A stretch of DNA of 64,000 nt from Lachnospiraceae bacterium NK4A144. GTDB lineage: Bacteria > Bacillota > Clostridia > Lachnospirales > Lachnospiraceae. The stretch covers positions 1 to 64,000 of the forward strand of contig AUJT01000023.1 in assembly GCA_000424365.1 (NCBI GenBank), written 5' to 3'. The notes under the pieces are model-generated. The model saw only the letters and a program-made list of their open reading frames with translations, did no database searches and was not told where the DNA came from. Within the stretch, counting starts at the first letter, position 1, and every line of letters begins with the position of its first letter. A program made the position numbers and the translations under genes. This document shows positions 1-64,000 of the stretch, in pieces.

Positions 1-717
1 GATCAGACAGTACTTGCTGTTGACTTAGGTATCAATAATGCCTGCACATGTTCAGTAATGCGATCAGATGGCACGATCCTCGGAAGGCGTTTCCTGCGAC
101 TGCCGAGAGAATACGACTCTCTGAAGCGTAAGACTGACCGCATTAAGGCAGCCCAGCGACATGGTTCACGCAAATTATCACGTCTATGGAGACTTGCTGA
201 CGGTGTAAACGATGATATCGCAGTAAAAACAGCACATTTCATTGTTGATATGGCACAGGAATATAACGTTAATACCATTGTTTTTGAGCATCTTGAGCTT
301 GATGGGAGAAAACGTGGTTCAAAAAAGATGAGATTACAAATGTGGAAAGCCCGTTATGTTCAATCAATGGTAGCAGACAAGGCTCACAGGCTCAGTATGC
401 GTATATCCAGGGTAAATGCATGGGGCACGTCAAGGCTTGCCTTTGATGGTTCCGGCAGAGTGCTGCGAGGAAATGAATCGACAAAAACTAAGGGAAAATA
501 CAGTCTGTGCGAGTTCAGCACAGGAAAGATATATAACTGTGATCTAAATGCTTCATACAACATAGGGGCAAGATATTTTATACGTGAGATCATAAAGTCC
601 CTTCCGGTGACGAAAGGGCAGCAGCTTTTGGCAAAAGTTCCAGAAGCTGTGTATAGGAGCACATGCACGTTGTCTACGTTAATTAGTCTGAATGCAGAGC
701 TTTGCGCTGCGGCGTAA
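1..717 (+). CDS. tnpB: TnpB-family RNA-guided nuclease (IS200/IS605-type), 5' end outside window
   Basis: The reading frame is open from base 1, so the N-terminus lies upstream. The visible 238 residues carry the RuvC-like core: DLGINN near the start (first Asp), FEHLEL (Glu, about residue 97) and NCDLNASYNIG (last Asp). The family cuts DNA guided by an RNA made from the element's right end. The usual four-Cys zinc finger before the last Asp is not present: the segment GTSRLAFDGSG lacks Cys, and only two isolated Cys follow. No TnpA transposase is visible, though it could lie upstream. Whether the protein is active cannot be judged from the fragment. Confidence 0.85.
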   Translation, partial: DQTVLAVDLGINNACTCSVMRSDGTILGRRFLRLPREYDSLKRKTDRIKAAQRHGSRKLSRLWRLADGVNDDIAVKTAHFIVDMAQEYNVNTIVFEHLELDGRKRGSKKMRLQMWKARYVQSMVADKAHRLSMRISRVNAWGTSRLAFDGSGRVLRGNESTKTKGKYSLCEFSTGKIYNCDLNASYNIGARYFIREIIKSLPVTKGQQLLAKVPEAVYRSTCTLSTLISLNAELCAAA

Positions 718-830
718 GTGTCTCGGTGTCAGACCGTATATGTAGTCAATGAGTCCGCACCCAAGAAAAACGGGTACGGAAGCACGCGACAGTCGTGTGA
801 GGCTTCACATATTCGCTCAAGTATGCATGA
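718..830 (+). ncRNA. Probable guide (omega) RNA scaffold and right end of the TnpB element
   Basis: Directly after tnpB there are three consecutive small hairpins: CCGCACCC/GGGTACGG (755-762 with 772-779), ACGCG/CGTGT (784-788 with 794-798) and GTGA/TCAC (797-800 with 805-808). In IS200/IS605-type elements the omega RNA is made from this place and ends at the element border, with the guide just beyond. The exact border is not determined. Assignment rests on position and folding potential, not on a recognised consensus. Confidence 0.35.
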
Positions 831-1056
831 TTAATCTCTATAGTCTATAGCTGTATATTGTATACAATTAATTATGAATATTTTATTAAACAATCAATTT
901 TCCTCTTCCATTATTGAAAAAAATAAAGCATAATTATACTGCACATAAATGGGCTACAGGTTTAGGGTTGCCGGGGAGCTCGTGCAAAAGTATAAATATG
1001 GTATCTGTTACGGTGTTGAACAGATGCAAGTATCATTAATTGGGGAGATGATAAAC

Positions 1057-1245
1057 ATGACTAAGAATCTGATCGATTTTCAGACTCACAAGTCATCAGA
1101 GGGATTCACAGATGTGATCAGCATGATCCAGAGTTTTGGTTTCAATGCTCATCACTACCACAAAAACGAAACAGGCCGCTACGGCGCCGATAAGAGTCCT
1201 AAAAAACTGATGACGTCGAAAAATCAAAAAAGAAGGCTCGCATAA
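1057..1245 (+). CDS. Small protein of unknown function (62 aa)
   Basis: I do not recognise this family. The start is the ATG at 1057, preceded by TGGGGAGA at suitable spacing; an upstream in-frame start at 949 has no comparable ribosome binding site. The product begins MTKNLIDFQTHKSSEG, is hydrophilic, and has a basic Lys/Arg-rich tail (about the last 20 residues), with no membrane segment. It is monocistronic: a weak promoter-like TTGAAA/TAATTA pair lies upstream and a strong terminator follows within 25 bases. It lies between a TnpB element and the enolase remnant. Confidence 0.55.
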   Translation: MTKNLIDFQTHKSSEGFTDVISMIQSFGFNAHHYHKNETGRYGADKSPKKLMTSKNQKRRLA

Positions 1246-1267
1246 TTAAATGCAAGCCTATCAGGGA

Positions 1268-1297
1268 CTGCCGCTTAACCGCGGCAGTTTTCTTTAT
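1268..1297 (+). terminator. Rho-independent terminator after the small ORF
   Basis: Perfect 7-bp stem CTGCCGC/GCGGCAG around a 6-nt loop, followed by TTTTCTTTATTTT. It terminates the plus-strand small gene and separates it from the converging enolase remnant. Confidence 0.85.
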
Positions 1298-1300
1298 TTT

Positions 1301-1714
<414 letters not shown>

Positions 1715-1765
1715 TTAGTATTAGCTAACCCAATTAATTCTAGTATGCCGAATATTTACTGTCAA
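1715..1765 (-). promoter_or_regulatory. Promoter of the enolase remnant with TTAG-box operator
   Basis: On the minus strand TTGACA (1760-1765) and TAGAAT (1737-1742) are 17 bp apart, a good sigma-A promoter. The palindrome TTAGT-ATTA-GCTAA sits at 1715-1728, just downstream of the expected start site. The same palindrome recurs at a similar distance from the -10 element in several other promoters of this window, so it is read as an operator. The regulator is not encoded here. Confidence 0.7.
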
Positions 1766-1807
1766 CATCACGGCTGCGATTTAGAGCTTAATGAAAAAAG
1801 CTGTCAA

Positions 1808-1846
1808 AAAGTCCACGATCACCTTTTTACGATGACCGTGGACTTT
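1808..1846 (-). terminator. Terminator of the NCS2 permease gene
   Basis: A 13-bp stem with a single wobble pair (1808-1820 with 1834-1846). On the minus strand it is followed by a short T-run. It lies 57 bp beyond the permease stop codon. Confidence 0.8.
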
Positions 1847-1903
1847 AGTATTGTTTACATTATAATAATACGAATTGCTTCACTTCTGATGAAGCTCACG
1901 CAA

Positions 1904-3289
1904 TTACTGGAAGTTTGTTACCAGTGCGGCGATCCTGAGTGCAAAGAGTGCAAATACAACCCACATGATAGGGCTTACGTCCTTTGCCTTGCCTTCAAAT
2001 ACTTTGATCACAACCCAGAAAAGGATAGCAAACATGATACCTGTTGCGATGGAGTAGCAAAGTGGCATCATGAGCATTGCGAGATATGCGCCTACTGTAT
2101 CAGCGATATCACCCTCAAAGTCGATCTGCTTTGCGCTGGATACCATCAGCATACCGACGTACATAAGAGCCGGAGCTGTAGCAAATCCGGGGATAGCAAG
2201 GAAGATCGGTGAAAGCACGATAGATACCAGGAACATGATACCTGTGACACAGGCTGTGAGACCTGTTCTTCCTCCTGCTGCTACACCTGCAGAAGACTCT
2301 ACAAAGGATGTAATGGTAGATGTACCAAGGCATGCACCTGCGACTGTTCCTATAGCATCTGAAAGGAGAACCTTTCCTACTCTCGGAAGCTTGCCCTCTT
2401 TATCAAGGAGACCTGCCTTATCAGCAACAGCTACTACTGTTCCTACTGTGTCGAAAAGGTCAACATAGAGGAATGAGAATACGATCGCGATAAACTGTAC
2501 AAAATGTCCCGGTGCAAGAGCCCATGCAAAGTTGAACTTAAATGCAGTATTTGCAAGACCTGAAACCTGAATACCTGCTGAAAAATCAGGCATAAGGCTG
2601 TAAACACCTGCATCCGGATTTACTACATACCAGCCGATCTTCTCAGCAATGATACCAAGTACCCATGTAGCGATGATGCCGATAAGAACCGCACCCTTTA
2701 CATTCTTCTTTGCAAGAACAACGATAAGTGCAAATCCAAGGAGTGCCAGTGCAACTTCCGGCTTTGCGAAGCTGCCGAGACCGATAGTTGTGGAACCGTC
2801 ATCACCATGAGTGAATGTCACGATACCTGCACCCTGAAGTGCGATATATGCAACGAAAAGACCGATACCTGCGGAAATTCCGTTCTTAAGATTCTGCGGG
2901 ATACCATTTACCATAGCCTCACGAACTTTGAAAACTGAAAGGATCAGGAAAATGATACCTTCGCAAAGAACTGCTGTAAGAGCAATAGTGAACGGATCAG
3001 CTTCACCTGCAAGCTCACCCAGGCAAACCGTGTACGCAAAATAAGCGTTAAGTCCCAGACCTGCCGAAAGAGCGATCGGGTAATTAGCAAGGAAAGCCAT
3101 TACAAATGTAGCGAGCGCAGAAGCAAGTGCTGTTGCCATGAATACGCCGCCGCGGTCCATAACAGAACCAAGAATGTTGGGGTTTACGGCCAGAATATAG
3201 GCCATTGTCAGAAAGGTTGTGAGACCGGCGATAACTTCGCGTCTTACATCAGTGCCGTTCTCCTGAAGTTTAAAACATTTCTCCAGCAT
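1904..3289 (-). CDS. pbuG: NCS2-family guanine/hypoxanthine permease (AzgA/PbuG type)
   Basis: The 461-residue membrane protein begins MLEKCFKLQENGTDVRREVI, followed by AGLTTFLTMAYILAVNP, the standard opening of AzgA-like nucleobase permeases. Length and the alternation of some 12-14 hydrophobic segments fit the family, as does SAGLGLNAYFAYTVC near residue 75. Members import hypoxanthine, guanine or adenine with protons; which base is carried cannot be read from sequence alone. It has a ribosome binding site TAGGAGAA before ATG, its own consensus promoter, a structured leader and its own terminator. It is transcribed alone. Confidence 0.9.
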   Translation of the reverse strand: MLEKCFKLQENGTDVRREVIAGLTTFLTMAYILAVNPNILGSVMDRGGVFMATALASALATFVMAFLANYPIALSAGLGLNAYFAYTVCLGELAGEADPFTIALTAVLCEGIIFLILSVFKVREAMVNGIPQNLKNGISAGIGLFVAYIALQGAGIVTFTHGDDGSTTIGLGSFAKPEVALALLGFALIVVLAKKNVKGAVLIGIIATWVLGIIAEKIGWYVVNPDAGVYSLMPDFSAGIQVSGLANTAFKFNFAWALAPGHFVQFIAIVFSFLYVDLFDTVGTVVAVADKAGLLDKEGKLPRVGKVLLSDAIGTVAGACLGTSTITSFVESSAGVAAGGRTGLTACVTGIMFLVSIVLSPIFLAIPGFATAPALMYVGMLMVSSAKQIDFEGDIADTVGAYLAMLMMPLCYSIATGIMFAILFWVVIKVFEGKAKDVSPIMWVVFALFALRIAALVTNFQ

Positions 3290-3470
3290 TAAAAATTCTC
3301 CTATCCGGAACGTCTCACGGTACAGGCAAAGCTCTCCGGTCTTACACCTGCGTCTCAGGCGGTCTGTGACCGCCTGTTATCTGCGGCGCTCCTGCACAGA
3401 TAACATACCCACTTGCATCATTTATGACACAATACATCAACATTATGTAGATACGTCATCAGTGTGTCAA
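3290..3470 (-). promoter_or_regulatory. Promoter and structured 5' leader of the NCS2 permease gene
   Basis: On the minus strand TTGACA (3465-3470) and CATAAT (3442-3447) are 17 bp apart. The roughly 145-nt leader then holds an 8-bp hairpin GTTATCTG/CAGATAAC, an 8-bp hairpin AGGCGGTC/GACCGCCT with a 3-nt loop, and a CCGGA/TCCGG pairing close to the ribosome binding site. Purine permease genes are often under riboswitch control, but the conserved loop and junction bases of the purine riboswitch are not seen. It is noted as an unidentified structured leader. Confidence 0.6.
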
Positions 3471-3497
3471 GGAAAAAACTTAATGAATTTTTAAGAA

Positions 3498-4424
3498 TTA
3501 TGATTCTTTTTCCCGAAGTCCCATGAGAAGGGCTTCTGTACGGATCCTGTCAGCTATGCCCATAGAAAATGCTGCTGCGCTTCCGGCTGCGATGCCCATG
3601 AGAAAAGCATTATGATAGTCTGTCTCACTTCCTGATAATCCGGTAAGGAATCCTGCTACCATTGAATCTCCGGAACCAACGGTATTTACTACATTTCCCT
3701 CGGGCGCAGGCATGGAATATTCTTCACCATTATCAGTAGCTAATACTGCTCCGTCTCCGCCAAGTGATACGAGCACATTTCTAGCTCCTAATTCCTGCAG
3801 CTTTTTAGCATATATCAGTGCATCGTCTCTGTCCTTTATCCTTGTATGGAACAGTTCCTGCAATTCATCTCTGTTTGGCTTTACGAGAAACGGCTTATAC
3901 GGTATCAATTCTCTAAGGTATGATCCGCCTGTATCAAGTACGATACGGCATCCATTCTCCTGTGCCACTGCATCGAGGATCCTTCTGTAGCTGTCTCTCG
4001 GCATAGATGCCGGTACACTTCCGGAAAGCACCAGCGTATCCGTAGGCTCCAGATCACGGATCTTATCAATGAGTCGGTCCAGATCTCTCGGTGTCATTGA
4101 CGGTCCCTGACCATTGATCTCTGTTTCACCGTTATCTGCCAAAACCTTTACATTTATACGTGAGCATCCGCCCTTTAACTCTATAAAGTCGGTTGCAACG
4201 CCTTCATTTTTGAGTCTTCGCCCGATTTCTTCTCCTGTAAAACCTGCCAAAAAACCAAGCGCAGTACTCTTAACCCCGAATCGTTTCAGGACTACGGAAA
4301 CATTAATGCCCTTTCCGCCAGGCATGATCACTTCATTATCTGTCCTGTTAAGTGCCCTGCTCTTAAAATCCGCTACCGACACTACATAGTCCAGCGATGG
4401 ATTGAGCGTTACAGTGTAGATCAT
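3498..4424 (-). CDS. fruK: 1-phosphofructokinase (PfkB family)
   Basis: 308 residues. The N-terminus MIYTVTLNPSLDYVV and the PGGKGINVSVVLKRFG motif are characteristic of FruK/LacC-type kinases. The PfkB signature NTVGSGDSMVAGFLTG near residue 248 holds the catalytic Asp. The enzyme would phosphorylate fructose 1-phosphate to fructose 1,6-bisphosphate in the cytoplasm; tagatose-6-phosphate kinase is the main alternative. The ribosome binding site is GAGAGGAG, 10 nt before ATG. No PTS gene or FruR regulator is adjacent. The gene follows a two-component operon, separated by a palindromic element (4449-4640). Confidence 0.85.
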   Translation of the reverse strand: MIYTVTLNPSLDYVVSVADFKSRALNRTDNEVIMPGGKGINVSVVLKRFGVKSTALGFLAGFTGEEIGRRLKNEGVATDFIELKGGCSRINVKVLADNGETEINGQGPSMTPRDLDRLIDKIRDLEPTDTLVLSGSVPASMPRDSYRRILDAVAQENGCRIVLDTGGSYLRELIPYKPFLVKPNRDELQELFHTRIKDRDDALIYAKKLQELGARNVLVSLGGDGAVLATDNGEEYSMPAPEGNVVNTVGSGDSMVAGFLTGLSGSETDYHNAFLMGIAAGSAAAFSMGIADRIRTEALLMGLREKES

Positions 4425-4448
4425 TTAGATAATTCTCCTCTCAAATAC

Positions 4449-4640
4449 ATTGATGTAAGGGTCAAAAGTAAATTTTGCCCCTTACTGATGTCACGGATTG
4501 CTTCATTGCTACGCAATTCCCGCAATCCTAAAACACTCGCATTCCGCGTAATAACGCTACTTGCTCGTGTTTTGCGGGTCCCAAGGTCTCAATCCTCTTT
4601 GTGCAAGCACAATCGGATTTTGACCTTTTGACCCTGACGT
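4449..4640. repeat. Nested palindromic intergenic element (type R4)
   Basis: This 218-bp gap between the kinase and fruK has several self-complementary parts. AGGGTCAAAAG near 4458 pairs with CTTTTGACCCT near 4624. GGATTGC/GCAATCC, AAAACAC/GTGTTTT and AATCC...TTTGTGC/GCACAA...GGATT form inner stems. The left arm can instead fold locally (TAAGGG...CCCTTA), so two competing folds are possible. No open frame or promoter was seen. It resembles the other large intergenic palindromes of this window in architecture but not in sequence. Confidence 0.6.
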
Positions 4641-4642
4641 CA

Positions 4643-5938
4643 TCATAAGATGATCGTAAACATTATAATACCATCTTTCCATCCAACGGAAATTTTTCCT
4701 TTGAGTGTGGAAACGATTTCCTGAGCCATTGAAAGACCTATTCCAAAACCTTTCTTTGCACTGTTATGCGACTGATCAGCTCTGTAAAAACGGTCAAAGA
4801 AACGTGAATAATCAACATCTGCTCCGGCAGAATAATTGTTGAGAAATCTGAGTTTGATCCTCTTTCCTCTATGTGAAAGCACTGCTCTCACTTCACCACC
4901 CTCATCGCAATATTTCACTGCATTATCCATCATTATGGATATGAGTTCCTGCACGAGGTTTTTGTCACTCATGAGTTCGAGTCCCGGTTCGGATGTCAGC
5001 TCCAGTTTCTTTCCATCATTTTCAAGGATCGGTCTGAAAGATTCCGTGGTTTCTATGAACATATCCGATATATTCAGCTTTTCTATGATGATATTTGTAT
5101 CATCTTCTTCCATTCGGGCAAGCCTGATAAGATTATTTACAAGCATGGAAAGACGCTTTACCTGATTTAACGTGCTGGTCGTCCACTCGTTGTCTCCGTT
5201 CATCATCTGGATAACTTCTGTATTTGCAGAGATGATAGCTAACGGTGTCTTTAATTCATGTCCCGCATTTGTGACAAATTGCTTCTGTTTCTCAAAACTC
5301 TGTATCACAGGAGCAATAGCCCTCTTTGACAGCACTGCCACAAGGATAAAAACGATAAAATATGCTGCAAGACCTATTCCCGCCGACAGTTTCATAGTGT
5401 TTTGGAGTCTCTCATCCTCATTTGTGTAATCCAGAAAAACGATCAGGTTATTTCCATTCTCCTGTTTTGTCACCTGATACACATAACTCATACTCCAAAA
5501 CTTCCGCTTATCCTTATTTAGACGTTTTCTCTCAAATATCTGATAAGCGATGGTATCATTATCGTCTGCTCTGATATATCCGATAGCATGATTTGACGAT
5601 ACCGCTGCTCTCGCATACTCCGCTGCTCCCTTATCATCCACCGAGGAGATATGGTTCATCTCCATCGCCAGTACTTCTCCATTCTCATCCAGTAAAACAC
5701 TAAAGTATCTGGTCGAATAAGGAAATTCAGCCGTAAAATATGAATGAAATTTCGACTCTATATCATCAAAAGAAGGTAATTCACCGGAATTTGCGCTGAT
5801 AAGATCCAATTTTGCGCGCACTTCCATTGTCATCTGGTAAACAGAGATCAGGTTTATAAGTCCAAGGACCACAAGCATAACTGCCAGTAATGATCCCATT
5901 GCGATGAAAATAAATTTCCGCTGCAGCCTCTGTATCAT
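4643..5938 (-). CDS. Membrane sensor histidine kinase
   Basis: 431 residues. An N-terminal membrane segment (about 9-33) is followed by an extracytoplasmic sensor of about 150 residues and a second membrane segment near 188-207. The kinase core follows: KQFVTNAGHELKTPLAII (phospho-acceptor His), an N-box with DNAVKYC, and the G-box GFGIGLSMAQEIV. It would autophosphorylate and pass phosphate to the response regulator encoded 18 bp upstream in the same operon. The signal is unknown. The sensor region has no family I recognise. Confidence 0.9.
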   Translation of the reverse strand: MIQRLQRKFIFIAMGSLLAVMLVVLGLINLISVYQMTMEVRAKLDLISANSGELPSFDDIESKFHSYFTAEFPYSTRYFSVLLDENGEVLAMEMNHISSVDDKGAAEYARAAVSSNHAIGYIRADDNDTIAYQIFERKRLNKDKRKFWSMSYVYQVTKQENGNNLIVFLDYTNEDERLQNTMKLSAGIGLAAYFIVFILVAVLSKRAIAPVIQSFEKQKQFVTNAGHELKTPLAIISANTEVIQMMNGDNEWTTSTLNQVKRLSMLVNNLIRLARMEEDDTNIIIEKLNISDMFIETTESFRPILENDGKKLELTSEPGLELMSDKNLVQELISIMMDNAVKYCDEGGEVRAVLSHRGKRIKLRFLNNYSAGADVDYSRFFDRFYRADQSHNSAKKGFGIGLSMAQEIVSTLKGKISVGWKDGIIMFTIIL

Positions 5939-5956
5939 CCGCGCACCTCTTACTGT

Positions 5957-6622
5957 TTACTCTTGAACCAACACAAAAGAACCGTTTTTTTCTCCTGTTA
6001 TAGACACGTCTGCACTTACAGATTCGAGCTTTTTCCGAAGGAAGGAAACATACATCCACACCACTTCCTCCGTAACATCTTTATCATCTTTCCAAATATG
6101 TTCAAAGATAGTCTGCGTAGACAATTCTTTCCCTGGATTACGCATAAAGTAGGTCATCAGCTCAGCTTCTTTGCTTGCAAGACGTATGGAATTTGTACAC
6201 GACAGCTCCTGTTTTTCGATATCAAGCTTCACATTTCCAAATACCAGAGCTTCATGCGTTTTCTCAGTATCTCTGGTAAGAACACGGATACGCGCAAGCA
6301 GTTCCTTCATTGCGAAGGGCTTCGTAAGATAATCGTTTGCTCCGGCATCCAGACCTTCTACACGGTTTTCAACTTCTGCCTTTGCTGTGAGCATAAGTAC
6401 AGGTGTATTGTCTCCTGCATCCCTCATATCCCTGAGGACCTGCATACCGTCTTTTTTTGGCATCATGATATCGAGAACCGCTACGTCAAAGGCATGTTTA
6501 CTGAGTTCTGCAGACGCCTGCTCTCCGTCAAATACCTGTATGACATCATATCCCTGCAGTGTTATCACCGCTGCCAGTGCTCTTGCTAATTCCTTTTCAT
6601 CTTCTGCCAGTAAAAGTTTCAT
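5957..6622 (-). CDS. OmpR/PhoB-family response regulator
   Basis: 221 residues with an N-terminal receiver (LLAEDE acidic pocket, VLDIMMPKKDG phospho-acceptor Asp near 51, TAKAE, LTKPF Lys near 101) and a C-terminal winged helix (ELMTYFMRNPGKELSTQTIFEHIW). It is the partner of the kinase immediately downstream. Its ATG follows the stop codon of the small alarmone synthetase gene by two bases, and its ribosome binding site GGGAGGA lies inside that gene, so the two are probably translationally coupled. Confidence 0.92.
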   Translation of the reverse strand: MKLLLAEDEKELARALAAVITLQGYDVIQVFDGEQASAELSKHAFDVAVLDIMMPKKDGMQVLRDMRDAGDNTPVLMLTAKAEVENRVEGLDAGANDYLTKPFAMKELLARIRVLTRDTEKTHEALVFGNVKLDIEKQELSCTNSIRLASKEAELMTYFMRNPGKELSTQTIFEHIWKDDKDVTEEVVWMYVSFLRKKLESVSADVSITGEKNGSFVLVQE

Positions 6623-6624
6623 GA

Positions 6625-7245
6625 TCAGTTGTCCTCCCGGATCAGATCTCGTATCGTCTGCATCGATACATCCGTAGATGCCATTTCATCTGCGCATCTT
6701 TTTAATTCTGATACTATCAGTTCTGTATTGCTTATATTTTTCTTATATTTAAGCTGATGCTCCAGCGCTGCCCAGGAATCCATGGCTATCGTGCGGAGCT
6801 GTATCTCAGCATAAAATTTTCCCGGATTGTTTCCATCGATATCTGTATACGGCGCCTCCACAAGAAGGATCATGTGGTAGCTTCTGTAACCGTTGGGCTT
6901 AACATTTTTCACGTAATCCTTTTCAGTTACAACCTGCACACCCGGAAATGAACGGATAAGTTCTACGTTTCTATATATATCGTCACGAAAGGCGCATACT
7001 ACACGTATCCCGATCGCATCATATAGTTCACGAAGCGCCGATCTTGGTGTTTCAGGAAGTCCCCGTCTGCGGCATTTCTCCCGCATGCTGTCCTCTTCCT
7101 TTATACGGGCGATGAGATGCTCAACGAGCTTTATTCCTGTATTCTTTTTTTCTTCTGCGGAATATTGCTTGATCCTTCCTTTCAGATCATCCAGCACATG
7201 CTGCAATGATTCTTTGCATCCTCCATAGATCCCGTTATCTGCCAT
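6625..7245 (-). CDS. Small alarmone synthetase, RelA/SpoT domain
   Basis: 206 residues, the size of stand-alone (p)ppGpp synthetases of the YjbM/YwaC kind. Motifs seen: IGIRVVCAFRDDIYRNVELI, KPNGYRSYHMILLVE and AEIQLRTIAMDSWAALEHQLKYKK, which match the GTP-binding and catalytic parts of the synthetase fold. No hydrolase (HD) domain or C-terminal regulatory region is present. It would make (p)ppGpp from ATP and GTP/GDP. It is the first gene of an operon with the response regulator and kinase, an arrangement linking alarmone production to a membrane signal. Start: AGGAG 10 nt before ATG. Confidence 0.88.
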   Translation of the reverse strand: MADNGIYGGCKESLQHVLDDLKGRIKQYSAEEKKNTGIKLVEHLIARIKEEDSMREKCRRRGLPETPRSALRELYDAIGIRVVCAFRDDIYRNVELIRSFPGVQVVTEKDYVKNVKPNGYRSYHMILLVEAPYTDIDGNNPGKFYAEIQLRTIAMDSWAALEHQLKYKKNISNTELIVSELKRCADEMASTDVSMQTIRDLIREDN

Positions 7246-7262
7246 ATTTTCACATCTCCTGT

Positions 7263-8063
7263 TTAATCGACCGGCATTTTCAGAAGTTTTTCGCTTCTCT
7301 TTATCATTTCTTCTGTACCGGAGGAGTTCATTATTTTTATGGTTCCTTTTCTGCCGGTGTCTTTCTTTAAGAGTCCTTTTTCATCAAGGCGTCTCATAAG
7401 TTCTTTACTGGTTCCAACGCTTCCATCAATGATATTTACTGACGGATTATTGAGAAACGCTCTGAGATGAGGTCGTACAAAAGGATAGTGAGTACATCCC
7501 AGAACTATCGTTTCAAGATTATCTGACAGATAAGGCACCAGATGTTCTTCAAAGTATTTATCGAGGTCATCCCCGTTAAGGTCTCCCTCTTCTACAAATT
7601 CCATGAGACCTGCACAGGGAATGGATACTATTTCTTTGTCCCCACGATATTTATCGAGCAGTTTGTGGTATTTTTCCTGCGCGATCGTCATGGGAGTTGC
7701 CATTACAACGATCTGTCCGCCATGATTTTCCTCTACTGCCGGTTTTATCGCAGGTTCGATACCGACTATCGGAAGATCGGTATATTTTTCTCTGAGTAAT
7801 CGTACTGCTGCACTTGTTGCCGTATTGCATGCAACCGCGAGACCTTTTATCCCCATGTCGAGAAGTTTTTCTACTACATTAAATGTCAGTCTTCGTATTT
7901 CTTCCTGTGGTTTTGTACCGTAAGGTGCATTTGCTGAATCACCGTAATAAATAAAGTCTTCCTCCGGCATGATCCGTACTGCCTGCTGCAATACGCTCAA
8001 GCCGCCGAGACCTGAGTCCATAAATCCTATAGGCAGGTCTTTTGTTATCTTGATATGTTCCAT
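7263..8063 (-). CDS. murI: Glutamate racemase
   Basis: The cytoplasmic enzyme interconverts L- and D-glutamate for peptidoglycan. Seen: IGFMDSGLGGLSVLQ (catalytic Asp region), YYGDSANAPYG, AVACNTATSAA with the first catalytic Cys, and VLGCTHYPFVRP with the second. The start is placed at 8063 (or the adjacent ATG 8066) because GGAG lies 6 nt upstream; an extension to 8129 would run into the palindromic element and lacks a ribosome site. The product of 266 residues has the family's usual length. The gap to the alarmone synthetase gene downstream is only 17 bp, so co-transcription is likely. Confidence 0.93.
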   Translation of the reverse strand: MEHIKITKDLPIGFMDSGLGGLSVLQQAVRIMPEEDFIYYGDSANAPYGTKPQEEIRRLTFNVVEKLLDMGIKGLAVACNTATSAAVRLLREKYTDLPIVGIEPAIKPAVEENHGGQIVVMATPMTIAQEKYHKLLDKYRGDKEIVSIPCAGLMEFVEEGDLNGDDLDKYFEEHLVPYLSDNLETIVLGCTHYPFVRPHLRAFLNNPSVNIIDGSVGTSKELMRRLDEKGLLKKDTGRKGTIKIMNSSGTEEMIKRSEKLLKMPVD

Positions 8064-8121
8064 CATAAACTCCAAAAGTGTCGTAAGTATGAAGTCTGCT
8101 GTTTTACATTCACGTGCGCCT

Positions 8122-8300
8122 CGGATCAATATTTCTTGTCACGGCTCGTCAAGCACTAAGTTCACGCGCTGTCTTCACAAACGCGGCAATTTCCGCGAAA
8201 CTCGCAGCTCCTGCTGCTCAAACAGTTCGCAAAAATTGCCTGTTCAGCCAACGTGTTCACTAAGTGCTTACGGCTAATTGTTCCAAGAATTATTGATCCG
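8122..8300 (+). repeat. Palindromic element R1, copy a
   Basis: Terminal inverted arms of 17 bp (8122-8138 and 8284-8300, one mismatch) enclose a second pairing AAGCACT/AGTGCTT with CACG/CGTG, then an inner stem GGCAATTT...AAATTGCC and a GCAGC/GCTGC hairpin. The core, including CAACGTGTTCACTAAG and GGCTAATTGTTCC, matches copy b at 18847-19037. The arms differ from those of the other copies but pair with each other. Confidence 0.8.
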
Positions 8301-8409
8301 ATTCACACTTACACTTCAAATCACCGCAAGTGCTCTAACTTTCTGCAGACACTTAATCATACGTCTTGAGCACTTCACATTTCAAGTATACTTTTCAATG
8401 CACGACCAG

Positions 8410-8520
8410 CGCGTAGCTCATATAATTATTTCTTGGAGCAATCAGCCGGCAGCACTTAACGAACACGTTGACCGAATAGGAAAATTTTTTAGAAGAAATA
8501 ATTATATGAGCTGCACGCGT
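8410..8520 (-). repeat. Palindromic element R1, copy c (inverted, shortened)
   Basis: Perfect 20-bp terminal inverted arms (8415-8434 and 8493-8512), extended outside by CGCGT/ACGCG. The 58-bp interior, read on the minus strand, matches the right half of the R1 core (TTCCTATTCGG, CAACGTGTTC, CCGGCTGATTG). The left half of the core is absent, so this looks like a deletion derivative that kept paired arms. Between copies a and c (8301-8409) nothing recognisable is seen. Confidence 0.75.
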
Positions 8521-8542
8521 CACTCTCGCATTTAAAATTTCA

Positions 8543-8567
8543 AAAGGACGCGGTCTCCCACGTCCTT
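8543..8567 (-). terminator. Terminator of rhaB / microcompartment operon
   Basis: Stem AAGGACG/CGTCCTT, on the minus strand followed by TTGAAATTTT. It lies about 50 bp beyond the rhaB stop codon and would end the long microcompartment transcript. Confidence 0.7.
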
Positions 8568-8617
8568 CTGAATGTAAAACATTTGGCTATATGGTTAATT
8601 AAAAAAGGAAAAGCGTA

Positions 8618-10051
8618 TCAAAGTTTACCACGGGCTATGATCTCACCGTCGGGCTCGTATTTCTGAACACCGAAGCTCTCAAAGATGCACTTACGTGCTT
8701 CCTGAAGAGACTTGAAATCTCCTGCCTGGATCATCTGAGCTGCGATATTTCCGATGCCTGTTGCCTCGCCCGGTCCTGCTACTACAGTCTTTCCGGTCTT
8801 TCTGGCAGTTAAGCTGTTGATGAACGGATTCATGGAACCGCCGCCTACGATATGAATATCTCTGAAACTTCTGCCGGACAAGTCTTCCAGTTCATCAATT
8901 GTTCTCGCATAAGCATCAACAAGACTCTGATATACGACACTTGCTACCTGCTCAAGCTTCTCCGGAACCTGCTGACCGGTTCTCCGGCAATAGTCACGGA
9001 TCTCCTCTGTCATGTTTTCCGGAGCGAGGAAACAATCATCATCCACGTTTACTCTGGACGGGAAATCAAGATTTGCATATGCCATCTTAGAAAGCTCATC
9101 CCATGAGTAAGCATCATTTGTCTCGTGACGGACAGACTGGATCATCCAAAGTCCCATGATATTCTTGAGGTATCTAAATCTGTAATCATAGCCGCCCTCA
9201 TTTGTGAAGTTGGCTTTCTGGCTCTCTGGTGTGCAGATTGCTTCCATATTTTCTACACCCATAAGTGACCACGTACCGGAACTGATATAAAGATTATCGT
9301 CTTCTTTGAGAATCGGAACTGACATTACAGCTGATGCTGTATCGTGGCTCGCTGCCTTTACTACTACGCAGTCAAATCCTACTTCTTCCTGAATTTCTTT
9401 TGAAAGATGTCCTACGATAGTTCCAGGCATCTTGAGTTCCTGGAAAATACTCTTCTTGAATCCAAGCTTCTCAATAAGCTCATAATCCCACTGGTGAGTA
9501 GTCGGGCTCACAAGATTAGATGTGGATGCCTCAGTATACTCACTCATCGGAACACCTGTTAAGAGATACTGGAAATAATCCGGAAGCATCAGAAGTGTCT
9601 CTGCTTTTTCAAGAAGCTCAGGCTGAGTCTTTTTAATAGCCATGAGCTGATAGATGGTATTAAAGATAGCGTACTGAATGCCAGTCTTTGCATACAGCTC
9701 TTTCTCCGGAATGATCTTGTATACTTCTTCCGGCATTCCCTTGGTACGTGAATCACGATAGCTTACAGTATCTCCCAGAAGTTTTCCCTCTTTATCAAGG
9801 AGTACAAAATCAACCCCCCATGTATCAATAGCAAGGTAATCAGGAATATTGCCTGTTTCCTTGCATTTTTTCAATCCCTTTACTATCTCACCGAAAAGAT
9901 AGTCCACATCCCAGCAGAGATGTCCGTTCTTTTTCTTCGGACCGTTGTCAAAACGATGGATCTCCTCCAGTGTGATCTTTCCATTATCAAGTTTACCGAT
10001 TATGTGACGTCCGCTGGACGCACCGAAATCAATCGCTAAATACTTATTCAT
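8618..10051 (-). CDS. rhaB: Rhamnulokinase (FGGY sugar kinase)
   Basis: 477 residues. The start MNKYLAIDFGASSGRHIIGK matches rhamnulokinases; other family signatures are IDTWGVDFVLLD, YRDSRT, SHDTASAV, ISSGTWSLMGVE and HIVGGGSMNPFIN. It would phosphorylate L-rhamnulose to rhamnulose 1-phosphate, the substrate of the class II aldolase. L-fuculokinase activity is an alternative, because the microcompartment serves both sugars. It is the last gene of the locus, 21 bp after the DeoR regulator. Sugar isomerase and transporter genes are not in the window. Confidence 0.85.
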   Translation of the reverse strand: MNKYLAIDFGASSGRHIIGKLDNGKITLEEIHRFDNGPKKKNGHLCWDVDYLFGEIVKGLKKCKETGNIPDYLAIDTWGVDFVLLDKEGKLLGDTVSYRDSRTKGMPEEVYKIIPEKELYAKTGIQYAIFNTIYQLMAIKKTQPELLEKAETLLMLPDYFQYLLTGVPMSEYTEASTSNLVSPTTHQWDYELIEKLGFKKSIFQELKMPGTIVGHLSKEIQEEVGFDCVVVKAASHDTASAVMSVPILKEDDNLYISSGTWSLMGVENMEAICTPESQKANFTNEGGYDYRFRYLKNIMGLWMIQSVRHETNDAYSWDELSKMAYANLDFPSRVNVDDDCFLAPENMTEEIRDYCRRTGQQVPEKLEQVASVVYQSLVDAYARTIDELEDLSGRSFRDIHIVGGGSMNPFINSLTARKTGKTVVAGPGEATGIGNIAAQMIQAGDFKSLQEARKCIFESFGVQKYEPDGEIIARGKL

Positions 10052-10072
10052 CTTTATACTCCTTTTATCCGC

Positions 10073-10840
10073 TCACCCCTCCGGATACATGCACCGGATT
10101 CCCAGATCATGGAATACATCAAGCCATTTATCCGAAGGCTTTTCATCTGTCACTACAATGTTTGCCTTGCTCACATCACAGATCTTTGAAAAAGCGATCT
10201 TGTCAAATTTTGTATGATCGGCAGCGACTATACACTGTCCTGCCGACTGGATCATCATCCGCTTTGTCTCTGAGAAAAGCTCATTACCATCGGTAATTCC
10301 CTTACTCATATCGATACCTTTACAACTGATGATCGCTTTATCTGCATTAAATATACCGAGTCCTTCTACGGCTCTCGGTCCGGTAAGTGCCAGAGAACCC
10401 TCCTGCATCGTGCCGCCGGATGAGATGATATTCCAGTCAGAAACATCCGAAAGTTCTATCATCACCTCGATAGAATTTGTGATTATCGTAAGATGCTTCT
10501 TTTCTTTTAGAGCTCTTGCTATGAAAACTCCTGTAGTGGACGGATCAAGGATAATATGATCATCATCCTCTATAAGCTTTGATATCAGAGCTGCAATTTT
10601 TTGTTTCCCAGGAATATTCTTTTTCTTCCGGACATTGAACGGCATATCTATGCTGGCATTTTCATTAAGAACCGCACCGCCGTATCCTTTTATCGCGAGA
10701 CCATCTTTATCCAGTTTGTCGAGATCCCGACGTATGGTCTCCTCTGACACATTAAAGTTTTTTGATAATTCGGATACAACTACTTTCTTATTCGCCTGCA
10801 GTTCTTCCAGGATCAAATTCCTTCTTTCAGCTGCTAACAT
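10073..10840 (-). CDS. DeoR-family transcriptional regulator
   Basis: 255 residues. The N-terminal helix-turn-helix (ERRNLILEELQANKKVVVSELSKN, then VSEETIRRDLDKLDK) is followed by a DeoR C-terminal sugar-phosphate sensor (DDHIILDPSTTGVFIARAL, IISSGGTM, ADHTKFD). The ATG at 10840 was chosen because GAGGAGG precedes it; the ATG at 10867 has no ribosome site. It probably senses a phosphorylated intermediate of fucose/rhamnose breakdown and controls the locus. Candidate operator repeats containing ATGTGGTTTG lie upstream of the diol dehydratase gene. Confidence 0.88.
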   Translation of the reverse strand: MLAAERRNLILEELQANKKVVVSELSKNFNVSEETIRRDLDKLDKDGLAIKGYGGAVLNENASIDMPFNVRKKKNIPGKQKIAALISKLIEDDDHIILDPSTTGVFIARALKEKKHLTIITNSIEVMIELSDVSDWNIISSGGTMQEGSLALTGPRAVEGLGIFNADKAIISCKGIDMSKGITDGNELFSETKRMMIQSAGQCIVAADHTKFDKIAFSKICDVSKANIVVTDEKPSDKWLDVFHDLGIRCMYPEG

Positions 10841-10890
10841 AAATTTCTGTTCCTCCTCGTACTTCATCCGGCACAGAGGGTGTGTCCCTA

Positions 10891-11439
10891 TCAGAGAACC
10901 GACCGGCAGATCTGCTCATCAGGATGCGCGATAACAGACGAAGAAAGGTACATTCCTTTTTCCGATATCGAATCCCGTGCCTTATCGATCGCTGCCTGTA
11001 CTGCCGCAACTTCTCCTGTAAGGAACATATAGGATTTTCCGCACATTCCCTTTGCTATACGGATTTCTATGAGGTTTACTATCGCGGTCTTTGCAGCTAT
11101 ATCAGCTGCGACCAGGATAGATGCCACGTCATAGGTTTCCAATATGCCAAGGGCATTTACATCCTTTACCTCAGTTGTGCCATAGATCGCAGGGAAAATA
11201 CTTTCATGCGGATTTCCAAGAACCATGCTGTCTATCAGTTCATCGGGAAAATCCTTTTCCGCTGCATCTACTGCTGCCATTACCGCACTCAGATCACCTG
11301 CGATAATGGCTATATATTTGCCGGGACATACCGTTTCCGCCTCCAGTAATTCTACATTAGAGGTCTTTACCATACGGTCCGCAGCCGTGACACCCTGTGA
11401 TACTGTTCTGAATTCTATCATTCCTACGGCTCTGCTCAT
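10891..11439 (-). CDS. pduT: Trimeric microcompartment shell protein, PduT-like (tandem BMC)
   Basis: 182 residues with two BMC domains: about 3-88 (AVGMIEFRTVSQGVTAADRM) and 96-180 (ALGILETYDVASILVAADIA). This is the BMC-T class, whose trimers sit in the shell. Cys38, in the stretch ETVCPGKYIAI, matches by position the cysteine that holds a central [4Fe-4S] cluster in PduT, which would allow electron passage through the shell. The gene overlaps the end of the pduS homologue by one base (TGATG), fitting an electron-transfer pair. Confidence 0.9.
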   Translation of the reverse strand: MSRAVGMIEFRTVSQGVTAADRMVKTSNVELLEAETVCPGKYIAIIAGDLSAVMAAVDAAEKDFPDELIDSMVLGNPHESIFPAIYGTTEVKDVNALGILETYDVASILVAADIAAKTAIVNLIEIRIAKGMCGKSYMFLTGEVAAVQAAIDKARDSISEKGMYLSSSVIAHPDEQICRSVL

Positions 11440-12776
11440 CAGTCTGCGCCTCCGTTAATCATAACATATTGATTCGTAACTTCCATAACTCTTCCGGAAA
11501 CAGACGCATGAATTCTTACGCTTAATGCCTTTTCCGGCGGAAGTGCGACTGTATCTCCTGCATTTACGTGCTCTCCGACTGAAACAGAAGCCACTGCCGG
11601 TGCACCGATGTGCTGAGACAGAAGAACTTTTACTTTTCTTACACGCTTTACTTCATCATCAAGCGGCGCTTCTTTTTCATACTTTGTGACACCAAGTCTG
11701 GCTGCCAGCCGTTCCTCCGGCGCTTTTCTGCCATTCCTCATAGGGCTTACCGGTCGGATCTCCACATCCGACGGTGCTTTTATGCCATTCTTACGAAGAC
11801 CGTTTTTGTACTCAGTAATGAGTGTTCTCGGCTGTAATCCCTGAGGACATGAATACTGCTCGCAAAGTCCGCAGCCACTGCAAAAAAATGTATTTAAGAA
11901 AGGGTGCAGATCAGTAAAATCACGATTTGCTGCCGCACGCATAAAGAGATGCGGCTCTATTGGATGCCCAAGCGCATGTCTCGGACAGAGATCCGTACAC
12001 ATCTGACACTGGCAGCATATCGATGCCGCCCTTTTAAGTCCGACTGACGGTTCAGTTTTCTTCTTTAATACAAGCTTATGATCTTCCGGTAAAACTATGA
12101 TAGCATTTGTGGTCTTTGTTACAGGCGCATCTCCGTCATGTATCCGTCCCATCATAGGGCCGCCCACAAAATAAACCGGATCTTTTACCGTAAGGCTTCC
12201 TGCCATTGATACCGTTTCACGGATGCTGGTCCCCAGCGGTACACGCACCGTTACGGGATCACTCACTTCTCCAACGATAGTTATAAGCTTGTCTGTGACC
12301 GGATGATCTTCATAAACCGCACGGTAAATATTGTACATCGTCTCTACATTAAATACCGCAACACCCTGTTCTATGGGAAGTCCGCCCGGACGGACCACTT
12401 TTCCGGTAGCCTCATATATGAGAACCACTTCATCTCCCATAGGATAGCTTGATGAAAGTTTATGAATAGAAAGAGACGGATATTTGTCGATATACTCTTC
12501 AAGCGCTTTTATCGTAGCTTCATACTCGGCTTTTATGCCTATGATGCCTCTTTCCGCCTTTACAGTTTCACGAACAAGTTCAAATGCTTTGAGGATTTCC
12601 TCTGCATGCACTTTCAGACATTGTCTGTGAAGCATTAAAAGCGGCTCACACTCTGCACAGTTAAGCAGTATCGTATCCGCTCTCTCATCCAGTTTTGCAT
12701 AGGTCGGGAATCCGGCGCCACCGGCACCGACGATCCCCGCACCCTGTAAGATATCTTTTAATTCACCGATAGTCAT
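11439..12776 (-). CDS. pduS: PduS-like RnfC-family flavo-iron-sulfur protein
   Basis: 445 residues: GIVGAGGAGFPTYAKL (nucleotide/flavin-binding region), an SLBB-like part near residues 150-230, two ferredoxin motifs CCQCQMCTDLCP and CSGCGLCEQYSCP, and a C-terminal barrel-sandwich-like end. In B12-dependent Pdu compartments PduS is a cobalamin reductase. No B12 enzyme is present here, so a role in electron transfer, NAD recycling or supply to the radical activase is more likely (inference). It overlaps its upstream and downstream neighbours by one base each, implying translational coupling. Confidence 0.9.
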   Translation of the reverse strand: MTIGELKDILQGAGIVGAGGAGFPTYAKLDERADTILLNCAECEPLLMLHRQCLKVHAEEILKAFELVRETVKAERGIIGIKAEYEATIKALEEYIDKYPSLSIHKLSSSYPMGDEVVLIYEATGKVVRPGGLPIEQGVAVFNVETMYNIYRAVYEDHPVTDKLITIVGEVSDPVTVRVPLGTSIRETVSMAGSLTVKDPVYFVGGPMMGRIHDGDAPVTKTTNAIIVLPEDHKLVLKKKTEPSVGLKRAASICCQCQMCTDLCPRHALGHPIEPHLFMRAAANRDFTDLHPFLNTFFCSGCGLCEQYSCPQGLQPRTLITEYKNGLRKNGIKAPSDVEIRPVSPMRNGRKAPEERLAARLGVTKYEKEAPLDDEVKRVRKVKVLLSQHIGAPAVASVSVGEHVNAGDTVALPPEKALSVRIHASVSGRVMEVTNQYVMINGGAD

Positions 12777-13042
12777 TACTCCAGCCCGGTCCCTTCATCG
12801 ATGATTCCTACGATTGCCGCATCTACCGGTGCGGAATCGTTGTCCGTACCGATACGTGCAGCTGATCCTGTCGCTACAAGGACATATTCACCGATACCTG
12901 CTCCGATATTGTCGATAGCAACGATATGGGCTGTGCTTCCCTGCATACTCTTAACAAGTTCCACGATCATAAACTTGTTTCCGATAAGTTTTTCACATTT
13001 TCTGGTGGAAACCACGTTTCCAAGAACTTTTCCTACTAACAT
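12776..13042 (-). CDS. pduN: Pentameric shell vertex protein (EutN/CcmL, BMC-P)
   Basis: 88 residues beginning MLVGKVLGNVVSTRKCEKL. The ATG at 13042 is chosen because GGGAGG lies 5 nt upstream. The pattern GKVxGxVxSTxK, then KFMIVELV, then AIDNIGAGIGEYVLVATGSAAR is typical of EutN/CcmL proteins, which close the twelve vertices of the compartment. It is the only BMC-P gene seen here. The stop overlaps the ATG of the pduS homologue (TAATG). Confidence 0.92.
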   Translation of the reverse strand: MLVGKVLGNVVSTRKCEKLIGNKFMIVELVKSMQGSTAHIVAIDNIGAGIGEYVLVATGSAARIGTDNDSAPVDAAIVGIIDEGTGLE

Positions 13043-13071
13043 GGCTGCCTCCCATGCGATCAAAGTGTGTT

Positions 13072-13722
13072 TTATCTGATGATCCTGACGGTATCATCCT
13101 GTTTGATACCGGAAGCATTTGCTTCATCGGTATCGATGTGCATCTCCAAGGTAAACTTAGGATCAACACGTATCAGAACATTATCAAAAGTTGTTCCTCG
13201 TTCGTTTTCGCATCTTACAGATACGAAATCCTTATCATGAACTCCTGCTGCTTCTGCATCTCTCGGAGACATGTGGATATGTCTCGCTGCTACGATACAG
13301 CCTTCCTGCAGGTATATCGCGCCTTTCGGTCCTACCACCGCAATCGGTGCGCTTCCCTTTATATCTCCGGAATTTCTTACCGGAGCATTGATCCCGAGCT
13401 TCAGTGCATCGGTTGCGGAGATCTCTACCTGAGACTCTTTTCTGACCGGGCCTAAGATCCTGACATTTTCAATCGCCCTGAGTTTCAGACCTACGATCGT
13501 CACACGCTCATTTGACGCAAACTGTCCTCCCATCAGATCTTTCTTTTTTGTGAGCTGATAGCCTTTTCCAAAAAGAGCTTCCACATGCTCCTGTGTGAGA
13601 TGGATGTGACGCGCAGATACACCGACCGGAACGAGATAGCCTTTTTCATGGCTCACCGATTCTTTTTGATCCAACGAATCAAGAACCATCCTGGTGATAA
13701 GAGCTATGTCTTTCTCTTCCAT
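13072..13722 (-). CDS. pduL: Phosphate propanoyltransferase
   Basis: About 216 residues. Repeated PduL motifs VGVSARHIHLT and VAARHIHMS supply the zinc-binding histidines. It converts propionyl-CoA and phosphate to propionyl-phosphate, recycling CoA inside the compartment. An amphipathic helix at the N-terminus (EEKDIALITRMVLDSLDQ) followed by a linker is a likely encapsulation peptide. ATG 13722 has GGGG 5 nt upstream; the adjacent ATG 13725 is the alternative. It is 29 bp from the BMC-P gene. Confidence 0.93.
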   Translation of the reverse strand: MEEKDIALITRMVLDSLDQKESVSHEKGYLVPVGVSARHIHLTQEHVEALFGKGYQLTKKKDLMGGQFASNERVTIVGLKLRAIENVRILGPVRKESQVEISATDALKLGINAPVRNSGDIKGSAPIAVVGPKGAIYLQEGCIVAARHIHMSPRDAEAAGVHDKDFVSVRCENERGTTFDNVLIRVDPKFTLEMHIDTDEANASGIKQDDTVRIIR

Positions 13723-13754
13723 CATTTCCCCAATACCTTCTTACTTTTTAGAGT

Positions 13755-14033
13755 TTATTTGATCTTCGGCAGGATTGCTTCTACATCGTTATGAGGACGA
13801 GGGATTACGTGAGTTGCTACGAGCTCGCCGAGACGGCTTGCATTTGCTGCACCTGCTTCTACAGAGGACTTAACAGCTCCTACATCTCCTCTTACCATTA
13901 CTGTTACGAGACCGGATCCGATCTTCTCTGTTCCTACAAGTGTTACATTTGCAGCCTTGCACATTGCATCTGCTGCTTCGATAGCTGCTACGAGACCTCT
14001 TGTCTCAACCATTCCAAGTGCTTCCTGTGCCAT
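13755..14033 (-). CDS. Hexameric shell protein, PduA/PduJ-like (BMC-H)
   Basis: 92 residues, a single BMC domain: [38 protein letters not shown], then [16 protein letters not shown]. Hexamers of this type tile the shell facets, with small pores for metabolites. It differs from the BMC-H at 14413-14691 at about 11 of 92 positions, so the two arose by duplication, with a longer paralogue left between them. The ribosome site is TAGGAGG 5 nt before ATG. Confidence 0.93.
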
Positions 14034-14050
14034 AATAACCTCCTATTTTT

Positions 14051-14389
14051 TTACACTTCCTGAAGATACTTCTGATCTTCTGTTTCTCCGCTCTCAGGCG
14101 GTGTCTTTTTCCAACGTTTCTGACTAAGCTCAACGAGCTTTACTATTTCCGAATGTGGATTTGCGATGACGCCATGTGACGCGATCGGTTTCAGGGGATT
14201 TCTCATTGCGGCATTTACAGCTGCCTCACAATCGGAAACATCTCCCTCGACGACAAGTGTTACGAGCCTGCCGCCGAGTTTTCTTTCCCATGTTGCGAGG
14301 GTGACGTTTGCCGCCTTGCACATCTCATCCAGCGCTACCGTAGCCGGAACAACGCCCTGAATTTCTATAAAGCCGTACGCCTTCCCCAT
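14051..14389 (-). CDS. Hexameric shell protein with C-terminal extension (PduK-like BMC-H)
   Basis: 112 residues: one BMC domain (about 3-86, AYGFIEIQGVVPATVALDEM, RLVTLVVEGDVSDCEAAVN) and a hydrophilic, charged tail (KRWKKTPPESGETEDQKYLQ). Such extended BMC-H proteins are thought to be minor shell components with specialised contacts. Unlike PduK there are no Cys residues in the tail, so no iron-sulfur site is suggested. It lies between two near-identical BMC-H genes, with gaps of 17 and 23 bp. Confidence 0.9.
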   Translation of the reverse strand: MGKAYGFIEIQGVVPATVALDEMCKAANVTLATWERKLGGRLVTLVVEGDVSDCEAAVNAAMRNPLKPIASHGVIANPHSEIVKLVELSQKRWKKTPPESGETEDQKYLQEV

Positions 14390-14412
14390 TGTCCTGTTCC
14401 CTTTCTAAATGC

Positions 14413-14691
14413 TTAACCAATCTTTGGAAGAATTGCTTCTACATCATTGTGAGGACGAGGGATCACATGCTGTGCTACGAGCTCACCGAGACGGCTTGCT
14501 GCTGCAGCTCCTGTCTCAACCGCTGCCTTAACAGCTCCTACATCTCCTCTTACCATTACTGTTACGAGTCCGGATCCGATCTTCTCTGTTCCGATAAGTG
14601 TTACCTCAGCAGCCTTTGTCATCTGATCTGCTGCCTCTATTGCTGCTGTAAGACCTCTTGTCTCAACCATTCCAAGTGCTTCCTGTGCCAT
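14413..14691 (-). CDS. Hexameric shell protein, PduA/PduJ-like (BMC-H), second copy
   Basis: 92 residues, same architecture as the BMC-H at 13755-14033 and about 88 percent identical. Differences cluster in helix 1 ([15 protein letters not shown] against [15 protein letters not shown]) and near residues 55-65; the KIGSG pore loop is identical. This suggests the two could mix in hexamers or differ mainly at edges. Facet-forming role inferred from the family. Confidence 0.93.
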
Positions 14692-14756
14692 TTCTTTTCC
14701 TTTCTCTCTGCTTTTATCAGCAGAAAACCATTAACCATTAGTTTGATAACGCGTCA

Positions 14757-15083
14757 TTAATTTTTATCAAAGCAATTTATTTTCAGCATCTTATCTGTGT
14801 CTTCGGTCGGTCTCGCGATGATGTGCTTCTGAACGACTCCCGTGAGGCTCTCCGCAACTCTTTCTCCTGCTTCCATAGCAGCTTCTACGTCAGAAACCGA
14901 ACCTCTGAACTTTACTGTTACGAGAAGCGGAACCGGAAGGGCATCCGCGTTTGCCGGTTTATTTTTATCAAATGGCTCCAGCCAGACATTTCCGGCTTTG
15001 CATCCGGCGTCCGCAGCCATGAAGGCTGTCACGAGACCAAATACCTCAAGCAGTCCGACTGCTTCATCTGAAGTTCCCTGCAT
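14757..15083 (-). CDS. Divergent BMC-H shell protein
   Basis: 108 residues with one BMC domain (EAVGLLEVFGLVTAFMAADA ... LLVTVKFRGSVSDVEAAMEA ... HIIARPTEDTDKML). An insertion of about 12 residues (FDKNKPANADALPV) sits where other BMC-H proteins have a short turn before the second strand, next to the pore loop. Such variants are usual minor shell subunits in glycyl-radical compartments and may form a pore of different selectivity. First shell gene of the operon, 16 bp after the alcohol dehydrogenase. Confidence 0.88.
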   Translation of the reverse strand: MQGTSDEAVGLLEVFGLVTAFMAADAGCKAGNVWLEPFDKNKPANADALPVPLLVTVKFRGSVSDVEAAMEAGERVAESLTGVVQKHIIARPTEDTDKMLKINCFDKN

Positions 15084-15099
15084 GACCGCTGCCTCCTAT

Positions 15100-16323
15100 T
15101 TATTCGCACATTACTGCGATCTTCAGACCCTTCTGTGCCAGATTTGTTTCAAGCGCTTCGTTGATATCCTTAAGTGCAAATTTATGTGTGATGAGCTTGC
15201 CCATCGGGATACCGTCTCTCTTTGCTGCTTTCAGGAACTCAAATGTCGTTCCGTAATCACGAAGTGTGTAAACCCATGATCCTACGGTCGTGATCTCCTT
15301 TGAGCAGATGTCAAAGTGAGGATTGATCGTAGCATCGCCACCGTTAATAAAGAATCCAAGCTCGCAAAGACCACCGCCATTACGGATGAACTTATAAACA
15401 TTGCTGTGACCTGCGGGTGAACCTGTACACTGGAATGCGAAATCTGCAAGCTTTCCGCCCAGCGCATCTTTAACAGCATCCGTAAGAGCTTCGATTCCCT
15501 TATGGTTCATAAAGTTTACATGCCCCGTAGCACCCATCTCATGAGAAAACTCAAGTCTCTGATCATTTCCATCCACTGTTACGATATTTGTGATTCCCAT
15601 CGTGCGAAGAACTGCCACGCAGATAAGACCGATAGGTCCGCATCCCTGAACTACAACTCTTGAGTTGAAACGAAGGATCCCTGTAGTCTTTGCTCTCTCT
15701 ACAGCATGGATGAGAACTGCGCAGGGCTCGATAAGGATTCTGGAATCAAGATCCATATCGCTTACATTGAAGTATGTAGAACCCTTACGGATAAGGATGT
15801 AATCAGAGAACCATCCGGAGAGTTTCTGCTCATATCCCGGGATCAGTCCGTAAACATCGGCTCCGCCTACGTTCTGCTTATTCAGGTCGTACATTGTGAT
15901 ATCCGGATCATCATGGAAGATCATACATGTAACGATCTTGTCGCCTACACCGATAGGCTTTCCTGCAGAATCAACTTTTACATTTTTTCCAACCTTTACA
16001 ACTGTTCCTGTTCCTTCATGTCCGAGGTTTACCGGGATGTACTTGAAAGGATCTACCTTAAACTCATGTGCATCTGTTCCGCAGACGCCGCATCCCTCAA
16101 CTTTTACGAGAATGTCATCATCTCCGACTTCCGGCATCGGTACTTCTTTTATCTCGAAGTGCTTCAGCTCTGTAAGGAATGCACAGTGCGCTGTAGCCGG
16201 AATGTCATATGTGTCGCTGCTTTTTACGGCACTTGCTGAAGGAGCTGTTGAAGCAACGGATCCGTTCATGCTTGAAAGCACCTGACGGACGATCGCTTCG
16301 ATATCCTGTGTATTTGTGGTCAT
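15100..16323 (-). CDS. Zn-type alcohol dehydrogenase (MDR family) with N-terminal encapsulation peptide
   Basis: 407 residues. Residues 1-20 (TNTQDIEAIVRQVLSSM) form an amphipathic helix followed by an Ala/Ser-rich linker, typical of cargo-targeting peptides. The dehydrogenase part has the catalytic zinc motif GCGVCGTDAHEF with NLGHEGTGTV and a Rossmann segment VVQGCGPIGLICVAVL. The four-Cys structural zinc lobe common in this family is not seen. It would reduce propanal to propanol, recycling NADH inside the shell, the role played by iron-type PduQ elsewhere. Dehydrogenation of another intermediate is possible. Confidence 0.85.
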   Translation of the reverse strand: MTTNTQDIEAIVRQVLSSMNGSVASTAPSASAVKSSDTYDIPATAHCAFLTELKHFEIKEVPMPEVGDDDILVKVEGCGVCGTDAHEFKVDPFKYIPVNLGHEGTGTVVKVGKNVKVDSAGKPIGVGDKIVTCMIFHDDPDITMYDLNKQNVGGADVYGLIPGYEQKLSGWFSDYILIRKGSTYFNVSDMDLDSRILIEPCAVLIHAVERAKTTGILRFNSRVVVQGCGPIGLICVAVLRTMGITNIVTVDGNDQRLEFSHEMGATGHVNFMNHKGIEALTDAVKDALGGKLADFAFQCTGSPAGHSNVYKFIRNGGGLCELGFFINGGDATINPHFDICSKEITTVGSWVYTLRDYGTTFEFLKAAKRDGIPMGKLITHKFALKDINEALETNLAQKGLKIAVMCE

Positions 16324-16335
16324 TTTATTTCCCCT

Positions 16336-17727
16336 TTATCTAATGCAAAGACTGTCTACCATTACGCATCTTCTCTTCTTTGTGAAAGAACGTGCGCTCG
16401 TGAGTCCTTCACCGGTACGGCTCGCGATCGTAAATGTACAGTAACCTTCACCGCCAAATCCAAGCGCTGAATATGAAGGACCGTTCTTTACGAGGATCGC
16501 TGTATCGACTGCTCTTGCATACTTTGTGATATGATCTACATTCCTTGAATGAATGTGCGCTGAATGCCTGTTTCCATGTTCAAGCCATACTGCCTTTTCT
16601 ACAGCATCATCAAAGTCCTTTGCTCTGACGATACCGAGGATTGGCATCATAAGCTCTGTGGAAATCAGCGGATTTTCCTTTTCGCCAAAGAATGTGATGC
16701 ATCGAATGTTATCAGGCACCTCTACGCCAATTTTTGACAGAAGTACTTTTGCACTCCTTCCTACACAGTCGCGGTTCGGTGAACCGTTCTTTCCAATGCA
16801 GACTTTTATAAGAGCTTCCTGCTCTTCTTCCGATGCTCTGTAGCATCCCTGCTCTGTAGTCATATAGGACATGAGCTCATCTGCGATGCTATCTACCGCT
16901 ACTATTTCTTTCTCTGCTATGCAGGGAAGATTGTTATCAAAGGTGCATCCGTTTACGATAGCTTCTGCTGCATGACGAACATCCGCTGTCTCATCAACAA
17001 GTGCCGGAGGATTTCCTGCTCCTGCTCCGATCCCCCGCTTTCCGCTCTGCAGTACAGCTGTGACTACTCCGGGACCGCCTGTTGCTGAGAGAAGTGCTAT
17101 ATCAGGATGATGCATCATGATATCACTGGTATCCATTGTAGGTTTTTCACACGTACATGCGATATTGTCCGGTCCGCCTGCTTCTATGGATGCTTCATTG
17201 CAAAGATTTATCGCAAAAATTGACGTTTTTATCGCTCTGGGATGTGGATTGAATACTACTGTATTTCCTGCTGCAAGCATCCCGATCGTATTGCAGAGAA
17301 CTGTTTCTGACGGATTTGTGCATGGTGTGATGGCACCTATCACTCCGAACGGTCCCATCTCCGTGAGAGTCAGTCCTCTGTCTCCGCTAAAAGCTTCCGT
17401 CTTTATATCTTCTGTTCCGGGACACTTATCGGCAACTAAGTGATGCTTCAAAATTTTGTCACCGACATTTCCCATTCCTGTTTCATCTACGCCCATCCTG
17501 GCAAGGATTTCTGCATTTTCACGAATTTTTCTGCGGATGATCGTAATAATCTTTTCTCTCTGGTCCATGGACATGATGCGGACTTTTTTCTGAGCCTCTT
17601 TCGCTGCAGCGATCGCATCATTCATATCCTGAAAGACACCGTGCATGCCTGCCGCAGAATCGGAGATCTGCATCTTTGCAACGATTTCCTGCACGATATC
17701 CCGAACCATACTTTCGTCTACTGCCAT
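16336..17727 (-). CDS. pduP: CoA-acylating propionaldehyde dehydrogenase
   Basis: 463 residues from the ATG at 17727, chosen because AAGG lies 9 nt upstream and the N-terminus then begins exactly with the encapsulation helix (AVDESMVRDIVQEIVAKMQ). An upstream in-frame TTG at 17760 would overlap the aldolase gene. The aldehyde dehydrogenase core includes GPFGVIGAITPCTNPSET, ATGGPGVV and the catalytic Cys in TFDNNLPCIAEKE. It oxidises propanal to propionyl-CoA with NAD+, feeding the PduL homologue. Confidence 0.93.
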   Translation of the reverse strand: MAVDESMVRDIVQEIVAKMQISDSAAGMHGVFQDMNDAIAAAKEAQKKVRIMSMDQREKIITIIRRKIRENAEILARMGVDETGMGNVGDKILKHHLVADKCPGTEDIKTEAFSGDRGLTLTEMGPFGVIGAITPCTNPSETVLCNTIGMLAAGNTVVFNPHPRAIKTSIFAINLCNEASIEAGGPDNIACTCEKPTMDTSDIMMHHPDIALLSATGGPGVVTAVLQSGKRGIGAGAGNPPALVDETADVRHAAEAIVNGCTFDNNLPCIAEKEIVAVDSIADELMSYMTTEQGCYRASEEEQEALIKVCIGKNGSPNRDCVGRSAKVLLSKIGVEVPDNIRCITFFGEKENPLISTELMMPILGIVRAKDFDDAVEKAVWLEHGNRHSAHIHSRNVDHITKYARAVDTAILVKNGPSYSALGFGGEGYCTFTIASRTGEGLTSARSFTKKRRCVMVDSLCIR

Positions 17728-17749
17728 TGATTGCATCCTTTCCGATTTT

Positions 17750-18562
17750 TTATCTGCCAAGCTGCTCCATTACCTTCTTTGTGATCTCAGCGATAAGTGC
17801 AGGATCTGCATTTACTTCGCTTGAGCCGTTTGTGGAAACGCTTCCGCAGCCGTTTGCACAGTTATGACAATTTTCATGTCCCTTATTCTGGCAAAGATTT
17901 GCAGGATGCTTTCCGGGAAGTCCCATCTTTCTACGGATCTCATAGAGCTTCTGTACTGTTGCATGATCGAATTCCTTCGGTCCGCCAAGAGCCTTTGCTT
18001 TGTAAAGAAGGTTTGCATAGAACTCGAGGGATTCCATCTTGTAGTATGCCTGTGTAAGGTCTACGCTGTAGGACAGTGCGCCATGGCTCTCAAGGAGTAC
18101 TGCATCGAAGTAAGGAAGGTACTCTTCTACTGCATCCGGAATTTCTTCTGTGGAAGGTGTGCCGTACTTTGCGATCGGTACGCAGCCAAGTGAGATTACT
18201 GCCTCAGGCATGATAGGCTGTGTGAGCGGGATTCCTGCGATAGCAAATGCTGTTGCATAGGTAGGATGTGCATGAACTACTGCTCCTACATCCGGTCTCT
18301 TCTGGTAAACTCGTAAATGCATCTTGATCTCTGATGACGGACGATAGGGCGCTGTTGCCTGAAGCACATTTCCCTTTTCATCGATCTTGCAGATCATCTC
18401 AGGTGTCATGAAGCCTTTTGATACGCCTGTCGGTGTGCAGAGGAATTCATGATCATTGAGCTTTACGGAGATATTTCCATCATTTGCTGCTACCATTCCG
18501 CGGTTATAGATTCTCTTACCGATCTCACAGATCTGCTTTTTTACTTCGTACTCGTTCAGCAT
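17750..18562 (-). CDS. fucA: L-fuculose/L-rhamnulose phosphate aldolase (class II) with C-terminal encapsulation peptide
   Basis: 270 residues. Seen: AANDGNISVKL, PSSEIKMHLRVYQKRPDVGAVVHAHPTYA (zinc-binding His pair) and ESHGALSY (further His). It splits fuculose/rhamnulose 1-phosphate into dihydroxyacetone phosphate and L-lactaldehyde. After the catalytic domain comes a Cys/His-rich linker (CQNKGHENCHNCANGCG) and a terminal helix (DPALIAEITKKVMEQLG) like an encapsulation peptide. The ATG at 18562 has AAGGAGG 9 nt upstream; longer versions lack a ribosome site. First gene of the shell operon. Confidence 0.92.
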   Translation of the reverse strand: MLNEYEVKKQICEIGKRIYNRGMVAANDGNISVKLNDHEFLCTPTGVSKGFMTPEMICKIDEKGNVLQATAPYRPSSEIKMHLRVYQKRPDVGAVVHAHPTYATAFAIAGIPLTQPIMPEAVISLGCVPIAKYGTPSTEEIPDAVEEYLPYFDAVLLESHGALSYSVDLTQAYYKMESLEFYANLLYKAKALGGPKEFDHATVQKLYEIRRKMGLPGKHPANLCQNKGHENCHNCANGCGSVSTNGSSEVNADPALIAEITKKVMEQLGR

Positions 18563-18640
18563 GTTTGCTGTCCTCCTTAAAAGAATTTCTTCTATTGGTC
18601 GCCTTTGGAACTTTTGTGGGATTTTCGTTCCACCCGGCTT

Positions 18641-18700
18641 TATATTGTGGTTTTCTGTTGCTTTTGAAATGATTATAGAACTTAACCCCACATGTGTCAA
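18641..18700 (-). promoter_or_regulatory. Promoter and candidate operator of the microcompartment operon
   Basis: Minus strand TTGACA (18695-18700) and TATAAT (18672-18677), spaced 17 bp: a perfect sigma-A consensus. Such a strong promoter on a catabolic operon suggests repressor control. In the leader, 18641-18655 reads (plus strand) TATATTGTGGTTTTC, similar to the TATATGTGGTTTGTC repeats in front of the diol dehydratase gene, making it a candidate DeoR operator. Confidence 0.75.
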
Positions 18701-18846
18701 CATTTTAACAGTGCTTTGCAGGGTGGTTTTTGCGGTTTTTGATGTGTTTTTAGAGCTATAGTAGTGCAGACTATTGGGATTAAGTGGTGTTTTTGTCTTT
18801 ATGCAATGTGGGATTGTGGCAGTTTAGGGTTATTGACATATCGGAC

Positions 18847-19037
18847 GTGCAGCTAGTATATGTACCTCCCGGAACGCTCGGACATATGCTAAGCTCACGC
18901 GCTGTCCTCATATACGCGAAAATTTCTGCAAAACTCGCCTTACGGCTCAAACAGTTTGCAGAAATTTCCTATTCGGACAACGTGTTCACTAAGCATTGCC
19001 GGCTGATTGTTCCTGGAGGTACATATACTAGCTGCAC
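18847..19037 (+). repeat. Palindromic element R1, copy b
   Basis: Perfect 23-bp inverted arms (18847-18869 and 19015-19037) around a core homologous to copy a: CTCACGCGCTGTC, an inner stem AAATTTCTGCA/TGCAGAAATTT, GGCTCAAACAGT, CAACGTGTTCACTAAG and GGCTGATTGTTCC. The inner stem and arms differ in sequence from copy a, yet remain paired. The rest of the gap (18704-18846 and 19038-19104) holds no gene that I can support. Confidence 0.82.
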
Positions 19038-19104
19038 TTACTCTGTGGCTACTGTAAGCCTATAGGCAGCGTACTTTTTCTTTAGCGGGCTGAGCGAAGC
19101 AACA

Positions 19105-19274
19105 GCCCGAGGATGCATATTTACCTGCGGCAGCATTCAGAGGCGCTTGGGATTTGACGGATACACTGTCCGAATCGCTCTGCGAGCCCGTACTAAGGGC
19201 GAGTGGCTAGCGAGTCGTGACCGGGATTCGGCAAATCCCGCCGAGCTGCAGCGGGTAAATATACATCCTCGGGC
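19105..19274. repeat. Large nested palindrome (type R3)
   Basis: 29-bp inverted arms with three mismatches (19105-19133 and 19246-19274) enclose a second pairing GGGATTTG/CAAATCCC and smaller stems. A GGGCT...AGCCC hairpin touches the left arm. No coding frame of the typical local composition is seen. Only one copy was noticed in the window. Confidence 0.65.
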
Positions 19275-19325
19275 GTCACCTCTCGTACGTTACTCGTCCC
19301 CCCTAATCTCACCCCAGCCACACAT

Positions 19326-19367
19326 ACACAAAAAGAGCCACCACACAAAACCTCGTGTGATGACTCT
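19326..19367 (-). terminator. Terminator of the microcompartment-locus chemoreceptor gene
   Basis: 13-bp stem with two wobble pairs (19334-19346 with 19355-19367), on the minus strand followed by TTTTTG. The sequence is nearly the same as the terminator after the activase gene (21621-21655), pointing to a shared origin. Confidence 0.8.
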
Positions 19368-19392
19368 TCGGTTAATCACTAAATTGAACTGG

Positions 19393-21456
19393 TTATCTAA
19401 GCTTGAACTGTCCGACCACTTCCGAAAGCACTCCGGCTATCTCATTCTGCTTTCCGGACATATCGGTCACATCACTTACCACCTCTGAAACGTTGCTTAC
19501 AGTATCTGTGATGTTGGTAGACCTCTCTGCTGTATCCTGCGCAGATTCCGCAATATTCTGGATCGCATCACTAACTTCTCCCATGGCAGCCTTGATATTT
19601 CCTACCATTTCAGCGATATGCTCAGACTGCATACCAAAGGATTCCGCATCATTACCATATTGCTTTGCCACATTCACGAAGTTTTCATAGTCAGGTCCTA
19701 CCGTCTCGCGAAGGAAATCAAGAAGTTCATTTGAAGCACCTAAAAGATTTTCAAACGACTGCTGTACTGCATCTACAGTCTCCTGAATCTTATTAACTGC
19801 ATCTCCTGTATCACTCGCAAGCTTATTTATCTCTGCTGCAACTACTGCAAATCCCTTACCATGCTCACCGGCTCTGGCTGCCTCTATGGATGCATTAAGC
19901 GAAAGCAGGTTTATCTGGTCTGCAATATCTGCTATAGCTCCTGCCAGACTACCAATCCTATTCACAACCTCTGCCTGCTCATTCGCAGCCTCGATTTCTT
20001 TTTTCCTTTCATCCACTATGCGGATAGCGTGATCATGTGATATCTTGGATTTCTTCTCTATATCCTGCGCACGAAGTTTTATTGCTTCAGCAGCTTCCTT
20101 AGACTTATTTGTTTCTCCGGAAAGCATCTGAACCGATGTATCCACTTCCTGTACGGATGCATTTACTTCTTCTGTCGCTGCAGACGCACTCATCATGGCA
20201 TCATTCACCGCTGTCATATCGTTGCTGATCCTGTCAAATCCGCTTGTAAGATCATCTGCCATCTTGGAAAGTGACCTGCTTGCATCACTTATCCTTTCGG
20301 ACTCATTGGATACATTTGAGATCACATCCCTGTTACTTTCAAACATTGTATTCAGCGCAAAAGCCATCTGTCCAAGTTCATCCCTAGATTTTGTCTGGAT
20401 CTCATCAATTGTGAAGTCACCTTTTGCCAGTCCTGCCGCAAATTTATTTACGCTCTTAACATTCTTTACAACACTGTCTATAAGGATCAGGATCATAGCC
20501 GCACATACCAGTATGGAAATAACACAGATTATACTAAGCAATGTTCTTATACTGTCTGCAACACTATTCATTTCTTTTTTCTGAAGTGTTACCAGCAGCT
20601 TCCAGTTTACCTCCGGAACTGTATCCCAGAAAATCATTGTTTTTTCTTTATTATAGGTATACTCTCCGATTCCTTCCTGCGTTCCAAGCACATCTGGTGC
20701 AAGTGTCGATAGTGTAGCATTTTCATCACTTGCTATAGTCATAGAGTCAGCAACCTTTTTGCTGTCCGTATCATATACATAAGTACCCTTCGAATCGAGA
20801 AGTATAGGGAAAGAATTTTTACCTATAGACATAGTGGACGTAAAATCCTGTACCGACGAAAGCTGAGTATCAACGGTAATACATCCTATATATGATCCGC
20901 CTGCATCGAAGATCGGCGCAGAACAGGTTGCCATTACCTGCCCGCTGGATTCGTCATAATACGGATCTGTGATAGTCGCCTGTTTTGCCGTCATTGCTTT
21001 GGCATTTTTATAATAATCCTGCTCAAAATAATTGTATTCGGCATTTGAGTACTCATCCGTATAAACAATGTTCCCGCCATCTCTCGTCCAATACGGTCCG
21101 GCATATTCCTGTCCGTTATATACTCCGGACTCAAACCAGATACCGCTTCCGAGGATCATGTCATCTTCATTAATAACCTTTGCGAAAATCTCGCCATAGG
21201 TTTCAAGGCTCGTATCCTTATATGTGATACTGACCATATCAGATAACATGCGCGCAGTAAGCCTCAGATTTCCCAACGTATCATCCATTTTGCTCACATA
21301 GTTATCAAGCGTTGCGCTTGCCCGCGACTCCGTAATGGAATTAATTGCTTTTCCAGCCTGCGTAGTTGCTATAATTGTAATTATTATGACAGCTAACGTC
21401 ATTACGGAAAGGATTCCTCCAAGCATCTTGATCCTTATGCTTATTCCTTTTTTCAT
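19393..21456 (-). CDS. Methyl-accepting chemotaxis protein with dCache-like sensor
   Basis: 687 residues. Membrane segment about 9-31, an extracellular double-Cache-like ligand domain to about 295 ([12 protein letters not shown] ... [11 protein letters not shown] ... [11 protein letters not shown]), a second membrane segment near 305-328, HAMP, then a signalling domain with the hairpin tip [29 protein letters not shown] 21456 is chosen because GGAGG precedes it. It lies between the diol dehydratase/activase genes and the shell operon, so the ligand may be fucose, rhamnose or propanediol (inference). A sigma-28-like promoter lies upstream. Confidence 0.92.
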
Positions 21457-21545
21457 ACGCCCCTCCACTTTCTGCCGAAGTACCCGGAAAGATCACTTCA
21501 TAACAAACCGTGTACCCCGTTACCCAAAATATTACTTTAACTCTG

Positions 21546-21572
21546 TTATCGACAAATTCCAGCTTTTATATA
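21546..21572 (-). promoter_or_regulatory. Sigma-28-like (flagellar) promoter of the chemoreceptor gene
   Basis: On the minus strand TATATAAA, 11 bp, then GTCGATAA, resembling the flagellar sigma factor consensus TAAAGTTT-N11-GCCGATAA (seven of eight in the -10 part, weaker in the -35). It lies about 90 bp before the ATG. This would co-express the receptor with motility rather than with the sugar locus. Confidence 0.45.
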
Positions 21573-21620
21573 AGTTTTTTTGCTAAAAAAGCATATTCCT
21601 TTCGGACAACGTTTTCAGCA

Positions 21621-21655
21621 CAAAAAGAGCCACCACCTTTGAAAGTGATGACTCT
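21621..21655 (-). terminator. Terminator of the diol dehydratase/activase operon
   Basis: Stem 21626-21636 with 21645-21655 (11 bp, two wobbles), followed on the minus strand by TTTTTG. It separates the glycyl radical operon from the chemoreceptor. Confidence 0.8.
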
Positions 21656-21671
21656 TGATTTTACTGATCAA

Positions 21672-22466
21672 TTATCCGCCGATCATGCAGGTAAGCCCCG
21701 TGCTCTCAACGATTGCTTTGAAGCGCAGCATCTTCTCCTTACTTGGTGGTTCGGCATCACCCATGGGATAGGGACGTCCGAGACCTATGTATTTATCATA
21801 GCCAAGTTTATGATATGGAAGAATGTGCATTTCGCTGACTCCGGGGAGAGATGCAGCGTATTTCGCAATTCCTCTGATTTCTTCGTCAGTGTCGTTAAAG
21901 GTCGGGATGACGGGAGTTCTGATTATGAGTTCTGTCTGTCCTGACTCCGCAACTTTCCGCGCATTTTCCAGCATCAAGGAATTTTCTTTGCCAGTAAACT
22001 CTTTATGCTTCTGTGAATCTGTGTGTTTTATATCCATGAGATATTGGTCGAGGTATGGCAGAAGTTCTTCTATCTTGTAGTATTCAGCACATGCCATGCT
22101 CTCAAGCGCTGTGCTGAAACCTGCATCTTTCGCTGCGTGAAGCAGATCTCTTGCAAACTCATACTGCACAAGGCTTTCTCCACCGGAAAGTGTGAGTCCG
22201 CCTCCGGAACGGTAAAAATACCGGCGATCTTTTTCGAGAATATCCAACGCATCCTGCACCGTGATATCTTCACCGACAGTTTTCACTTTACCGTTTGCCT
22301 GCGTCATCTGCTGGATGGCATATTCCTGCGATTCAGGATTACAGCACCACTTACAACGCAGTACACAGCCTTTTAGAAATACGATAGTCCTTATACCTCT
22401 TCCGTCATGGACCGAATATCTCTGGATATCAAATATCCTTCCTGTTGTATTCAGATACTCTTCCAT
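21672..22466 (-). CDS. Glycyl radical enzyme activase (radical SAM) for diol dehydratase
   Basis: 264 residues. The radical SAM motif is GCVLRCKWCCNPES (C-x3-C-x2-C), preceded by DGRGIRTIVFLKGC; the GGE motif appears as LTLSGGESLVQ. Short like PFL activase: the extra ferredoxin-like insert found in many other activases is not visible. It would use SAM and a [4Fe-4S] cluster to place the radical on the glycine of the neighbouring dehydratase. ATG 22466 has TAGGA 6 nt upstream; the ATG at 22481, overlapping the dehydratase stop (TAATG), is the alternative. Confidence 0.9.
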   Translation of the reverse strand: MEEYLNTTGRIFDIQRYSVHDGRGIRTIVFLKGCVLRCKWCCNPESQEYAIQQMTQANGKVKTVGEDITVQDALDILEKDRRYFYRSGGGLTLSGGESLVQYEFARDLLHAAKDAGFSTALESMACAEYYKIEELLPYLDQYLMDIKHTDSQKHKEFTGKENSLMLENARKVAESGQTELIIRTPVIPTFNDTDEEIRGIAKYAASLPGVSEMHILPYHKLGYDKYIGLGRPYPMGDAEPPSKEKMLRFKAIVESTGLTCMIGG

Positions 22467-22480
22467 AGTATTTCCTATCA

Positions 22481-25012
22481 TTATTCAAATGCAGCCTGCT
22501 CAGTACGTGAGATGATATCATCCTGCAAACTCTTGGAAAGAGTCGTAAACAGAGCGGAATATCCCGCCACACGTACCACAAGGCTTCTGTATTTCTCAGG
22601 ATGAGCCTGTGCATCGAGAAGCGTCTGTTTATCCACTACGTTAAACTGCATGTGCATTCCCTTTTCGTCAAAGTAGGTACGGATCAGATTTTCAAAATTA
22701 TTTAATCCTGTCTCACCTTCAAGCGCCGATGGGTGGAACTTCTGATTTAGAAGTGTTCCGTTTGATGCAATGCCATGATCTATACGAGCTACGGAGTTTG
22801 CAGTAGCCGTAGGTCCGTTAACATCCCGTCCGCGCATAGGACCTATACCGTCTGCTATCGGAGTGTGAGCGAGACGTCCGTCCGGTGTTGCGCCGGTCTG
22901 CTCTCCAAGAGGAACATTTGCAGAAACAGGATAAACACCAGCCTGATACTTACCTCCGCGGGGATTTGAATAGTTTTTAAGAGGCTTCGTATAGAGATAT
23001 GCGCAGTCTCTTGCAAAATAATCGATTTCCTCTATGTCATTTCCATACTTCGGAAGTTCATCGATCATATCGAGGAGTTCCTGATATTTCTGCTTTTCGG
23101 CTGCCGGAAGCTCACTGGTCTTTACCGCTGTAACGATCGCTGCGATGTCTTCAGCGGTAAGAGCCTTACCACTCTTCTGCATTTCTTCTGCGATCGTCTT
23201 TGTTATTTTCTCAACCGAAATATCATCCAATCCCTGACCAAAGTTTGCATCGATAGCTTTTTTATACTCCTGAAGAGTGAGCTTATGCTGCTCATAAACA
23301 AGAGTCTTTATCGCCCACAAAGAATCTGCGGTATTTGCTATTCCAAAGCACTGAGGACCTGTGAAATTGTAAATTGCTCCGCCCTGCTCTGTGGTCAGGC
23401 CTCTCTTTATGCAGTCATCAACCATGCAGGAAAGCCACGGAAGTGGTACTCTTTCTGCATGTGCCGCATCAATACTGTTATCTGCGTTTACAAGGAGTGA
23501 AATCTGATATTCCATCTGCTTTTTATAAGCATTCCAGAAATCATCAAATGTTCTGAGTTCTGACAATTCTCCGGTCTGGATGCTGATCTTCTCTCCCTTG
23601 TCATAACCGTTTGTAAATACCAACTCAAGCGGTCTGCACATATTGAAGAAAGCAGCGTCATGCCAGCCCATGGTCTTTCCGCCGATCTGAGGTTCTACAC
23701 ATCCGATGATGCCATAGTCACGTGCTTCTTCGAGAGTAAGACCTGTGCTCATGAGTGACGGGATTATGACTTCATCATTGTAGTATGCCGGCATACCCAT
23801 TCCTGTACGAGTGAGTTTGCAGGCTTCTCTCATAACTGCATGAGGGGTGAGATTCCATACTCTGAGCGACAATGACGGTGCAGGCAGATGTACATGATCT
23901 TCTGCCCAGATGCACATGATGGTCAGATCATTACTTGCATCCAATCCCTCTGTACTCTGTCCGCCGACAGTAAGGTTCTGAAACAGGGAATAACCTGCAA
24001 AACCTCGTGCTGATGCCACATCACGGCATTTATTAAGGTCATTAAACTTTACCCATACACAATCCAGATATTCCTGTGCTTCATCACGGGTAAGTTTTCC
24101 CTCATCTATATCCTTTTTGAAATAAGGATACATATACTGATCAAAACGACCTGTTGATATAGAGTGTCCGCTGGATTCCAACTGCAAAAGTTGCTGAATA
24201 AACCAGAAACTCTGGCATGCCTCGTAAAATGACTTCGCCGGGCGTCTCGGTACATTTCTGCAGTTTTCCGCGATTTTCCTAAGTTCTTCCGAACGTTTAG
24301 TATCTGATGTTTCTGACGCCATTTTGTCTGCAAGTACTGCATAACGCTCTGCATAACGGATAACCGCTTTACAGCTGATCTTCATGGCTTCCAGCAGTGT
24401 ATGTTTTCTGGCGTAGTCACCGTCACCTATCTGTTCTGTTGCCATCTCGTCGTCTATCTTTTTGATGATCCCTTCAAAGCCGAGATTCAGCACTTCCCAG
24501 TACTTGACAGTGATATGTCCTACACCGTTATAGAAATAGTTGCCGGGTGTAAAAACTGCGTGATCTATGGACTTTTTTGTCTCATCGGTCATGTAATATG
24601 ACGCGAGATCACTGCTGGTTTTTCCTTTCCAGTATGGATGCACCTCAAGCAGCTTTTTTTTCGTTTCTTCAGAAATATAAAACGGATCCGCATCTCTCGT
24701 TGCGACTGTATCAAATTCCGGTTCCAGCCACTCATAGGAGAATTCAGGATAGGTCTGACATCCGCGTGGTGCGATGGTCGTTGATCCAACTATCAGTTCA
24801 TTGTCGCGGATTATGATCGGAATATTATCCAGGATGTGCTCAAAGGCATGCGCACGGCGCATTACGATGGGCTCATTTTCTGTCTGCTTATAGCTCTCCG
24901 TAAGCAGAACGGCGCGGGATGCTTCTATCTCAGGCATTTTTGCGTAGAGAACATCTATCAGCTTTCCGATACGATCCGACTTTGCGGTGGGCGTTGTATT
25001 CAATTTTCTCAA
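22481..25012 (-). CDS. B12-independent glycyl radical propanediol dehydratase
   Basis: 843 residues from an unusual TTG start, chosen because GGGAGG lies 8 nt upstream; no ATG is better placed. The thiyl-radical Cys438 is in IIGCVEPQIGG with Glu two residues on, and the glycyl radical is Gly817 in VVRVAGYSALF. These match diol/glycerol dehydratases rather than PFL. It would dehydrate 1,2-propanediol to propanal. Between DANFGQG and ELPKYGND (about residues 590-650) there is an extra, largely helical insertion. No long N-terminal extension is present. A strong regulated promoter lies upstream. Confidence 0.93.
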   Translation of the reverse strand: MRKLNTTPTAKSDRIGKLIDVLYAKMPEIEASRAVLLTESYKQTENEPIVMRRAHAFEHILDNIPIIIRDNELIVGSTTIAPRGCQTYPEFSYEWLEPEFDTVATRDADPFYISEETKKKLLEVHPYWKGKTSSDLASYYMTDETKKSIDHAVFTPGNYFYNGVGHITVKYWEVLNLGFEGIIKKIDDEMATEQIGDGDYARKHTLLEAMKISCKAVIRYAERYAVLADKMASETSDTKRSEELRKIAENCRNVPRRPAKSFYEACQSFWFIQQLLQLESSGHSISTGRFDQYMYPYFKKDIDEGKLTRDEAQEYLDCVWVKFNDLNKCRDVASARGFAGYSLFQNLTVGGQSTEGLDASNDLTIMCIWAEDHVHLPAPSLSLRVWNLTPHAVMREACKLTRTGMGMPAYYNDEVIIPSLMSTGLTLEEARDYGIIGCVEPQIGGKTMGWHDAAFFNMCRPLELVFTNGYDKGEKISIQTGELSELRTFDDFWNAYKKQMEYQISLLVNADNSIDAAHAERVPLPWLSCMVDDCIKRGLTTEQGGAIYNFTGPQCFGIANTADSLWAIKTLVYEQHKLTLQEYKKAIDANFGQGLDDISVEKITKTIAEEMQKSGKALTAEDIAAIVTAVKTSELPAAEKQKYQELLDMIDELPKYGNDIEEIDYFARDCAYLYTKPLKNYSNPRGGKYQAGVYPVSANVPLGEQTGATPDGRLAHTPIADGIGPMRGRDVNGPTATANSVARIDHGIASNGTLLNQKFHPSALEGETGLNNFENLIRTYFDEKGMHMQFNVVDKQTLLDAQAHPEKYRSLVVRVAGYSALFTTLSKSLQDDIISRTEQAAFE

Positions 25013-25140
25013 AACTGTACCTCCCAAATGGTACTTTGCCCGTTACAGGCGGTATTGTGTTTTGCCGTATCCTGTCCCACCAGAATGCAGCGATATAAAT
25101 TGAATCAAAGCAACAGAAATATGAATTGGTTTATGTTTTG

Positions 25141-25188
25141 ATTTTAGATTTTTATATGTGGTTTGTCAACGTTTTTAAATGTGGTTTG
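25141..25188 (-). promoter_or_regulatory. Promoter and repeated operator motif of the diol dehydratase operon
   Basis: Minus strand TTGACA (25164-25169) and TAAAAT (25141-25146), 17 bp apart. The plus-strand motif ATGTGGTTTG occurs at 25156-25165, inside the promoter, and again at 25179-25188, 23 bp (about two helical turns) away. A related site lies in the fucA leader. A likely operator of the DeoR regulator encoded in the locus. Confidence 0.65.
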
Positions 25189-25207
25189 ATGTTGTTTCAA
25201 GATGTAC

Positions 25208-25354
25208 GGTTACTGTTCACTCGCTTACAGCTCGCTCACGTAACGGATTTTGCCAATTAAATCGCCTTCGGCGATGGACAAAATCCAGTGGCTATTCATC
25301 GTTATTGATTGTAAACTCCGCAGCGTAGTGCTCCGTTTACGTGTGAACTGTTAC
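25208..25354 (+). repeat. Palindromic element R2, copy a
   Basis: About 150 bp, close to 90 percent identical to copy b at 29090-29236. Outer arms GTTACTGTTCAC and GTGAACTGTTAC pair except for two T-T positions. Inner stems are GGATTTTG/CAAAATCC around ATCGCC-loop-GGCGAT, and GTAAAC/GTTTAC around a TCCGCAGCGTAGTGCTCC segment. It lies between the diol dehydratase promoter and the toxin-antitoxin genes. Confidence 0.8.
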
Positions 25355-25383
25355 GATGTACGATACAGAATACGAATATCAAA

Positions 25384-25412
25384 TTGACAATACATCAAAA
25401 TTGATGTATTGT
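25384..25412 (+). promoter_or_regulatory. Promoter and palindromic operator of the toxin-antitoxin operon
   Basis: TTGACA at 25384-25389 and TATTGT at 25407-25412, 17 bp apart. A palindrome with perfect 11-bp arms and a 2-bp centre (25388-25411) covers the spacer and both elements. Placement suits autorepression by the antitoxin or toxin-antitoxin complex. Confidence 0.75.
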
Positions 25413-25430
25413 TTAATAGAGGTAAAAAAA

Positions 25431-25757
25431 TTGGAAATATATGATTATCAAACAGCCGGTGGGAAAAATTTAATAACCGATTATATAGATAAGCTTTCTA
25501 AAGCAGAAAGACTTGAGTTATATGACATTCGTAATGAAATCAGAAAAAGCGGTTTAGACGCATTTGCAAAATTGAACACCCGACAGTTGCGTGGAAAACT
25601 TTGGGAAATCAAGGTATCTCAAAATCGCATCATGTACGTAATAATCAATAATAACGGTGTAGCTTTTTTACATATTTGTAAAAAGCAAAAAGGAAAGGCT
25701 GAAAAACAGGAAATAGACAAAGCCTTACATAGAGCAAAGTCAGAAGGATTAATTTAA
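25431..25757 (+). CDS. HigB-like toxin (phage-derived Gp49-like / RelE superfamily)
   Basis: 108 residues from a TTG start with GAGG 8 nt upstream; an upstream ATG at 25404 lies within the operator and lacks a ribosome site. Features: NLITDYIDKLSKAERLELYDIRNEI, the basic RQLRGKLWEIKVSQNRIMYVI core and HICKKQKGKAEKQEIDKAL near the end, matching the Gp49-like group of RelE-fold mRNA interferases. Toxin-first order with an HTH antitoxin 12 bp downstream is the higBA arrangement. Target is presumably ribosome-bound mRNA (family knowledge). Confidence 0.85.
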   Translation: MEIYDYQTAGGKNLITDYIDKLSKAERLELYDIRNEIRKSGLDAFAKLNTRQLRGKLWEIKVSQNRIMYVIINNNGVAFLHICKKQKGKAEKQEIDKALHRAKSEGLI

Positions 25758-25769
25758 GGGGGTTTTATA

Positions 25770-26072
25770 ATGCTTATTAAAAGTGATGGTATCAGAGAAC
25801 AAAAAATAGTTAATGAATTGATTTCAAATGATGAAAATCTTCGTAAACAACATGATATTTTTGAAGCTGAAATGGCTTTTAAGCAAGAACTAATAAATGC
25901 CAGAAAAGCTGAATCACTCACACAAAAAGATGTAAGCAAAAAAGCAGGAATATCTCAGCAGGCTGTCAGTCGCTTAGAAAAGTGTGCTGGTGGGACAATA
26001 GAGACTATGATCCGTTATCTTAGCTCTATGGGCTATTCGCTTTCAATCAAAAAAAATGGTACATCAGTATAA
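25770..26072 (+). CDS. HTH (Xre/HigA-like) antitoxin
   Basis: 100 residues: an N-terminal helical part, then a Cro/C1-type helix-turn-helix (LTQKDVSKKAGISQQAVSRLEKCAGGTIETMIRYLSSMGY). It would neutralise the upstream toxin and repress the operon through the palindrome at 25388-25411. The ribosome site is AAGGGGG 7-8 nt before ATG. The pair is flanked by R2 elements and by ordinary genes, so it may have arrived by transfer, though base use does not stand out clearly. Confidence 0.88.
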   Translation: MLIKSDGIREQKIVNELISNDENLRKQHDIFEAEMAFKQELINARKAESLTQKDVSKKAGISQQAVSRLEKCAGGTIETMIRYLSSMGYSLSIKKNGTSV

Positions 26073-26083
26073 TATAATGCAAA

Positions 26084-26116
26084 ATGCTGTCTGTTTTGTA
26101 CAGGCAGTATTTTTTT
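26084..26116 (+). terminator. Terminator of the toxin-antitoxin operon
   Basis: Stem CTGTCTG/CAGGCAG (26087-26093 with 26101-26107, one wobble) with flanking AT pairs, followed by TTTTTTT. Confidence 0.8.
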
Positions 26117-26248
26117 CAAAACTGAAGTCTTGTTTTTACATCGGCATAAATCTTTTGCCAAAAAGACGCAGGTTTGTTTGCATTTTTGATAGCTGCAAGA
26201 GTATTAATGATAACACTATCGCTTGAACTGCTTCAGAAAGGATTTCAT

Positions 26249-26908
26249 ATGCGTTTATATATAGTCCGTCACGGAGAAACAAATCTAAACAGAGAAAAAC
26301 GTTTGCAGGGGCAGCTTAATGAGCCTCTGAATCAGCTCGGAGTTGACCTCGCTATCGAAACCGGAAAGGGACTCAAAGATGTCCACTTTGATATGGCGAT
26401 CGCAAGTCCTTTGGTTCGTGCTTACGATACCGCCAGACTCATACTGTCGCAAAACAACACTTCCTCTAACCTCACTATCCAGGTCGAGCCGAGACTTATA
26501 GAGATCGACTGGGGATGTTGGGACAGAAAAGTGTGCCGTGGTGAACACTACGAAGTCCCCATAGAACGGAAAAAATTTGAAAAATTTTACGATGACCCGT
26601 TTAATTTTGTCGGCTCACCGGATGGGGAAACCATATCTGATGTTTGTGCGCGCACAAAGCCTTTTATGGATGAACTCATAAACAACAAATTTCTTCAGGA
26701 CAAAACTATTCTGATCGGTATGCACGGATGCTCCATGCGAGCTCTCTTAAACTCAATATACAATGATCCTTCTGATTTCTGGCAGGGGTGCATCCCAATG
26801 AACTGTGCCGTTAACATCGTGGACATCATTGATGGAAAAGCATCTATTCTTGAAAAGGATAAGATCTTTTATGATCCGGCAATTACCGGAGACATTTATA
26901 AAAAATAA
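26249..26908 (+). CDS. Histidine phosphatase family protein (phosphoglycerate mutase-like)
   Basis: 219 residues. The RHG motif is in LYIVRHGETNLNREKRLQGQ (catalytic His), a second region reads IASPLVRAYDTARLI, and the C-terminal His is in IGMHGCSMRALL. ATG 26249 follows AAAGGA at 7 nt; an upstream start at 26174 has no ribosome site. Substrate is not predictable: members act on sugar phosphates, cofactors or phosphoproteins. It is followed 28 bp later by the D-aminoacyl-tRNA deacylase gene. Confidence 0.88.
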   Translation: MRLYIVRHGETNLNREKRLQGQLNEPLNQLGVDLAIETGKGLKDVHFDMAIASPLVRAYDTARLILSQNNTSSNLTIQVEPRLIEIDWGCWDRKVCRGEHYEVPIERKKFEKFYDDPFNFVGSPDGETISDVCARTKPFMDELINNKFLQDKTILIGMHGCSMRALLNSIYNDPSDFWQGCIPMNCAVNIVDIIDGKASILEKDKIFYDPAITGDIYKK

Positions 26909-26936
26909 ACGATAACGAAAGGAAAAAACTTATTAA

Positions 26937-27389
26937 ATGAAATTTGTAATACAGGTCTGCAGTCAGGCAGATGTTACTGTTGATAATGAGGTTAAAGGAA
27001 AGATCGGAAAGGGATTTCTGGTTCTTGTAGGCATCGGTCAGAATGACACAAAAGAGATCGCCGACAAGATGGTAAAGAAACTCATCGGTCTCAGAATTTT
27101 TGCAGATGAAAACGACAAGACTAACCTGGCTCTGAAAGATGTGAACGGCGAGCTGCTGCTTATTTCCCAGTTTACGCTCTATGCTGACTGCCACAAGGGA
27201 AACCGCCCGAATTTCCTCAATGCAGGCGCTCCCAATATGGCAAATGAGATGTATGAGTATATAGTCGCTAAATGCAAAGAAAGTGTTCCCGTAGTTGAAA
27301 AAGGTGTTTTCGGCGCAGAAATGCGCGTAAGCCTCGTAAACGAAGGACCATTCACCATCATCCTTGACTCAGACGAAATTTTTAGATAA
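26937..27389 (+). CDS. dtd: D-aminoacyl-tRNA deacylase
   Basis: 150 residues, full family length. [32 protein letters not shown], the active-site stretch [20 protein letters not shown] and the Gly/Pro-containing loop [14 protein letters not shown] are diagnostic. It removes D-amino acids (and glycine mischarged on tRNA-Ala) from tRNAs. The D-Tyr-tRNA type I fold has no other known role. Co-transcribed with the upstream phosphatase; both end at a strong terminator. Confidence 0.95.
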
Positions 27390-27391
27390 CA

Positions 27392-27434
27392 AAACGCAGC
27401 ACATTGGCCCTCTCGGACATAATGTGCTGCGTTT
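27392..27434. terminator. Bidirectional terminator
   Basis: Perfect 14-bp stem (27392-27405 with 27421-27434), flanked by A-rich sequence on the left and TTATTATT on the right. It separates converging transcripts of dtd and the DUF3990-type pair. Confidence 0.85.
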
Positions 27435-27439
27435 ATTAT

Positions 27440-27871
27440 TCACTCTATCATTTTCCCTGATCTATAACACTCTGCAAGATAATCTCTAGGCTGATAATAT
27501 AGGTCAGAATTAAAGTTTAAAATTTTGTCAGAAATCCATGATGTATATACTTTTCTGATACCATCAACCCTATCCAGATCTCCCTCAACATCTTCAATAA
27601 GTCGTTCAAACACTTTTCCTATATCCCAATACCCCGGAACTTCATACTTTGAAAGTTTAACATTATCATAAGTTCCTTCTGCGATTTTTCTTCGTTCGAT
27701 AAAATCATCAGCTACTTTTTCAATAGGTTCACAATGAAAAACGTCGGCATGTGAATATATTCTTTTGAGATCATCTCCCAGCATTTGCACAAGCGCACTT
27801 CTCTTATTATGAGTAATCCGCCCCATATACTCGATCAAGCTACACGCATAAAAAAGCTTATTATCACTCAT
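27440..27871 (-). CDS. Uncharacterised partner protein of the DUF3990 gene
   Basis: 143 residues from the ATG at 27871 (GAGGAG 9 nt upstream). No family recognised with certainty; the product starts MSDNKLFYACSLIEYMGRIT, is helical and acidic with several Tyr/Trp near the C-terminus, and has no membrane segment. Its start overlaps the stop of the DUF3990 gene by 8 bases, so they are coupled. Similar small helical proteins accompany DUF3990 genes in other Firmicutes (recalled), suggesting an antitoxin-like or regulatory role, which is inference. Confidence 0.6.
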   Translation of the reverse strand: MSDNKLFYACSLIEYMGRITHNKRSALVQMLGDDLKRIYSHADVFHCEPIEKVADDFIERRKIAEGTYDNVKLSKYEVPGYWDIGKVFERLIEDVEGDLDRVDGIRKVYTSWISDKILNFNSDLYYQPRDYLAECYRSGKMIE

Positions 27872-28319
27872 GAACCTCATCTCCTCTCACAAATTTTAAC
27901 GTTTTCAATGCTTCCTCTGTGTGAAAACTGATTTGATGAGTCGGTTTCTTAAATCTGGCCATTTCCCAAAACTGATTCCGAGAAATACGTTGATCCAAGA
28001 AATCCTGAACGTAGTTGAATATAGTATCATCCGCCATTGGTCCCTCGACAATGTCATATGAATGCGGTATACCACTTCTGCAAGCTGCTATAAAATCCAA
28101 CCATTCTTCAGATAATTCCGGAAATCTCAATATCTTCAAATCCGGATTTTCAACATACTCATAAACATTTACAACTCCATCACCAAATCTGGTTGCCCAT
28201 CTTTCAGCTTGATTTCTGAATACTGTACAGTAAAAGCCAAAGTAAAAATCCTTATTAAAACGCGCAGTTCGAATTTCCGGTTTTTGCACAATTACGGTGC
28301 TTCCGTGGTAAATTTCCAT
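27864..28319 (-). CDS. DUF3990-type, ADP-ribosyltransferase-like protein
   Basis: 151 residues from ATG 28319 (GGAG 7 nt upstream). The opening EIYHGSTVIVQKPEI and DFYFGFYCTVFRNQAERWATRF match DUF3990, whose H-G-S and GFY...A.RWA pattern resembles the NAD-binding core of ADP-ribosyltransferases. A later VNVYEY strand and FLDQRISRNQF are also family-like. It may be the toxin of a two-gene module with the overlapping downstream gene. Catalytic activity is not shown by the sequence. Confidence 0.65.
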   Translation of the reverse strand: MEIYHGSTVIVQKPEIRTARFNKDFYFGFYCTVFRNQAERWATRFGDGVVNVYEYVENPDLKILRFPELSEEWLDFIAACRSGIPHSYDIVEGPMADDTIFNYVQDFLDQRISRNQFWEMARFKKPTHQISFHTEEALKTLKFVRGDEVHE

Positions 28320-28362
28320 TGTCATTCTCCAACTTATGATAATTATAAATTAATCTAACCGC

Positions 28363-28998
28363 TTAAAAAATCAGCGCCATTACATTCCAAAACGCCATGC
28401 GTATCGGAGCGGATAACGCAAAGTACAATACCGAGATCGCGATCCCCGCTGCCATGAGCAGGTGATTTACCATTCCATGGGACGAACAGAGTCGGAAACT
28501 AAACCCTTTCTTATACGGCCATAAAAGTTTCTCACCTTTTTTATTAAATATATCCACGAACAGATGCGACGCATAGCCAATGACAAAATACGGTGCAATC
28601 TCAGGAAATATTATTCCTACGCATGCTGTGAGCAGTACCAGTGATAATCCTGAGTGCATAAATGACCGGTGCGGCTGCTGCATTCCAAATGCACACAATA
28701 GAATGAATGCCATCAAACCGATCAATATCCGTGCGATATTGCTGTCTCGCTCCAATCTATTATAAATACCTAAATGGAAAAAGTATTCCAAGACTATGAC
28801 CACACCTATCGCGAGCACTGATGCAGCGATTACTTTATCTGCATCCCGGTGTGCCTCCGATGTTCCGGAATCCACGTCACTGATAACTCCGCCAAGTGCC
28901 GCTGCACCTGTTCCAGCGATCAAGATCGGCAGTGTCTTCGGCTCCATAACTACAAGAGCAGTCGCTGTTCCTACAAAAAAATGTGTTCTTCCAAGCAT
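28363..28998 (-). CDS. YdjM-like membrane-bound metal-dependent hydrolase (DUF457)
   Basis: 211 residues with about five hydrophobic segments. Conserved acidic/His signatures: MLGRTHFFVG, GGVISDVDSG, QPHRSFMHSGLSL and GYASHLFVDIF, which together form the metal site of the YdjM/YfhO-type DUF457 family. In other bacteria members are often SOS-induced; no clear LexA box was found here. Substrate unknown. It is transcribed alone, converging with nothing, and its promoter region contains an R2 repeat. Confidence 0.82.
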   Translation of the reverse strand: MLGRTHFFVGTATALVVMEPKTLPILIAGTGAAALGGVISDVDSGTSEAHRDADKVIAASVLAIGVVIVLEYFFHLGIYNRLERDSNIARILIGLMAFILLCAFGMQQPHRSFMHSGLSLVLLTACVGIIFPEIAPYFVIGYASHLFVDIFNKKGEKLLWPYKKGFSFRLCSSHGMVNHLLMAAGIAISVLYFALSAPIRMAFWNVMALIF

Positions 28999-29089
28999 AA
29001 TTTATTCGTGTCTCCTTATTAGTCTTACCCAGATGCCGTGCACAAATTTACCCTCATGCATTATCCTAAATTCTAAGAACTTAATTATA

Positions 29090-29236
29090 CGTTACTGTTC
29101 ACTCGCTTCCAGCTCGCTCACGTAACGGATTTTGCCAATTAAATCGCCTCCGGCGATGGGCAAAATCCAATGGCTTTTCATCTTTCTTGGTCGTAAACTC
29201 CGCAGCGTAGTGCTCCGTTTACGTGTGAACTGTTAC
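29090..29236 (+). repeat. Palindromic element R2, copy b
   Basis: Direct repeat of copy a (25208-25354). The inner stem differs by GGaC in copy a against GGGC here, adding a base pair to GCC. The outer arms again keep the same two mismatches. The rest of the gap 28999-29446 contains the short repeat described next, a terminator, and no gene. Confidence 0.8.
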
Positions 29237-29282
29237 AATTATACCATCGTATCATAAAAGATACACGCATCCCAGTTGCCAA

Positions 29283-29332
29283 AAACAGTAAAGAACAGTA
29301 AAAGAATTTTAAAACAGTAAAGAACAGTAAAA
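29283..29332. repeat. Short tandem duplication containing AACAGTAAA
   Basis: A 21-bp unit containing ACAGTAAAGAACAGTAAA occurs twice, 29 bp apart (29283-29303 and 29312-29332), each unit itself being an internal repeat of AACAGTAAA. Lies between the R2 copy and the terminator of the large surface protein gene; function unknown. Confidence 0.65.
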
Positions 29333-29354
29333 ACTTATTTTCATATAGACACAA

Positions 29355-29410
29355 AATAACCGCCCAACAAGATACTGAGAATATCTCAGACGTCTTGACG
29401 AGCGGTTATT
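29355..29410 (-). terminator. Terminator of the large surface-protein gene
   Basis: AATAACCGC/GCGGTTATT arms with inner CAAGA/TCTTG and TGAG/CTCA pairs; on the minus strand followed by TTTTG. Lies 37 bp after the stop codon. Confidence 0.75.
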
Positions 29411-29446
29411 ATTGTGTTTAATTTTTCTGTTTCCTGTAAACAGTGA

Positions 29447-32400
29447 TCAGAACTTCACTATTCCTGCGTAATCTCCCTTGAATGTCACTGTCTTAGCTGA
29501 CATATCAACTGTGTAGTTCTTCTTGTTGATCTTCTTTTTTGTTTCCTTATCGGCTATGCTTACAACCTTTGTCTGCTTCTTATTAAGCTTTACTGTCACA
29601 TCTTCAGCTGTAACCGTCTTCGCTTCTACGGAAGCATTCTGAGTGATCTTTTTTATGCCTGATTTATAAACTGCAGTATTTTTCTTAAACTTATATACTG
29701 CTGTGAGCTTTCCTGCGTGTAGTCCGCCCTTAACAGATACCTTGTAATCCTTGCCATATACATAGGCTGTTCCATCTACTACCACATACGACTTAACACC
29801 AGGCTTCAGCTTCTTTCCTGCATAAGAATAGCGAGCACTTGTATCTGCCTTTGCATTGCCCTTCTTATCAGGAGCAGAAATCTCATTTGCACTGATAACG
29901 ACTGCGATATCGCCCTCTGCATCAGTGTATGCTCCCGTCGTATTATTTCTGCTGAGTGTGATCGTAGAACCGTCTGATGCCGGGAAGCTCACTTCTGTGT
30001 ACGCCGGTACATTTGTCGCCGGAGTTTCAGGATTTACCGGTGTCGGTGCATCGCTGCCACTTGTTTTATCAAATTCTGTTACATCATTAATAAGTGTCCA
30101 CTTATAAAGATCAGAGCCATCGCCTGTGTAATAGATATACATCTTGTCATACTTTGTCTGATCATTTTCATCAGAGTACTCTGCTCTTACATCATTAAGA
30201 ACGTAAGTCATGTTCTTCAAAGTCACGTTCATCTTTTCTGCAAAGGCTTTATCTGTAGTATCAGCATTTCCTACAGTCTTATTCTTTGCGATGACACTAT
30301 AAGGATCTGCACCTGCATAAACAGTGTCCTTTACTTTTCCTGCAACTGTCAGGACTGTTTTTGCATCATAGTAGTCATACGCATTTGATGCGATTCCTGC
30401 TGTACGTCCTGCAAATGCACCGATATCACCTGTAGTGCTTTCGCTTGTAACATTTCCCTTTGCGTAGCAGTTTACGACAGCCGAAGCGTCGAGACCGATA
30501 AAGCCTCCGACCGTTGTTTTGTTATAATCTCTTGCCTTTGCTGTTACATCACCAAGTGTGTAGCAGTTGATGATCGTTGCGCGGTTTGTGATACCTACAA
30601 AGCCGCCGACATAAGCAGAGAAATTCTTCTTAACTTCGGCATTAACTTTTACATCTGCTTTTGAGTCACGGATCAAACCGTAAACCATGCTTCCTGCGAG
30701 ACCGCCGACTCTCGCGCTTCTTTCATCACAAGATGCATTGATCTCAGAATCCTCTGCTGAACAGTTTTCGATGAAAGTTCCGTTCTGTCCCTGACCGATA
30801 AGTGTTGCTGCGGTTGTATCGTACTCATTCGCAGTTGTAACTTTTACATCTTTAAGATGAACGTTTTTAATAACGGATTTTCTGAGTTCATCATGAAGGA
30901 ATCTGTCAGGATAATCTCCCTGAACAAGTCCAAACATACCATTAGTAAAGATATGTCCATATTTTTTACCATTACCGATCCTGAGACCACTGATCACATA
31001 TCCGGCACCATCATAATTTCCCTCAAATGCGTGAACTGCAGCAGTCTTTATCGCACCGGTAGAAGTATTGTACTGCTGGAGAGCAAAACCGATCGGCAGG
31101 AATTCCTCTTCGCTTACTTTGATATCACCGGTCTGACGGAACCATACATTATTCCAGGTCACGTCTGCATTGATCGCCTCTGCTATATATCTCAGCTGTT
31201 TTTCGGTACTTACGAGGTATGGTGATTCCTCTGTACCGTTACCGCCGTCAAACACTGACGTATCTGCCTCTGCATAATCTGTGAAATCACCGTAAACTGC
31301 TCTTGATCTTGCAGTTTCCAGAGCTTCATCGTACTTCTCGCCGCTCTTATCACCGGATATAACTTCTATGTCTGTGACTTTATTATTCTCTGTTTTGATC
31401 TTTACAACAGTGCTCTTGTCCTTGCTTCTGCCATACCAGCTGCCGTCCATCATTTCGAGGACAACTTCCTCTGTGCGGTTTTCTACCTCAGGTTTTACAT
31501 AAATCACAGCTGCATTTTCACCATCCGCAAGGTTCTTTGATGTATCATTGTGCCATGACCATGTTTTGAAACTGTCGTTTTTAATACCAAAATTTGTTAT
31601 CTCTATCGGTAATGAACCAAAAGACTTATTGAGACCCTCGTAAGCCTTTGCAATGTCATTTCCGGATACAGGAGTAAGTTCAAATGTCAGGCCGCCTGCA
31701 TAACTTTCAAAAGTTTCATCACTGACACCCTTTGAAATAACTGTTCCGACTGCCGATACAGGATCAACCTCTGAACCGTTTACTGTCATCTTTTTGTCAG
31801 CATCATACCAGCATCTATAGGCTTTTCCGATTCCGGTCACCCATCCTGAAACCATTCCGGCATATTTGCTGTATTCTTTGGTCTCGATGTCTGCAGATGC
31901 ATAGCAGTTTACGAGTGAACCTGCGTTGCAGGCTACGAGAGGGCTGACTATAGCCATTCCCTCATCTGCTTCATCCGCGCCTTCTCTGAGCACACGGCTT
32001 CCGCTTCCGTAAACAGTGCCGTATGCAGAGGAATTTGCCACAAGTCCTCTGTTGCAAAGAGCGACCAGTCCACCCACTTCCGCAAGAGAACTATCCTTTA
32101 CAACACCACTTACATCCATATCTACAGTACTGTTGATGATCGATCCCTTGTACTGCATGCCGGCAATACCTGCCACGTAATTATTTCCCGCATCTGTTGT
32201 GAGGTTGATCTTTCCCTGTACAGATACATTGTCGATCACAGCACCTGCAAATGTATTGTTTGCAGAGACGCCCTGCATATATCCCGCAATACCTGCGACC
32301 ATCACAGACTTTTTAGATACTGCATTTATATTTACATTAGAAAGAGTGACGTTCTTTACAACCGCCTTGCTTTCAAGCACTCCAAAAAGGCCATAGTACG

Positions 32401-34312
32401 GTGTCTTATCCATCTCATATGCAGCAGAATCACTTCCGGCTGTCATGCCGCTGATAGTATGACCTTTTCCGTCAAATGTACCGTTAAACGCATAGTCACT
32501 GCCGCCAACCGGTTTCCAGTCAGAACCTGAAATATCTATGTCCTTTGCAAGTACGATTACATTTCCTGTGTAATCATGTGTATCATCAAGAGAGGATGCA
32601 AAAGCTCTGAGCTGTGCCGCTGTTTCGATCACATAGGGATCTTCCTCTGATCCATTTCCTGATGCAAAAATATCAGATAAATCCTGTGCATTTTCAGCTT
32701 TGCCATTTCCAATAACTGCCTTGTTTCCTGACATTTCCCATGAATACATAGTCACATTTGTTACATCATATGCACTCATCAAAGCCTTTACATTTGCTTT
32801 ATTGCTGTTTAAGAGATCTGCAAAACTGTCCTCAGACATTTCTGCTTTCTTCATTGCATCTGCTTTAAATGCTTTGTCGTAGGTCGTACCTGTGCCGGCT
32901 GCAATCATATCAGTGATGCCATCTGTATCAGCAGATGTAGATACATTAAGCTTTGCATCTGAAGCGTAATAAGCGAAATCTCTAAGAGCGCCCTCGGCAG
33001 GATACTCCGCTGAATTTGTCATTCCAGAGGTGGTTATCTGTCCTGCGATCGCTCCTGTATATCCGGCCTTTCCTGTAGAGTTCACGACTCTGATATCGCT
33101 TGTGGAATATACATTCCAGAGTTTTCCGGCAAACATTCCTGCGATACCGCCTGTAAGACCTGTGCTTGCAGGAGTAATATTTTCAATGGCTCCTGTGCTT
33201 CCGCAGTTTACGATCACGTTATTTAATGAACTCATGCCGACGATGCCTGCCACATATGAGTTTACCCATTCTCCGGGATCTTCATTTTTCTGCTCAATAT
33301 CTGTATAGCAGTTTGTGATAACCGCACCCTTCATCGCACGTCCGAGAATACCGCCATTCATCGTCATCTTTACGGAATCGGCCGCAATACTGATCTTTCC
33401 TGATGCGCTGACATGATCAACAACGCTCGAACCGGCTACCGTGTCACCGGCAACCGATCCCACAAATGTCTTTTGTTCCGCCTTTACATCAATGTCGACA
33501 TTTTCAAAAGAAATATTCTTTACTTCCGCTGATCCGTTAAGCGTAGAGAAAAGTCCCAGACTCTTTGCAGAAGACACAGTATCATGGATCTTTAAGTTAC
33601 TGATCTTATGATCTTTTCCATCAAAATGTCCGTTAAAAATAGTATCTTCAGACTTTGTTGTCTGGGCTTCTGTTCCGATAGGATTCCAGTTATCTGTACC
33701 GGAAAGATCGATATCTGAACCAAGTTCGATAAATTCACCGGTATATGGATTTCCTTCATCAACGGCAGACGCAAATGCCGCCAACTGCTCTGCATTTGCA
33801 ATGATATACGGTGATTCTTCTGTACCGTTGCCGGATGCAAATGTAGTCACTACTGCGTCTTTCAATGCGTCATTTACGGCAGCTTTAATGCCCTTTGAAC
33901 TATAAGTCGCATGAGATATATCATCTACATCCGTAGACTGTTTCTCAATGATAGACTTTACAATTTCCCATGCTCTTGCCCACTTTTTAGGAGTTTCCCC
34001 CTGCGATACTTCATCGATAGATGCGATCTTTCCGTCCTTGATAGTTACCTTTACAGTAATATCACTCTTAAACCCTTTTCCTGTTCCGGTATATTCTCCA
34101 TCCTTATATACCGCTGTTTCATCAATCGATGCATCTTCATCATTTTCCTGCGTAAGGCTATCAAGTGAAAACGAACCGTCCTCGCTGAACTCTGCAGCCT
34201 GATCATCCAGGATTTCTTCCGCCATGACCGGAACAGCAGGAGCGATCGAAGGGGCGATCATTGAAACACTGATAGATAAAACCATCAATATTTTTCTCAT
34301 TCTTCTCTCCAT
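29447..34312 (-). CDS. Large secreted surface protein: FMN-binding-like domain plus GLUG-type beta-helix repeats
   Basis: 1621 residues. Signal peptide about 1-27 (RKILMVLSISVSMIAPSIA, cleavage near PVMA/EE). Residues ~60-160 resemble the FMN_bind domain (KDGEYTGTGKGF ... ATYSSKGIKAAV), but the usual SGAT is SHAT. Three long blocks then start with GNGTEESPY-like motifs (about 160, 550 and 1022), each rich in GLUG-like repeats (GGIAGM, GIAGMQYKGS, VGGLAGSM) typical of right-handed beta-helices. A second weak FMN_bind-like segment lies near 950-1000 and an Ig-like/Lys-rich region at the end. No LPXTG. Start 34312 has GAGGAG 9 nt upstream; 34300 is possible. Adhesion or redox role uncertain. Confidence 0.8.
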   Translation of the reverse strand: MERRMRKILMVLSISVSMIAPSIAPAVPVMAEEILDDQAAEFSEDGSFSLDSLTQENDEDASIDETAVYKDGEYTGTGKGFKSDITVKVTIKDGKIASIDEVSQGETPKKWARAWEIVKSIIEKQSTDVDDISHATYSSKGIKAAVNDALKDAVVTTFASGNGTEESPYIIANAEQLAAFASAVDEGNPYTGEFIELGSDIDLSGTDNWNPIGTEAQTTKSEDTIFNGHFDGKDHKISNLKIHDTVSSAKSLGLFSTLNGSAEVKNISFENVDIDVKAEQKTFVGSVAGDTVAGSSVVDHVSASGKISIAADSVKMTMNGGILGRAMKGAVITNCYTDIEQKNEDPGEWVNSYVAGIVGMSSLNNVIVNCGSTGAIENITPASTGLTGGIAGMFAGKLWNVYSTSDIRVVNSTGKAGYTGAIAGQITTSGMTNSAEYPAEGALRDFAYYASDAKLNVSTSADTDGITDMIAAGTGTTYDKAFKADAMKKAEMSEDSFADLLNSNKANVKALMSAYDVTNVTMYSWEMSGNKAVIGNGKAENAQDLSDIFASGNGSEEDPYVIETAAQLRAFASSLDDTHDYTGNVIVLAKDIDISGSDWKPVGGSDYAFNGTFDGKGHTISGMTAGSDSAAYEMDKTPYYGLFGVLESKAVVKNVTLSNVNINAVSKKSVMVAGIAGYMQGVSANNTFAGAVIDNVSVQGKINLTTDAGNNYVAGIAGMQYKGSIINSTVDMDVSGVVKDSSLAEVGGLVALCNRGLVANSSAYGTVYGSGSRVLREGADEADEGMAIVSPLVACNAGSLVNCYASADIETKEYSKYAGMVSGWVTGIGKAYRCWYDADKKMTVNGSEVDPVSAVGTVISKGVSDETFESYAGGLTFELTPVSGNDIAKAYEGLNKSFGSLPIEITNFGIKNDSFKTWSWHNDTSKNLADGENAAVIYVKPEVENRTEEVVLEMMDGSWYGRSKDKSTVVKIKTENNKVTDIEVISGDKSGEKYDEALETARSRAVYGDFTDYAEADTSVFDGGNGTEESPYLVSTEKQLRYIAEAINADVTWNNVWFRQTGDIKVSEEEFLPIGFALQQYNTSTGAIKTAAVHAFEGNYDGAGYVISGLRIGNGKKYGHIFTNGMFGLVQGDYPDRFLHDELRKSVIKNVHLKDVKVTTANEYDTTAATLIGQGQNGTFIENCSAEDSEINASCDERSARVGGLAGSMVYGLIRDSKADVKVNAEVKKNFSAYVGGFVGITNRATIINCYTLGDVTAKARDYNKTTVGGFIGLDASAVVNCYAKGNVTSESTTGDIGAFAGRTAGIASNAYDYYDAKTVLTVAGKVKDTVYAGADPYSVIAKNKTVGNADTTDKAFAEKMNVTLKNMTYVLNDVRAEYSDENDQTKYDKMYIYYTGDGSDLYKWTLINDVTEFDKTSGSDAPTPVNPETPATNVPAYTEVSFPASDGSTITLSRNNTTGAYTDAEGDIAVVISANEISAPDKKGNAKADTSARYSYAGKKLKPGVKSYVVVDGTAYVYGKDYKVSVKGGLHAGKLTAVYKFKKNTAVYKSGIKKITQNASVEAKTVTAEDVTVKLNKKQTKVVSIADKETKKKINKKNYTVDMSAKTVTFKGDYAGIVKF

Positions 34313-34400
34313 GAGCATTCTCTCCTCTATTAACGCCAATATTACATGATTGATCGTTGCCTGGTGTCTATATAAACATCCTTTGTTTATGGTCAACTAA

Positions 34401-34484
34401 TTAGTGAAACCTAACCATGGCAACTTGTTCAGATTATCATACAATTATTAGCGTTAACAATTACTTACTTGAGAATCATTTTCA
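34401..34484 (-). promoter_or_regulatory. Regulatory region of the surface protein: TTAG box and Fur-like box
   Basis: TTGTTA (34455-34460) and GATAAT (34433-34438) on the minus strand, 16 bp apart, form a plausible promoter. A TTAG box, TTAGT-GAAA-CCTAA, is at 34401-34414. A Fur-like 7-1-7 palindrome TGAGAAT-C-ATTTTCA is at 34470-34484, upstream of the -35. Iron and redox control are suggested. Confidence 0.55.
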
Positions 34485-34525
34485 CTAGAGAGTTGTTGAG
34501 ATTTTTTATCAACAAATATCACACG

Positions 34526-34574
34526 CTAAAAAAATCTCTTCCGACCACCCAATACGGCGACCGGAAGAGATTTT
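34526..34574 (-). terminator. Terminator of the chemosensory operon
   Basis: Perfect 13-bp stem (34531-34543 with 34562-34574), on the minus strand ending in TTTTTTT. Placed just after the chemoreceptor stop codon. Confidence 0.88.
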
Positions 34575-34591
34575 ATCATATCTTAATATTT

Positions 34592-35971
34592 TTAATATTT
34601 TCCTAAGTTTCCTTCAAGTGAGATGATACTCTCACCATCATATACGTCGCTGCCATCATTGTAGGAAACCATACCGATGGACTTTGCCGGTGAAGCAAAA
34701 CCTCCGCCTGATGAGAAACCACCTCCAAACGATGCAGCACCGCCTTTCAGCTTGAAGCCTGAAATGACATCCCGGAGATTCTGCGCATGATTGGACAATG
34801 TCTCCGCCGCAGCCGCACACTCTTCACTCGTAGCCGAATCTGTCTGTACCACCTGCGATATCTGACCAATAGCAGTATTTATCTGTGAAATTGCAATTGC
34901 CTGCTCATCAGAGGATGCAGCTACTTCTGTCACAACTGTTGCTATGGTTTCAATTGCTTCTGAAATCTTAGTGATAGCATGCGTCATCTCATCGACCTGT
35001 TTTGTTCCATCTTCTGCCATAGTGATCGCATGCTGTATAAGCTCTGCCGTTTCCTGTGCAGCTTTAGACGAAAGCTCTGCAAGATTTTTTACTTCCTCTG
35101 CCACAACAGCAAAACCTCTGCCATGTACACCTGCTCTTGCAGCCTCTACAGTTGCATTCAGCGCAAGGATATTGGTCTGGAACGCAATATCATCAATATT
35201 CTTTACGACCTTGCTGATATTGTGTGAAGACTCGCTGATATTATTCATGGAACCGTTTACGCCCTCTACAGCAGCCTTACCGGTTCTGGTATCCTCAAGC
35301 ATACTCTGAACCATGCCCTCCATCTTTCTGGAATTCTCGGCATTTGTATTGGTCTTGTTTGCGATATCTTTAATAGATGCAGAAATCTCTTCTATAGCAC
35401 TTGCCTGCTCTGTAGATCCCTGTGCCAGTGCCTGAGAAGCCGCAGCTACTTCCTTTGCTCCCTCTGTAAACTGCATACTGGCTTCTCTTACGCCTGTCAG
35501 CACCTGATTGTTTTCATCAACAAGATCCTTGAGTGCGATGCCAAGCATATCCTGCTGGCTTCTGACATGAGAACTTACTGTGAAATCACCCTTAGACATA
35601 GCCTTTGCCATTTCTGCCTGTGTCCTGGTCGATTTCAAAAGTTTCCGGATATCCTCGATAAACCCTTCATACTCGCGGAACTTGTTATCCGGAACATTCC
35701 AGTCTACATCTCCATCGGCTATCTTCTCAACAAGAGAATTCATTTTTTCTACAGTAGCGCCAAACGTAGTTCTAAATGAAATGAGTCCCAAAACAGCAAC
35801 AACTATTGCTACTATGACGATTCCTATATCCATAGCAATAGACATCGAAGGGCTGATAAGCTTATTCCCGGTAATCTCAGTCAAAATTCCTACAATCTCA
35901 GATACCAGCAGCAAAACGATCATTACAATTATGGTTGTTGTGATACTTGATAAAATACTTGGTTTTTTCAT
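34592..35971 (-). CDS. Methyl-accepting chemotaxis protein without a large periplasmic sensor
   Basis: 459 residues. Two membrane segments (about 9-32 and 46-66) with only a short loop between them, then HAMP-like sequence (EKMNSLVEKIADGDVDWNV) and the signalling domain whose tip reads FQTNILALNATVEAARAGVHGRGFAVVAEEV. The C-terminal 50 residues are a Gly/Phe/Ser-rich linker. Absence of an external sensor suggests it senses within the membrane or cytoplasm. Last gene of the che operon, 15 bp after cheW. Confidence 0.92.
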   Translation of the reverse strand: MKKPSILSSITTTIIVMIVLLLVSEIVGILTEITGNKLISPSMSIAMDIGIVIVAIVVAVLGLISFRTTFGATVEKMNSLVEKIADGDVDWNVPDNKFREYEGFIEDIRKLLKSTRTQAEMAKAMSKGDFTVSSHVRSQQDMLGIALKDLVDENNQVLTGVREASMQFTEGAKEVAAASQALAQGSTEQASAIEEISASIKDIANKTNTNAENSRKMEGMVQSMLEDTRTGKAAVEGVNGSMNNISESSHNISKVVKNIDDIAFQTNILALNATVEAARAGVHGRGFAVVAEEVKNLAELSSKAAQETAELIQHAITMAEDGTKQVDEMTHAITKISEAIETIATVVTEVAASSDEQAIAISQINTAIGQISQVVQTDSATSEECAAAAETLSNHAQNLRDVISGFKLKGGAASFGGGFSSGGGFASPAKSIGMVSYNDGSDVYDGESIISLEGNLGKY

Positions 35972-35986
35972 ACCCCTTTTACCCCC

Positions 35987-36523
35987 TCATTTTTCAGCAG
36001 GTTCTTCATCCTCTATTACTTCATCGATAGCCTTCAGATCTTCATCTTTTATGAGTTTTTCCGGATCGAGCAGGAGCTTTACACTGTCTCCCGTCTTTCC
36101 TAGACCATACACATACTTGTTTTTCACCTTTCCCGGAGACAGCGCCGGCGGTGGCTCTATATCATCATCTTTTATGGTGACCACATCTGCAATAGTTTCT
36201 ACTATGAGCCCTATCACCGTGTTTTTTACATCCACAATGATGATGCACGTCCTGTCATTGTACTCAAAAGGCTTCTGCTTAAATCTGATCCTCACATCGA
36301 TAACCGGAACAATCTTTCCTCTCAGGTTTATGAGTCCCTTGATATATTCCTCCACCTCAGGTATCTCTGTGATAGGCTGTATGCCCATTATCTCATTCAC
36401 ATACTTCAGCTCTATACCATAGTATTCTGTCCCTGATCTGAAGGTCATAAACTGATGCGTGCCGTTTTCGCTGAGTCCTTCCTCCATCTCATCGAGACCA
36501 GCTTCTAATTTCTCTTCCGCCAT
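35987..36523 (-). CDS. cheW: Chemotaxis coupling protein
   Basis: 178 residues. The CheW fold is visible in FRSGTEYYGIELKYVNEIMGI, LINLRGKIVPVIDVRIRF, NTVIGLIVETIADVVTI and VYGLGKTGDSVKLLLDPEKLI. It links receptors to CheA. N- and C-terminal tails are unusually acidic (EEKLEAGLDEMEEG; KAIDEVIEDEEPAEK) and longer than in E. coli CheW. Located between cheA and the receptor gene. Confidence 0.93.
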   Translation of the reverse strand: MAEEKLEAGLDEMEEGLSENGTHQFMTFRSGTEYYGIELKYVNEIMGIQPITEIPEVEEYIKGLINLRGKIVPVIDVRIRFKQKPFEYNDRTCIIIVDVKNTVIGLIVETIADVVTIKDDDIEPPPALSPGKVKNKYVYGLGKTGDSVKLLLDPEKLIKDEDLKAIDEVIEDEEPAEK

Positions 36524-36540
36524 GATCTTCTCCTTTCATG

Positions 36541-38667
36541 TCACTGTGCTGCCAGCGTTCCGATGTCAAGTATCAATGCTATACTGCCATCTCCAAGCTG
36601 TGTACATCCTGAAAGTCCATCAACCTTTTTTATGTATTCAGGTATAGGCTTTACTACTATTTCCTGCCCACCGAGAAGCTTATCGACAAATATACATATC
36701 TTCTGCGCTTCATATTCCGTGAGTATCATGATGCCGTTCTCTATCTCCTGCGCAGCATTTTTTATATGATACCTCTCGCTAAGCCTCACTACCGAATAGT
36801 ACTGACCACGCACATTCAGATATTCTTCTCCATCCGGTTCCTTTATGATGCTGGAATTCCTGACATTGATAAATTCCTTTACAGAACCGGTCTCAATCAC
36901 AAATTTCTGCCTGCCGACTTCCAGCAATATTCCATTTATGATAGCCAGTGTGAGCGGTATCTTCAGCGTCATGGTAGACCCCTTGCCATATTCGGAGTCG
37001 ATTTCCAGCATACCTCCCACTGACTGGATATTCTGCATTACCACATCCATTCCCACACCTCTTCCGGAGAGTTCTGTGACTTTCTCCTTAGTAGAGAAGC
37101 CGGGTGACGTGATAAACTGGTATATCTCTTTATTTGTATAGTCAGCTATCGTCTTGTCTCTTGGCACGATGCCATTCTTCTTTGCTTTTGCAAAGAGTTT
37201 TTCGGGATTCATTCCTCCGCCGTCATCGCTGACGCTTATCAGCACCTTTCCGCCCTCATTCTTGGCTTCCAGAGTGATGAGACCCTTTTCAGACTTGCCC
37301 GCTGCCTTTCGTTCTGCTTTCTCTTCTATACCATGATCAATGGAATTTCGTATCATATGCATCAAAGGATCTGATATATGCTCGATAATATTCTTATCAA
37401 CCTCTGTATTCTCACCTATCATCTTGAATTCGATGTCTTTACCGACTTTCCTTGATGTATCGAAAACAATCCTGTTCATCTTCTGGAAAGTATTCGTAAG
37501 AGTCATCATCCTCATGGACATGATGACATCCTGCATCTCTGACACAAACTTCGTGAGCTGTGCTGCCGCTTTATTGAAATTCGTCAGATTAAGTCCGGGA
37601 ACATTAAGATCCGGATTCTGCAGGACTACAGATTCCGCTATGACCACTTCTCCTATGAGATCCATCAGCTGATCTATCTTATTCACATTGACACTGATAT
37701 AGCTTGCCGCCGGAGCCTTAGGCTTCTTATTCTTTGCAAGAGTCGCTTTCTTTCCAGCAGATTTGCTCTCAATGACATAGTCACCCGGTTTGACTTCGTC
37801 ATCCTCTTTTTTCTCAGGCTCTGCCTTTTTTTCTTCTTCGCCAAGATCTATGGTGTCCGATCCGACTATCACTGCCGGTACATCAAATCCTGCTTCAAAC
37901 TCTTCCTTGCTGCATTGCGATACATCAAAACTCTCTACGTCAAATCCGCCAAGTGCAACCTTGACATCTTCTATCTCCAGATTTGCCTTTACGAGTATCT
38001 TGAATCCCTGCTCCAGTATCACATCCGCTGAGGATTCATTTGTAATGATATCCTCAGGAGAATAGTACATCTCCTCTGTAAGTTCCTTTAGAGAATTCAC
38101 AAGGGCAAATGCATGGATATTACTCATCTGGGTATCATTCCGGTAGTATGCCGTGATGTAGTAATAATTAAAATGATCACTGCCTGCCGCTGCCCCGATA
38201 TAGAACTGTGTAGGACCCTCATCCGGCAATTCCTCCGGAAGCTCCTTATCCTCTTCAAGGATTTCATTCTTAATCTTACTTAGAAACTTATCAATGTCTT
38301 TTATAAGCTTTGAGGAATCCTTTGTCGGTTCTCCTCCATCTCTTATGTTGTCAAATTCTTCTCTAAGAAAATCCGAAACTGCAAGAATCTTCTCCACAAG
38401 TTCCAGATGCGGCACATTCTTCGGATGAGATTCTCTGATATAGAAAAACACATCTTCCAGCTTGTGCGCGAGCTTCATGATGTCATCAAACATCATGATT
38501 CCCGATGACCCCTTTATAGTATGCATGACGCGAAAAAATTCATTGATATCATCTTCATCAAATCCGTCTGCGTCTTTTTTCTCAAGGGTCGTCATTTCGA
38601 GCTGCTCAAGAAGTTGCCCGTTTTCATACAGGTACATATCAAGCATGCTGTCCAGCTCGTCACCCAT
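36541..38667 (-). CDS. cheA: Chemotaxis histidine kinase
   Basis: 708 residues. Hpt domain with phospho-acceptor His49 in FFRVMHTIKGSSGIM; a P2-like domain about 150-270; linker rich in Lys/Glu; dimerisation P3 from about 320; kinase core with MIRNSIDHGIE (N-box), VSDDGGGMNP (G1) and LSGRGVGMDVV (G2); CheW-like P5 at the C-terminus. It phosphorylates CheY and CheB in response to receptors. Ribosome site AGGAGGGGG before ATG. Confidence 0.95.
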   Translation of the reverse strand: MGDELDSMLDMYLYENGQLLEQLEMTTLEKKDADGFDEDDINEFFRVMHTIKGSSGIMMFDDIMKLAHKLEDVFFYIRESHPKNVPHLELVEKILAVSDFLREEFDNIRDGGEPTKDSSKLIKDIDKFLSKIKNEILEEDKELPEELPDEGPTQFYIGAAAGSDHFNYYYITAYYRNDTQMSNIHAFALVNSLKELTEEMYYSPEDIITNESSADVILEQGFKILVKANLEIEDVKVALGGFDVESFDVSQCSKEEFEAGFDVPAVIVGSDTIDLGEEEKKAEPEKKEDDEVKPGDYVIESKSAGKKATLAKNKKPKAPAASYISVNVNKIDQLMDLIGEVVIAESVVLQNPDLNVPGLNLTNFNKAAAQLTKFVSEMQDVIMSMRMMTLTNTFQKMNRIVFDTSRKVGKDIEFKMIGENTEVDKNIIEHISDPLMHMIRNSIDHGIEEKAERKAAGKSEKGLITLEAKNEGGKVLISVSDDGGGMNPEKLFAKAKKNGIVPRDKTIADYTNKEIYQFITSPGFSTKEKVTELSGRGVGMDVVMQNIQSVGGMLEIDSEYGKGSTMTLKIPLTLAIINGILLEVGRQKFVIETGSVKEFINVRNSSIIKEPDGEEYLNVRGQYYSVVRLSERYHIKNAAQEIENGIMILTEYEAQKICIFVDKLLGGQEIVVKPIPEYIKKVDGLSGCTQLGDGSIALILDIGTLAAQ

Positions 38668-38683
38668 TTGTCCCCCTCCTTTC

Positions 38684-38731
38684 GTTACTGCTCACCAGCT
38701 TACAGCTCGTTCCAGCAACGTATTCACGCAA
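38684..38731 (+). repeat. Partial R2 element
   Basis: CGTTACTGCTCAC followed by AGCTTACAGCTCG matches the left end of the R2 repeats (25208, 29090). The remainder is absent. It occupies most of the cheA-cheY gap, so the element has sat inside the operon without breaking it. Confidence 0.55.
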
Positions 38732-38740
38732 CTTAGACCG

Positions 38741-39133
38741 TCACTTCAAGCCAAGCTTCTTCATTGCAGCATCCAGCTTATTTACATCAACCGGCTTCGC
38801 ACAGTAGACTGTGCATCCAAGTTCAAATGCCATCTTCACATTTTTCTCAGCCGAAAGTGCTGTCATCATAATGATCTTTGACTGTTCCTTTGTCGAAAGC
38901 CCCTTCTGCTTTTCGACTTCGCGTATTGTCTTCAGCACCTGATATCCATCCATCTCCGGCATCATCACATCCAGACAGATGAGGTCATACGGCTCATCAT
39001 CTTCATCTGCCATGAGATATGCCTCCACAGCTTCCTGTCCATCCACAGTACCGTCACACTCACCGTACTTAGACATATGGTTCATGATAAATTTCCTGCT
39101 GGCAAAATCATCTTCTGCTATTAGTATCTTCAT
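38741..39133 (-). CDS. cheY: CheY-like single-domain response regulator
   Basis: 130 residues from ATG 39133 (GGAGGGAG 9 nt upstream; the longer frame to 39238 overlaps cheB). Receiver features: ILIAEDDFASRKFI, LICLDVMMPEMDG (Asp acceptor), MMTALSAEK and YCAKPVD (Lys). No output domain. It would carry the CheA signal to the flagellar switch or another target. Encoded between cheB and cheA. Confidence 0.9.
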   Translation of the reverse strand: MKILIAEDDFASRKFIMNHMSKYGECDGTVDGQEAVEAYLMADEDDEPYDLICLDVMMPEMDGYQVLKTIREVEKQKGLSTKEQSKIIMMTALSAEKNVKMAFELGCTVYCAKPVDVNKLDAAMKKLGLK

Positions 39134-39167
39134 GGACAATGTCTCCCTCCTTTTGACTCTGACTTCA

Positions 39168-40196
39168 TCACATAGAGCTAAGAACCGTGTAGATCTTGTT
39201 GGAAATAGCTCCCAGCGGCAGCTGATATTCCACTGCACCTATGTCATAAGCAACCTTTGGCATACCATAGACAACACATGACGCTTCATCCTGACCTATC
39301 GTATGACCACCTGACTTTCTGATAGCAAGCAATCCATCTGCACCATCCTTGCCCATACCGGTCAATATAGCAGCGACAGCTCTTCTTCCTGCTGTCCTCG
39401 CCACAGACTCAAACATCACATCCACTGAGGGACAATGCCCGCTGACCCGCTCACCAGCCCTGCATTCAACTTGAAAATGTTCTCCATTTTTTACAAGTCT
39501 CAGATGCTTGTCCCCGGGTGCGATAAATACGTGTCCCGGACTCAGCACATCTCCAGTCTCAGCTTCTTTCACATGCACTGCACACTGGTTATCGAGTCTC
39601 TCTGCAAACATTCTGGTAAATCCCTTTGGCATATGCTGTGTGACTATCGTACCGGGTATATCCGTTTTGAACCCCATTATCACATCACACAGGGCTTCTG
39701 TCCCTCCTGTAGAAGCTCCAAGAGCTACCACCAGTTCTTTATTGCTGATACTTTCCACCGCACTACTATGCTGCCTTGCAGTGCTTCGCTTCATACGTCT
39801 CACATCAACTGTTGCAGCGATCTTTACCTTGGTACACATTTCCCTTTTCAGGTAGTCCAGTATCTCATCCTTTGTCATATTCACAGGCTTTGATATAAAG
39901 TCCACAGCACCCACGTTCAATGCATCAAAGACTTTGTTGCTGAGTGAACTCACCATTACAACCGGGATAGGATACTGAGGCATGAGCCTCTGCAAAAATT
40001 CTATGCCGTCCATCCTCGGCATCTCTATATCAAGCGTCATGACATCCGGTCTGTACTTCAGGATCATATCCCGGGCTTCAAACGGATTGGAAGCAACGCC
40101 TACAACCTCCAGTGCCGGATCCGCACTGATCCCTTTCACCATCAGATCCGCAAACATCATTGAATCATCTACAACCAGTACCTTTATTTTTCTCAT
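39168..40196 (-). CDS. cheB: Protein-glutamate methylesterase/deamidase
   Basis: 342 residues. Receiver domain (VLVVDDSMMFADLM, MTLDIEMPRMDGIEFL, FISKP) followed by the esterase with the Ser nucleophile in ALGASTGGTEALC, the His in VTQHMPKGFTRMFAERL and the Asp in LTGMGKDGADGL. It demethylates receptors for adaptation and pairs with the adjacent cheR. Linker between domains is basic (VRRMKRSTARQH). Confidence 0.95.
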   Translation of the reverse strand: MRKIKVLVVDDSMMFADLMVKGISADPALEVVGVASNPFEARDMILKYRPDVMTLDIEMPRMDGIEFLQRLMPQYPIPVVMVSSLSNKVFDALNVGAVDFISKPVNMTKDEILDYLKREMCTKVKIAATVDVRRMKRSTARQHSSAVESISNKELVVALGASTGGTEALCDVIMGFKTDIPGTIVTQHMPKGFTRMFAERLDNQCAVHVKEAETGDVLSPGHVFIAPGDKHLRLVKNGEHFQVECRAGERVSGHCPSVDVMFESVARTAGRRAVAAILTGMGKDGADGLLAIRKSGGHTIGQDEASCVVYGMPKVAYDIGAVEYQLPLGAISNKIYTVLSSM

Positions 40197-40226
40197 AGCC
40201 TTTACCCCCTGCTTAAAAACTGCGTC

Positions 40227-41036
40227 CTACCGCTCTACTTTTCTGAAAATAGAAGGTCTCACATATTCAAGCTGAGTCGCGTCCTTATCAATATTTTCTG
40301 TATTACCGATGATAAGATAACCGCCGGGTTCAAGGATGTTGTAAATCTTATTTACCAGATTTCTCTTTGTTTCCGCAGAAAAATAGATCATTACATTTCT
40401 CAGAAAAACGCAATGCATACGCTTTTTGAAAGGAAAATCATCCATCAGATTAAACTGCCTGAACATCACATTTTTCCTGATATCATCTGAAACTCTGTAA
40501 TTAAACTCGTCAACTCTCTTAAAGTTGCTTCTCTGCCATACTTCAGGCAGTACTTCTATCTTCTCTTTCAGATATACACCATTCATGGCATATCGCAGAA
40601 CCTCGCTGGAAAGATCTGTAGCGAGCAGAGTAGAATCCCACTTTCCATAGTTCAGTCCCAGAAAATCCTTTATAACCATGGCGATGGTATACGGTTCCTC
40701 ACCGGAAGATGATGCTCCGGACCATATCCTTATATCATGAGTATTCTGCTCTTTTTTTACTATCCACGGCAGGATCACATCCCTTAAAAACACAAAATGA
40801 TCCGGTTCTCTCCAGAAATATGTATGATTTGTCGTAAGGATATTCAGCATATTCTGCAGCTCATGCCCACTCCTGTCTCTTTCAACAGCATTCAGATATT
40901 CCCCATAGCTCGCATATCCCTGTCTTGCAATATAATTATCCAGTCTCCCCTGCACTATGACCTTTTTACTTGCAAGATTTATTCCATATCTGCTCTCTAA
41001 AAATTCAACAAGCCTGTTAAATTCAACTTCAGTCAT
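40227..41036 (-). CDS. cheR: Chemotaxis protein methyltransferase
   Basis: 269 residues. N-terminal helical domain (YGINLASKKVIVQGRLDNYI) and SAM-binding catalytic domain with RIWSGASSSGEEPYTIAM, LLATDLSSEVL and CVFLRNVMIYFS, all typical of CheR. It methylates receptor glutamates. No TPR extension. 30 bp upstream of cheB. Confidence 0.95.
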   Translation of the reverse strand: MTEVEFNRLVEFLESRYGINLASKKVIVQGRLDNYIARQGYASYGEYLNAVERDRSGHELQNMLNILTTNHTYFWREPDHFVFLRDVILPWIVKKEQNTHDIRIWSGASSSGEEPYTIAMVIKDFLGLNYGKWDSTLLATDLSSEVLRYAMNGVYLKEKIEVLPEVWQRSNFKRVDEFNYRVSDDIRKNVMFRQFNLMDDFPFKKRMHCVFLRNVMIYFSAETKRNLVNKIYNILEPGGYLIIGNTENIDKDATQLEYVRPSIFRKVER

Positions 41037-41056
41037 CTGCCATCACTTCCGTTCTT

Positions 41057-42007
41057 TCACTTTATCTGTTTCTTTATCCGTAAAAACAGATCCAGAAGAT
41101 AGGGATCAAATACCTTTCCCCTATCCGCTTTCATATTTTCAAAGCACTCTTCCCTCGTATGTCCTTTTGATATCCCCTGTGCAAATTCATCTACAATCCT
41201 TATGATCCTCGCTGCAAGGGGTATCTCTTCTCCCTTTAAGCCCTCCGGGCTTCCGCTGCCATCCCAGTTTTCCCTATAACTCTTTATCACATCTACCGAC
41301 GTTGTCACTGCCGCATTCTTTTCATCCTCAGAAAAGATGATCTCCACGATCTTGTAATCAATATTTCTGATCACACCGGCTATCTCTATACCATCCACAA
41401 ACGCCGTTGATATCTGCGATTCATATTTTTCCGTAAAATTAAGAGCCTGTGCCAGCATTCTCGCATTTAATGCCAGTTTTTCGATTTCATCATTATCTTT
41501 ACTGCCACTGCTTTTTAGTCTTGCTATTTTTTCAAGTATGCGTTTCTTTTCATTATTAAACTTTTTACTTTGTTCACTTACGACACTGTGAAGTTTCCTG
41601 TTGCTCTCCTGAAGCTCATGCTTCAATCTGTAGATATTCAGATGCGTGGAAACTCTGGTCTTTATCTCTATCACACTAAAAGGTTTTCTGATGAAATCGA
41701 CACCGCCTATCTCAAATGCTCTTTCCATCTCATCATCACTCTCTGAAGCTGACACAAAGATAACCGGTATATCCCTTGTATGCGGATTTTCCTTTAACAT
41801 CCTGCAAAATTCATAGCCATTTATATCCGGCATCATGATGTCAAGGAGAACCATCTGCGGCAGCTTCTCTTTCAAGAGTGCTGTAGCTTCCGCTGCGCTG
41901 CTTGCCGAGATCGTGTCATACCCCAGATCTTCAAGGATATCTTCCAGCAACCCTATATTTATCATCACATCGTCAACGATCAGTATAGTTGCCTTTTTTT
42001 CTTCCAT
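41057..42007 (-). CDS. Response regulator with degenerate HD-GYP-like output domain
   Basis: 316 residues. A clear receiver (ILIVDDVMINIGLLEDIL, MVLLDIMMPDINGYEF, FIRKPF) is joined by a coiled coil (about 130-170) to a domain whose end, YRENWDGSGSPEGLKGEEIPLAARIIRIVDEFAQG, matches the GYP half of HD-GYP phosphodiesterases. The HD metal motif is absent and GYP reads GSP, so hydrolysis of c-di-GMP is unlikely. It probably acts as a signalling adaptor within the chemosensory pathway. Encoded 8 bp after the kinase gene. Confidence 0.8.
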   Translation of the reverse strand: MEEKKATILIVDDVMINIGLLEDILEDLGYDTISASSAAEATALLKEKLPQMVLLDIMMPDINGYEFCRMLKENPHTRDIPVIFVSASESDDEMERAFEIGGVDFIRKPFSVIEIKTRVSTHLNIYRLKHELQESNRKLHSVVSEQSKKFNNEKKRILEKIARLKSSGSKDNDEIEKLALNARMLAQALNFTEKYESQISTAFVDGIEIAGVIRNIDYKIVEIIFSEDEKNAAVTTSVDVIKSYRENWDGSGSPEGLKGEEIPLAARIIRIVDEFAQGISKGHTREECFENMKADRGKVFDPYLLDLFLRIKKQIK

Positions 42008-42014
42008 ATCAATA

Positions 42015-43499
42015 TCACTCTCCCCGGGATCGAAGCTCCTCGATAAGTTTATCCAGATACTCTGTGCAATTCTCTTTCTTCTCTTTTCGTATACTCATCA
42101 CCAGTCTGAGTGCCAGGGATGACACTTCCTTAGGTGCTGCAGCTGTGAGCTTCTTGATATTCTCCGCAAATTTTTCCGCTTTTTCCCAGTTGTCAAGTTC
42201 TACGCACAGAGCTGTTTTCTCAATGAGATCCCGCATAGTCCGTATATTTTCGGCACTGCCATATTCCGCTCTATCCTGTACCTCCTGCTGCTCCTGATTG
42301 AAAGACAAAGACTGCTTCAGGTCGTCTATCGTCACCTCATGAGCTTCGCCCTCTTCATAATTTTCCGCTTCGAGATTTACTGTAAAGATAAATGTTGTAC
42401 CCTTACCCTTTTCACTCTCAAGCTCGATATGACCTCCCATGAGTTCTACTATCTGTTTGCATACATAAAGTCCGAGACCTGTTCCGCCGTATTTCCTTGT
42501 AATAGAGCCGTCTACCTGTGTAAAACTTCTAAAAAGCTTGTCCTTATCTTCCTTGGACATGCCAATCCCCGTATCCATCACGAAAAAGGTAAGCTCAATA
42601 TTCTTACCATTTTGCTTTGTCATATATAGTTCCAGTGCCACATGACCGATATCCGTAAATTTCAGAGCGTTATTAAGCAGATTGTTTATAACCTGGCTCA
42701 GACGAAACTCATCTCCTATGACCTTATCCGGCACATTATCAGCTATGTGATATGTGAGATTCAGTCCCTTTTCATTCGCCACCGCCGACGACGTATTGAT
42801 GCAGCCTTCGATAAGCCCGTGGAGAGAAAACGATTCTTCCTGTATCTCCATTCTTCCGTTTTCGATCTTTGCATAGTCCAGAAGATTATCTATGATCTTT
42901 TCCATATTTGCGCAGCAGGTAAGGACGATATTCAATATACGGCGTTTCCCTTCATCGCTCTCATCAGACTTCAGATTGTTTATATGACCCTTGATGCCAT
43001 TCACCGGAGTCCTGAGTTCATGTGTGAGATTCGCCACAAACTCATCCTGTGCTTTCATGACATCCCTCATATTGTCTTCAAGCTGCTTCATCTGCTTACG
43101 CTGCAGATCGATGTCACGCATATCCCTCATTATGCATGCACCAACTCTTCTTCCAAATACATTTTCTACAAGAAAGACTTTCAGCATGATAGGAAAACAA
43201 CTGTGATTTACCCTGTATGCATCCTCTTTTATCTCTTTATCAGAATTTTTCTCTATAAACGCAAAAACATCCTCATTTTCCGGAAAAAAATTTGGAAGAA
43301 CATCCTTGATATTATGCTCTGCAATCTCTACCTGCAGTTCATCTTTTCCCTTCTGATTCACGAAGCTAATAAGTCCTTCTCCATCGAAAAAACATATTAT
43401 TTCAGAAGTGTTGTCGAAAATTGCCGTAATCGAACCAAAACTATTCAACCAAAGTTCCCCCTCTGCCCTTTGCTGCAAACAAACCAAATAGTCTGACAT
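42015..43499 (-). CDS. Cytoplasmic PAS-domain sensor histidine kinase
   Basis: 494 residues from ATG 43499. No membrane segment. A PAS-like domain (about 20-135, FDNTSEIICFFDGEGLISFVN), a coiled coil, then FVANLTHELRTPVNGI (His), NNLLNNALKFTDIG, FVMDTGIGMSKED and YGGTGLGLYVCKQIVELM. The last 110 residues resemble an Hpt-like helical bundle but I see no convincing acceptor His motif. First gene of the che operon. No Shine-Dalgarno site is visible before this ATG or before an in-frame ATG at 43574, so the start is uncertain. Confidence 0.85.
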   Translation of the reverse strand: MSDYLVCLQQRAEGELWLNSFGSITAIFDNTSEIICFFDGEGLISFVNQKGKDELQVEIAEHNIKDVLPNFFPENEDVFAFIEKNSDKEIKEDAYRVNHSCFPIMLKVFLVENVFGRRVGACIMRDMRDIDLQRKQMKQLEDNMRDVMKAQDEFVANLTHELRTPVNGIKGHINNLKSDESDEGKRRILNIVLTCCANMEKIIDNLLDYAKIENGRMEIQEESFSLHGLIEGCINTSSAVANEKGLNLTYHIADNVPDKVIGDEFRLSQVINNLLNNALKFTDIGHVALELYMTKQNGKNIELTFFVMDTGIGMSKEDKDKLFRSFTQVDGSITRKYGGTGLGLYVCKQIVELMGGHIELESEKGKGTTFIFTVNLEAENYEEGEAHEVTIDDLKQSLSFNQEQQEVQDRAEYGSAENIRTMRDLIEKTALCVELDNWEKAEKFAENIKKLTAAAPKEVSSLALRLVMSIRKEKKENCTEYLDKLIEELRSRGE

Positions 43500-43618
43500 T
43501 ATGCAATTTAATGTATATTTTATATAATAATTTTTGAACAATGTGCATTTTTGACAATACACACGTTTCAACATTTTGATTATTATTCACAATTGTTTAT
43601 AATTTACTGTTATGTTTA

Positions 43619-43645
43619 TTATCGGCATAAATTATCATTACTTAA
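43619..43645 (-). promoter_or_regulatory. Sigma-28-like promoter of the chemosensory operon
   Basis: Minus strand TTAAGTAA (43638-43645), 11 bp, then GCCGATAA (43619-43626). The -10 part and the spacing match the flagellar sigma factor consensus exactly; the -35 part matches 5 of 8. It would express the che genes with the flagellar regulon. The leader to the first ATG is about 110 nt and A+T-rich. Confidence 0.75.
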
Positions 43646-43738
43646 TGGGTATTTATCCTGATGCCGGCGGTACACTCACTTATTCCATACGCGCCTTCGG
43701 CTTTGATTATCAAGGCAGAATTGTCTAAAGCCTTGTAA

Positions 43739-43782
43739 AAAAAGCCTGCAGGTGGCTTATAAGTCACCTGCAAGCTTTTTTA
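43739..43782. terminator. Bidirectional terminator between CobW and the che promoter
   Basis: Long stem AAAGCCTGCAGGTG/CACCTGCAAGCTTT (43741-43754 with 43765-43778) with A-run and T-run on either side. Ends the ABC exporter-CobW transcript on the minus strand. The sequence 43646-43738 holds nothing further I can support. Confidence 0.9.
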
Positions 43783-43816
43783 TCATTTCAGATTGTGAGC
43801 TGCTTTGAATGCTTCA

Positions 43817-44773
43817 TCAGTGCTGCCGCTCTCCAGTGCCGCCCTCAAAGTAAGAATAGACTCTTTCTTTATCGAGTTTTTCTCCTATCACTATCAGAAT
43901 AGACTGACCTGTCTTTACTTCACGTATTTCTTCCGCTTCTCTTGTTATATTTAATTCAAACCATTTTCCATCGGGAGTATTTAAATAGCCTTTAATACGA
44001 AGCACCTTTCCTGCTGAAGTATCATGAAGAAGTTTGTGTGCTTTCTCTGTAAGCTCCTCTTCTTTCATCACCACATTCATATAAAAGAAAGAATCAAATC
44101 CGTTTTCATCCACGCTCGTGATCTTCACATGATCCGCACCCACATATTCCACTCGGGTTAGTCGTGCAAAATCTTCTTTTGTATATTCGTCTATGTTTTT
44201 CGAAAAAAGATTCTCTGCTTTGAAACGTCTCCTGCACTTGAATCGCTCCATTGCCCGGTTTAGATGATCTGCGATCACAGCTTCTTTTCCGGGATTTGTA
44301 TCCACATGACTTAATACGATCTTTCCGGCATTTGCAGCCTGCGCCATAAAGAAGTATTCTGCTTCTTCTGACATTTGTTCAGGGATTCCCGCATCAACAA
44401 TAGTTATGACACTTCCGATACGATACCAGCTGTCGATAGGATCTTCATGAAGGATATCAAAAAACTCGTCTGTATCAAAAATGCCTGACGGTTCTACGAT
44501 AATGCGATCGTATCCGGACATTCCCATCGATATCAGCTTTGACTTAAATCGTCTCTTGTGACAATCGTAATCACAGCCACCGCTTATCATCTCGATCTCA
44601 CACTTCTCACCTCTGAGATCAGAAAGAAGTGTCATATCTACATTTACAGCACCATAGTCATTTTCAAGTATCCCTATCCTCATACCTTCATCCATAAGGT
44701 ACTGAGCGTATTTCCTGATAAACGTTGTTTTTCCAGAACCAAGAAATCCTGTGACAAGATCAATAACCGGCAT
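43817..44773 (-). CDS. CobW/COG0523-type G3E GTPase
   Basis: 318 residues. Walker A GFLGSGKT, switch region ENDYGAVNVDMTLL, VEPSGIFD (Walker B-like) and LSHVDTN in the G4 (NKxD) position. The family metal motif CxCC is altered: here GGCDYDCHKR, two Cys separated by three residues. Relatives are metal chaperones or cobalamin-metabolism GTPases. It follows the ABC ATPase gene by 15 bp and is probably in the exporter operon, hinting at metal-linked function. Substrate metal unknown. Confidence 0.85.
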   Translation of the reverse strand: MPVIDLVTGFLGSGKTTFIRKYAQYLMDEGMRIGILENDYGAVNVDMTLLSDLRGEKCEIEMISGGCDYDCHKRRFKSKLISMGMSGYDRIIVEPSGIFDTDEFFDILHEDPIDSWYRIGSVITIVDAGIPEQMSEEAEYFFMAQAANAGKIVLSHVDTNPGKEAVIADHLNRAMERFKCRRRFKAENLFSKNIDEYTKEDFARLTRVEYVGADHVKITSVDENGFDSFFYMNVVMKEEELTEKAHKLLHDTSAGKVLRIKGYLNTPDGKWFELNITREAEEIREVKTGQSILIVIGEKLDKERVYSYFEGGTGERQH

Positions 44774-44788
44774 AAAAACTCCTAAAAA

Positions 44789-45529
44789 TCAATAATTAAT
44801 GTCCCATGCGTTTTTGGGATTTTCGACCCGTTCATCTGATTTAACGGTCGAATTCTTTACTCGTATAACTCTGTCTGCGATCTCCGCACATGCACTGTTA
44901 TGCGTTACCATTACGACAGTCCTGCCCTTTTCGTGGCTTTCTTTCTGCAGTAGCTCCAGTATCTCACATCCGGTATTTGTATCGAGCGCACCTGTCGGTT
45001 CGTCGCACAATAATAATCTCGGATTTTTCGCAAGCGCTCTTGCTATGGATATCCTCTGCTGCTCACCCCCGGACATCTGAGACGGAAAGTGATACATCCT
45101 CTTGGTAAGCCCCACCGCAGCGATCGCATCTTCCGGACGCATTACCTCTATTTTACCCGTATTCCACACAGATTTCTTTCGTGAATTTGCACGAACATCT
45201 TTCATAAGAGCAACATTTTCATAGGCAGTAAGCATCGGGATCAGATTATAAAACTGGAAAACAACACCCACATTCCAGGCTCTGTAATCTGTGAGATCAT
45301 CGTCACTGAATCTAGCGATGTCTTTTCCATCAAATATGATCTCACCCTCAGTCGGTGAATCCATTCCTCCGAGGAGATTTAAGAGTGTGCTCTTTCCTGC
45401 GCCGGACGGTCCGAGGATCACTACAAATTCTCCTTCTTCCAGATTTAGATTTATGTCATGTATCGCATAAAAACTCTGGTCTCCCATTGTATAGGATCTT
45501 GACACGTTTTTTAACTCAATTAAGGACAT
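44789..45529 (-). CDS. ABC transporter ATP-binding protein (MacB/LolD type)
   Basis: 246 residues: Walker [19 protein letters not shown]-loop VVFQFYNL, signature [16 protein letters not shown], Walker B LLLCDEP, H-loop VVMVTHN. Sequence class is that of LolD/MacB exporters working with FtsX-like permeases. The start overlaps the end of the adaptor gene by 14 bases. Energises the exporter formed with the two upstream genes. Confidence 0.95.
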
Positions 45530-47000
45530 ATTTCGCCTTCTCTCCTACATTTTTGTCAGTAACAGCATCAGTGATCACGATATCGCCACTCTCAAGTCCT
45601 TCTGTTATTTCCACGTTTTCACCGTTATTTATGCCGCTCTTCACATACTTCTTTTCGATTTTTCCATTGGATATCACATAGCAGTAATCACCGTCATTGT
45701 CGCTGTAAAATGCTTCCACCGGTACCGTCAGTGTATTTTCCGATTTCTCAGTATAGATCGTTACATCCGCTTCCAGTCCGATTATCGCAGCTTCGTCTGC
45801 TCCATCTATTGAGACCTCTACTTCCACATTTGTCTTATCCGATGAATCTGCCTTTGCCAGAGAATTGATCTTTGTGACCGTACCGCTGTACTTTCGCCCG
45901 GAAATATCGACTTCTGCTTCCTGTCCTTCTTTTATATCGAGAATATCGTATTTACTGATATCAACTCTGCATACCAGATTTTCCGAATTTTCTACGGTAA
46001 AAAGCGGTGTACCTTCCGTGACATACGCGCCATCATGAACATTTAGTTCCGTAACTATCCCGGAAAACTCTGATTTTATGCCGTCTGTCGCCTTCACATA
46101 GTCTTCTGAAACCTGTTCAGCTTCTTTTTTTGTGAGTTCACTGTTTTTTTCAAGTGCTTTCTTCTCATCCTCTTTAAGGATATTCCCTTCGTATGCTGCT
46201 TTATTGCTCTTGGCTTCCGTCCAGTTACGGGTTATGTCCTCCATTACATTATTTACATCATTCATTTCCGAATTTTCGTCCGGAGTGACCGCTCCCTCAC
46301 TTGTGACGTTCAGCTGTTTTTTTAATTCGGCAAGTTCCGTATTTAACCTGTCTATGTCTTTCTGCGCATCTTTAATGTTCTTTACATTGCTTTCAGAATA
46401 GTCATCTTCCGACTTGGTTCCGTATCCTGTCGCTTTATTCTTCTTGTGTTGACTCTCGCTTATCTCCTTTTCTTTCTCAGCTATTTCTTTATTTACAGAA
46501 TCGATCTGACACTGGATCTGATAGATTCGATTAAATTCCTCTTCGGAGATCTCATTTCCTTTTTCTCTATAAAGCCAGTAAAGCGCGGCATATGCGTCAT
46601 CATCATTTACTGCTTTTTGATATTTTTGAGCGTAGTCATTACTCTTTTCTACACTTCCCTTATATTCGAGTTCTGCCATATTTGACTTGATCTCAGCTTC
46701 ATCAAGCATATGCTTAAGCTCGCTGTCATCATACTTTACGACAGTATCACCTTTTTTTACTTTGTCCCCGAGTTTAACGGAAATACTTTCTATCGGAGCT
46801 GTGACAGCTGCATAATAAACTTTGTCATCAGCGCCATGTATCTTTCCGCTTTCTTTTACACTTCCTTCTATCACGGATTTTTTTACTTCTACAGCACTGT
46901 AGGACGGCGCAGCATTTATCGCATGTACTGTACCTGACGCAGCTATAACTACTGCAGCAGCTATTCCGGTTGCTTTTACTACATTCTTTTTATTCATCAT
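45516..47000 (-). CDS. HlyD/MacA-like membrane fusion (adaptor) protein of ABC exporter
   Basis: 494 residues. N-terminal membrane anchor (VVKATGIAAAVVIAASGTV), a lipoyl-like half (VTAPIESISVKLGDKVKKGDTVVKYDDSEL), a long coiled-coil hairpin about 85-280 (very rich in Lys/Glu), then the second lipoyl half and a beta-barrel (FSGIVTELNVHDGAYVTEGTPLF). In Gram-positive bacteria such adaptors work with FtsX-type permeases. ATG overlaps the permease stop (ATGA). Confidence 0.92.
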   Translation of the reverse strand: MMNKKNVVKATGIAAAVVIAASGTVHAINAAPSYSAVEVKKSVIEGSVKESGKIHGADDKVYYAAVTAPIESISVKLGDKVKKGDTVVKYDDSELKHMLDEAEIKSNMAELEYKGSVEKSNDYAQKYQKAVNDDDAYAALYWLYREKGNEISEEEFNRIYQIQCQIDSVNKEIAEKEKEISESQHKKNKATGYGTKSEDDYSESNVKNIKDAQKDIDRLNTELAELKKQLNVTSEGAVTPDENSEMNDVNNVMEDITRNWTEAKSNKAAYEGNILKEDEKKALEKNSELTKKEAEQVSEDYVKATDGIKSEFSGIVTELNVHDGAYVTEGTPLFTVENSENLVCRVDISKYDILDIKEGQEAEVDISGRKYSGTVTKINSLAKADSSDKTNVEVEVSIDGADEAAIIGLEADVTIYTEKSENTLTVPVEAFYSDNDGDYCYVISNGKIEKKYVKSGINNGENVEITEGLESGDIVITDAVTDKNVGEKAKYVLN

Positions 47001-49318
47001 TCGATTCCCTTCAAAGCTTCAACCATATCTATATCCTTTACCCTCGCAGATAAAAAGAAACTGACTGCACTGGATAAGATAAACGTTCCAAGCACCGAAT
47101 AAAGATATGACGGTGTAAAAATAACGGCTCTATAGTCCATTGACTCAGCCATATCCGACATGATCGCAACCAGTAACAGTTGTCCAAACGGTATACCTGC
47201 AGCCACTCCAACCGCCGTCACCCATATATTCTGGAGCTGAAGTATCCACCGGATCTTTCCCGTAGAAAAGCCAAGCACCTTAAGCGTCGCCATCTCTCTG
47301 GATTTTTCCACAAATGAAAGTATTCCCTGATTGTACAAAACCACTACTCCAAGTACCACAGCTGCGGTTATGAATATCCCCATCATCATATACATCATGG
47401 CTTTCATCTCATCCATGGATTTCATCATTTCTTTTGTATCCTGAACATCTACTATATGATCATCCTCAGCCAGTTCTTTCTTTGCATTTTTATTTGTAAG
47501 GATCGTCGTCGGGTTAAATGTATATTCATGCTTCTCATATACATTCCGGTACATCGTGATCCCCTGTGTTGCAGGGTTGACGTACAGCTGCACTACTCTG
47601 TCTTTCTGCCACTTATCATCACCGGTAAGGTGCCATTTGACAAAATCACCTTCTTTTATTCCGAGAAGCTCCGCCATTTTTGCAGACATGGCTATTCCAT
47701 TCTCCGTCAATTTCTTATGTACAAATCCTTCCCCCTGAAAGTGCATGTAATTGCCCTTTTCTATGACTGTCACGCTGCCGCTTTTTTTAACCGATCCCAC
47801 TTCAAAGTCTGCCGCTATGTTTTCCATCATCTGCCCTTTATATTTAAGAGCATAATCACGTGTGACAGGATAGGTCGTGTCCTCTTTCATTATTATCTGG
47901 TAGCTTGCAGTATTAAGCTGCCCATACATCCAGTCTGTTATAAATTCGATAGAATCCAGACATCCAAAGGCTGTAAGGATAAGCATCGTACATCCTGCTA
48001 CACCTACCACTCCCATTCCTGTCCTGACTTTATTTCTCCTTATATCACGCAGATTCCACTGAGTCGCAAATGTCAGTTTCTTCCAAAAACTGCTTTTTTC
48101 CAGGCGTGATGCTTTTACGAGTTTCGGAGCTTCAGGCTTTAAGGTTTCTGCAGGCGGCAGCTGCAATTCCCTACGGCATGATAAAAAACTTACCAGTGAA
48201 GATACTGCAACAGACGCAGTGATCATAAATACACCTGCGAAAGAAAGTCTGCTCGATGCATCCGGCAGCAAATAGGTATCCGACATCATGTCAAAGATCA
48301 GCTCCGGGATCATCTTATATCCGGCAAAAGCGCCCAGTATACTACCTACAAAGCTTAAGACAAATCCATAGGAAACATAGTGCAGGGTGATCACCCGCTT
48401 TGAAAATCCCAAAGCCTTCAATGTTCCTATTTCTACTCTCTGTCTCTTCGTAAGTCTCGTCATGGTTGTAATTATTCCGAGCACCGATATCAGCATGAAA
48501 ACGATTGGAAACATAAAGGACATGCTTGTATGCTGGTTCATCTCTGCCCTAAAAGTCTGATAGCTTAGATTATCGTCTTTATCAAGTACAGCCAGAGTGT
48601 CCATATCAAGCGCATCACATATCTTTGACGAAAGATCATATTTTACATTTTTTTCTTTTTGGGAAAGTGCGTTGGAGTTATCGATACCCTCTGCATCGAT
48701 GATCACTTCATTAAAATAGACATCTTCATTCGGATACTCAGATACATCCATAAATGCCATGCCATAGGTACCATATGCCGGCATCATAGACGCTGTATCC
48801 TGAAGATAGTAGACATATTCCGGGTTTCGGATCGTTCCCCGGATCACCTCGTCAAAATTTTTTCCCTCATATTTCAGCTTGATCTTGTCACCTATCTCAT
48901 AGCCATTTGCATCTGCAAATCTATAATCAAGCCAGATCCCGTTTTCACCGGGTTTATACTCTTCTCCCTTTACGATACCTATTTTTGAAATCTCATTCCT
49001 TTCGACAAAATTCAGATACATGTCAGCTTCACGTGTATCGAGAATTGCTTTTCCTTTGACTGAAGCGCGTCTCTCTACTTTCTTTATTCCCTTTATTTCC
49101 CGGATATGCGAGAGATCATCGGTGGTGAAATTTTTGCCCTGAACCCAGATATCAGCTAGATCGTACTTTGTATAAAAAGCATCTTCCGCCGCTGTAAATC
49201 CGGCTACTTCCGAGTTCATTCCCACAAATACATACAGCCCGAGAAACGACATGATGAAGATTGAAAAGAACTGAACCTTATTTTTTATAAGGTTTCTTAA
49301 CATATTTCTGAAGAGCAA
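46997..49318 (-). CDS. FtsX-family ABC exporter permease
   Basis: 773 residues. An N-terminal membrane segment (about 15-37), a large extracellular MacB_PCD-like domain, three membrane segments about 265-400 with an FtsX core (ISVLGIITTMTRLTKRQRVEIGTLKALGFSKR), a second extracellular domain, then a further FtsX core (VEKSREMATLKVLGFSTGKI) at the C-terminus. Duplicated FtsX arrangement. The start is TTG 49318 with GGAG 10 nt upstream; ATG 49303 is the alternative. Cargo unknown. First gene of the exporter operon, controlled by a TTAG box. Confidence 0.9.
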   Translation of the reverse strand: MLFRNMLRNLIKNKVQFFSIFIMSFLGLYVFVGMNSEVAGFTAAEDAFYTKYDLADIWVQGKNFTTDDLSHIREIKGIKKVERRASVKGKAILDTREADMYLNFVERNEISKIGIVKGEEYKPGENGIWLDYRFADANGYEIGDKIKLKYEGKNFDEVIRGTIRNPEYVYYLQDTASMMPAYGTYGMAFMDVSEYPNEDVYFNEVIIDAEGIDNSNALSQKEKNVKYDLSSKICDALDMDTLAVLDKDDNLSYQTFRAEMNQHTSMSFMFPIVFMLISVLGIITTMTRLTKRQRVEIGTLKALGFSKRVITLHYVSYGFVLSFVGSILGAFAGYKMIPELIFDMMSDTYLLPDASSRLSFAGVFMITASVAVSSLVSFLSCRRELQLPPAETLKPEAPKLVKASRLEKSSFWKKLTFATQWNLRDIRRNKVRTGMGVVGVAGCTMLILTAFGCLDSIEFITDWMYGQLNTASYQIIMKEDTTYPVTRDYALKYKGQMMENIAADFEVGSVKKSGSVTVIEKGNYMHFQGEGFVHKKLTENGIAMSAKMAELLGIKEGDFVKWHLTGDDKWQKDRVVQLYVNPATQGITMYRNVYEKHEYTFNPTTILTNKNAKKELAEDDHIVDVQDTKEMMKSMDEMKAMMYMMMGIFITAAVVLGVVVLYNQGILSFVEKSREMATLKVLGFSTGKIRWILQLQNIWVTAVGVAAGIPFGQLLLVAIMSDMAESMDYRAVIFTPSYLYSVLGTFILSSAVSFFLSARVKDIDMVEALKGIE

Positions 49319-49338
49319 TGTTCATACGCTCCTTTGCA

Positions 49339-49382
49339 TTAGTCTCAACTAACACATTAATTCTACTATTGCATTTTGTCAA
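49339..49382 (-). promoter_or_regulatory. Promoter region of the ABC exporter operon with TTAG box
   Basis: TTAGT-CTCA-ACTAA, a perfect 5-bp-arm palindrome, at 49339-49352, only 20 bp before the start codon. On the minus strand TTGACA (49377-49382) is present; the -10 could be TAATGT at 17-bp spacing or TAGAAT nearer by. The TTAG box lies close to where it occurs relative to the -10 in the other boxed promoters. Confidence 0.65.
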
Positions 49383-49407
49383 TAAAACGATATTTTTCTG
49401 ATGCACC

Positions 49408-49443
49408 AAAAAGCTGTACCGGTAACCAACTCCCGGTACAGCC
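49408..49443 (-). terminator. Terminator of the flavodoxin-DUF3793 operon
   Basis: Stem AAGCTGTACCGG/CCGGTACAGCC region (49411-49422 with 49433-49443), on the minus strand followed by TTTTTGG. Lies 12 bp after the DUF3793 stop. Confidence 0.85.
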
Positions 49444-49454
49444 TTCTCTGATTT

Positions 49455-50072
49455 TTACACTGCATACGAGTGTGAATACATATCATCTCCGATCCTGTTA
49501 TCGGCTATGACTTTCATGATACTCACACCTGAGAGAAGTTCTCTCATCATTTTTTCCGTAATAGCATCATAGCACTGAAACAGCGCCGCTGCCGTGTCCG
49601 GATCGGTATAAACTTTCCAGTACCCGTTAAGCAGATAATTTTTGCCATCCTGCTCTATATATCCGATCACGTCTCCTATCGGATATCCCAGAAAGAGTCC
49701 CAGTTCATCCGGAAATCCCGCTGTTCCCTCCATGCATGCCGTATAACGTGATGATACTTCCTGTATCGCATCATGCAGTGATCCGGACGAAAATCCGCGT
49801 TCTCTGAAAAACAACATATTTTTGCTGTCTCTCAGTATCCGCTCCAGTCTGTCCTTGTGATATATAAGATATGTCACTTTTTTGTCGTTCTGATACAGAA
49901 CCGCCCAAGACAGGCCTATCGCCCGTATGATTCTCAGTGCCGCCGATATCATTTCACGGTCCAGGATAAGGAGATTACTCACCTTTAATCCTGATAACAC
50001 CGGTGCGCACTGATAAATCAACGTATGCTCAAGTTCACGAAAATCTATGATGTCATATACATCCCTACTCAT
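49455..50072 (-). CDS. DUF3793 family protein
   Basis: 205 residues, cytoplasmic. Typical pieces are LEHTLIYQCAPVLSGLKVSNLL, SWAVLYQNDKKVTYLIYHK and ELGLFLGYPIGDVIGYIEQDGKNYLLNGYWKVY. The family is of unknown function and in Clostridia regularly accompanies flavodoxin or ferrous-iron genes. Here it overlaps the flavodoxin gene by four bases, so expression is coupled. A redox or flavin-related role is inferred from context only. Confidence 0.82.
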   Translation of the reverse strand: MSRDVYDIIDFRELEHTLIYQCAPVLSGLKVSNLLILDREMISAALRIIRAIGLSWAVLYQNDKKVTYLIYHKDRLERILRDSKNMLFFRERGFSSGSLHDAIQEVSSRYTACMEGTAGFPDELGLFLGYPIGDVIGYIEQDGKNYLLNGYWKVYTDPDTAAALFQCYDAITEKMMRELLSGVSIMKVIADNRIGDDMYSHSYAV

Positions 50073-50500
50073 GCTTTAACAAGTGCCTGGCCCAGGGCTT
50101 CACAATCACTCAGGGCATCATCATCAGGTGCATTATTTGCAATAACGCCTTCACCGTTTACAACAGTTGCTCCATCAGACGAAACTCTGTCGCACCATGA
50201 TGTCATCCACTCGCCTGATCCCCATCCATAGGATCCGAACAATGCAACCTTCTTCCCTCCGATAAGACCGTCAAGCTCAGTCATAAAAGGCTCAACTTCT
50301 CCCTCTTCCAGAACCTCTGCCCCCATTGCAGGACAACCAAGAGCAAATCTGTCATCCTTTGCAAGATCAGCTGCAGAAAGCTCGCTGAATCCCAAGAGGC
50401 TTGCCTTTCCACCGGCTGCCTGAATTCCCTTCGCAACAGCCTCTGCCATAGCCTGTGTGTTACCTGTTCCGCTCCAATATACAACCTTTATCTCTGCCAT
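50069..50500 (-). CDS. Flavodoxin
   Basis: 143 residues: FMN phosphate loop VVYWSGTGNTQAMA, aromatic loop FALGCPAMGAE, and ALFGSYGWGSGEWM near the second flavin loop. Low-potential one-electron carrier in the cytoplasm; a candidate electron donor for the two glycyl-radical activases of this window. Preceded by AAAGGAA and by a promoter with two TTAG boxes, so probably part of the same regulon as the small RNAs. Confidence 0.93.
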   Translation of the reverse strand: MAEIKVVYWSGTGNTQAMAEAVAKGIQAAGGKASLLGFSELSAADLAKDDRFALGCPAMGAEVLEEGEVEPFMTELDGLIGGKKVALFGSYGWGSGEWMTSWCDRVSSDGATVVNGEGVIANNAPDDDALSDCEALGQALVKA

Positions 50501-50526
50501 TTTTTGTTGTTCCTTTCAGTCATTTA

Positions 50527-50578
50527 TTAGTTTCAACTAACTATGTTAGATATTAGCACTTGCTAACTATAATCACAA
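50527..50578 (-). promoter_or_regulatory. Flavodoxin promoter with two TTAG boxes
   Basis: TTGTGA (50573-50578) and TAATAT (50550-50555) on the minus strand, 17 bp apart. Box 1 TTAGT-TTCA-ACTAA at 50527-50540 lies near the start site; box 2 TTAGC-ACTT-GCTAA at 50553-50566 overlaps the -10 and spacer. Centres are 26 bp apart. The same two-box geometry occurs in both small RNA promoters. Confidence 0.75.
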
Positions 50579-50683
50579 GTGTTTTGATGATAATTGTTTA
50601 TCAATAGCAGAAGACCATATTCCTGTCAAAAAAGAAAATTGTCACCGCCGATGAAATCATCATAAACAGCTTAACACAATTAA

Positions 50684-50768
50684 AAAAAAAACAGCCACGG
50701 CTGGCTCGACCGTGGCTGCATTCTGAATAGGAGAAATCTAAATTTTACTTTCGTTAGTTTTTGCTAAC
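50684..50768 (-). ncRNA. Putative small RNA 1 with anti-Shine-Dalgarno segment
   Basis: Between promoter 50775-50803 and a strong terminator (stem 50692-50700 with 50710-50718, then ten T) there is about 85 nt with no open frame. The unpaired middle reads AGATTTCTCCTATTCAG, shared at 12 of 14 positions with small RNA 2. ATTTCTCCTAT (complement of 50727-50737) is exactly complementary to the pflA ribosome binding site and start (58611-58621), and partly to the NCS2 permease ribosome site. Inference from sequence only. Confidence 0.65.
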
Positions 50769-50803
50769 AAGGTTATATTAGCATTGACTAACGCATGTGT
50801 CAA
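50753..50803 (-). promoter_or_regulatory. Promoter of small RNA 1 with two TTAG boxes
   Basis: TTGACA (50798-50803) and TAATAT (50775-50780), 17 bp apart on the minus strand. Box 1 TTAGT-TTTT-GCTAA at 50754-50767 overlaps the start site; box 2 TTAGC-ATTG-ACTAA at 50778-50791 overlaps the -10. Centres 24 bp apart. Confidence 0.75.
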
Positions 50804-50835
50804 CAGTATTTTTTCATCATTTTATTAAAACAACA

Positions 50836-50881
50836 AATGCCCTGACAAAAAGAAGCTAAAAACTTTCTTCTGTCAGGGCAT
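50836..50881 (-). terminator. Terminator of the fructokinase gene
   Basis: Long imperfect stem ATGCCCTGACA/TGTCAGGGCAT with inner pairs AAG/CTT. Lies 27 bp after the stop codon. Separates the gene from small RNA 1. Confidence 0.8.
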
Positions 50882-50907
50882 CTGATCATTTTTTTCGAAA
50901 TTTCGAC

Positions 50908-51858
50908 TTATTTATGATTTTTTCTGAACGCTTCAATAGTTTCTCTTGTCGGAAGTGAGGAAATAGCGCCTTTTTCCTGTACGCAAAGGAATCCGCTGAT
51001 ATTTCCGTAATCCAGTGCATCTCTTGCGATCTCTTCTGTCACATCATTCTTACTTCTGACACCGAGGATCAGGAGTCTTGAAAGGAATCCACCCCAGAAC
51101 GCATCTCCGGCACCTGTTGTATCCTTTACATACTGAGGCTCGGAATAACCTCTGTCTACAAAGTTGATACCGTTAAAGAAGCACTTTGAGCCATCACCGC
51201 CAAGAGTCATTACAACTACAGTAATGTCGTTCTCCTTCATTACATTCGGGATATTTTCTTCTCCGCCGAGCATATCCACCTCTTCATCAGACACCTTTAA
51301 AAGGTCAACGAGAGGAAGTAATTTCTTTACCTCGTCTGCGCACTTTTCTTTGTCATCATTCCATGCCACATTTCTGTAATTGATATCAAAGCTTACAAGC
51401 TTGCCATCTTCATGAGCAAGTCTCATTGCCTCACGTGTAGCATCAGCAGAATCAGGTGCAGAAAGTGAGAATGATCCGGCATGAACCATCTGTGCCTTAG
51501 CGATCACGTCAGCAGAAACCTCTGACTTATTTAAGAACATATCAGCGCCGGGCTTTCTTCCGAAAGTAAAGCTTCTGTCGCCATGCTCATCAAGTGTTAC
51601 GAATGCAAGAGTTGTCATTGCATTTTTGGCTCTCTCAGGATTAAGGACTTCTACGCCCTCTTTTTTCAAAGTATCCTGCAGAAATACTCCAAAGTCATCA
51701 TCTCCAACCTTTGTATATACACCGGATGTAATACCATTTCTCACCGCTGCGATAGCAACATTTGCAGGCGCTCCTCCTGCATTTCTGATATAAACTCCTG
51801 TGCTTTCTCCGGGAAGAAAATCAATGACCATTTCGCCGATACAAACTAAGTCTGCCAT
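50908..51858 (-). CDS. scrK: Fructokinase (PfkB family)
   Basis: 316 residues. N-terminal MADLVCIGEMVIDFLPG, GGAPANVAIAAVRNG, a middle SFDINYRNVAW and the signature KDTTGAGDAFWGGFLSRLL with catalytic Asp match bacterial fructokinases. It would make fructose 6-phosphate from fructose and ATP. Ribosome site AAGGGG before ATG. Transcribed alone from a promoter flanked by palindromes; sucrose or fructan genes are not adjacent. Confidence 0.85.
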   Translation of the reverse strand: MADLVCIGEMVIDFLPGESTGVYIRNAGGAPANVAIAAVRNGITSGVYTKVGDDDFGVFLQDTLKKEGVEVLNPERAKNAMTTLAFVTLDEHGDRSFTFGRKPGADMFLNKSEVSADVIAKAQMVHAGSFSLSAPDSADATREAMRLAHEDGKLVSFDINYRNVAWNDDKEKCADEVKKLLPLVDLLKVSDEEVDMLGGEENIPNVMKENDITVVVMTLGGDGSKCFFNGINFVDRGYSEPQYVKDTTGAGDAFWGGFLSRLLILGVRSKNDVTEEIARDALDYGNISGFLCVQEKGAISSLPTRETIEAFRKNHK

Positions 51859-51900
51859 TTTGAACCCCTTATATCTTTCGATATTCCTTTCGTATAATTA

Positions 51901-51981
51901 TTGATAACCACTACATTGTTTATCAACTTTACTATAAGATGTATTTTGTTTCTTTGTCAATTGAAATAGAAAATACATCTT
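51901..51981 (-). promoter_or_regulatory. Fructokinase promoter with two palindromic sites
   Basis: TTGACA (51955-51960) and TATAGT (51931-51936), 18 bp apart on the minus strand. Perfect 12-bp inverted arms AAGATGTATTTT (51936-51947) and AAAATACATCTT (51970-51981) flank the -35 element. A second palindrome TTGATAA...TTATCAA spans 51901-51926, downstream of the start site. Likely operators of a sugar repressor or repressors not in the window. Confidence 0.65.
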
Positions 51982-51990
51982 TAAAAGAAT

Positions 51991-52035
51991 AAAAAAACAG
52001 GCTTCCATACATTTTTATGTACAAGAAGCCCGTCT
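51991..52035 (-). terminator. Terminator of the P-type ATPase gene
   Basis: Stem GGCTTC...GAAGCC with inner ATACAT/ATGTAC pairing (52000-52012 with 52018-52030); on the minus strand followed by TGTTTTTTT. Confidence 0.82.
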
Positions 52036-52042
52036 TACATTT

Positions 52043-54130
52043 TTAATCTCTGCTTATTAGATCTGTCATACTATGAAGCGATACACCAAGTGTTGAAGCA
52101 TTGTGAAGGACCGCTGATGTTGCCGGAGGAAGTATTCCCATAACCCCAAGCATTATAAGTCCAAAGTTAAATCCTATAACAAATCTGTAATTGGATTCTA
52201 TCCTCTTCATCAGGAAATCACTTATATTTTTCAGTGTCACAAGTTCAAAAAGCGTATCCGCAGAAACTGTGATATCTGCAACTTCTCTGGCAATCTGTGC
52301 TCCCTCACTTATGGCTATTCCTGCATCCGAGGTGCTGAGCGCAGGTGAATCATTTATACCGTCACCTACCATAATGACCTTGCGTCCTGCTGCATGTTCT
52401 TTTTCAATGAATGCAGCCTTATCCTCCGGCAGTACCTCTGCATAATATTCATCAACGCCAACCTTTGATGCTATAGCCGCTGCTGTACGTTCGCTATCAC
52501 CGGTCATCATGACGATCTTATCTATTCCCATCATGTGTAAAGTATTGATGACAGCGCCCGCTTCTTCCCTTATAGGATCGCTTATGTAAATAACTGCGGC
52601 AAGTCTGCCTCCGATCGCCAGATAAAGGTGTGAATACTGTGTTTCCAGCTCGTCAAACTTTTCCTTTTCGCCTTCCGGGATTTCTGCCTTTTCATCCTCA
52701 AATACAAAATGATAGCTTCCGATCACAACATCATTTCCGTCAACAGAGCTTGCAATACCGTGAGCCACTATATACTTTACTTCCGAGTGCATTTCCTCAT
52801 GAGTAAGCCCCAGCTCATTCGCCTTATTGACTACAGCATTGGCTATAGAATGAGGGAAATGCTCCTCAAGACACGCTGCCAGGCGAAGCATCTCATCCTT
52901 GTCTTCTCCGCCAAATGTCACCACGTCAGCCACTACCGGATCAGCCTTTGTAAGAGTACCTGTCTTATCAAAAACTATCGTATTTGCACCTGATACAGCT
53001 TCCAGATATTTTCCACCCTTAACCGTGATCTTGTAGCCACTCGCTTCTCTCATGGCAGAAAGCACCGAGATTGGCATAGCAAGTTTCAGAGCGCACGAAA
53101 AGTCTACCATCAGAACAGAAATCGCACGTTCAACGTTTCTTGTGATCAGATATGTAAGGATCGTTCCTGCAAAACTGTACGGTACCAGATGATCTGCCAG
53201 TGAAGACGCTCTTGTTTCGAGATTACTTTTTAGTTTCTCGGATTCTTCGATCATGTGGACGATCTTTTCATATCTGGTTCCACCCGATTCAGCAGTGACG
53301 CTTATCTCAAGTTCGCCCTCTTCAACTACTGTTCCTGCAAAAACAGTGACACCTTCATTCTTTCTGACCGGCACGGCTTCTCCGGTCATGGAAGCCTGAT
53401 TTACCATTGCTTCTCCGGATGTTACAACTCCGTCAAGCGGTATCATATTTCCGGTACGGATCACAATGATATCACCTTCATTTACATCCGTTACTCTAAC
53501 TCTGATTTCTTCATTGTCTCCGGTCTTTTTCCACACGTGTGCTACATTTAATGACATGCTGCGCGCAAGATCATCAACCGATTTCTTATGCGTCCAGTCT
53601 TCGAGCAATGATCCTATGTTCAAAAGGAACATGATCGAACTTGCAGTATCTATATCATCTCTAAGCGTTGATACAAGTACTGCCGTCGCGTCAAGGACTT
53701 CCACCTTCAGATGACCACCTTTTAGGCTCTTTATTCCCTTTAAGACGCATCTGACCACTTTAGCTCCGGTATAAAGGATCCTTATCGGTGCCGGAAGGAC
53801 TGTCTTTTCAATGACTCTCCTGCAAAGCATCCAGAAAAGCTTATCTTCATATTCACGATTAAGCATCCTTCCTGTTTTTTCAGGAACAAGTTCCTCATTC
53901 TTTTCATCCTTAAAATCAAATGCCAGAAGAGAATCTATCACTGCCTGTCTGTCATGCTTATATCTTATCAGGACCGAACTCGTTCTCTCATGTACAGATA
54001 CACTGATGATCTCAGGATTTTGTATCAAGGCATACTGAAGCATATCCGCCTCATGCAGAGTCATCTTTCCATAAACATGAGCACGTATCCTGATACGTCC
54101 TTCCAGTTCATGTAATACTGTAAAATTCAT
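52043..54130 (-). CDS. P1B-type (heavy-metal) ATPase with atypical SCALK membrane motif
   Basis: 695 residues. A degenerate HMA-like N-terminus (LHELEGRIRIRAHVYGKMTL, no CxxC), actuator loop MTGEAVPV, phosphorylation site VFDKTGTLTKAD, and hinge MVGDGINDSPAL are clear. The transmembrane metal motif, CPC or similar in copper and zinc pumps, reads DFSCALKLAMP here, so metal selectivity is uncertain; manganese or iron-type export is possible. Co-directional with the DUF6110 gene 141 bp upstream. The gap holds small hairpins (AATCCGA/TCGGATT and AAAACACG/CGTGTTTT). Confidence 0.88.
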   Translation of the reverse strand: MNFTVLHELEGRIRIRAHVYGKMTLHEADMLQYALIQNPEIISVSVHERTSSVLIRYKHDRQAVIDSLLAFDFKDEKNEELVPEKTGRMLNREYEDKLFWMLCRRVIEKTVLPAPIRILYTGAKVVRCVLKGIKSLKGGHLKVEVLDATAVLVSTLRDDIDTASSIMFLLNIGSLLEDWTHKKSVDDLARSMSLNVAHVWKKTGDNEEIRVRVTDVNEGDIIVIRTGNMIPLDGVVTSGEAMVNQASMTGEAVPVRKNEGVTVFAGTVVEEGELEISVTAESGGTRYEKIVHMIEESEKLKSNLETRASSLADHLVPYSFAGTILTYLITRNVERAISVLMVDFSCALKLAMPISVLSAMREASGYKITVKGGKYLEAVSGANTIVFDKTGTLTKADPVVADVVTFGGEDKDEMLRLAACLEEHFPHSIANAVVNKANELGLTHEEMHSEVKYIVAHGIASSVDGNDVVIGSYHFVFEDEKAEIPEGEKEKFDELETQYSHLYLAIGGRLAAVIYISDPIREEAGAVINTLHMMGIDKIVMMTGDSERTAAAIASKVGVDEYYAEVLPEDKAAFIEKEHAAGRKVIMVGDGINDSPALSTSDAGIAISEGAQIAREVADITVSADTLFELVTLKNISDFLMKRIESNYRFVIGFNFGLIMLGVMGILPPATSAVLHNASTLGVSLHSMTDLISRD

Positions 54131-54271
54131 TATTCACCACGTCTTTCTTCTAATAAGAACATAAAATCCGACTTTATCGGATTCTCCGCGCAAGCGCAGA
54201 AAAGTCAAAAACACGCGAACGACCCATTTTCGAGTTATCCACGTGTTTTACAAAACCCTCATTACAGGTTA

Positions 54272-54601
54272 TTAGACTTCAAGACCTACTTCCTCTGCTG
54301 CAGCCTTCTTAGCCTTAAGAAGTTCCTCTGCCTCTCTGTACTCTCTTTCTCTGCGCTCCTGCTCTCTCTTTGCATTGATGCTCTTTGCATCAGCGTAGAT
54401 ATCTGCACAATTCTCTGTGAGGATATCTTTCTGTTCGAGAGTATAGTCCTTCATACGGAGAACTGCTGCTGTACACTCTGTATATGCTTTCTTTGCGTCC
54501 TGACTGCTAAGGATCTTGATACCGGCCGTTCCAAAAAGAACTCCACCTGCAAAAAGGCCAACCTTCTTCCATGCAACTTTTGATAAACACTCTAAAATCA
54601 T
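54272..54601 (-). CDS. DUF6110-like small membrane-anchored protein
   Basis: 109 residues. A Gly-rich hydrophobic segment (about 13-28, VGLFAGGVLFGTAGIKIL) is followed by a long charged coiled coil (KREQERREREYREAEELLKAKKAA). Such proteins are repeatedly found next to the SCALK-type ATPases (family knowledge), and may assist or regulate them. Ribosome site AAAGGAG. No catalytic motif. Confidence 0.75.
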   Translation of the reverse strand: MILECLSKVAWKKVGLFAGGVLFGTAGIKILSSQDAKKAYTECTAAVLRMKDYTLEQKDILTENCADIYADAKSINAKREQERREREYREAEELLKAKKAAAEEVGLEV

Positions 54602-54794
54602 ATCTGTCTCCTTTCAGCCTTTGAACTAAATATTACTGTTCACACTTAAATGTACTATGTATATATCGGTTACTAATTCCCGACACTTGACTGTTATTTC
54701 AATCAATCCATAGACATTTTTTTGATTACTATCCGATTATATTTCTCTGATTTTTTGAGAACAAGAGATTTTATTGAGAAGTTTTTTCACTAAG

Positions 54795-54935
54795 TGCGCA
54801 AAAAGAAGCCTTGTTGGATTTTTATTAATCGTAAAAATCCAACACGACTAAGAAAAGCTGTTTTTTATTGGAGTATCGATCACGAATGATATTCGTTATC
54901 ACTTGGATATTAGCACAGGTTAACCGTTTCTACAA
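54795..54935 (-). promoter_or_regulatory. TTAG-boxed promoter and possible leader or small RNA
   Basis: The 54602-55023 gap has a minus-strand promoter TTGTAG (54930-54935), 17 bp, TAATAT (54907-54912), with a TTAG box TTAGC-ACAG-GTTAA at 54910-54923 in the same -10-overlapping place as in small RNA 1. The transcript would start with a hairpin at 54878-54900 (GATAACGAAT/ATTCGTGATC) and reach a 12-bp stem (54813-54824 with 54832-54843). It may be a third small RNA, or a 300-nt leader of the DUF6110-ATPase operon. 54602-54794 otherwise shows nothing. Confidence 0.45.
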
Positions 54936-54962
54936 TGATCCTTATAGTACATTTTTTATCAA

Positions 54963-54995
54963 CAAGAGCAGAGGATTACGGTTCCTCTGCTCTTG
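54963..54995 (-). terminator. Terminator of the YfbR-like HD gene
   Basis: Perfect 12-bp stem CAAGAGCAGAGG/CCTCTGCTCTTG with a 9-nt loop; on the minus strand followed by TTGATAAAAAATG. Lies 28 bp after the HD gene stop. Confidence 0.78.
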
Positions 54996-55023
54996 GCATA
55001 ATTTATATGATATCTATCACAGA

Positions 55024-55635
55024 TCATGACAATTCATCTAATGTATTTCCATACGGCGGCAAAAATTCTGTGAGAAAATCTCTGACTTCCGGCATAGCTT
55101 CTGCCATCCGCTCCAAAGAATCACGGGTGGACTTTTCAGCTGTGCGAAACTCCGAATTTCCCGCCTGTCTTTCTTCCATACATTTGATAAGTGCAGATAT
55201 TTTATCAGCGGCTTTTACGAGTCTTCTCATATATTTTTCCTCCGGATCATCTGAGCCGTCCTGATTCTTGCTCTCCCTAAATATCCGCTCATATTCAGGT
55301 CTCAGATCGTCAGGAAGTTTATTTAAAAGTCTTTCATCTGCCATTGCCTCAATCTGTTTATAGGCAGTTCTTATATCTCTATTGAAATATTTAACAGGTG
55401 TAGGCATATCTCCTGTAATGATCTCTGATGCATCGTGATATAGTCCGACCAGTGCCGCCTTCTCAGTATCCATTTTGTGACCATATCTGACATTTCCTAT
55501 GACAGTCAGGCAATGTGCGATCATCGCCACATCCGTACTATGTTCAGACAAAGTCTCCGCTCTTGCATTTCTCATGAGCGCCCAGCGCTCGATATATTTC
55601 ATTCTGTATATTGCTGCAAAAAAATTATAGGTCAT
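55024..55635 (-). CDS. HD-domain phosphohydrolase, YfbR (5'-nucleotidase) type
   Basis: 203 residues. The metal site is seen in ERWALMRNARAETLSEHSTDVAMIAHCL (His), LVGLYHDASEIITGDMPTPVKYFN (HD) and KAADKISALIKCMEE (Asp). The closest recognised type is YfbR, a deoxyribonucleoside 5'-monophosphatase, which shares the E-H-S and HD-A-x-E arrangement. Stands alone, downstream of the YolD/polymerase pair by 59 bp and perhaps co-transcribed. Confidence 0.88.
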   Translation of the reverse strand: MTYNFFAAIYRMKYIERWALMRNARAETLSEHSTDVAMIAHCLTVIGNVRYGHKMDTEKAALVGLYHDASEIITGDMPTPVKYFNRDIRTAYKQIEAMADERLLNKLPDDLRPEYERIFRESKNQDGSDDPEEKYMRRLVKAADKISALIKCMEERQAGNSEFRTAEKSTRDSLERMAEAMPEVRDFLTEFLPPYGNTLDELS

Positions 55636-55694
55636 GTAATCCTCCGATCAACTCATCCGCTATTATTATATCTGTCCGTTCACGCAACGTTTTT

Positions 55695-56177
55695 TCAAAC
55701 AAGATCGATATCTGATATTTTACTTATCGGCACACTGCTTCCGTCTGTAAAAATGATACCACCATTAGTCATATCTATCCTTCGCACGAAACCACTTTTT
55801 GTCACATATTCCCCTCCGGTCTTTTTATCATCAGGCACAAAAAATGTAACATTTATTTCCGGTTTTTCTTTAATTTTTTCCCATATCAACTGAAGTTTAC
55901 GATCAAGTTCTTCTTTTTTATCATCGGATAAAACCATCTCTTTTTCCGTGATCCGTGCTGTTTCCCTTATCTCATCATCATACCCGGTCAGCGCAGCAAA
56001 AGGAGAGAACTGTGCTGCCCGGACATCCATATTTGCCCTTGGATGTTTCCTCACACCGTCCCACTTTGTATCCAGTATGTCTCCATACTTTCTGATAACT
56101 TCCGGATCACCGCGCAGCTCCTCTTCCGAAACTCCACGAACATTGTGCCAGGAATTTTCGAACCTCTCCTTTGTCAT
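55695..56177 (-). CDS. YolD-like protein
   Basis: 160 residues. RAAQFSPFAALTGYDDEIRETARI is the hallmark of proteins encoded next to Y-family polymerases, and the C-terminal half (GGEYVTKSGFVRRIDMTNGGIIFTDGSSVPISKISDI) forms the small YolD beta domain. Function unknown; assumed to cooperate with the polymerase encoded immediately upstream (one base between the stop and this ATG). Confidence 0.85.
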   Translation of the reverse strand: MTKERFENSWHNVRGVSEEELRGDPEVIRKYGDILDTKWDGVRKHPRANMDVRAAQFSPFAALTGYDDEIRETARITEKEMVLSDDKKEELDRKLQLIWEKIKEKPEINVTFFVPDDKKTGGEYVTKSGFVRRIDMTNGGIIFTDGSSVPISKISDIDLV

Positions 56178-56178
56178 A

Positions 56179-57684
56179 TCAGGCTCTATGTCCTCCGATC
56201 TGTTTATTTCGCTCTATCGTATTTGCGCCATCCTGCAGGTCTGTGCCCTTCAAAACCGCATTTTTTCCAAATTTCTTTCTGAGTTCTAATGTTGCGCGCT
56301 GCATCCTCTTTTCTCTCTCAAGCTCTTTTTCTTCTTTCTCACGCCTGACTTCCAGCGCTCCATAATCCGTAAAAAGGTCAAGCTGCTCATACTTCGGTTC
56401 ATTTTTTATATCTTTCTCATATCTCGTATGATTAGCTGTGACATATACTCTTCGCGTCAATAAATTCGGTTCGATAATACTGTCAAAAAGCTCCACAGAA
56501 GCATCTACGATCTTTTTTACAGAACAGGTCCATCTATCAAGATTTATGCTCCCATGAGCGCTTTTAGGCACCTTTCTGCCATAATGATCTGTCTTTATCA
56601 CGCCTTTATAGTTTTGCATCGCCGATGGATTTTTCAGATTTTCAATATCATATCCAACCGTGATAACTATCTGGTCTGTTACAAGTCCTTTCGACATGAG
56701 ATCCATTGCAAGTGTCTCAGCCATTTCACGAATGATGATCCTTGTTTTTTCGACTGTATATGGCTGTGTCAAAACCTGCCCCGCACCTGTGCTGGTGGAC
56801 TGAGGCTTGTACGCCTTTATATCTGCTATAGTAGTATTTTCTATACCAAAGGCATGATCTATTAGATACTCTGCGTTTACACCAAACATCTTGAAAAGCA
56901 TTTCTTCGTTTTCAAGAGCGCTCCGCGCTATATCTCCCATTGTAAAGATACCCTTTGATTCGAGTTTTTTTGCGTATCCCGTGCCAACTCTCCAAAAATC
57001 CGTGAGCGGTCTGTGATTCCAGAGGATCCGCCTGTAGTTCATTTCATCCAGTTCCGCTATACGTACACCATCTTTATCCGCCGGGATATGTTTTGCCACG
57101 ATGTCCATTGCCGCTTTGCATAAATAAAGATTTGGAGCGATACCGGCAGTCGCAGTTATACCGGTTTCTTCCATAACTTCATGTATCATTTTTACTGCAA
57201 GTTCTCTCGCAGTCAGACCATAAATCTTCAAGTACCCCGTAACGTCCATAAAAACTTCATCTATGGAATATACGTGAATATCCTCCGGCGCAATATATCT
57301 TAAATAGACAGAATATATCTTTGCACTGATCTCCTCGTACTTCTGCATCTGTGGGCGCGCCGCAATAAAGTCCAATTCTAACGAAGGATTTGATCTTAAT
57401 TCATCAATATCATCGGACTTTCCTCGAAATGCTTTCCCATTAAGCACTCTGAGACGTGATTTATTTATTTCCTTTACAGCCTGTTTTACTTCAAAAAGAC
57501 GTGGGCGTCCCGGGATGCCATAAGCCTTTAACGCCGGAGACACCGCAAGACATATGGTTTTATCTGTACGTGAAGCATCTGCAACCACAAGATTTGTCGT
57601 AAATGGATCTTTCCCTCTCTCTCGACACTCCACTGAGGCATAGAAAGACTTTAGATCGACAGCTATATAAATATGTTCTTTCAT
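56179..57684 (-). CDS. Y-family DNA polymerase (UmuC/UvrX-like)
   Basis: 501 residues from ATG 57684 (GAGGAG 6 nt upstream). Catalytic motifs YIAVDLKSFYASVECRERG and VYSIDEVFMDVTGYL (acidic pair), then helix-hairpin-helix AKKLESKGIFTMGDIARSA and a little-finger region. C-terminal part is Lys/Glu-rich. Translesion polymerase. An SOS-like box overlaps the region just upstream of the ribosome site, and the YolD partner follows. Confidence 0.92.
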   Translation of the reverse strand: MKEHIYIAVDLKSFYASVECRERGKDPFTTNLVVADASRTDKTICLAVSPALKAYGIPGRPRLFEVKQAVKEINKSRLRVLNGKAFRGKSDDIDELRSNPSLELDFIAARPQMQKYEEISAKIYSVYLRYIAPEDIHVYSIDEVFMDVTGYLKIYGLTARELAVKMIHEVMEETGITATAGIAPNLYLCKAAMDIVAKHIPADKDGVRIAELDEMNYRRILWNHRPLTDFWRVGTGYAKKLESKGIFTMGDIARSALENEEMLFKMFGVNAEYLIDHAFGIENTTIADIKAYKPQSTSTGAGQVLTQPYTVEKTRIIIREMAETLAMDLMSKGLVTDQIVITVGYDIENLKNPSAMQNYKGVIKTDHYGRKVPKSAHGSINLDRWTCSVKKIVDASVELFDSIIEPNLLTRRVYVTANHTRYEKDIKNEPKYEQLDLFTDYGALEVRREKEEKELEREKRMQRATLELRKKFGKNAVLKGTDLQDGANTIERNKQIGGHRA

Positions 57685-57711
57685 GCCGCGCTCCTCATTG
57701 CCTCCTTTTGC

Positions 57712-57758
57712 GAACACACATTCTAATACATTATACAAAATATCTCAAATCCAATCAA
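57712..57758 (-). promoter_or_regulatory. Polymerase promoter and LexA-like box
   Basis: TTGATT (57753-57758) and TATAAT (57730-57735) on the minus strand, 17 bp apart. GAAC-ACAC-ATTC at 57712-57723 matches the Gram-positive SOS box GAAC-N4-GTTC with one mismatch, between start site and ribosome site. SOS induction is likely. Confidence 0.65.
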
Positions 57759-57780
57759 GTGTTCGTATAGACAATAAGTA

Positions 57781-57835
57781 AAAAGCCCTCCAATCCGGAT
57801 AATTTAAGAATAAATCCGGTTCGGAGGGCTTTTTA
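57781..57835. terminator. Terminator of pflA (bidirectional)
   Basis: Stem AAAAGCCCTCC/GGAGGGCTTTT with inner ATCCGG/CCGGAT; runs of A and T on both sides. Lies 9 bp after pflA; also faces the polymerase promoter region. Confidence 0.9.
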
Positions 57836-57844
57836 TCAATAATT

Positions 57845-58612
57845 TTACTTTGCAAGATATCCCTTATATTCTGAAGTATTGAGTATCTTATCTGCCTTCT
57901 CCACATCTGACTTATCAGCTGCGTCGAGGTCTTTAAGCGGAAAGTCGATTCCAAGCTTTTCGTACTTCGGTATCATCATATTGTGATACGGAAGTATTTC
58001 AAATCTCTGAACAGTCTTAAGTGTCTTCACGAAATCAGAAAGTCCCTGCAGATCTTCCTCAAAGTCATTCACTCCGGGCACAAGTACATGGCGGATCCAC
58101 ATATTCTTTCCATGGTCTGAGAGGTACTTTGCCATCTCAAGGATATTGGAATTATCCCATGCAGTGAGTTCCTTATGTCTCTCAGGATTGATCTCTTTTA
58201 TATCTAATAAGAAGAGATCTGTCACCTCAAGAAGCGCTTCAAACTTCTTCATAAACTCAGGATCTGCAGAATTAAAAGGATTTGCGGATGTATCCAGAGC
58301 TGTATTTACTCCATTTTCATGAGCAATCTTGAAAAGCTCTGTAACAAATTCGATCTGGAGTAAAGGTTCACCACCACTGACGGTTATACCGCCGCCATTA
58401 TTCCAATAGTTCTTGTATCTTGACGCCTTCTTAAATGCATCTTCCGGTGTGTAGAGCTCACCGCCGTCATCAATCTTCCATGTCTCGGGATTGTGACAAT
58501 ACTTGCATCTCATTCTGCATCCCTGCATAAAGAATATGAATCTTACACCGGGACCGTCCACTGAGCCAAAGGACTCTATAGAATTTACTCGTCCGAGAAT
58601 TTCTTCAGCCAT
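57845..58612 (-). CDS. pflA: Pyruvate formate-lyase activating enzyme
   Basis: 255 residues. SFGSVDGPGVRFIFFMQGCRMRCKYCHNPETW contains the radical SAM C-x3-C-x2-C motif in the form specific to PFL activase; GGGITVSGGEPLLQ follows. Uses SAM to install the glycyl radical on PflB. The ribosome site and start (58611-58625) contain two overlapping AGGAGA repeats, and 11 nt of them are perfectly complementary to small RNA 1. Encoded 128 bp after pflB, across a hairpin at 58637-58672. Confidence 0.95.
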   Translation of the reverse strand: MAEEILGRVNSIESFGSVDGPGVRFIFFMQGCRMRCKYCHNPETWKIDDGGELYTPEDAFKKASRYKNYWNNGGGITVSGGEPLLQIEFVTELFKIAHENGVNTALDTSANPFNSADPEFMKKFEALLEVTDLFLLDIKEINPERHKELTAWDNSNILEMAKYLSDHGKNMWIRHVLVPGVNDFEEDLQGLSDFVKTLKTVQRFEILPYHNMMIPKYEKLGIDFPLKDLDAADKSDVEKADKILNTSEYKGYLAK

Positions 58613-58636
58613 TTCTCCTATCTCCTATCTTTTTGC

Positions 58637-58672
58637 AAAAGAGCCCTGCGGCAAAAATGTCACAGGGCTCTC
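58637..58672 (-). terminator. Hairpin between pflB and pflA (partial terminator)
   Basis: GAGAGCCCTG/CAGGGCTCTT stem on the minus strand with a T-run TTTT, located directly before the pflA ribosome site. It could set the lower expression of pflA relative to pflB by partial termination or act in mRNA processing. Confidence 0.6.
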
Positions 58673-58740
58673 TCATCAGCTGATTTTTATATTAAGTTAC
58701 CGACAGACCTGAGTCCATACGGTTTAGAGTCGCTTAGAAA

Positions 58741-60999
58741 TCAAAGCTTCTCGTGGAATGTTCTGGAGATAACATCCATCTGCTGCTCACGAGTAAGATC
58801 GATGAACTTAACAGCGTATCCTGATACACGGATAGTGAAGTTAGCGTACTCAGGCTTCTCAGGATGCTCCATAGCGTCCTTGAGCTTCTCCTTACCGAAT
58901 ACGTTTACGTTCAGGTGATGTGAACCCTGGCTGAAGTAACCGTCAAGTACGTTAACGAGATTGTTCTTTCTCTCCTCATCATCGTGACCAAGAGCTGACG
59001 GGTTCATTGTCTGAGTATTGGAAATACCATCAAGAGCCCACTCATACGGCATCTTAGCTACAGAGTTAAGGGAAGCAAGAAGACCATTCTGCTCTGCGCC
59101 GTAGCTCGGGTTAGCACCCGGTGCGAACGGAGTCCAAGCTCTTCTTCCATCCGGAAGGTTACCTGTAAACTTACCATATACAACGTTAGAAGTAATAGTA
59201 AGGATAGAAGTTGTAGGCTCAGAATTTCTGTAAGTATGTCTCTTCTTGATCTTTGTCAGGAAGCTGTGAAGAACCTCAACACCGATGTTATCAGCGCGGT
59301 CATCATCGTTACCATACTTCGGGAAATCGCCCTCTACTTCGTAGTCAACTACGAGACCTGTCTCAGGATCACGTACAGTCTTAACCTTTGCATACTTGAT
59401 AGCAGAAAGGGAATCGATTACGTGTGAGAAGCCTGCGATACCTGTAGCGAATGTACGACGTACATCAGTATCGATAAGAGCCATCTCAGCTGCCTCATAG
59501 TAGTATTTATCATGCATGTACTGGATAAGGTTAAGTACATTTACGTACAGACCAGCAAGCCAGTCAAGCATACGATCATATGCAGCGTAAACTTCATCAA
59601 AGTCAAGGTACTCGGAAGTGATCGGTCTGTAAGCAGGTCCTACCTGAACGCCGCTCTTCTCATCGATACCGCCGTTGATAGCGTAGTTAAGAGCCTTAGC
59701 AAGGTTTGCACGAGCTCCGAAGAACTGCATCTCCTTACCTGTCTGTGTAGCAGATACGCAGCAGCAGATGGAGTAATCATCGCCCCAGATCGGCTTCATA
59801 ACATCATCGTTCTCATACTGGATAGAAGATGTTGTTACAGAGATCTTTGCAGCGTACTTCTTGAAGTTCTCAGGAAGTGCAGGAGAGTAAAGAACTGTAA
59901 GGTTCGGCTCCGGTGAAGGACCCATGTTCTCCAGTGTGTGGAGGAATCTGTAGTCGTTCTTTGTAACCATGCTGCGGCCATCCATGCCGATACCACCAAC
60001 TTCAAGAGTTGCCCAAACCGGATCTCCGGAGAACAGCTCGTTGTAAGAAGTGATACGAGCAAACTTAACCATACGGAACTTCATTGTCATATGGTCGATG
60101 AGCTCCTGAGCCTGAGCCTCTGTAAGAGTACCGTTCTTCAGGTCTCTCTGCATGTAGATATCAAGGAATGTGGAGATACGTCCAACGGACATAGCAGCAC
60201 CGTTCTGTGTCTTAACAGCTGCAAGATATCCGAAGTACAGCCACTGAACAGCTTCTCTTGCGTTCTTAGCAGGAGCAGAGATATCGAAGCCGTAAGCCTG
60301 AGCCATAGCCTTCATACCGTTAAGAGCCTTGATCTGCTCAGCAAGCTCTTCTCTCTGACGGATAACGTCATCTGTCATTGTGCCGTCACCGCAGTTCTGC
60401 TTGTCTTCGTTCTTCCAGGCGATGAGCTGGTCGATACCGTAAAGAGCTACTCTTCTGTAGTCGCCTACGATACGTCCACGGCCGTATGTATCAGGAAGAC
60501 CTGTTACGATGTGGCTGCGGCGAGCTGCTCTCATCTCATCTGTATATGCGTCAAATACTGCCTGATTGTGTGTCTTATGATAATCATTGAAGATCTTGTG
60601 GAACTTCGGGTTAGGAGTGTAACCATAGTTCTGGCAGGACTCCTCAGCCATCTTGATACCACCGAAAGGCATGAATGCTCTCTTAAGCGGCTTATCTGTC
60701 TGAAGACCTACTACTTTCTCAAGATCCTTCATGGACTCGTCGATGTAGCCCGGACCATATGCTGTAAGGCTGGAAACTACCTCTGTCTCCATATCAAGAA
60801 CGCCGCCCTTTGCGCGCTCTTCCTTCTGAAGCTCCTGAAGTCTGCCCCAGAGCTTGTTTGTAGCATCTGTAGCGTCTGCGAGGAAGCTCTCGTCTCCGTC
60901 ATACGGCTCATAGTTATTCTGGATGAAGTCGCGTACGTTGCACTCTTCTTTCCAGAGGCGGCCTTCAAAGCCTTTCCATTCTTCATTCTGTAACAACAT
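58741..60999 (-). CDS. pflB: Formate C-acetyltransferase (pyruvate formate-lyase)
   Basis: 752 residues. Active-site cysteines in [14 protein letters not shown] and the glycyl radical Gly727 in [13 protein letters not shown] are diagnostic, together with full-length PFL fold motifs ([21 protein letters not shown]-like [12 protein letters not shown]). Converts pyruvate and CoA to acetyl-CoA and formate. Ribosome site AAGGAGG. Preceded by a Rex-like operator and a TTAG box; followed by its activase. Confidence 0.97.
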
Positions 61000-61037
61000 T
61001 GTGAAACCTCCTTACTGGTCTCTTGTGTAAAATATAG

Positions 61038-61113
61038 TTAGCTTTGGTTAACAATCTTGCTATTCCAAAATCCAAGGATTGATACTAGCAGAAATTTGTT
61101 AAAAAATCAACAA
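61038..61113 (-). promoter_or_regulatory. pflB promoter with Rex-like operator and TTAG box
   Basis: TTGATT (61105-61110), 17 bp, TAGTAT (61082-61087), with an extended TGC on the minus strand. TTGTTAAAAAATCAACAA at 61096-61113 matches the Rex site TTGTTAA-N4-TTAACAA with one mismatch and covers the -35. A TTAG box TTAGC-TTTG-GTTAA is at 61038-61051, downstream of the start site. NADH-responsive repression by Rex plus a second regulator is suggested. Confidence 0.7.
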
Positions 61114-61269
61114 CCTCAGTACAACTTTTTAGAGGCCTGTATAAACCTACTAAAATACCACAAAAAATGCCGTATCATATGGTACATTTTCATATAATTA
61201 TATTTTGTCTAACATGCCTACAAAAGCGCATTTTTCTGCTTTTTTATTGTACACTTTTAAATACACATC

Positions 61270-61390
61270 AAAATATTAAAAACCTGCCGTGATGGCTGGG
61301 CACGGCAGGTCAAGGTAAGAGAAATCTGAAAGTTGTACAAAATCCATGCGCATGAATCTGTACTTTTGCGGTAGTTAGCTTCCACTAACG
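61270..61390 (-). ncRNA. Putative small RNA 2 with anti-Shine-Dalgarno segment
   Basis: About 120 nt with no open frame. Order: a 5' hairpin (AAAGTACA...TGTACAACTTT with CATGCGCATG at its tip, roughly 61331-61368), a single-stranded stretch CAGATTTCTCTTACCTTG that resembles the same stretch of small RNA 1, and a terminator stem ACCTGCCGTG/CACGGCAGGT (61282-61291 with 61301-61310) followed by TTTTTAATATTTT. Parallels with small RNA 1 in promoter, order and motif suggest a family. Inferred. Confidence 0.65.
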
Positions 61391-61425
61391 ATTTATAATT
61401 TAGCATATGCTAACAGTCTTGTCAA
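61375..61425 (-). promoter_or_regulatory. Promoter of small RNA 2 with two TTAG boxes
   Basis: TTGACA (61420-61425), 17 bp, TAAATT (61397-61402) on the minus strand. Box 1 TTAGC-TTCC-ACTAA at 61375-61388 lies near the start site; box 2 TTAGC-ATAT-GCTAA at 61400-61413 overlaps the -10. Centres 25 bp apart, the same layout as small RNA 1 and the flavodoxin promoter. Confidence 0.75.
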
Positions 61426-61464
61426 TATCTTTCTATCATCAAGCGTATTTTCAACATTAAAGGT

Positions 61465-61511
61465 CTCATATAAAAATCCGATCATGACTGCGAAAAGGAT
61501 TTTTATATGAG
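61465..61511 (-). terminator. Perfect 15-bp hairpin after the 61532 gene
   Basis: Arms 61465-61479 and 61497-61511 are perfect complements with a 17-nt loop. It lies just beyond the gene's stop codon and probably terminates it or protects its 3' end; no clear T-run follows. Its outer sequence CTCATATA also opens the arm of R1 copy c. Confidence 0.55.
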
Positions 61512-61531
61512 CCCCTGACATTTTTCTTCTA

Positions 61532-62515
61532 TTATAAATTTTCGTGGATCACTCTTCTGGAAACTTTTCCGTTGGTTTCCTCGCGAAATTCAAGATGAAA
61601 TTTGTATTCTGTTTTTTCCCACTCCATTATAGTAAACGGATGCTCCTCTATCACACACACTTCCGTTTCATCTTTTCTGAATACAGGATAATTCCCGGTA
61701 TATCCGTCCGCCAAAAGCGCTTCTGATATCGCTTTTCTCTTTGTATCTATCCTATTTTCGAGCTGCGCTCCATATCGTCTGACTTCATAGGGCAGAGATC
61801 CTGCTATGATCTTTTTCCAGAGACATTCCATGATCCTGTCCCCATCGCTGCCGGACAGATATTTAGCAAGCACATTACGTATCCCGGGAGATTCCGTATA
61901 CTGATCTATCATCCATAAGAACCTCATATCCCCCGCTTCCTTAGCTAATTTTCGCATGGTTTCCGTTCCGGCTGCGGAATTGTGATACCAGTCATCCATT
62001 GACTCATCTATCGGCGACCAGTATCTAAACGGAGCAAACTCTATCAAATGATAATATGAAAGTTCGACATCATTGCAGTATTTCCTGCCCATAAACTCAG
62101 CTTTGTCATGAACTGTACCCACGATGTAGACCAGCCGGCGTAAGAATTCATTTCCCTCGACCCAATAATGGCCTGTCCTGTGGTACTGATACAACGTCAC
62201 ATGCCGGATCGCTCTGCTGCAATCGATGCGAAGTAATCTGCCGTCAGGAGCACACAATATTATACTCAGTTCAGTCCCGGAGGAACTGATCCTGATAGAA
62301 GTTCCGATTTCGAAGTCATCATCGATATCGCCGTTCACTCTGCAATTTTCAAGCTGTATATAGTTCTCTATCGCATCACTCATCATGTACGGTATGCGAA
62401 CTATCCCCGGTTCATCATTATCTCGTATCATTTCCAGCGACTCTGTCTCTATGAGCTCTTTCAGCTTTTTTAAGAGTTCTTTCGGAAACAAAATTTCTTC
62501 ACTATGATTTTTCAA
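61532..62515 (-). CDS. Protein of unknown function (327 aa), possibly DUF3878
   Basis: Not confidently recognised; length and general pattern recall DUF3878 of Clostridia, but this is from memory. Soluble, acidic N-terminus (FPKELLKKLKELIETESLEMI), an aromatic-rich middle (YYHLIEFAPFRYWSPIDESMDDWYHNS) and a beta-rich end. No catalytic motif seen. It stands alone between a converging small RNA region and the HPr-like gene, whose terminator precedes it. Confidence 0.6.
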   Translation of the reverse strand: MKNHSEEILFPKELLKKLKELIETESLEMIRDNDEPGIVRIPYMMSDAIENYIQLENCRVNGDIDDDFEIGTSIRISSSGTELSIILCAPDGRLLRIDCSRAIRHVTLYQYHRTGHYWVEGNEFLRRLVYIVGTVHDKAEFMGRKYCNDVELSYYHLIEFAPFRYWSPIDESMDDWYHNSAAGTETMRKLAKEAGDMRFLWMIDQYTESPGIRNVLAKYLSGSDGDRIMECLWKKIIAGSLPYEVRRYGAQLENRIDTKRKAISEALLADGYTGNYPVFRKDETEVCVIEEHPFTIMEWEKTEYKFHLEFREETNGKVSRRVIHENL

Positions 62516-62541
62516 AAATCGGCTCCTTCTTTTATATAAAG

Positions 62542-62572
62542 AAAAAAGGCTGTGCCCGTCAGAGGCACAACC
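62542..62572 (-). terminator. Terminator of the HPr-like gene
   Basis: Stem GGCTGTGCC/GGCACAACC (62548-62556 with 62564-62572, one wobble), followed on the minus strand by TTTTTTC. Confidence 0.85.
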
Positions 62573-62597
62573 CTTCCAAAAATCAATATTACCTGTT

Positions 62598-62843
62598 TCA
62601 GCCCTGAACCAGTAAGTGCTGCTTCTTATATGCGTTCATGACTTCCGAAACATTTCTCTCATCGCCAATAAGGCTAACATATATCGGCTTGAGAAGTTTC
62701 AGAGTGAGAAGTCCCATGATGGATTTACCATCAATGTAGCTTCTTCCGCTCCTTACATCTACCTGACAACCTGATCTTGAGTTGATCTGGATAAATTTCT
62801 CAATCTGTTCCTTGTCCTTCAGTCTTACTGCTACATCTGTCAT
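62598..62843 (-). CDS. HPr-family protein lacking the phosphorylatable histidine
   Basis: 81 residues with an HPr-like fold: VAVRLKDKEQIEKFIQINSR, GRSYIDGKSIMGLLTLKLL (Ser46-region) and YVSLIGDERNVSEVMNAY. The usual active-site loop with His15 (G-[IL]-HARPA) is missing; residues 10-18 read DKEQIEKFI. The serine of the HPr kinase site is kept in KSIMG. It cannot act as a PTS carrier, but a Crh-like regulatory role (catabolite control through CcpA) is possible. Ribosome site AAAGGGG. Confidence 0.75.
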   Translation of the reverse strand: MTDVAVRLKDKEQIEKFIQINSRSGCQVDVRSGRSYIDGKSIMGLLTLKLLKPIYVSLIGDERNVSEVMNAYKKQHLLVQG

Positions 62844-63378
62844 AATAAAAAAAAACCCCTTTCATCGTATGCTTAGCAGCTCCCATCTGCTATCAAGTGA
62901 TATCCATCATGTCGTAATCAACAAAAATGCCCTCTAGCATATATCACTACATACATCCTAACCCTTTTAAAATTTAAATCAAGAGCTTATCAAAATATTA
63001 TACATTTTTTCATTTTGTGTTCACATTCATCATAACTTTTTGTGCATTTAGTCAGTATAATTCATTTTTTCGATATTTTTGTCAGTCTATTTGCGTTTTG
63101 TATTAATTGCACAATAATAGATGGTTGTAATCAACTCTTTTGTCATTTATGCCGTGGTATCAACGACACATACGATTTAATGAATTAATTGTTAATTATT
63201 GCAGATACAGTTGCATTATCATTGCTAAAAAGTTATACTTAATGCAGTTTGTTAAGTAATTAACGTGCTCTTTTCAAGTGAAAAGCCACAAATTAATTAC
63301 ATTTATACAAGCATTTTTGTTATTTTTTCCAATATCCCGTCAGGATTATCCTGACACCTATTTAAGGAGGAATTTGAA
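62844..63378 (+). promoter_or_regulatory. Divergent AT-rich region: alcohol dehydrogenase promoter with Rex-like operator
   Basis: A 535-bp gap. Toward the alcohol dehydrogenase, TTGCAT (63211-63216), 17 bp, TATACT (63234-63239) form a promoter; TTGTTAA-GTAA-TTAACGT at 63249-63266, right at the start site, matches the Rex operator in all but the last bases. An AAGGAGG ribosome site precedes the ATG. The leader is about 130 nt. No coding frame or repeat found in 62890-63200, which is very A+T-rich. Confidence 0.7.
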
Positions 63379-64000
63379 ATGGCGCGTTTTACATTACCCA
63401 GAGATCTGTATCACGGCAAGGGTGCTCTTGAAAATCTGAAGACACTTAAAGGTAAGAAGGCTATCATCTGTGTTGGCGGCGGCTCTATGAAGCGCGGCGG
63501 TTTCCTTCAGAGAGCTCAGGCTTATCTGGAAGAAGCAGGTATGGAAGTAAAAATTTTTGAAGGTATCGAATCCGATCCGTCCGTAGAGACAGTAATGAAG
63601 GGTGCTGAAGTTATGCAGGATTTCGGTCCTGACTGGATCGTTGCTATCGGCGGCGGTTCTCCGATCGATGCTGCTAAGGCTATGTGGATCAAGTACGAGT
63701 ATCCTGAGTGTACATTTGAAGATATGTGTAAGGTATTCGGTATTCCTGAACTTCGTAAAAAGGCTCATTTCTGTGCTATTTCCTCCACATCCGGAACTGC
63801 TACTGAAGTTACCGCATTCTCTATCATCACTGATTATTCAAAGGGTATCAAGTATCCTATCGCTGACTTTGAGATCACACCGGACATCGCTATCGTTGAT
63901 CCTGAGCTCGCTGAGACAATGCCGCAGAAGCTCGTTGCTCATACCGGTATGGACGCTATGACACATGCTATCGAAGCTTACGTTTCTACAGCCAACAGCG
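63379..64000 (+). CDS. Iron-containing alcohol dehydrogenase, 3' end outside window
   Basis: 207 residues visible from ATG 63379 (AAGGAGG 8 nt upstream). MARFTLPRDLYHGKGALENL is an N-terminus typical of group III Fe-dependent dehydrogenases; VAIGGGSPIDAAKAM binds the nucleotide, ISSTSGTATEVTAFS follows, and the iron ligands begin with Asp in AHTGMDAMTHAIEAYVS. Reduces acetaldehyde or butyraldehyde with NADH, consistent with the Rex-like operator at its start site. A stand-alone enzyme or longer fusion cannot be told. Confidence 0.9.
   Translation, partial: MARFTLPRDLYHGKGALENLKTLKGKKAIICVGGGSMKRGGFLQRAQAYLEEAGMEVKIFEGIESDPSVETVMKGAEVMQDFGPDWIVAIGGGSPIDAAKAMWIKYEYPECTFEDMCKVFGIPELRKKAHFCAISSTSGTATEVTAFSIITDYSKGIKYPIADFEITPDIAIVDPELAETMPQKLVAHTGMDAMTHAIEAYVSTANS

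Follow-up and report, generated by a model that had tools for sequence, protein, structure and literature searches.

Two predicted small RNA genes lie on the minus strand of contig AUJT01000023.1 of Lachnospiraceae bacterium NK4A144 (the host), which lives in the gut or rumen, within the 64,000-nt stretch of DNA that was analysed, here called the window. The features of the region, in window coordinates of the forward strand, are as follows.

50684..50768, minus strand: small RNA 1, about 85 nt, its start inferred from the promoter and its end from the terminator
50775..50803, minus strand: promoter of RNA 1, with TTGACA at 50803-50798, a 17-bp spacer and the -10 TAATAT at 50780-50775; relatives have the same layout
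50777..50792, unstranded: operator A of RNA 1, GTTAGTCAATGCTAAT, within the spacer and -10
50753..50768, unstranded: operator B of RNA 1, GTTAGCAAAAACTAAC, located at the inferred start site (+1)
50728..50739, minus strand: unpaired anti-Shine-Dalgarno stretch of RNA 1, AGAUUUCUCCUA, from sequence and fold
50681..50719, minus strand: intrinsic terminator of RNA 1, with the loop CGAGCCA that includes the invariant GCCA
61278..61390, minus strand: small RNA 2, about 113 nt, ends inferred, with an additional internal hairpin
61397..61425, minus strand: promoter of RNA 2, with TTGACA at 61425-61420, 17 bp and the -10 TAAATT at 61402-61397
61399..61414, unstranded: operator A of RNA 2, GTTAGCATATGCTAAA, from the dyad scan and direct reading
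61374..61389, unstranded: operator B of RNA 2, GTTAGTGGAAGCTAAC, which is also the 5' hairpin of RNA 2
61316..61327, minus strand: unpaired anti-Shine-Dalgarno stretch of RNA 2, AGAUUUCUCUUA, from sequence and fold
61278..61310, minus strand: intrinsic terminator of RNA 2, with GCCA in the loop at 61296-61293
50069..50500, minus strand: flavodoxin, the next same-strand gene after RNA 1
50526..50567, unstranded: two operator dyads before flavodoxin, from dyad scans
57845..58612, minus strand: pflA, radical-SAM activase
58741..60999, minus strand: pflB, pyruvate formate-lyase
61037..61052, unstranded: operator dyad before pflB, GTTAACCAAAGCTAAC, from the dyad scan

The earlier note had described twin genes with TTGACA, a 17-bp spacer, a -10, two boxes, an anti-Shine-Dalgarno segment and a terminator, and all of these were read at both loci. 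The spacing given for its two TTAG boxes holds (24 bp at RNA 1, 25 bp at RNA 2), but the boxes are half-sites of GTTAG-N6-CTAA-type dyads and not whole operators. The second dyad begins at the predicted +1 and therefore also makes the 5' hairpin of the RNA. Both RNAs fold more stably than shuffles (z -3.58 for RNA 1, z -3.39 for RNA 2), with a terminator hairpin and with AGAUUUCUC(C/U)UA left unpaired. No ORF of at least 60 aa overlaps either RNA; ORFs of 20-49 aa do overlap them. A small-protein role was considered and rejected because no ORF of at least 10 aa recurs over the 13 aligned RNA members, two of which have no such ORF at all. Separately, RNA 2 shares with its copy in the congener, and with no other member, a frame of 25-27 aa that lacks a Shine-Dalgarno site.

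A covariance model trained on nine members, including RNA 1 (75.5 bits) and RNA 2 (71.7 bits), returned all nine at E<=4.4e-8, with the next best match at 0.13. Under strict filters the model matched in 5 of 397 family genomes and 7 of 391 class genomes; the positive genomes are few and all Lachnospiraceae, and their RNA is often near feo, dtxR or flavodoxin. Among the 397 family genomes, one congener has both paralogues, beside pflB and near flavodoxin, and three further genera have one copy each; in congener G079 the model found no RNA. In congener G380 the unpaired cores are identical and the aligned flanks 73-93% identical. Six of the seven terminator-stem pairs show changes on both sides, the GCCA in the terminator loop is invariant, and three members have a second, upstream GCCA loop. 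As had been suggested, the pair are related to one another, share a two-operator promoter and carry an anti-Shine-Dalgarno core; they have relatives in Butyrivibrio and other Lachnospiraceae. Conservation of the segment and terminator, on which the earlier note had made its proposal depend, stands in so far as both are kept where the RNA occurs, but few genomes carry the RNA. The absence of a conserved ORF among the members, the intrinsic terminator and the unpaired CU-rich seed are what would be expected of an iron-sparing sRNA.

No Rfam family was recognised in these RNAs. Over the whole window only RF01699 reaches its Rfam gathering score, elsewhere than the two RNAs; 50600-61500 gave sub-threshold matches only, and none of the families reaches the gathering score on 14 loci with relatives or other ORF-less two-box sites. 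Two other Firmicute sRNAs match well below their gathering scores: RsaH (RF01821) over RNA 1, with 24.5 of 50 bits and E 2, and RsaE/RoxS (RF01820), whose match is not on the two RNAs but on the plus strand over the pflA site.

In the window both RNAs have a gene downstream of them on the same strand, so the pair could be cis-acting leaders, each a promoter and attenuator ahead of flavodoxin or pflB. However, flavodoxin and pflB each have dyads of their own, and the identity of the G380 cores contrasts with the divergence of their flanks. The downstream gene also changes among relatives: in G380 a YdjM gene separates RNA 1 from flavodoxin, and elsewhere the RNA is followed by a BAAT_C-type hydrolase in G257, an isopropylmalate-synthase-type gene in L037 and FeoA in L049. 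Because the downstream genes differ, we set the cis-leader role aside as very unlikely and treat the two as probable trans-acting RNAs.

The window is rich in GTTAG-N6-CTAAC dyads with at most one mismatch (10 vs 1.2 expected; none of 100 shuffles reaches 10), and 9 of the 17 distinct GTTAGN6CTAA sites of the genome fall on this 73-kb contig. The looser TTAGCN4GCTAA with two mismatches is not enriched in the window (26 vs 27), nor is the exact GTTAGN6CTAA in overall excess genome-wide (22 matches vs 17 in the reversed control). In G380 the flavodoxin gene is also preceded by two dyads, and the pflB dyad is identical. A perfect dyad, GTTAGAATATGCTAAC, precedes the host dtxR operon, in which the DtxR-family gene (C5:351-725) comes after a Cys-rich, FeoB-associated one (PF12669, scoring above cut-off), and the dyad is thereby shared with the regulator's own gene, the arrangement of an autoregulated DtxR/IdeR-type operator. 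In the stretch inspected upstream of the host's two feoB loci there is no dyad.

Scanning a collection of 84,980 genomes for the two-box promoter gave at least 120 sites on at least 118 stretches. Among the matches listed, FeoA accounts for 58 of the 104 ORFs behind such promoters, and the others include seven DUF3793, two flavodoxin, two Fur, one FeoB and one DtxR-type; 105 of the 118 loci carry the label Bacillota. Sites were also found before or near Fe_dep_repress genes (L058, L103, L049, L206). No ORF follows 29 of the 120 sites listed, and CTCCT lies within 80 nt at 14 of these 29, where shuffles average 2.4 and reach at most 7, and at 6 of the 91 with an ORF. By sequence, the operator is common to feoA, feoB, flavodoxin, Fur and DtxR-type genes elsewhere, and the dyads have the look of an operator for iron control rather than a stress box. 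The stress or redox regulation proposed earlier is therefore revised: with a FeoA-dominated regulon and the host dtxR operon behind a perfect dyad, the signal controlling the RNAs is most likely iron, acting via a DtxR-family repressor. It is improbable that the metal is instead manganese, sensed by an MntR-like repressor, in which case the RNAs would be manganese-sparing or serve in oxidative stress. In NCBIfam the host repressor comes closest to MntR models, all below cut-off, and two of the 104 ORFs listed are ZIP transporters; against this stand the abundance of FeoA together with flavodoxin, Fur and FeoB among the same ORFs, the FeoB-associated gene that accompanies the repressor, and the Fe-S enzymes predicted as targets.

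The first target proposed was pflA, the ribosome site of which reads GATAGGAGATAGGAGAAATGGC and matches RNA 1 perfectly over 11 nt; AUAGGAGAAA (10 nt) at this site remains complementary in G380. The match is real, but pflA is not an outstanding target, ranking 16 of 717 genes for RNA 1 and 22 for RNA 2 by duplex energy. The pairing suggested with the NCS2 permease fares better, its site being second for RNA 1 among the 717. A redox or stress pair acting mainly on pflA is, in our opinion, highly improbable in spite of the perfect match at the start, as the ranks are modest, the pflB gene itself has a dyad, and the genes for pyruvate:ferredoxin oxidoreductase (PFOR) and other Fe-S proteins fit better. 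Because pflB carries its own dyad, pyruvate formate-lyase should rise when the RNAs rise.

The best candidate for a target is PFOR. Of the 7 genomes with the RNA, 6 have GTAGGAG as its ribosome site, against 3 of the 27 other genomes (p 0.0004), and GGTAGGAG precedes it in 4 of the 7 and in none of the 27 (p 0.0008), a comparison that is confounded by relatedness, excludes the distant G403 match and the unreadable L276 and L283, and includes an RNA-bearing genome (G257) without the GTAGGAG site. PFOR is also the one gene of 717 sampled in the host that GGTAGGAG precedes. Three of the four host genes starting behind GGTAGGAG are Fe-S by Cys motif, compared with 15 of the remaining 702 genes sampled (p 5e-5), in a set that was found after looking and from which some ORFs were removed by judgement; the three are PFOR, a sulfite-reductase-like gene and an aldo/keto reductase with two CxxCxxC. 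The corresponding Fe-S-linked share is 5 of 8 in B. proteoclasticus (PFOR, indolepyruvate oxidoreductase, aconitase-family hydratase, Mrp-type carrier and Fer4 aldo/keto reductase) and 2 of 5 in G207, giving 10 of 17 with the host, G380 being left out. These counts omit ORFs without an in-frame upstream stop, taken as internal (L352 in the host; L332 and L341 in B. proteoclasticus; L323 in G207; L354, L357 and L360 in G380), and L330 and L328 were retained despite having no such stop, since their NCBIfam alignments begin at roughly the first residue. From the host GGTAAGAG set, L370-L372 were removed by judgement as spurious or internal.

Beyond these genes the complementarity is weaker. Of the genes with TAGGAG sites, 3 of 33 are Fe-S, against 13 of 670 (p 0.035), and Fe-S genes taken together (n=16) have only a slight pairing advantage over the rest (RNA 1, p 0.13; RNA 2, p 0.03). 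Genome-wide, long complements to RNA 1 are not enriched (89 vs 80 in the reversed control), those to RNA 2 number 16 versus 6, and none of four genomes is enriched in GGTARGAG-N4..13-ATG (32 in the host vs 42 in the control). Of the 105 extended complements to the two RNAs, 46 loci were inspected and 9 have a start codon and ORF in range. Two extended-complement loci have an iron-linked look, as named by eye: L172 (a 2Fe-2S-type protein) and L186 (an iron-type alcohol dehydrogenase). AUGGC starts make up 48 of 600 in a sample and 3 of the 4 host GGTAGGAG genes (p 0.002, after looking); a start-codon role for the GCCA loop stays a lead, because it would place both pairings in parallel order, an unusual arrangement.

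Taken together, it is likely (probability about 0.78) that RNA 1 and RNA 2 are paralogous, trans-acting, DtxR-repressed iron-sparing sRNAs with a seed that blocks the ribosome sites of Fe-S mRNAs, above all that of PFOR. When iron is plentiful, a metal-dependent repressor of the DtxR family would occupy both dyads of each promoter and block transcription. Under iron scarcity the cell would make both RNAs and also express flavodoxin, pflB and the dtxR operon, to which related species would add feo. The unpaired UCUC(C/U)UA(CC) would then pair with ribosome-binding sites on the messengers of iron-rich enzymes, chiefly PFOR, with GGUAGGAG/CUCYUACC as the predicted target/RNA pairing, and translation would be blocked. 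Pyruvate metabolism would as a consequence move from PFOR/ferredoxin to pyruvate formate-lyase/flavodoxin, and less of the iron-hungry enzyme would be made, saving scarce iron. The earlier view of the RNAs as translational repressors with an anti-Shine-Dalgarno core is probably right.

Iron-sparing sRNAs have been described in enterobacteria, Pseudomonas, Bacillus, Staphylococcus and mycobacteria. Among these, FsrA is Fur-controlled and uses the FbpABC chaperones, and MrsI is actinobacterial with another sequence and seed, in which they differ from the RNAs here. As described in the excerpted text of PMC9410917, IsrR of Staphylococcus aureus resembles the proposed pair: it is iron-repressed from two operators, the first within the promoter and the second just past the start site, and its unpaired C-rich regions pair with Shine-Dalgarno sites of Fe-S enzyme mRNAs; compared by description, it differs in having Fur boxes and a longer RNA (174 nt as used there) with three C-rich regions. 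In the same excerpt, FsrA of Bacillus subtilis is iron-repressed and uses a C-rich motif to bind iron-enzyme messages at their Shine-Dalgarno sites, and MrsI of Mycobacterium is an sRNA predicted under the DtxR-family repressor IdeR. RyhB and PrrF share the iron-sparing logic, with duplicated copies in some species, but are Hfq-dependent, proteobacterial and Fur-controlled (PMC9410917, excerpted text, together with general background). The RNAs of the host would most likely work like FsrA and IsrR, with no sequence relation detected.

Lachnospiraceae are major fermenters of the gut and rumen. Among the matches listed in the open-licence literature, as far as their excerpts extend, no report of an iron-sparing sRNA in Clostridia or Lachnospiraceae was found. 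A more tentative idea, which we consider rather doubtful, is that Clostridia of the gut and rumen have repeatedly placed unrelated CU-rich RNAs under the DtxR two-box promoter (the present family in Lachnospiraceae, and other ORF-less RNAs in Oscillospiraceae and others), forming a general sRNA iron-sparing layer that switches PFOR/ferredoxin to PFL/flavodoxin; recognition by the Lachnospiraceae RNAs may be two-part, with CUCYUACC on GGUARGAG and the GCCA loop either on the UGGC of AUGGC starts or protein-bound. In C. pasteurianum at low iron, PFOR goes down and PFL and flavodoxin go up according to the excerpted text of PMC5395762, which is the outcome predicted for the host; C. difficile is reported otherwise, with the pfl branch reduced (PMC6311696, excerpted text). 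If the proposed mechanism is true, an RNA that lowers PFOR at low iron would tie host iron supply to the output of hydrogen, formate and butyrate.

RNA 1 (about 50768-50684) and RNA 2 (about 61390-61278), two predicted small RNA genes of the window, share the layout that the earlier note had described, and we see it in both: TTGACA, 17 bp, a -10, two boxes 24-25 bp apart, an unpaired segment and a terminator. The promoters, and one further gene that carries the same operator, lie as follows.

50803-50798, minus strand: TTGACA of the RNA 1 promoter, then 17 bp and TAATAT at 50780-50775
61425-61420, minus strand: TTGACA of the RNA 2 promoter, then 17 bp and TAAATT at 61402-61397
1301-1729: enolase fragment of 130 aa, with a perfect operator dyad at 1714-1729

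In both promoters a first dyad of the form GTTAG-N6-CTAA(C) occupies the spacer and extends to the -10. A second one, 24 or 25 bp onward, begins at the predicted +1, which would make the operator, folded as a hairpin, the 5' end of each RNA. An unpaired stretch with AGAUUUCUC(C/U)UA and then an intrinsic terminator are found 3' of this hairpin, and RNA 2 has an additional hairpin.

With at most one mismatch the dyad occurs much more often in the window than in shuffled sequence (10 vs 1.2); a looser form is not enriched there (26 vs 27), and the exact dyad shows no excess over the 4.09-Mb genome (22 vs 17 for the reversed control), of whose 17 distinct exact sites 9 are on the 73-kb contig carrying the window. 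Window genes preceded by dyads are flavodoxin (two dyads), pflB, an ABC-exporter operon (best NCBIfam matches LolD/MacB-like, below cut-off) and the enolase fragment. At another place in the host genome a perfect dyad stands before an operon that encodes a 70-aa FeoB-associated Cys-rich protein and, after a gap of 6 nt, one of the two DtxR-family repressor genes. The enolase fragment itself joins pieces of the N-terminal and C-terminal domains across a large internal gap, and an enolase of Treponema sp. JC4 is likewise behind a two-box promoter. An operator-like dyad also lies at 34400-34415 at the gene of a 1649-aa FMN-binding/GLUG protein (29447-34415), which adjoins a chemotaxis gene cluster. 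A DUF6110 protein (54272-54601, degenerate box at 54909-54924) adjoins a heavy-metal P-type ATPase (52043-54130), a pair that we take to resemble the fez ferrosome pair of C. difficile.

Scanning a named genome collection for TTGAC-N7-TTAG-N6-CTAA-N7..14-TTAG-N6-CTAA gave at least 120 two-box sites on at least 118 stretches. Among the matches listed, 105 of 118 loci carry a Bacillota label, most of them Clostridia; the rest, from six further phyla or without a label, may in part be chance matches. Within 200 nt downstream, 91 of the 120 listed sites have an ORF with a ribosome-site-like stretch. Behind these listed sites 104 ORFs were scanned, up to two per site, and 58 matched FeoA; the remaining matches were to DUF3793 (7), DUF2325 (3), ZIP, flavodoxin and Fur (2 each), and FeoB, enolase and the DtxR N-terminal domain (1 each). 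Since FeoA dominates this set, the promoter class is a predicted marker of an iron regulon, with the metal read from the regulon. The seven ORFs suggest an iron-related role for DUF3793, a family without known function; a DUF3793 gene (49455-50072) lies immediately 3' of flavodoxin in the window. What points to DtxR, and not Fur, as the predicted regulator is that dtxR genes carry the dyads and that the half-site, as we take it, resembles the IdeR box; two Fur genes are also behind such promoters. At one locus (L131), where a Fur-like gene recognised by eye is behind a two-box promoter, a terminator-like hairpin 13 nt past the box and one more box in the leader suggest attenuation.

Among the matches listed, 29 of the 120 sites had no ORF passing the filter, a few of these being cut-off or unusual genes, and CTCCT occurred within 80 nt at 14 of the 29 (shuffles: mean 2.4, largest 7) vs 6 of the 91 sites with an ORF. 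A covariance model (R1) was built from nine aligned sequences chosen by eye, both window RNAs included; on 43 chosen sources it recovered these nine at E<=4.4e-8, the next best being 0.13. The search in Lachnospiraceae that the earlier note had called for, run with R1, was positive in 5 of 397 family genomes, namely the host and its congener G380 (two copies each), G257, G068 and G207, with no match in the congener G079 under the strict filters. A second model of 13 sequences (R2) was positive in 7 of 391 genomes of the class, all of the same family: the host, G257 and five of the genus of G207, one with two copies. As both searches used strict filters, these counts are lower bounds. Seven further two-box loci (L075, L078, L084, L101, L122, L124 and L127) have CTCC-type stretches and no convincing ORF nearby; they gave no significant match to R1 and are possibly unrelated iron-sparing RNAs.

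The pair in G380 keeps the positions of the host: RNA 2 precedes pflB and RNA 1 is near flavodoxin. Both of these genes have dyads there too, and the aligned flanks are 73-93% identical. The G257 copy and a dtxR gene are divergently oriented, with flavodoxin close by; the copy of Butyrivibrio sp. CB08 is flanked by feoAB and dtxR, and that at another locus (L116) is about 2.7 kb past a dtxR gene that is itself 3' of feoB. In the 13-sequence alignment both sides change at 6 of 7 pairs of the terminator stem, which would fit any terminator, and the pairing signal of the operator hairpin is confounded by the DNA dyad. Conservation in relatives is seen in the segment and the terminator, as had been anticipated. 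Two elements are invariant in 13 of 13: UCUC-U-A of the unpaired stretch, which had helped to choose the first nine sequences, and the terminator-loop GCCA, which played no part in choosing. The anti-Shine-Dalgarno stretch is predicted to be 77-98% unpaired and the freest GCCA of each member 95-100%; in three members this freest GCCA is a second copy, in the loop of an upstream hairpin.

The proposed target pflA was not outstanding by duplex energy among 717 host genes called from 800 kb of genome plus the window (ranks 16 and 22 for RNA 1 and RNA 2). The NCS2 permease, also proposed, shares the top RNA 1 duplex scores with a PfkB-family kinase (3498-4424), both inside the window. A Clostridiales-1 RNA (RF01699, 124 bits; 4486-4642, minus strand) lies just upstream of the kinase gene. 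PFOR (pyruvate:ferredoxin oxidoreductase) was fifth best for RNA 2, with the site AAGGUAGGAGGAAUUAUCAAAUGGC, and is the only one of the 717 genes preceded by GGTAGGAG. The PFOR site was read in 7 of 12 RNA-bearing genomes (8 with a match, the distant one in G403 excluded), and in 27 of the 29 others among the best 30 loci, one being the host, from 60 family genomes (56 with a match). It was GGTAGGAG in 4 of 7 vs 0 of 27 (p 0.0008) and contained GTAGGAG in 6 of 7 vs 3 of 27 (p 0.0004), G257 being the exception. Because only a few lineages supplied the seven, the p-values overstate independence, and the RNA-negative status of the 27 holds for the strict search only.

In four RNA-bearing genomes GGTARGAG-N4..13-ATG was not in excess over the reversed control: the host (32 vs 42), G380 (34 vs 43), G207 (42 vs 46) and G398 (47 vs 62). 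The RNAs thus show no general match to start sites. Each of the 32 host sites, PFOR and 31 others, was read. GGTAGGAG stands before the start of four host genes: PFOR, a sulfite-reductase-like protein with Fer4 domains (site retained in G380), an aldo/keto reductase with two CxxCxxC motifs and a flagellar rod protein. By Cys motif 3 of these 4 are Fe-S proteins vs 16 of 703 in the sample, or 15 of 702 without PFOR (p 5e-5, with targets selected partly after the fact). An RlmD/RumA-type methyltransferase (also in G380) and a GNAT acetyltransferase are behind GGTAAGAG. Of the cases preceded by TAGGAG, the complement of the RNA 1 core, 3 of 33 are Fe-S genes vs 13 of 670 (p 0.035). In B. proteoclasticus, where 13 non-PFOR sites were fetched, 5 of 8 genes behind GGTAGGAG are iron-linked (PFOR, indolepyruvate oxidoreductase alpha, an aconitase-family hydratase, an Mrp-type Fe-S carrier and a Fer4 aldo/keto reductase), the others being glycerol kinase, a uridine-kinase-like protein and, by eye, a TetR-like regulator. 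The five genes in G207 include PFOR and a flavoenzyme whose nearest match, below cut-off, is the Fe-S enzyme BaiCD. Some of these proteins we take to bind Fe-S clusters partly from family knowledge.

We propose that low iron would release the repressor, that flavodoxin, pflB, the dtxR operon and both RNAs would then be expressed, and that the RNAs would mask the ribosome sites on the mRNAs of PFOR and other Fe-S proteins. The two-operator layout matches that of IsrR of S. aureus, which has one Fur box within its promoter and another immediately after the start (PMC9410917). By analogy the RNAs would work like IsrR and FsrA; Rfam, where no family matches them, places them by sequence in no known sRNA family. 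The predicted outcome is that PFOR would go down, and pyruvate formate-lyase and flavodoxin up. This pattern was seen by proteomics in C. pasteurianum at low iron (PMC5395762); that in C. difficile differs from it (PMC6311696).
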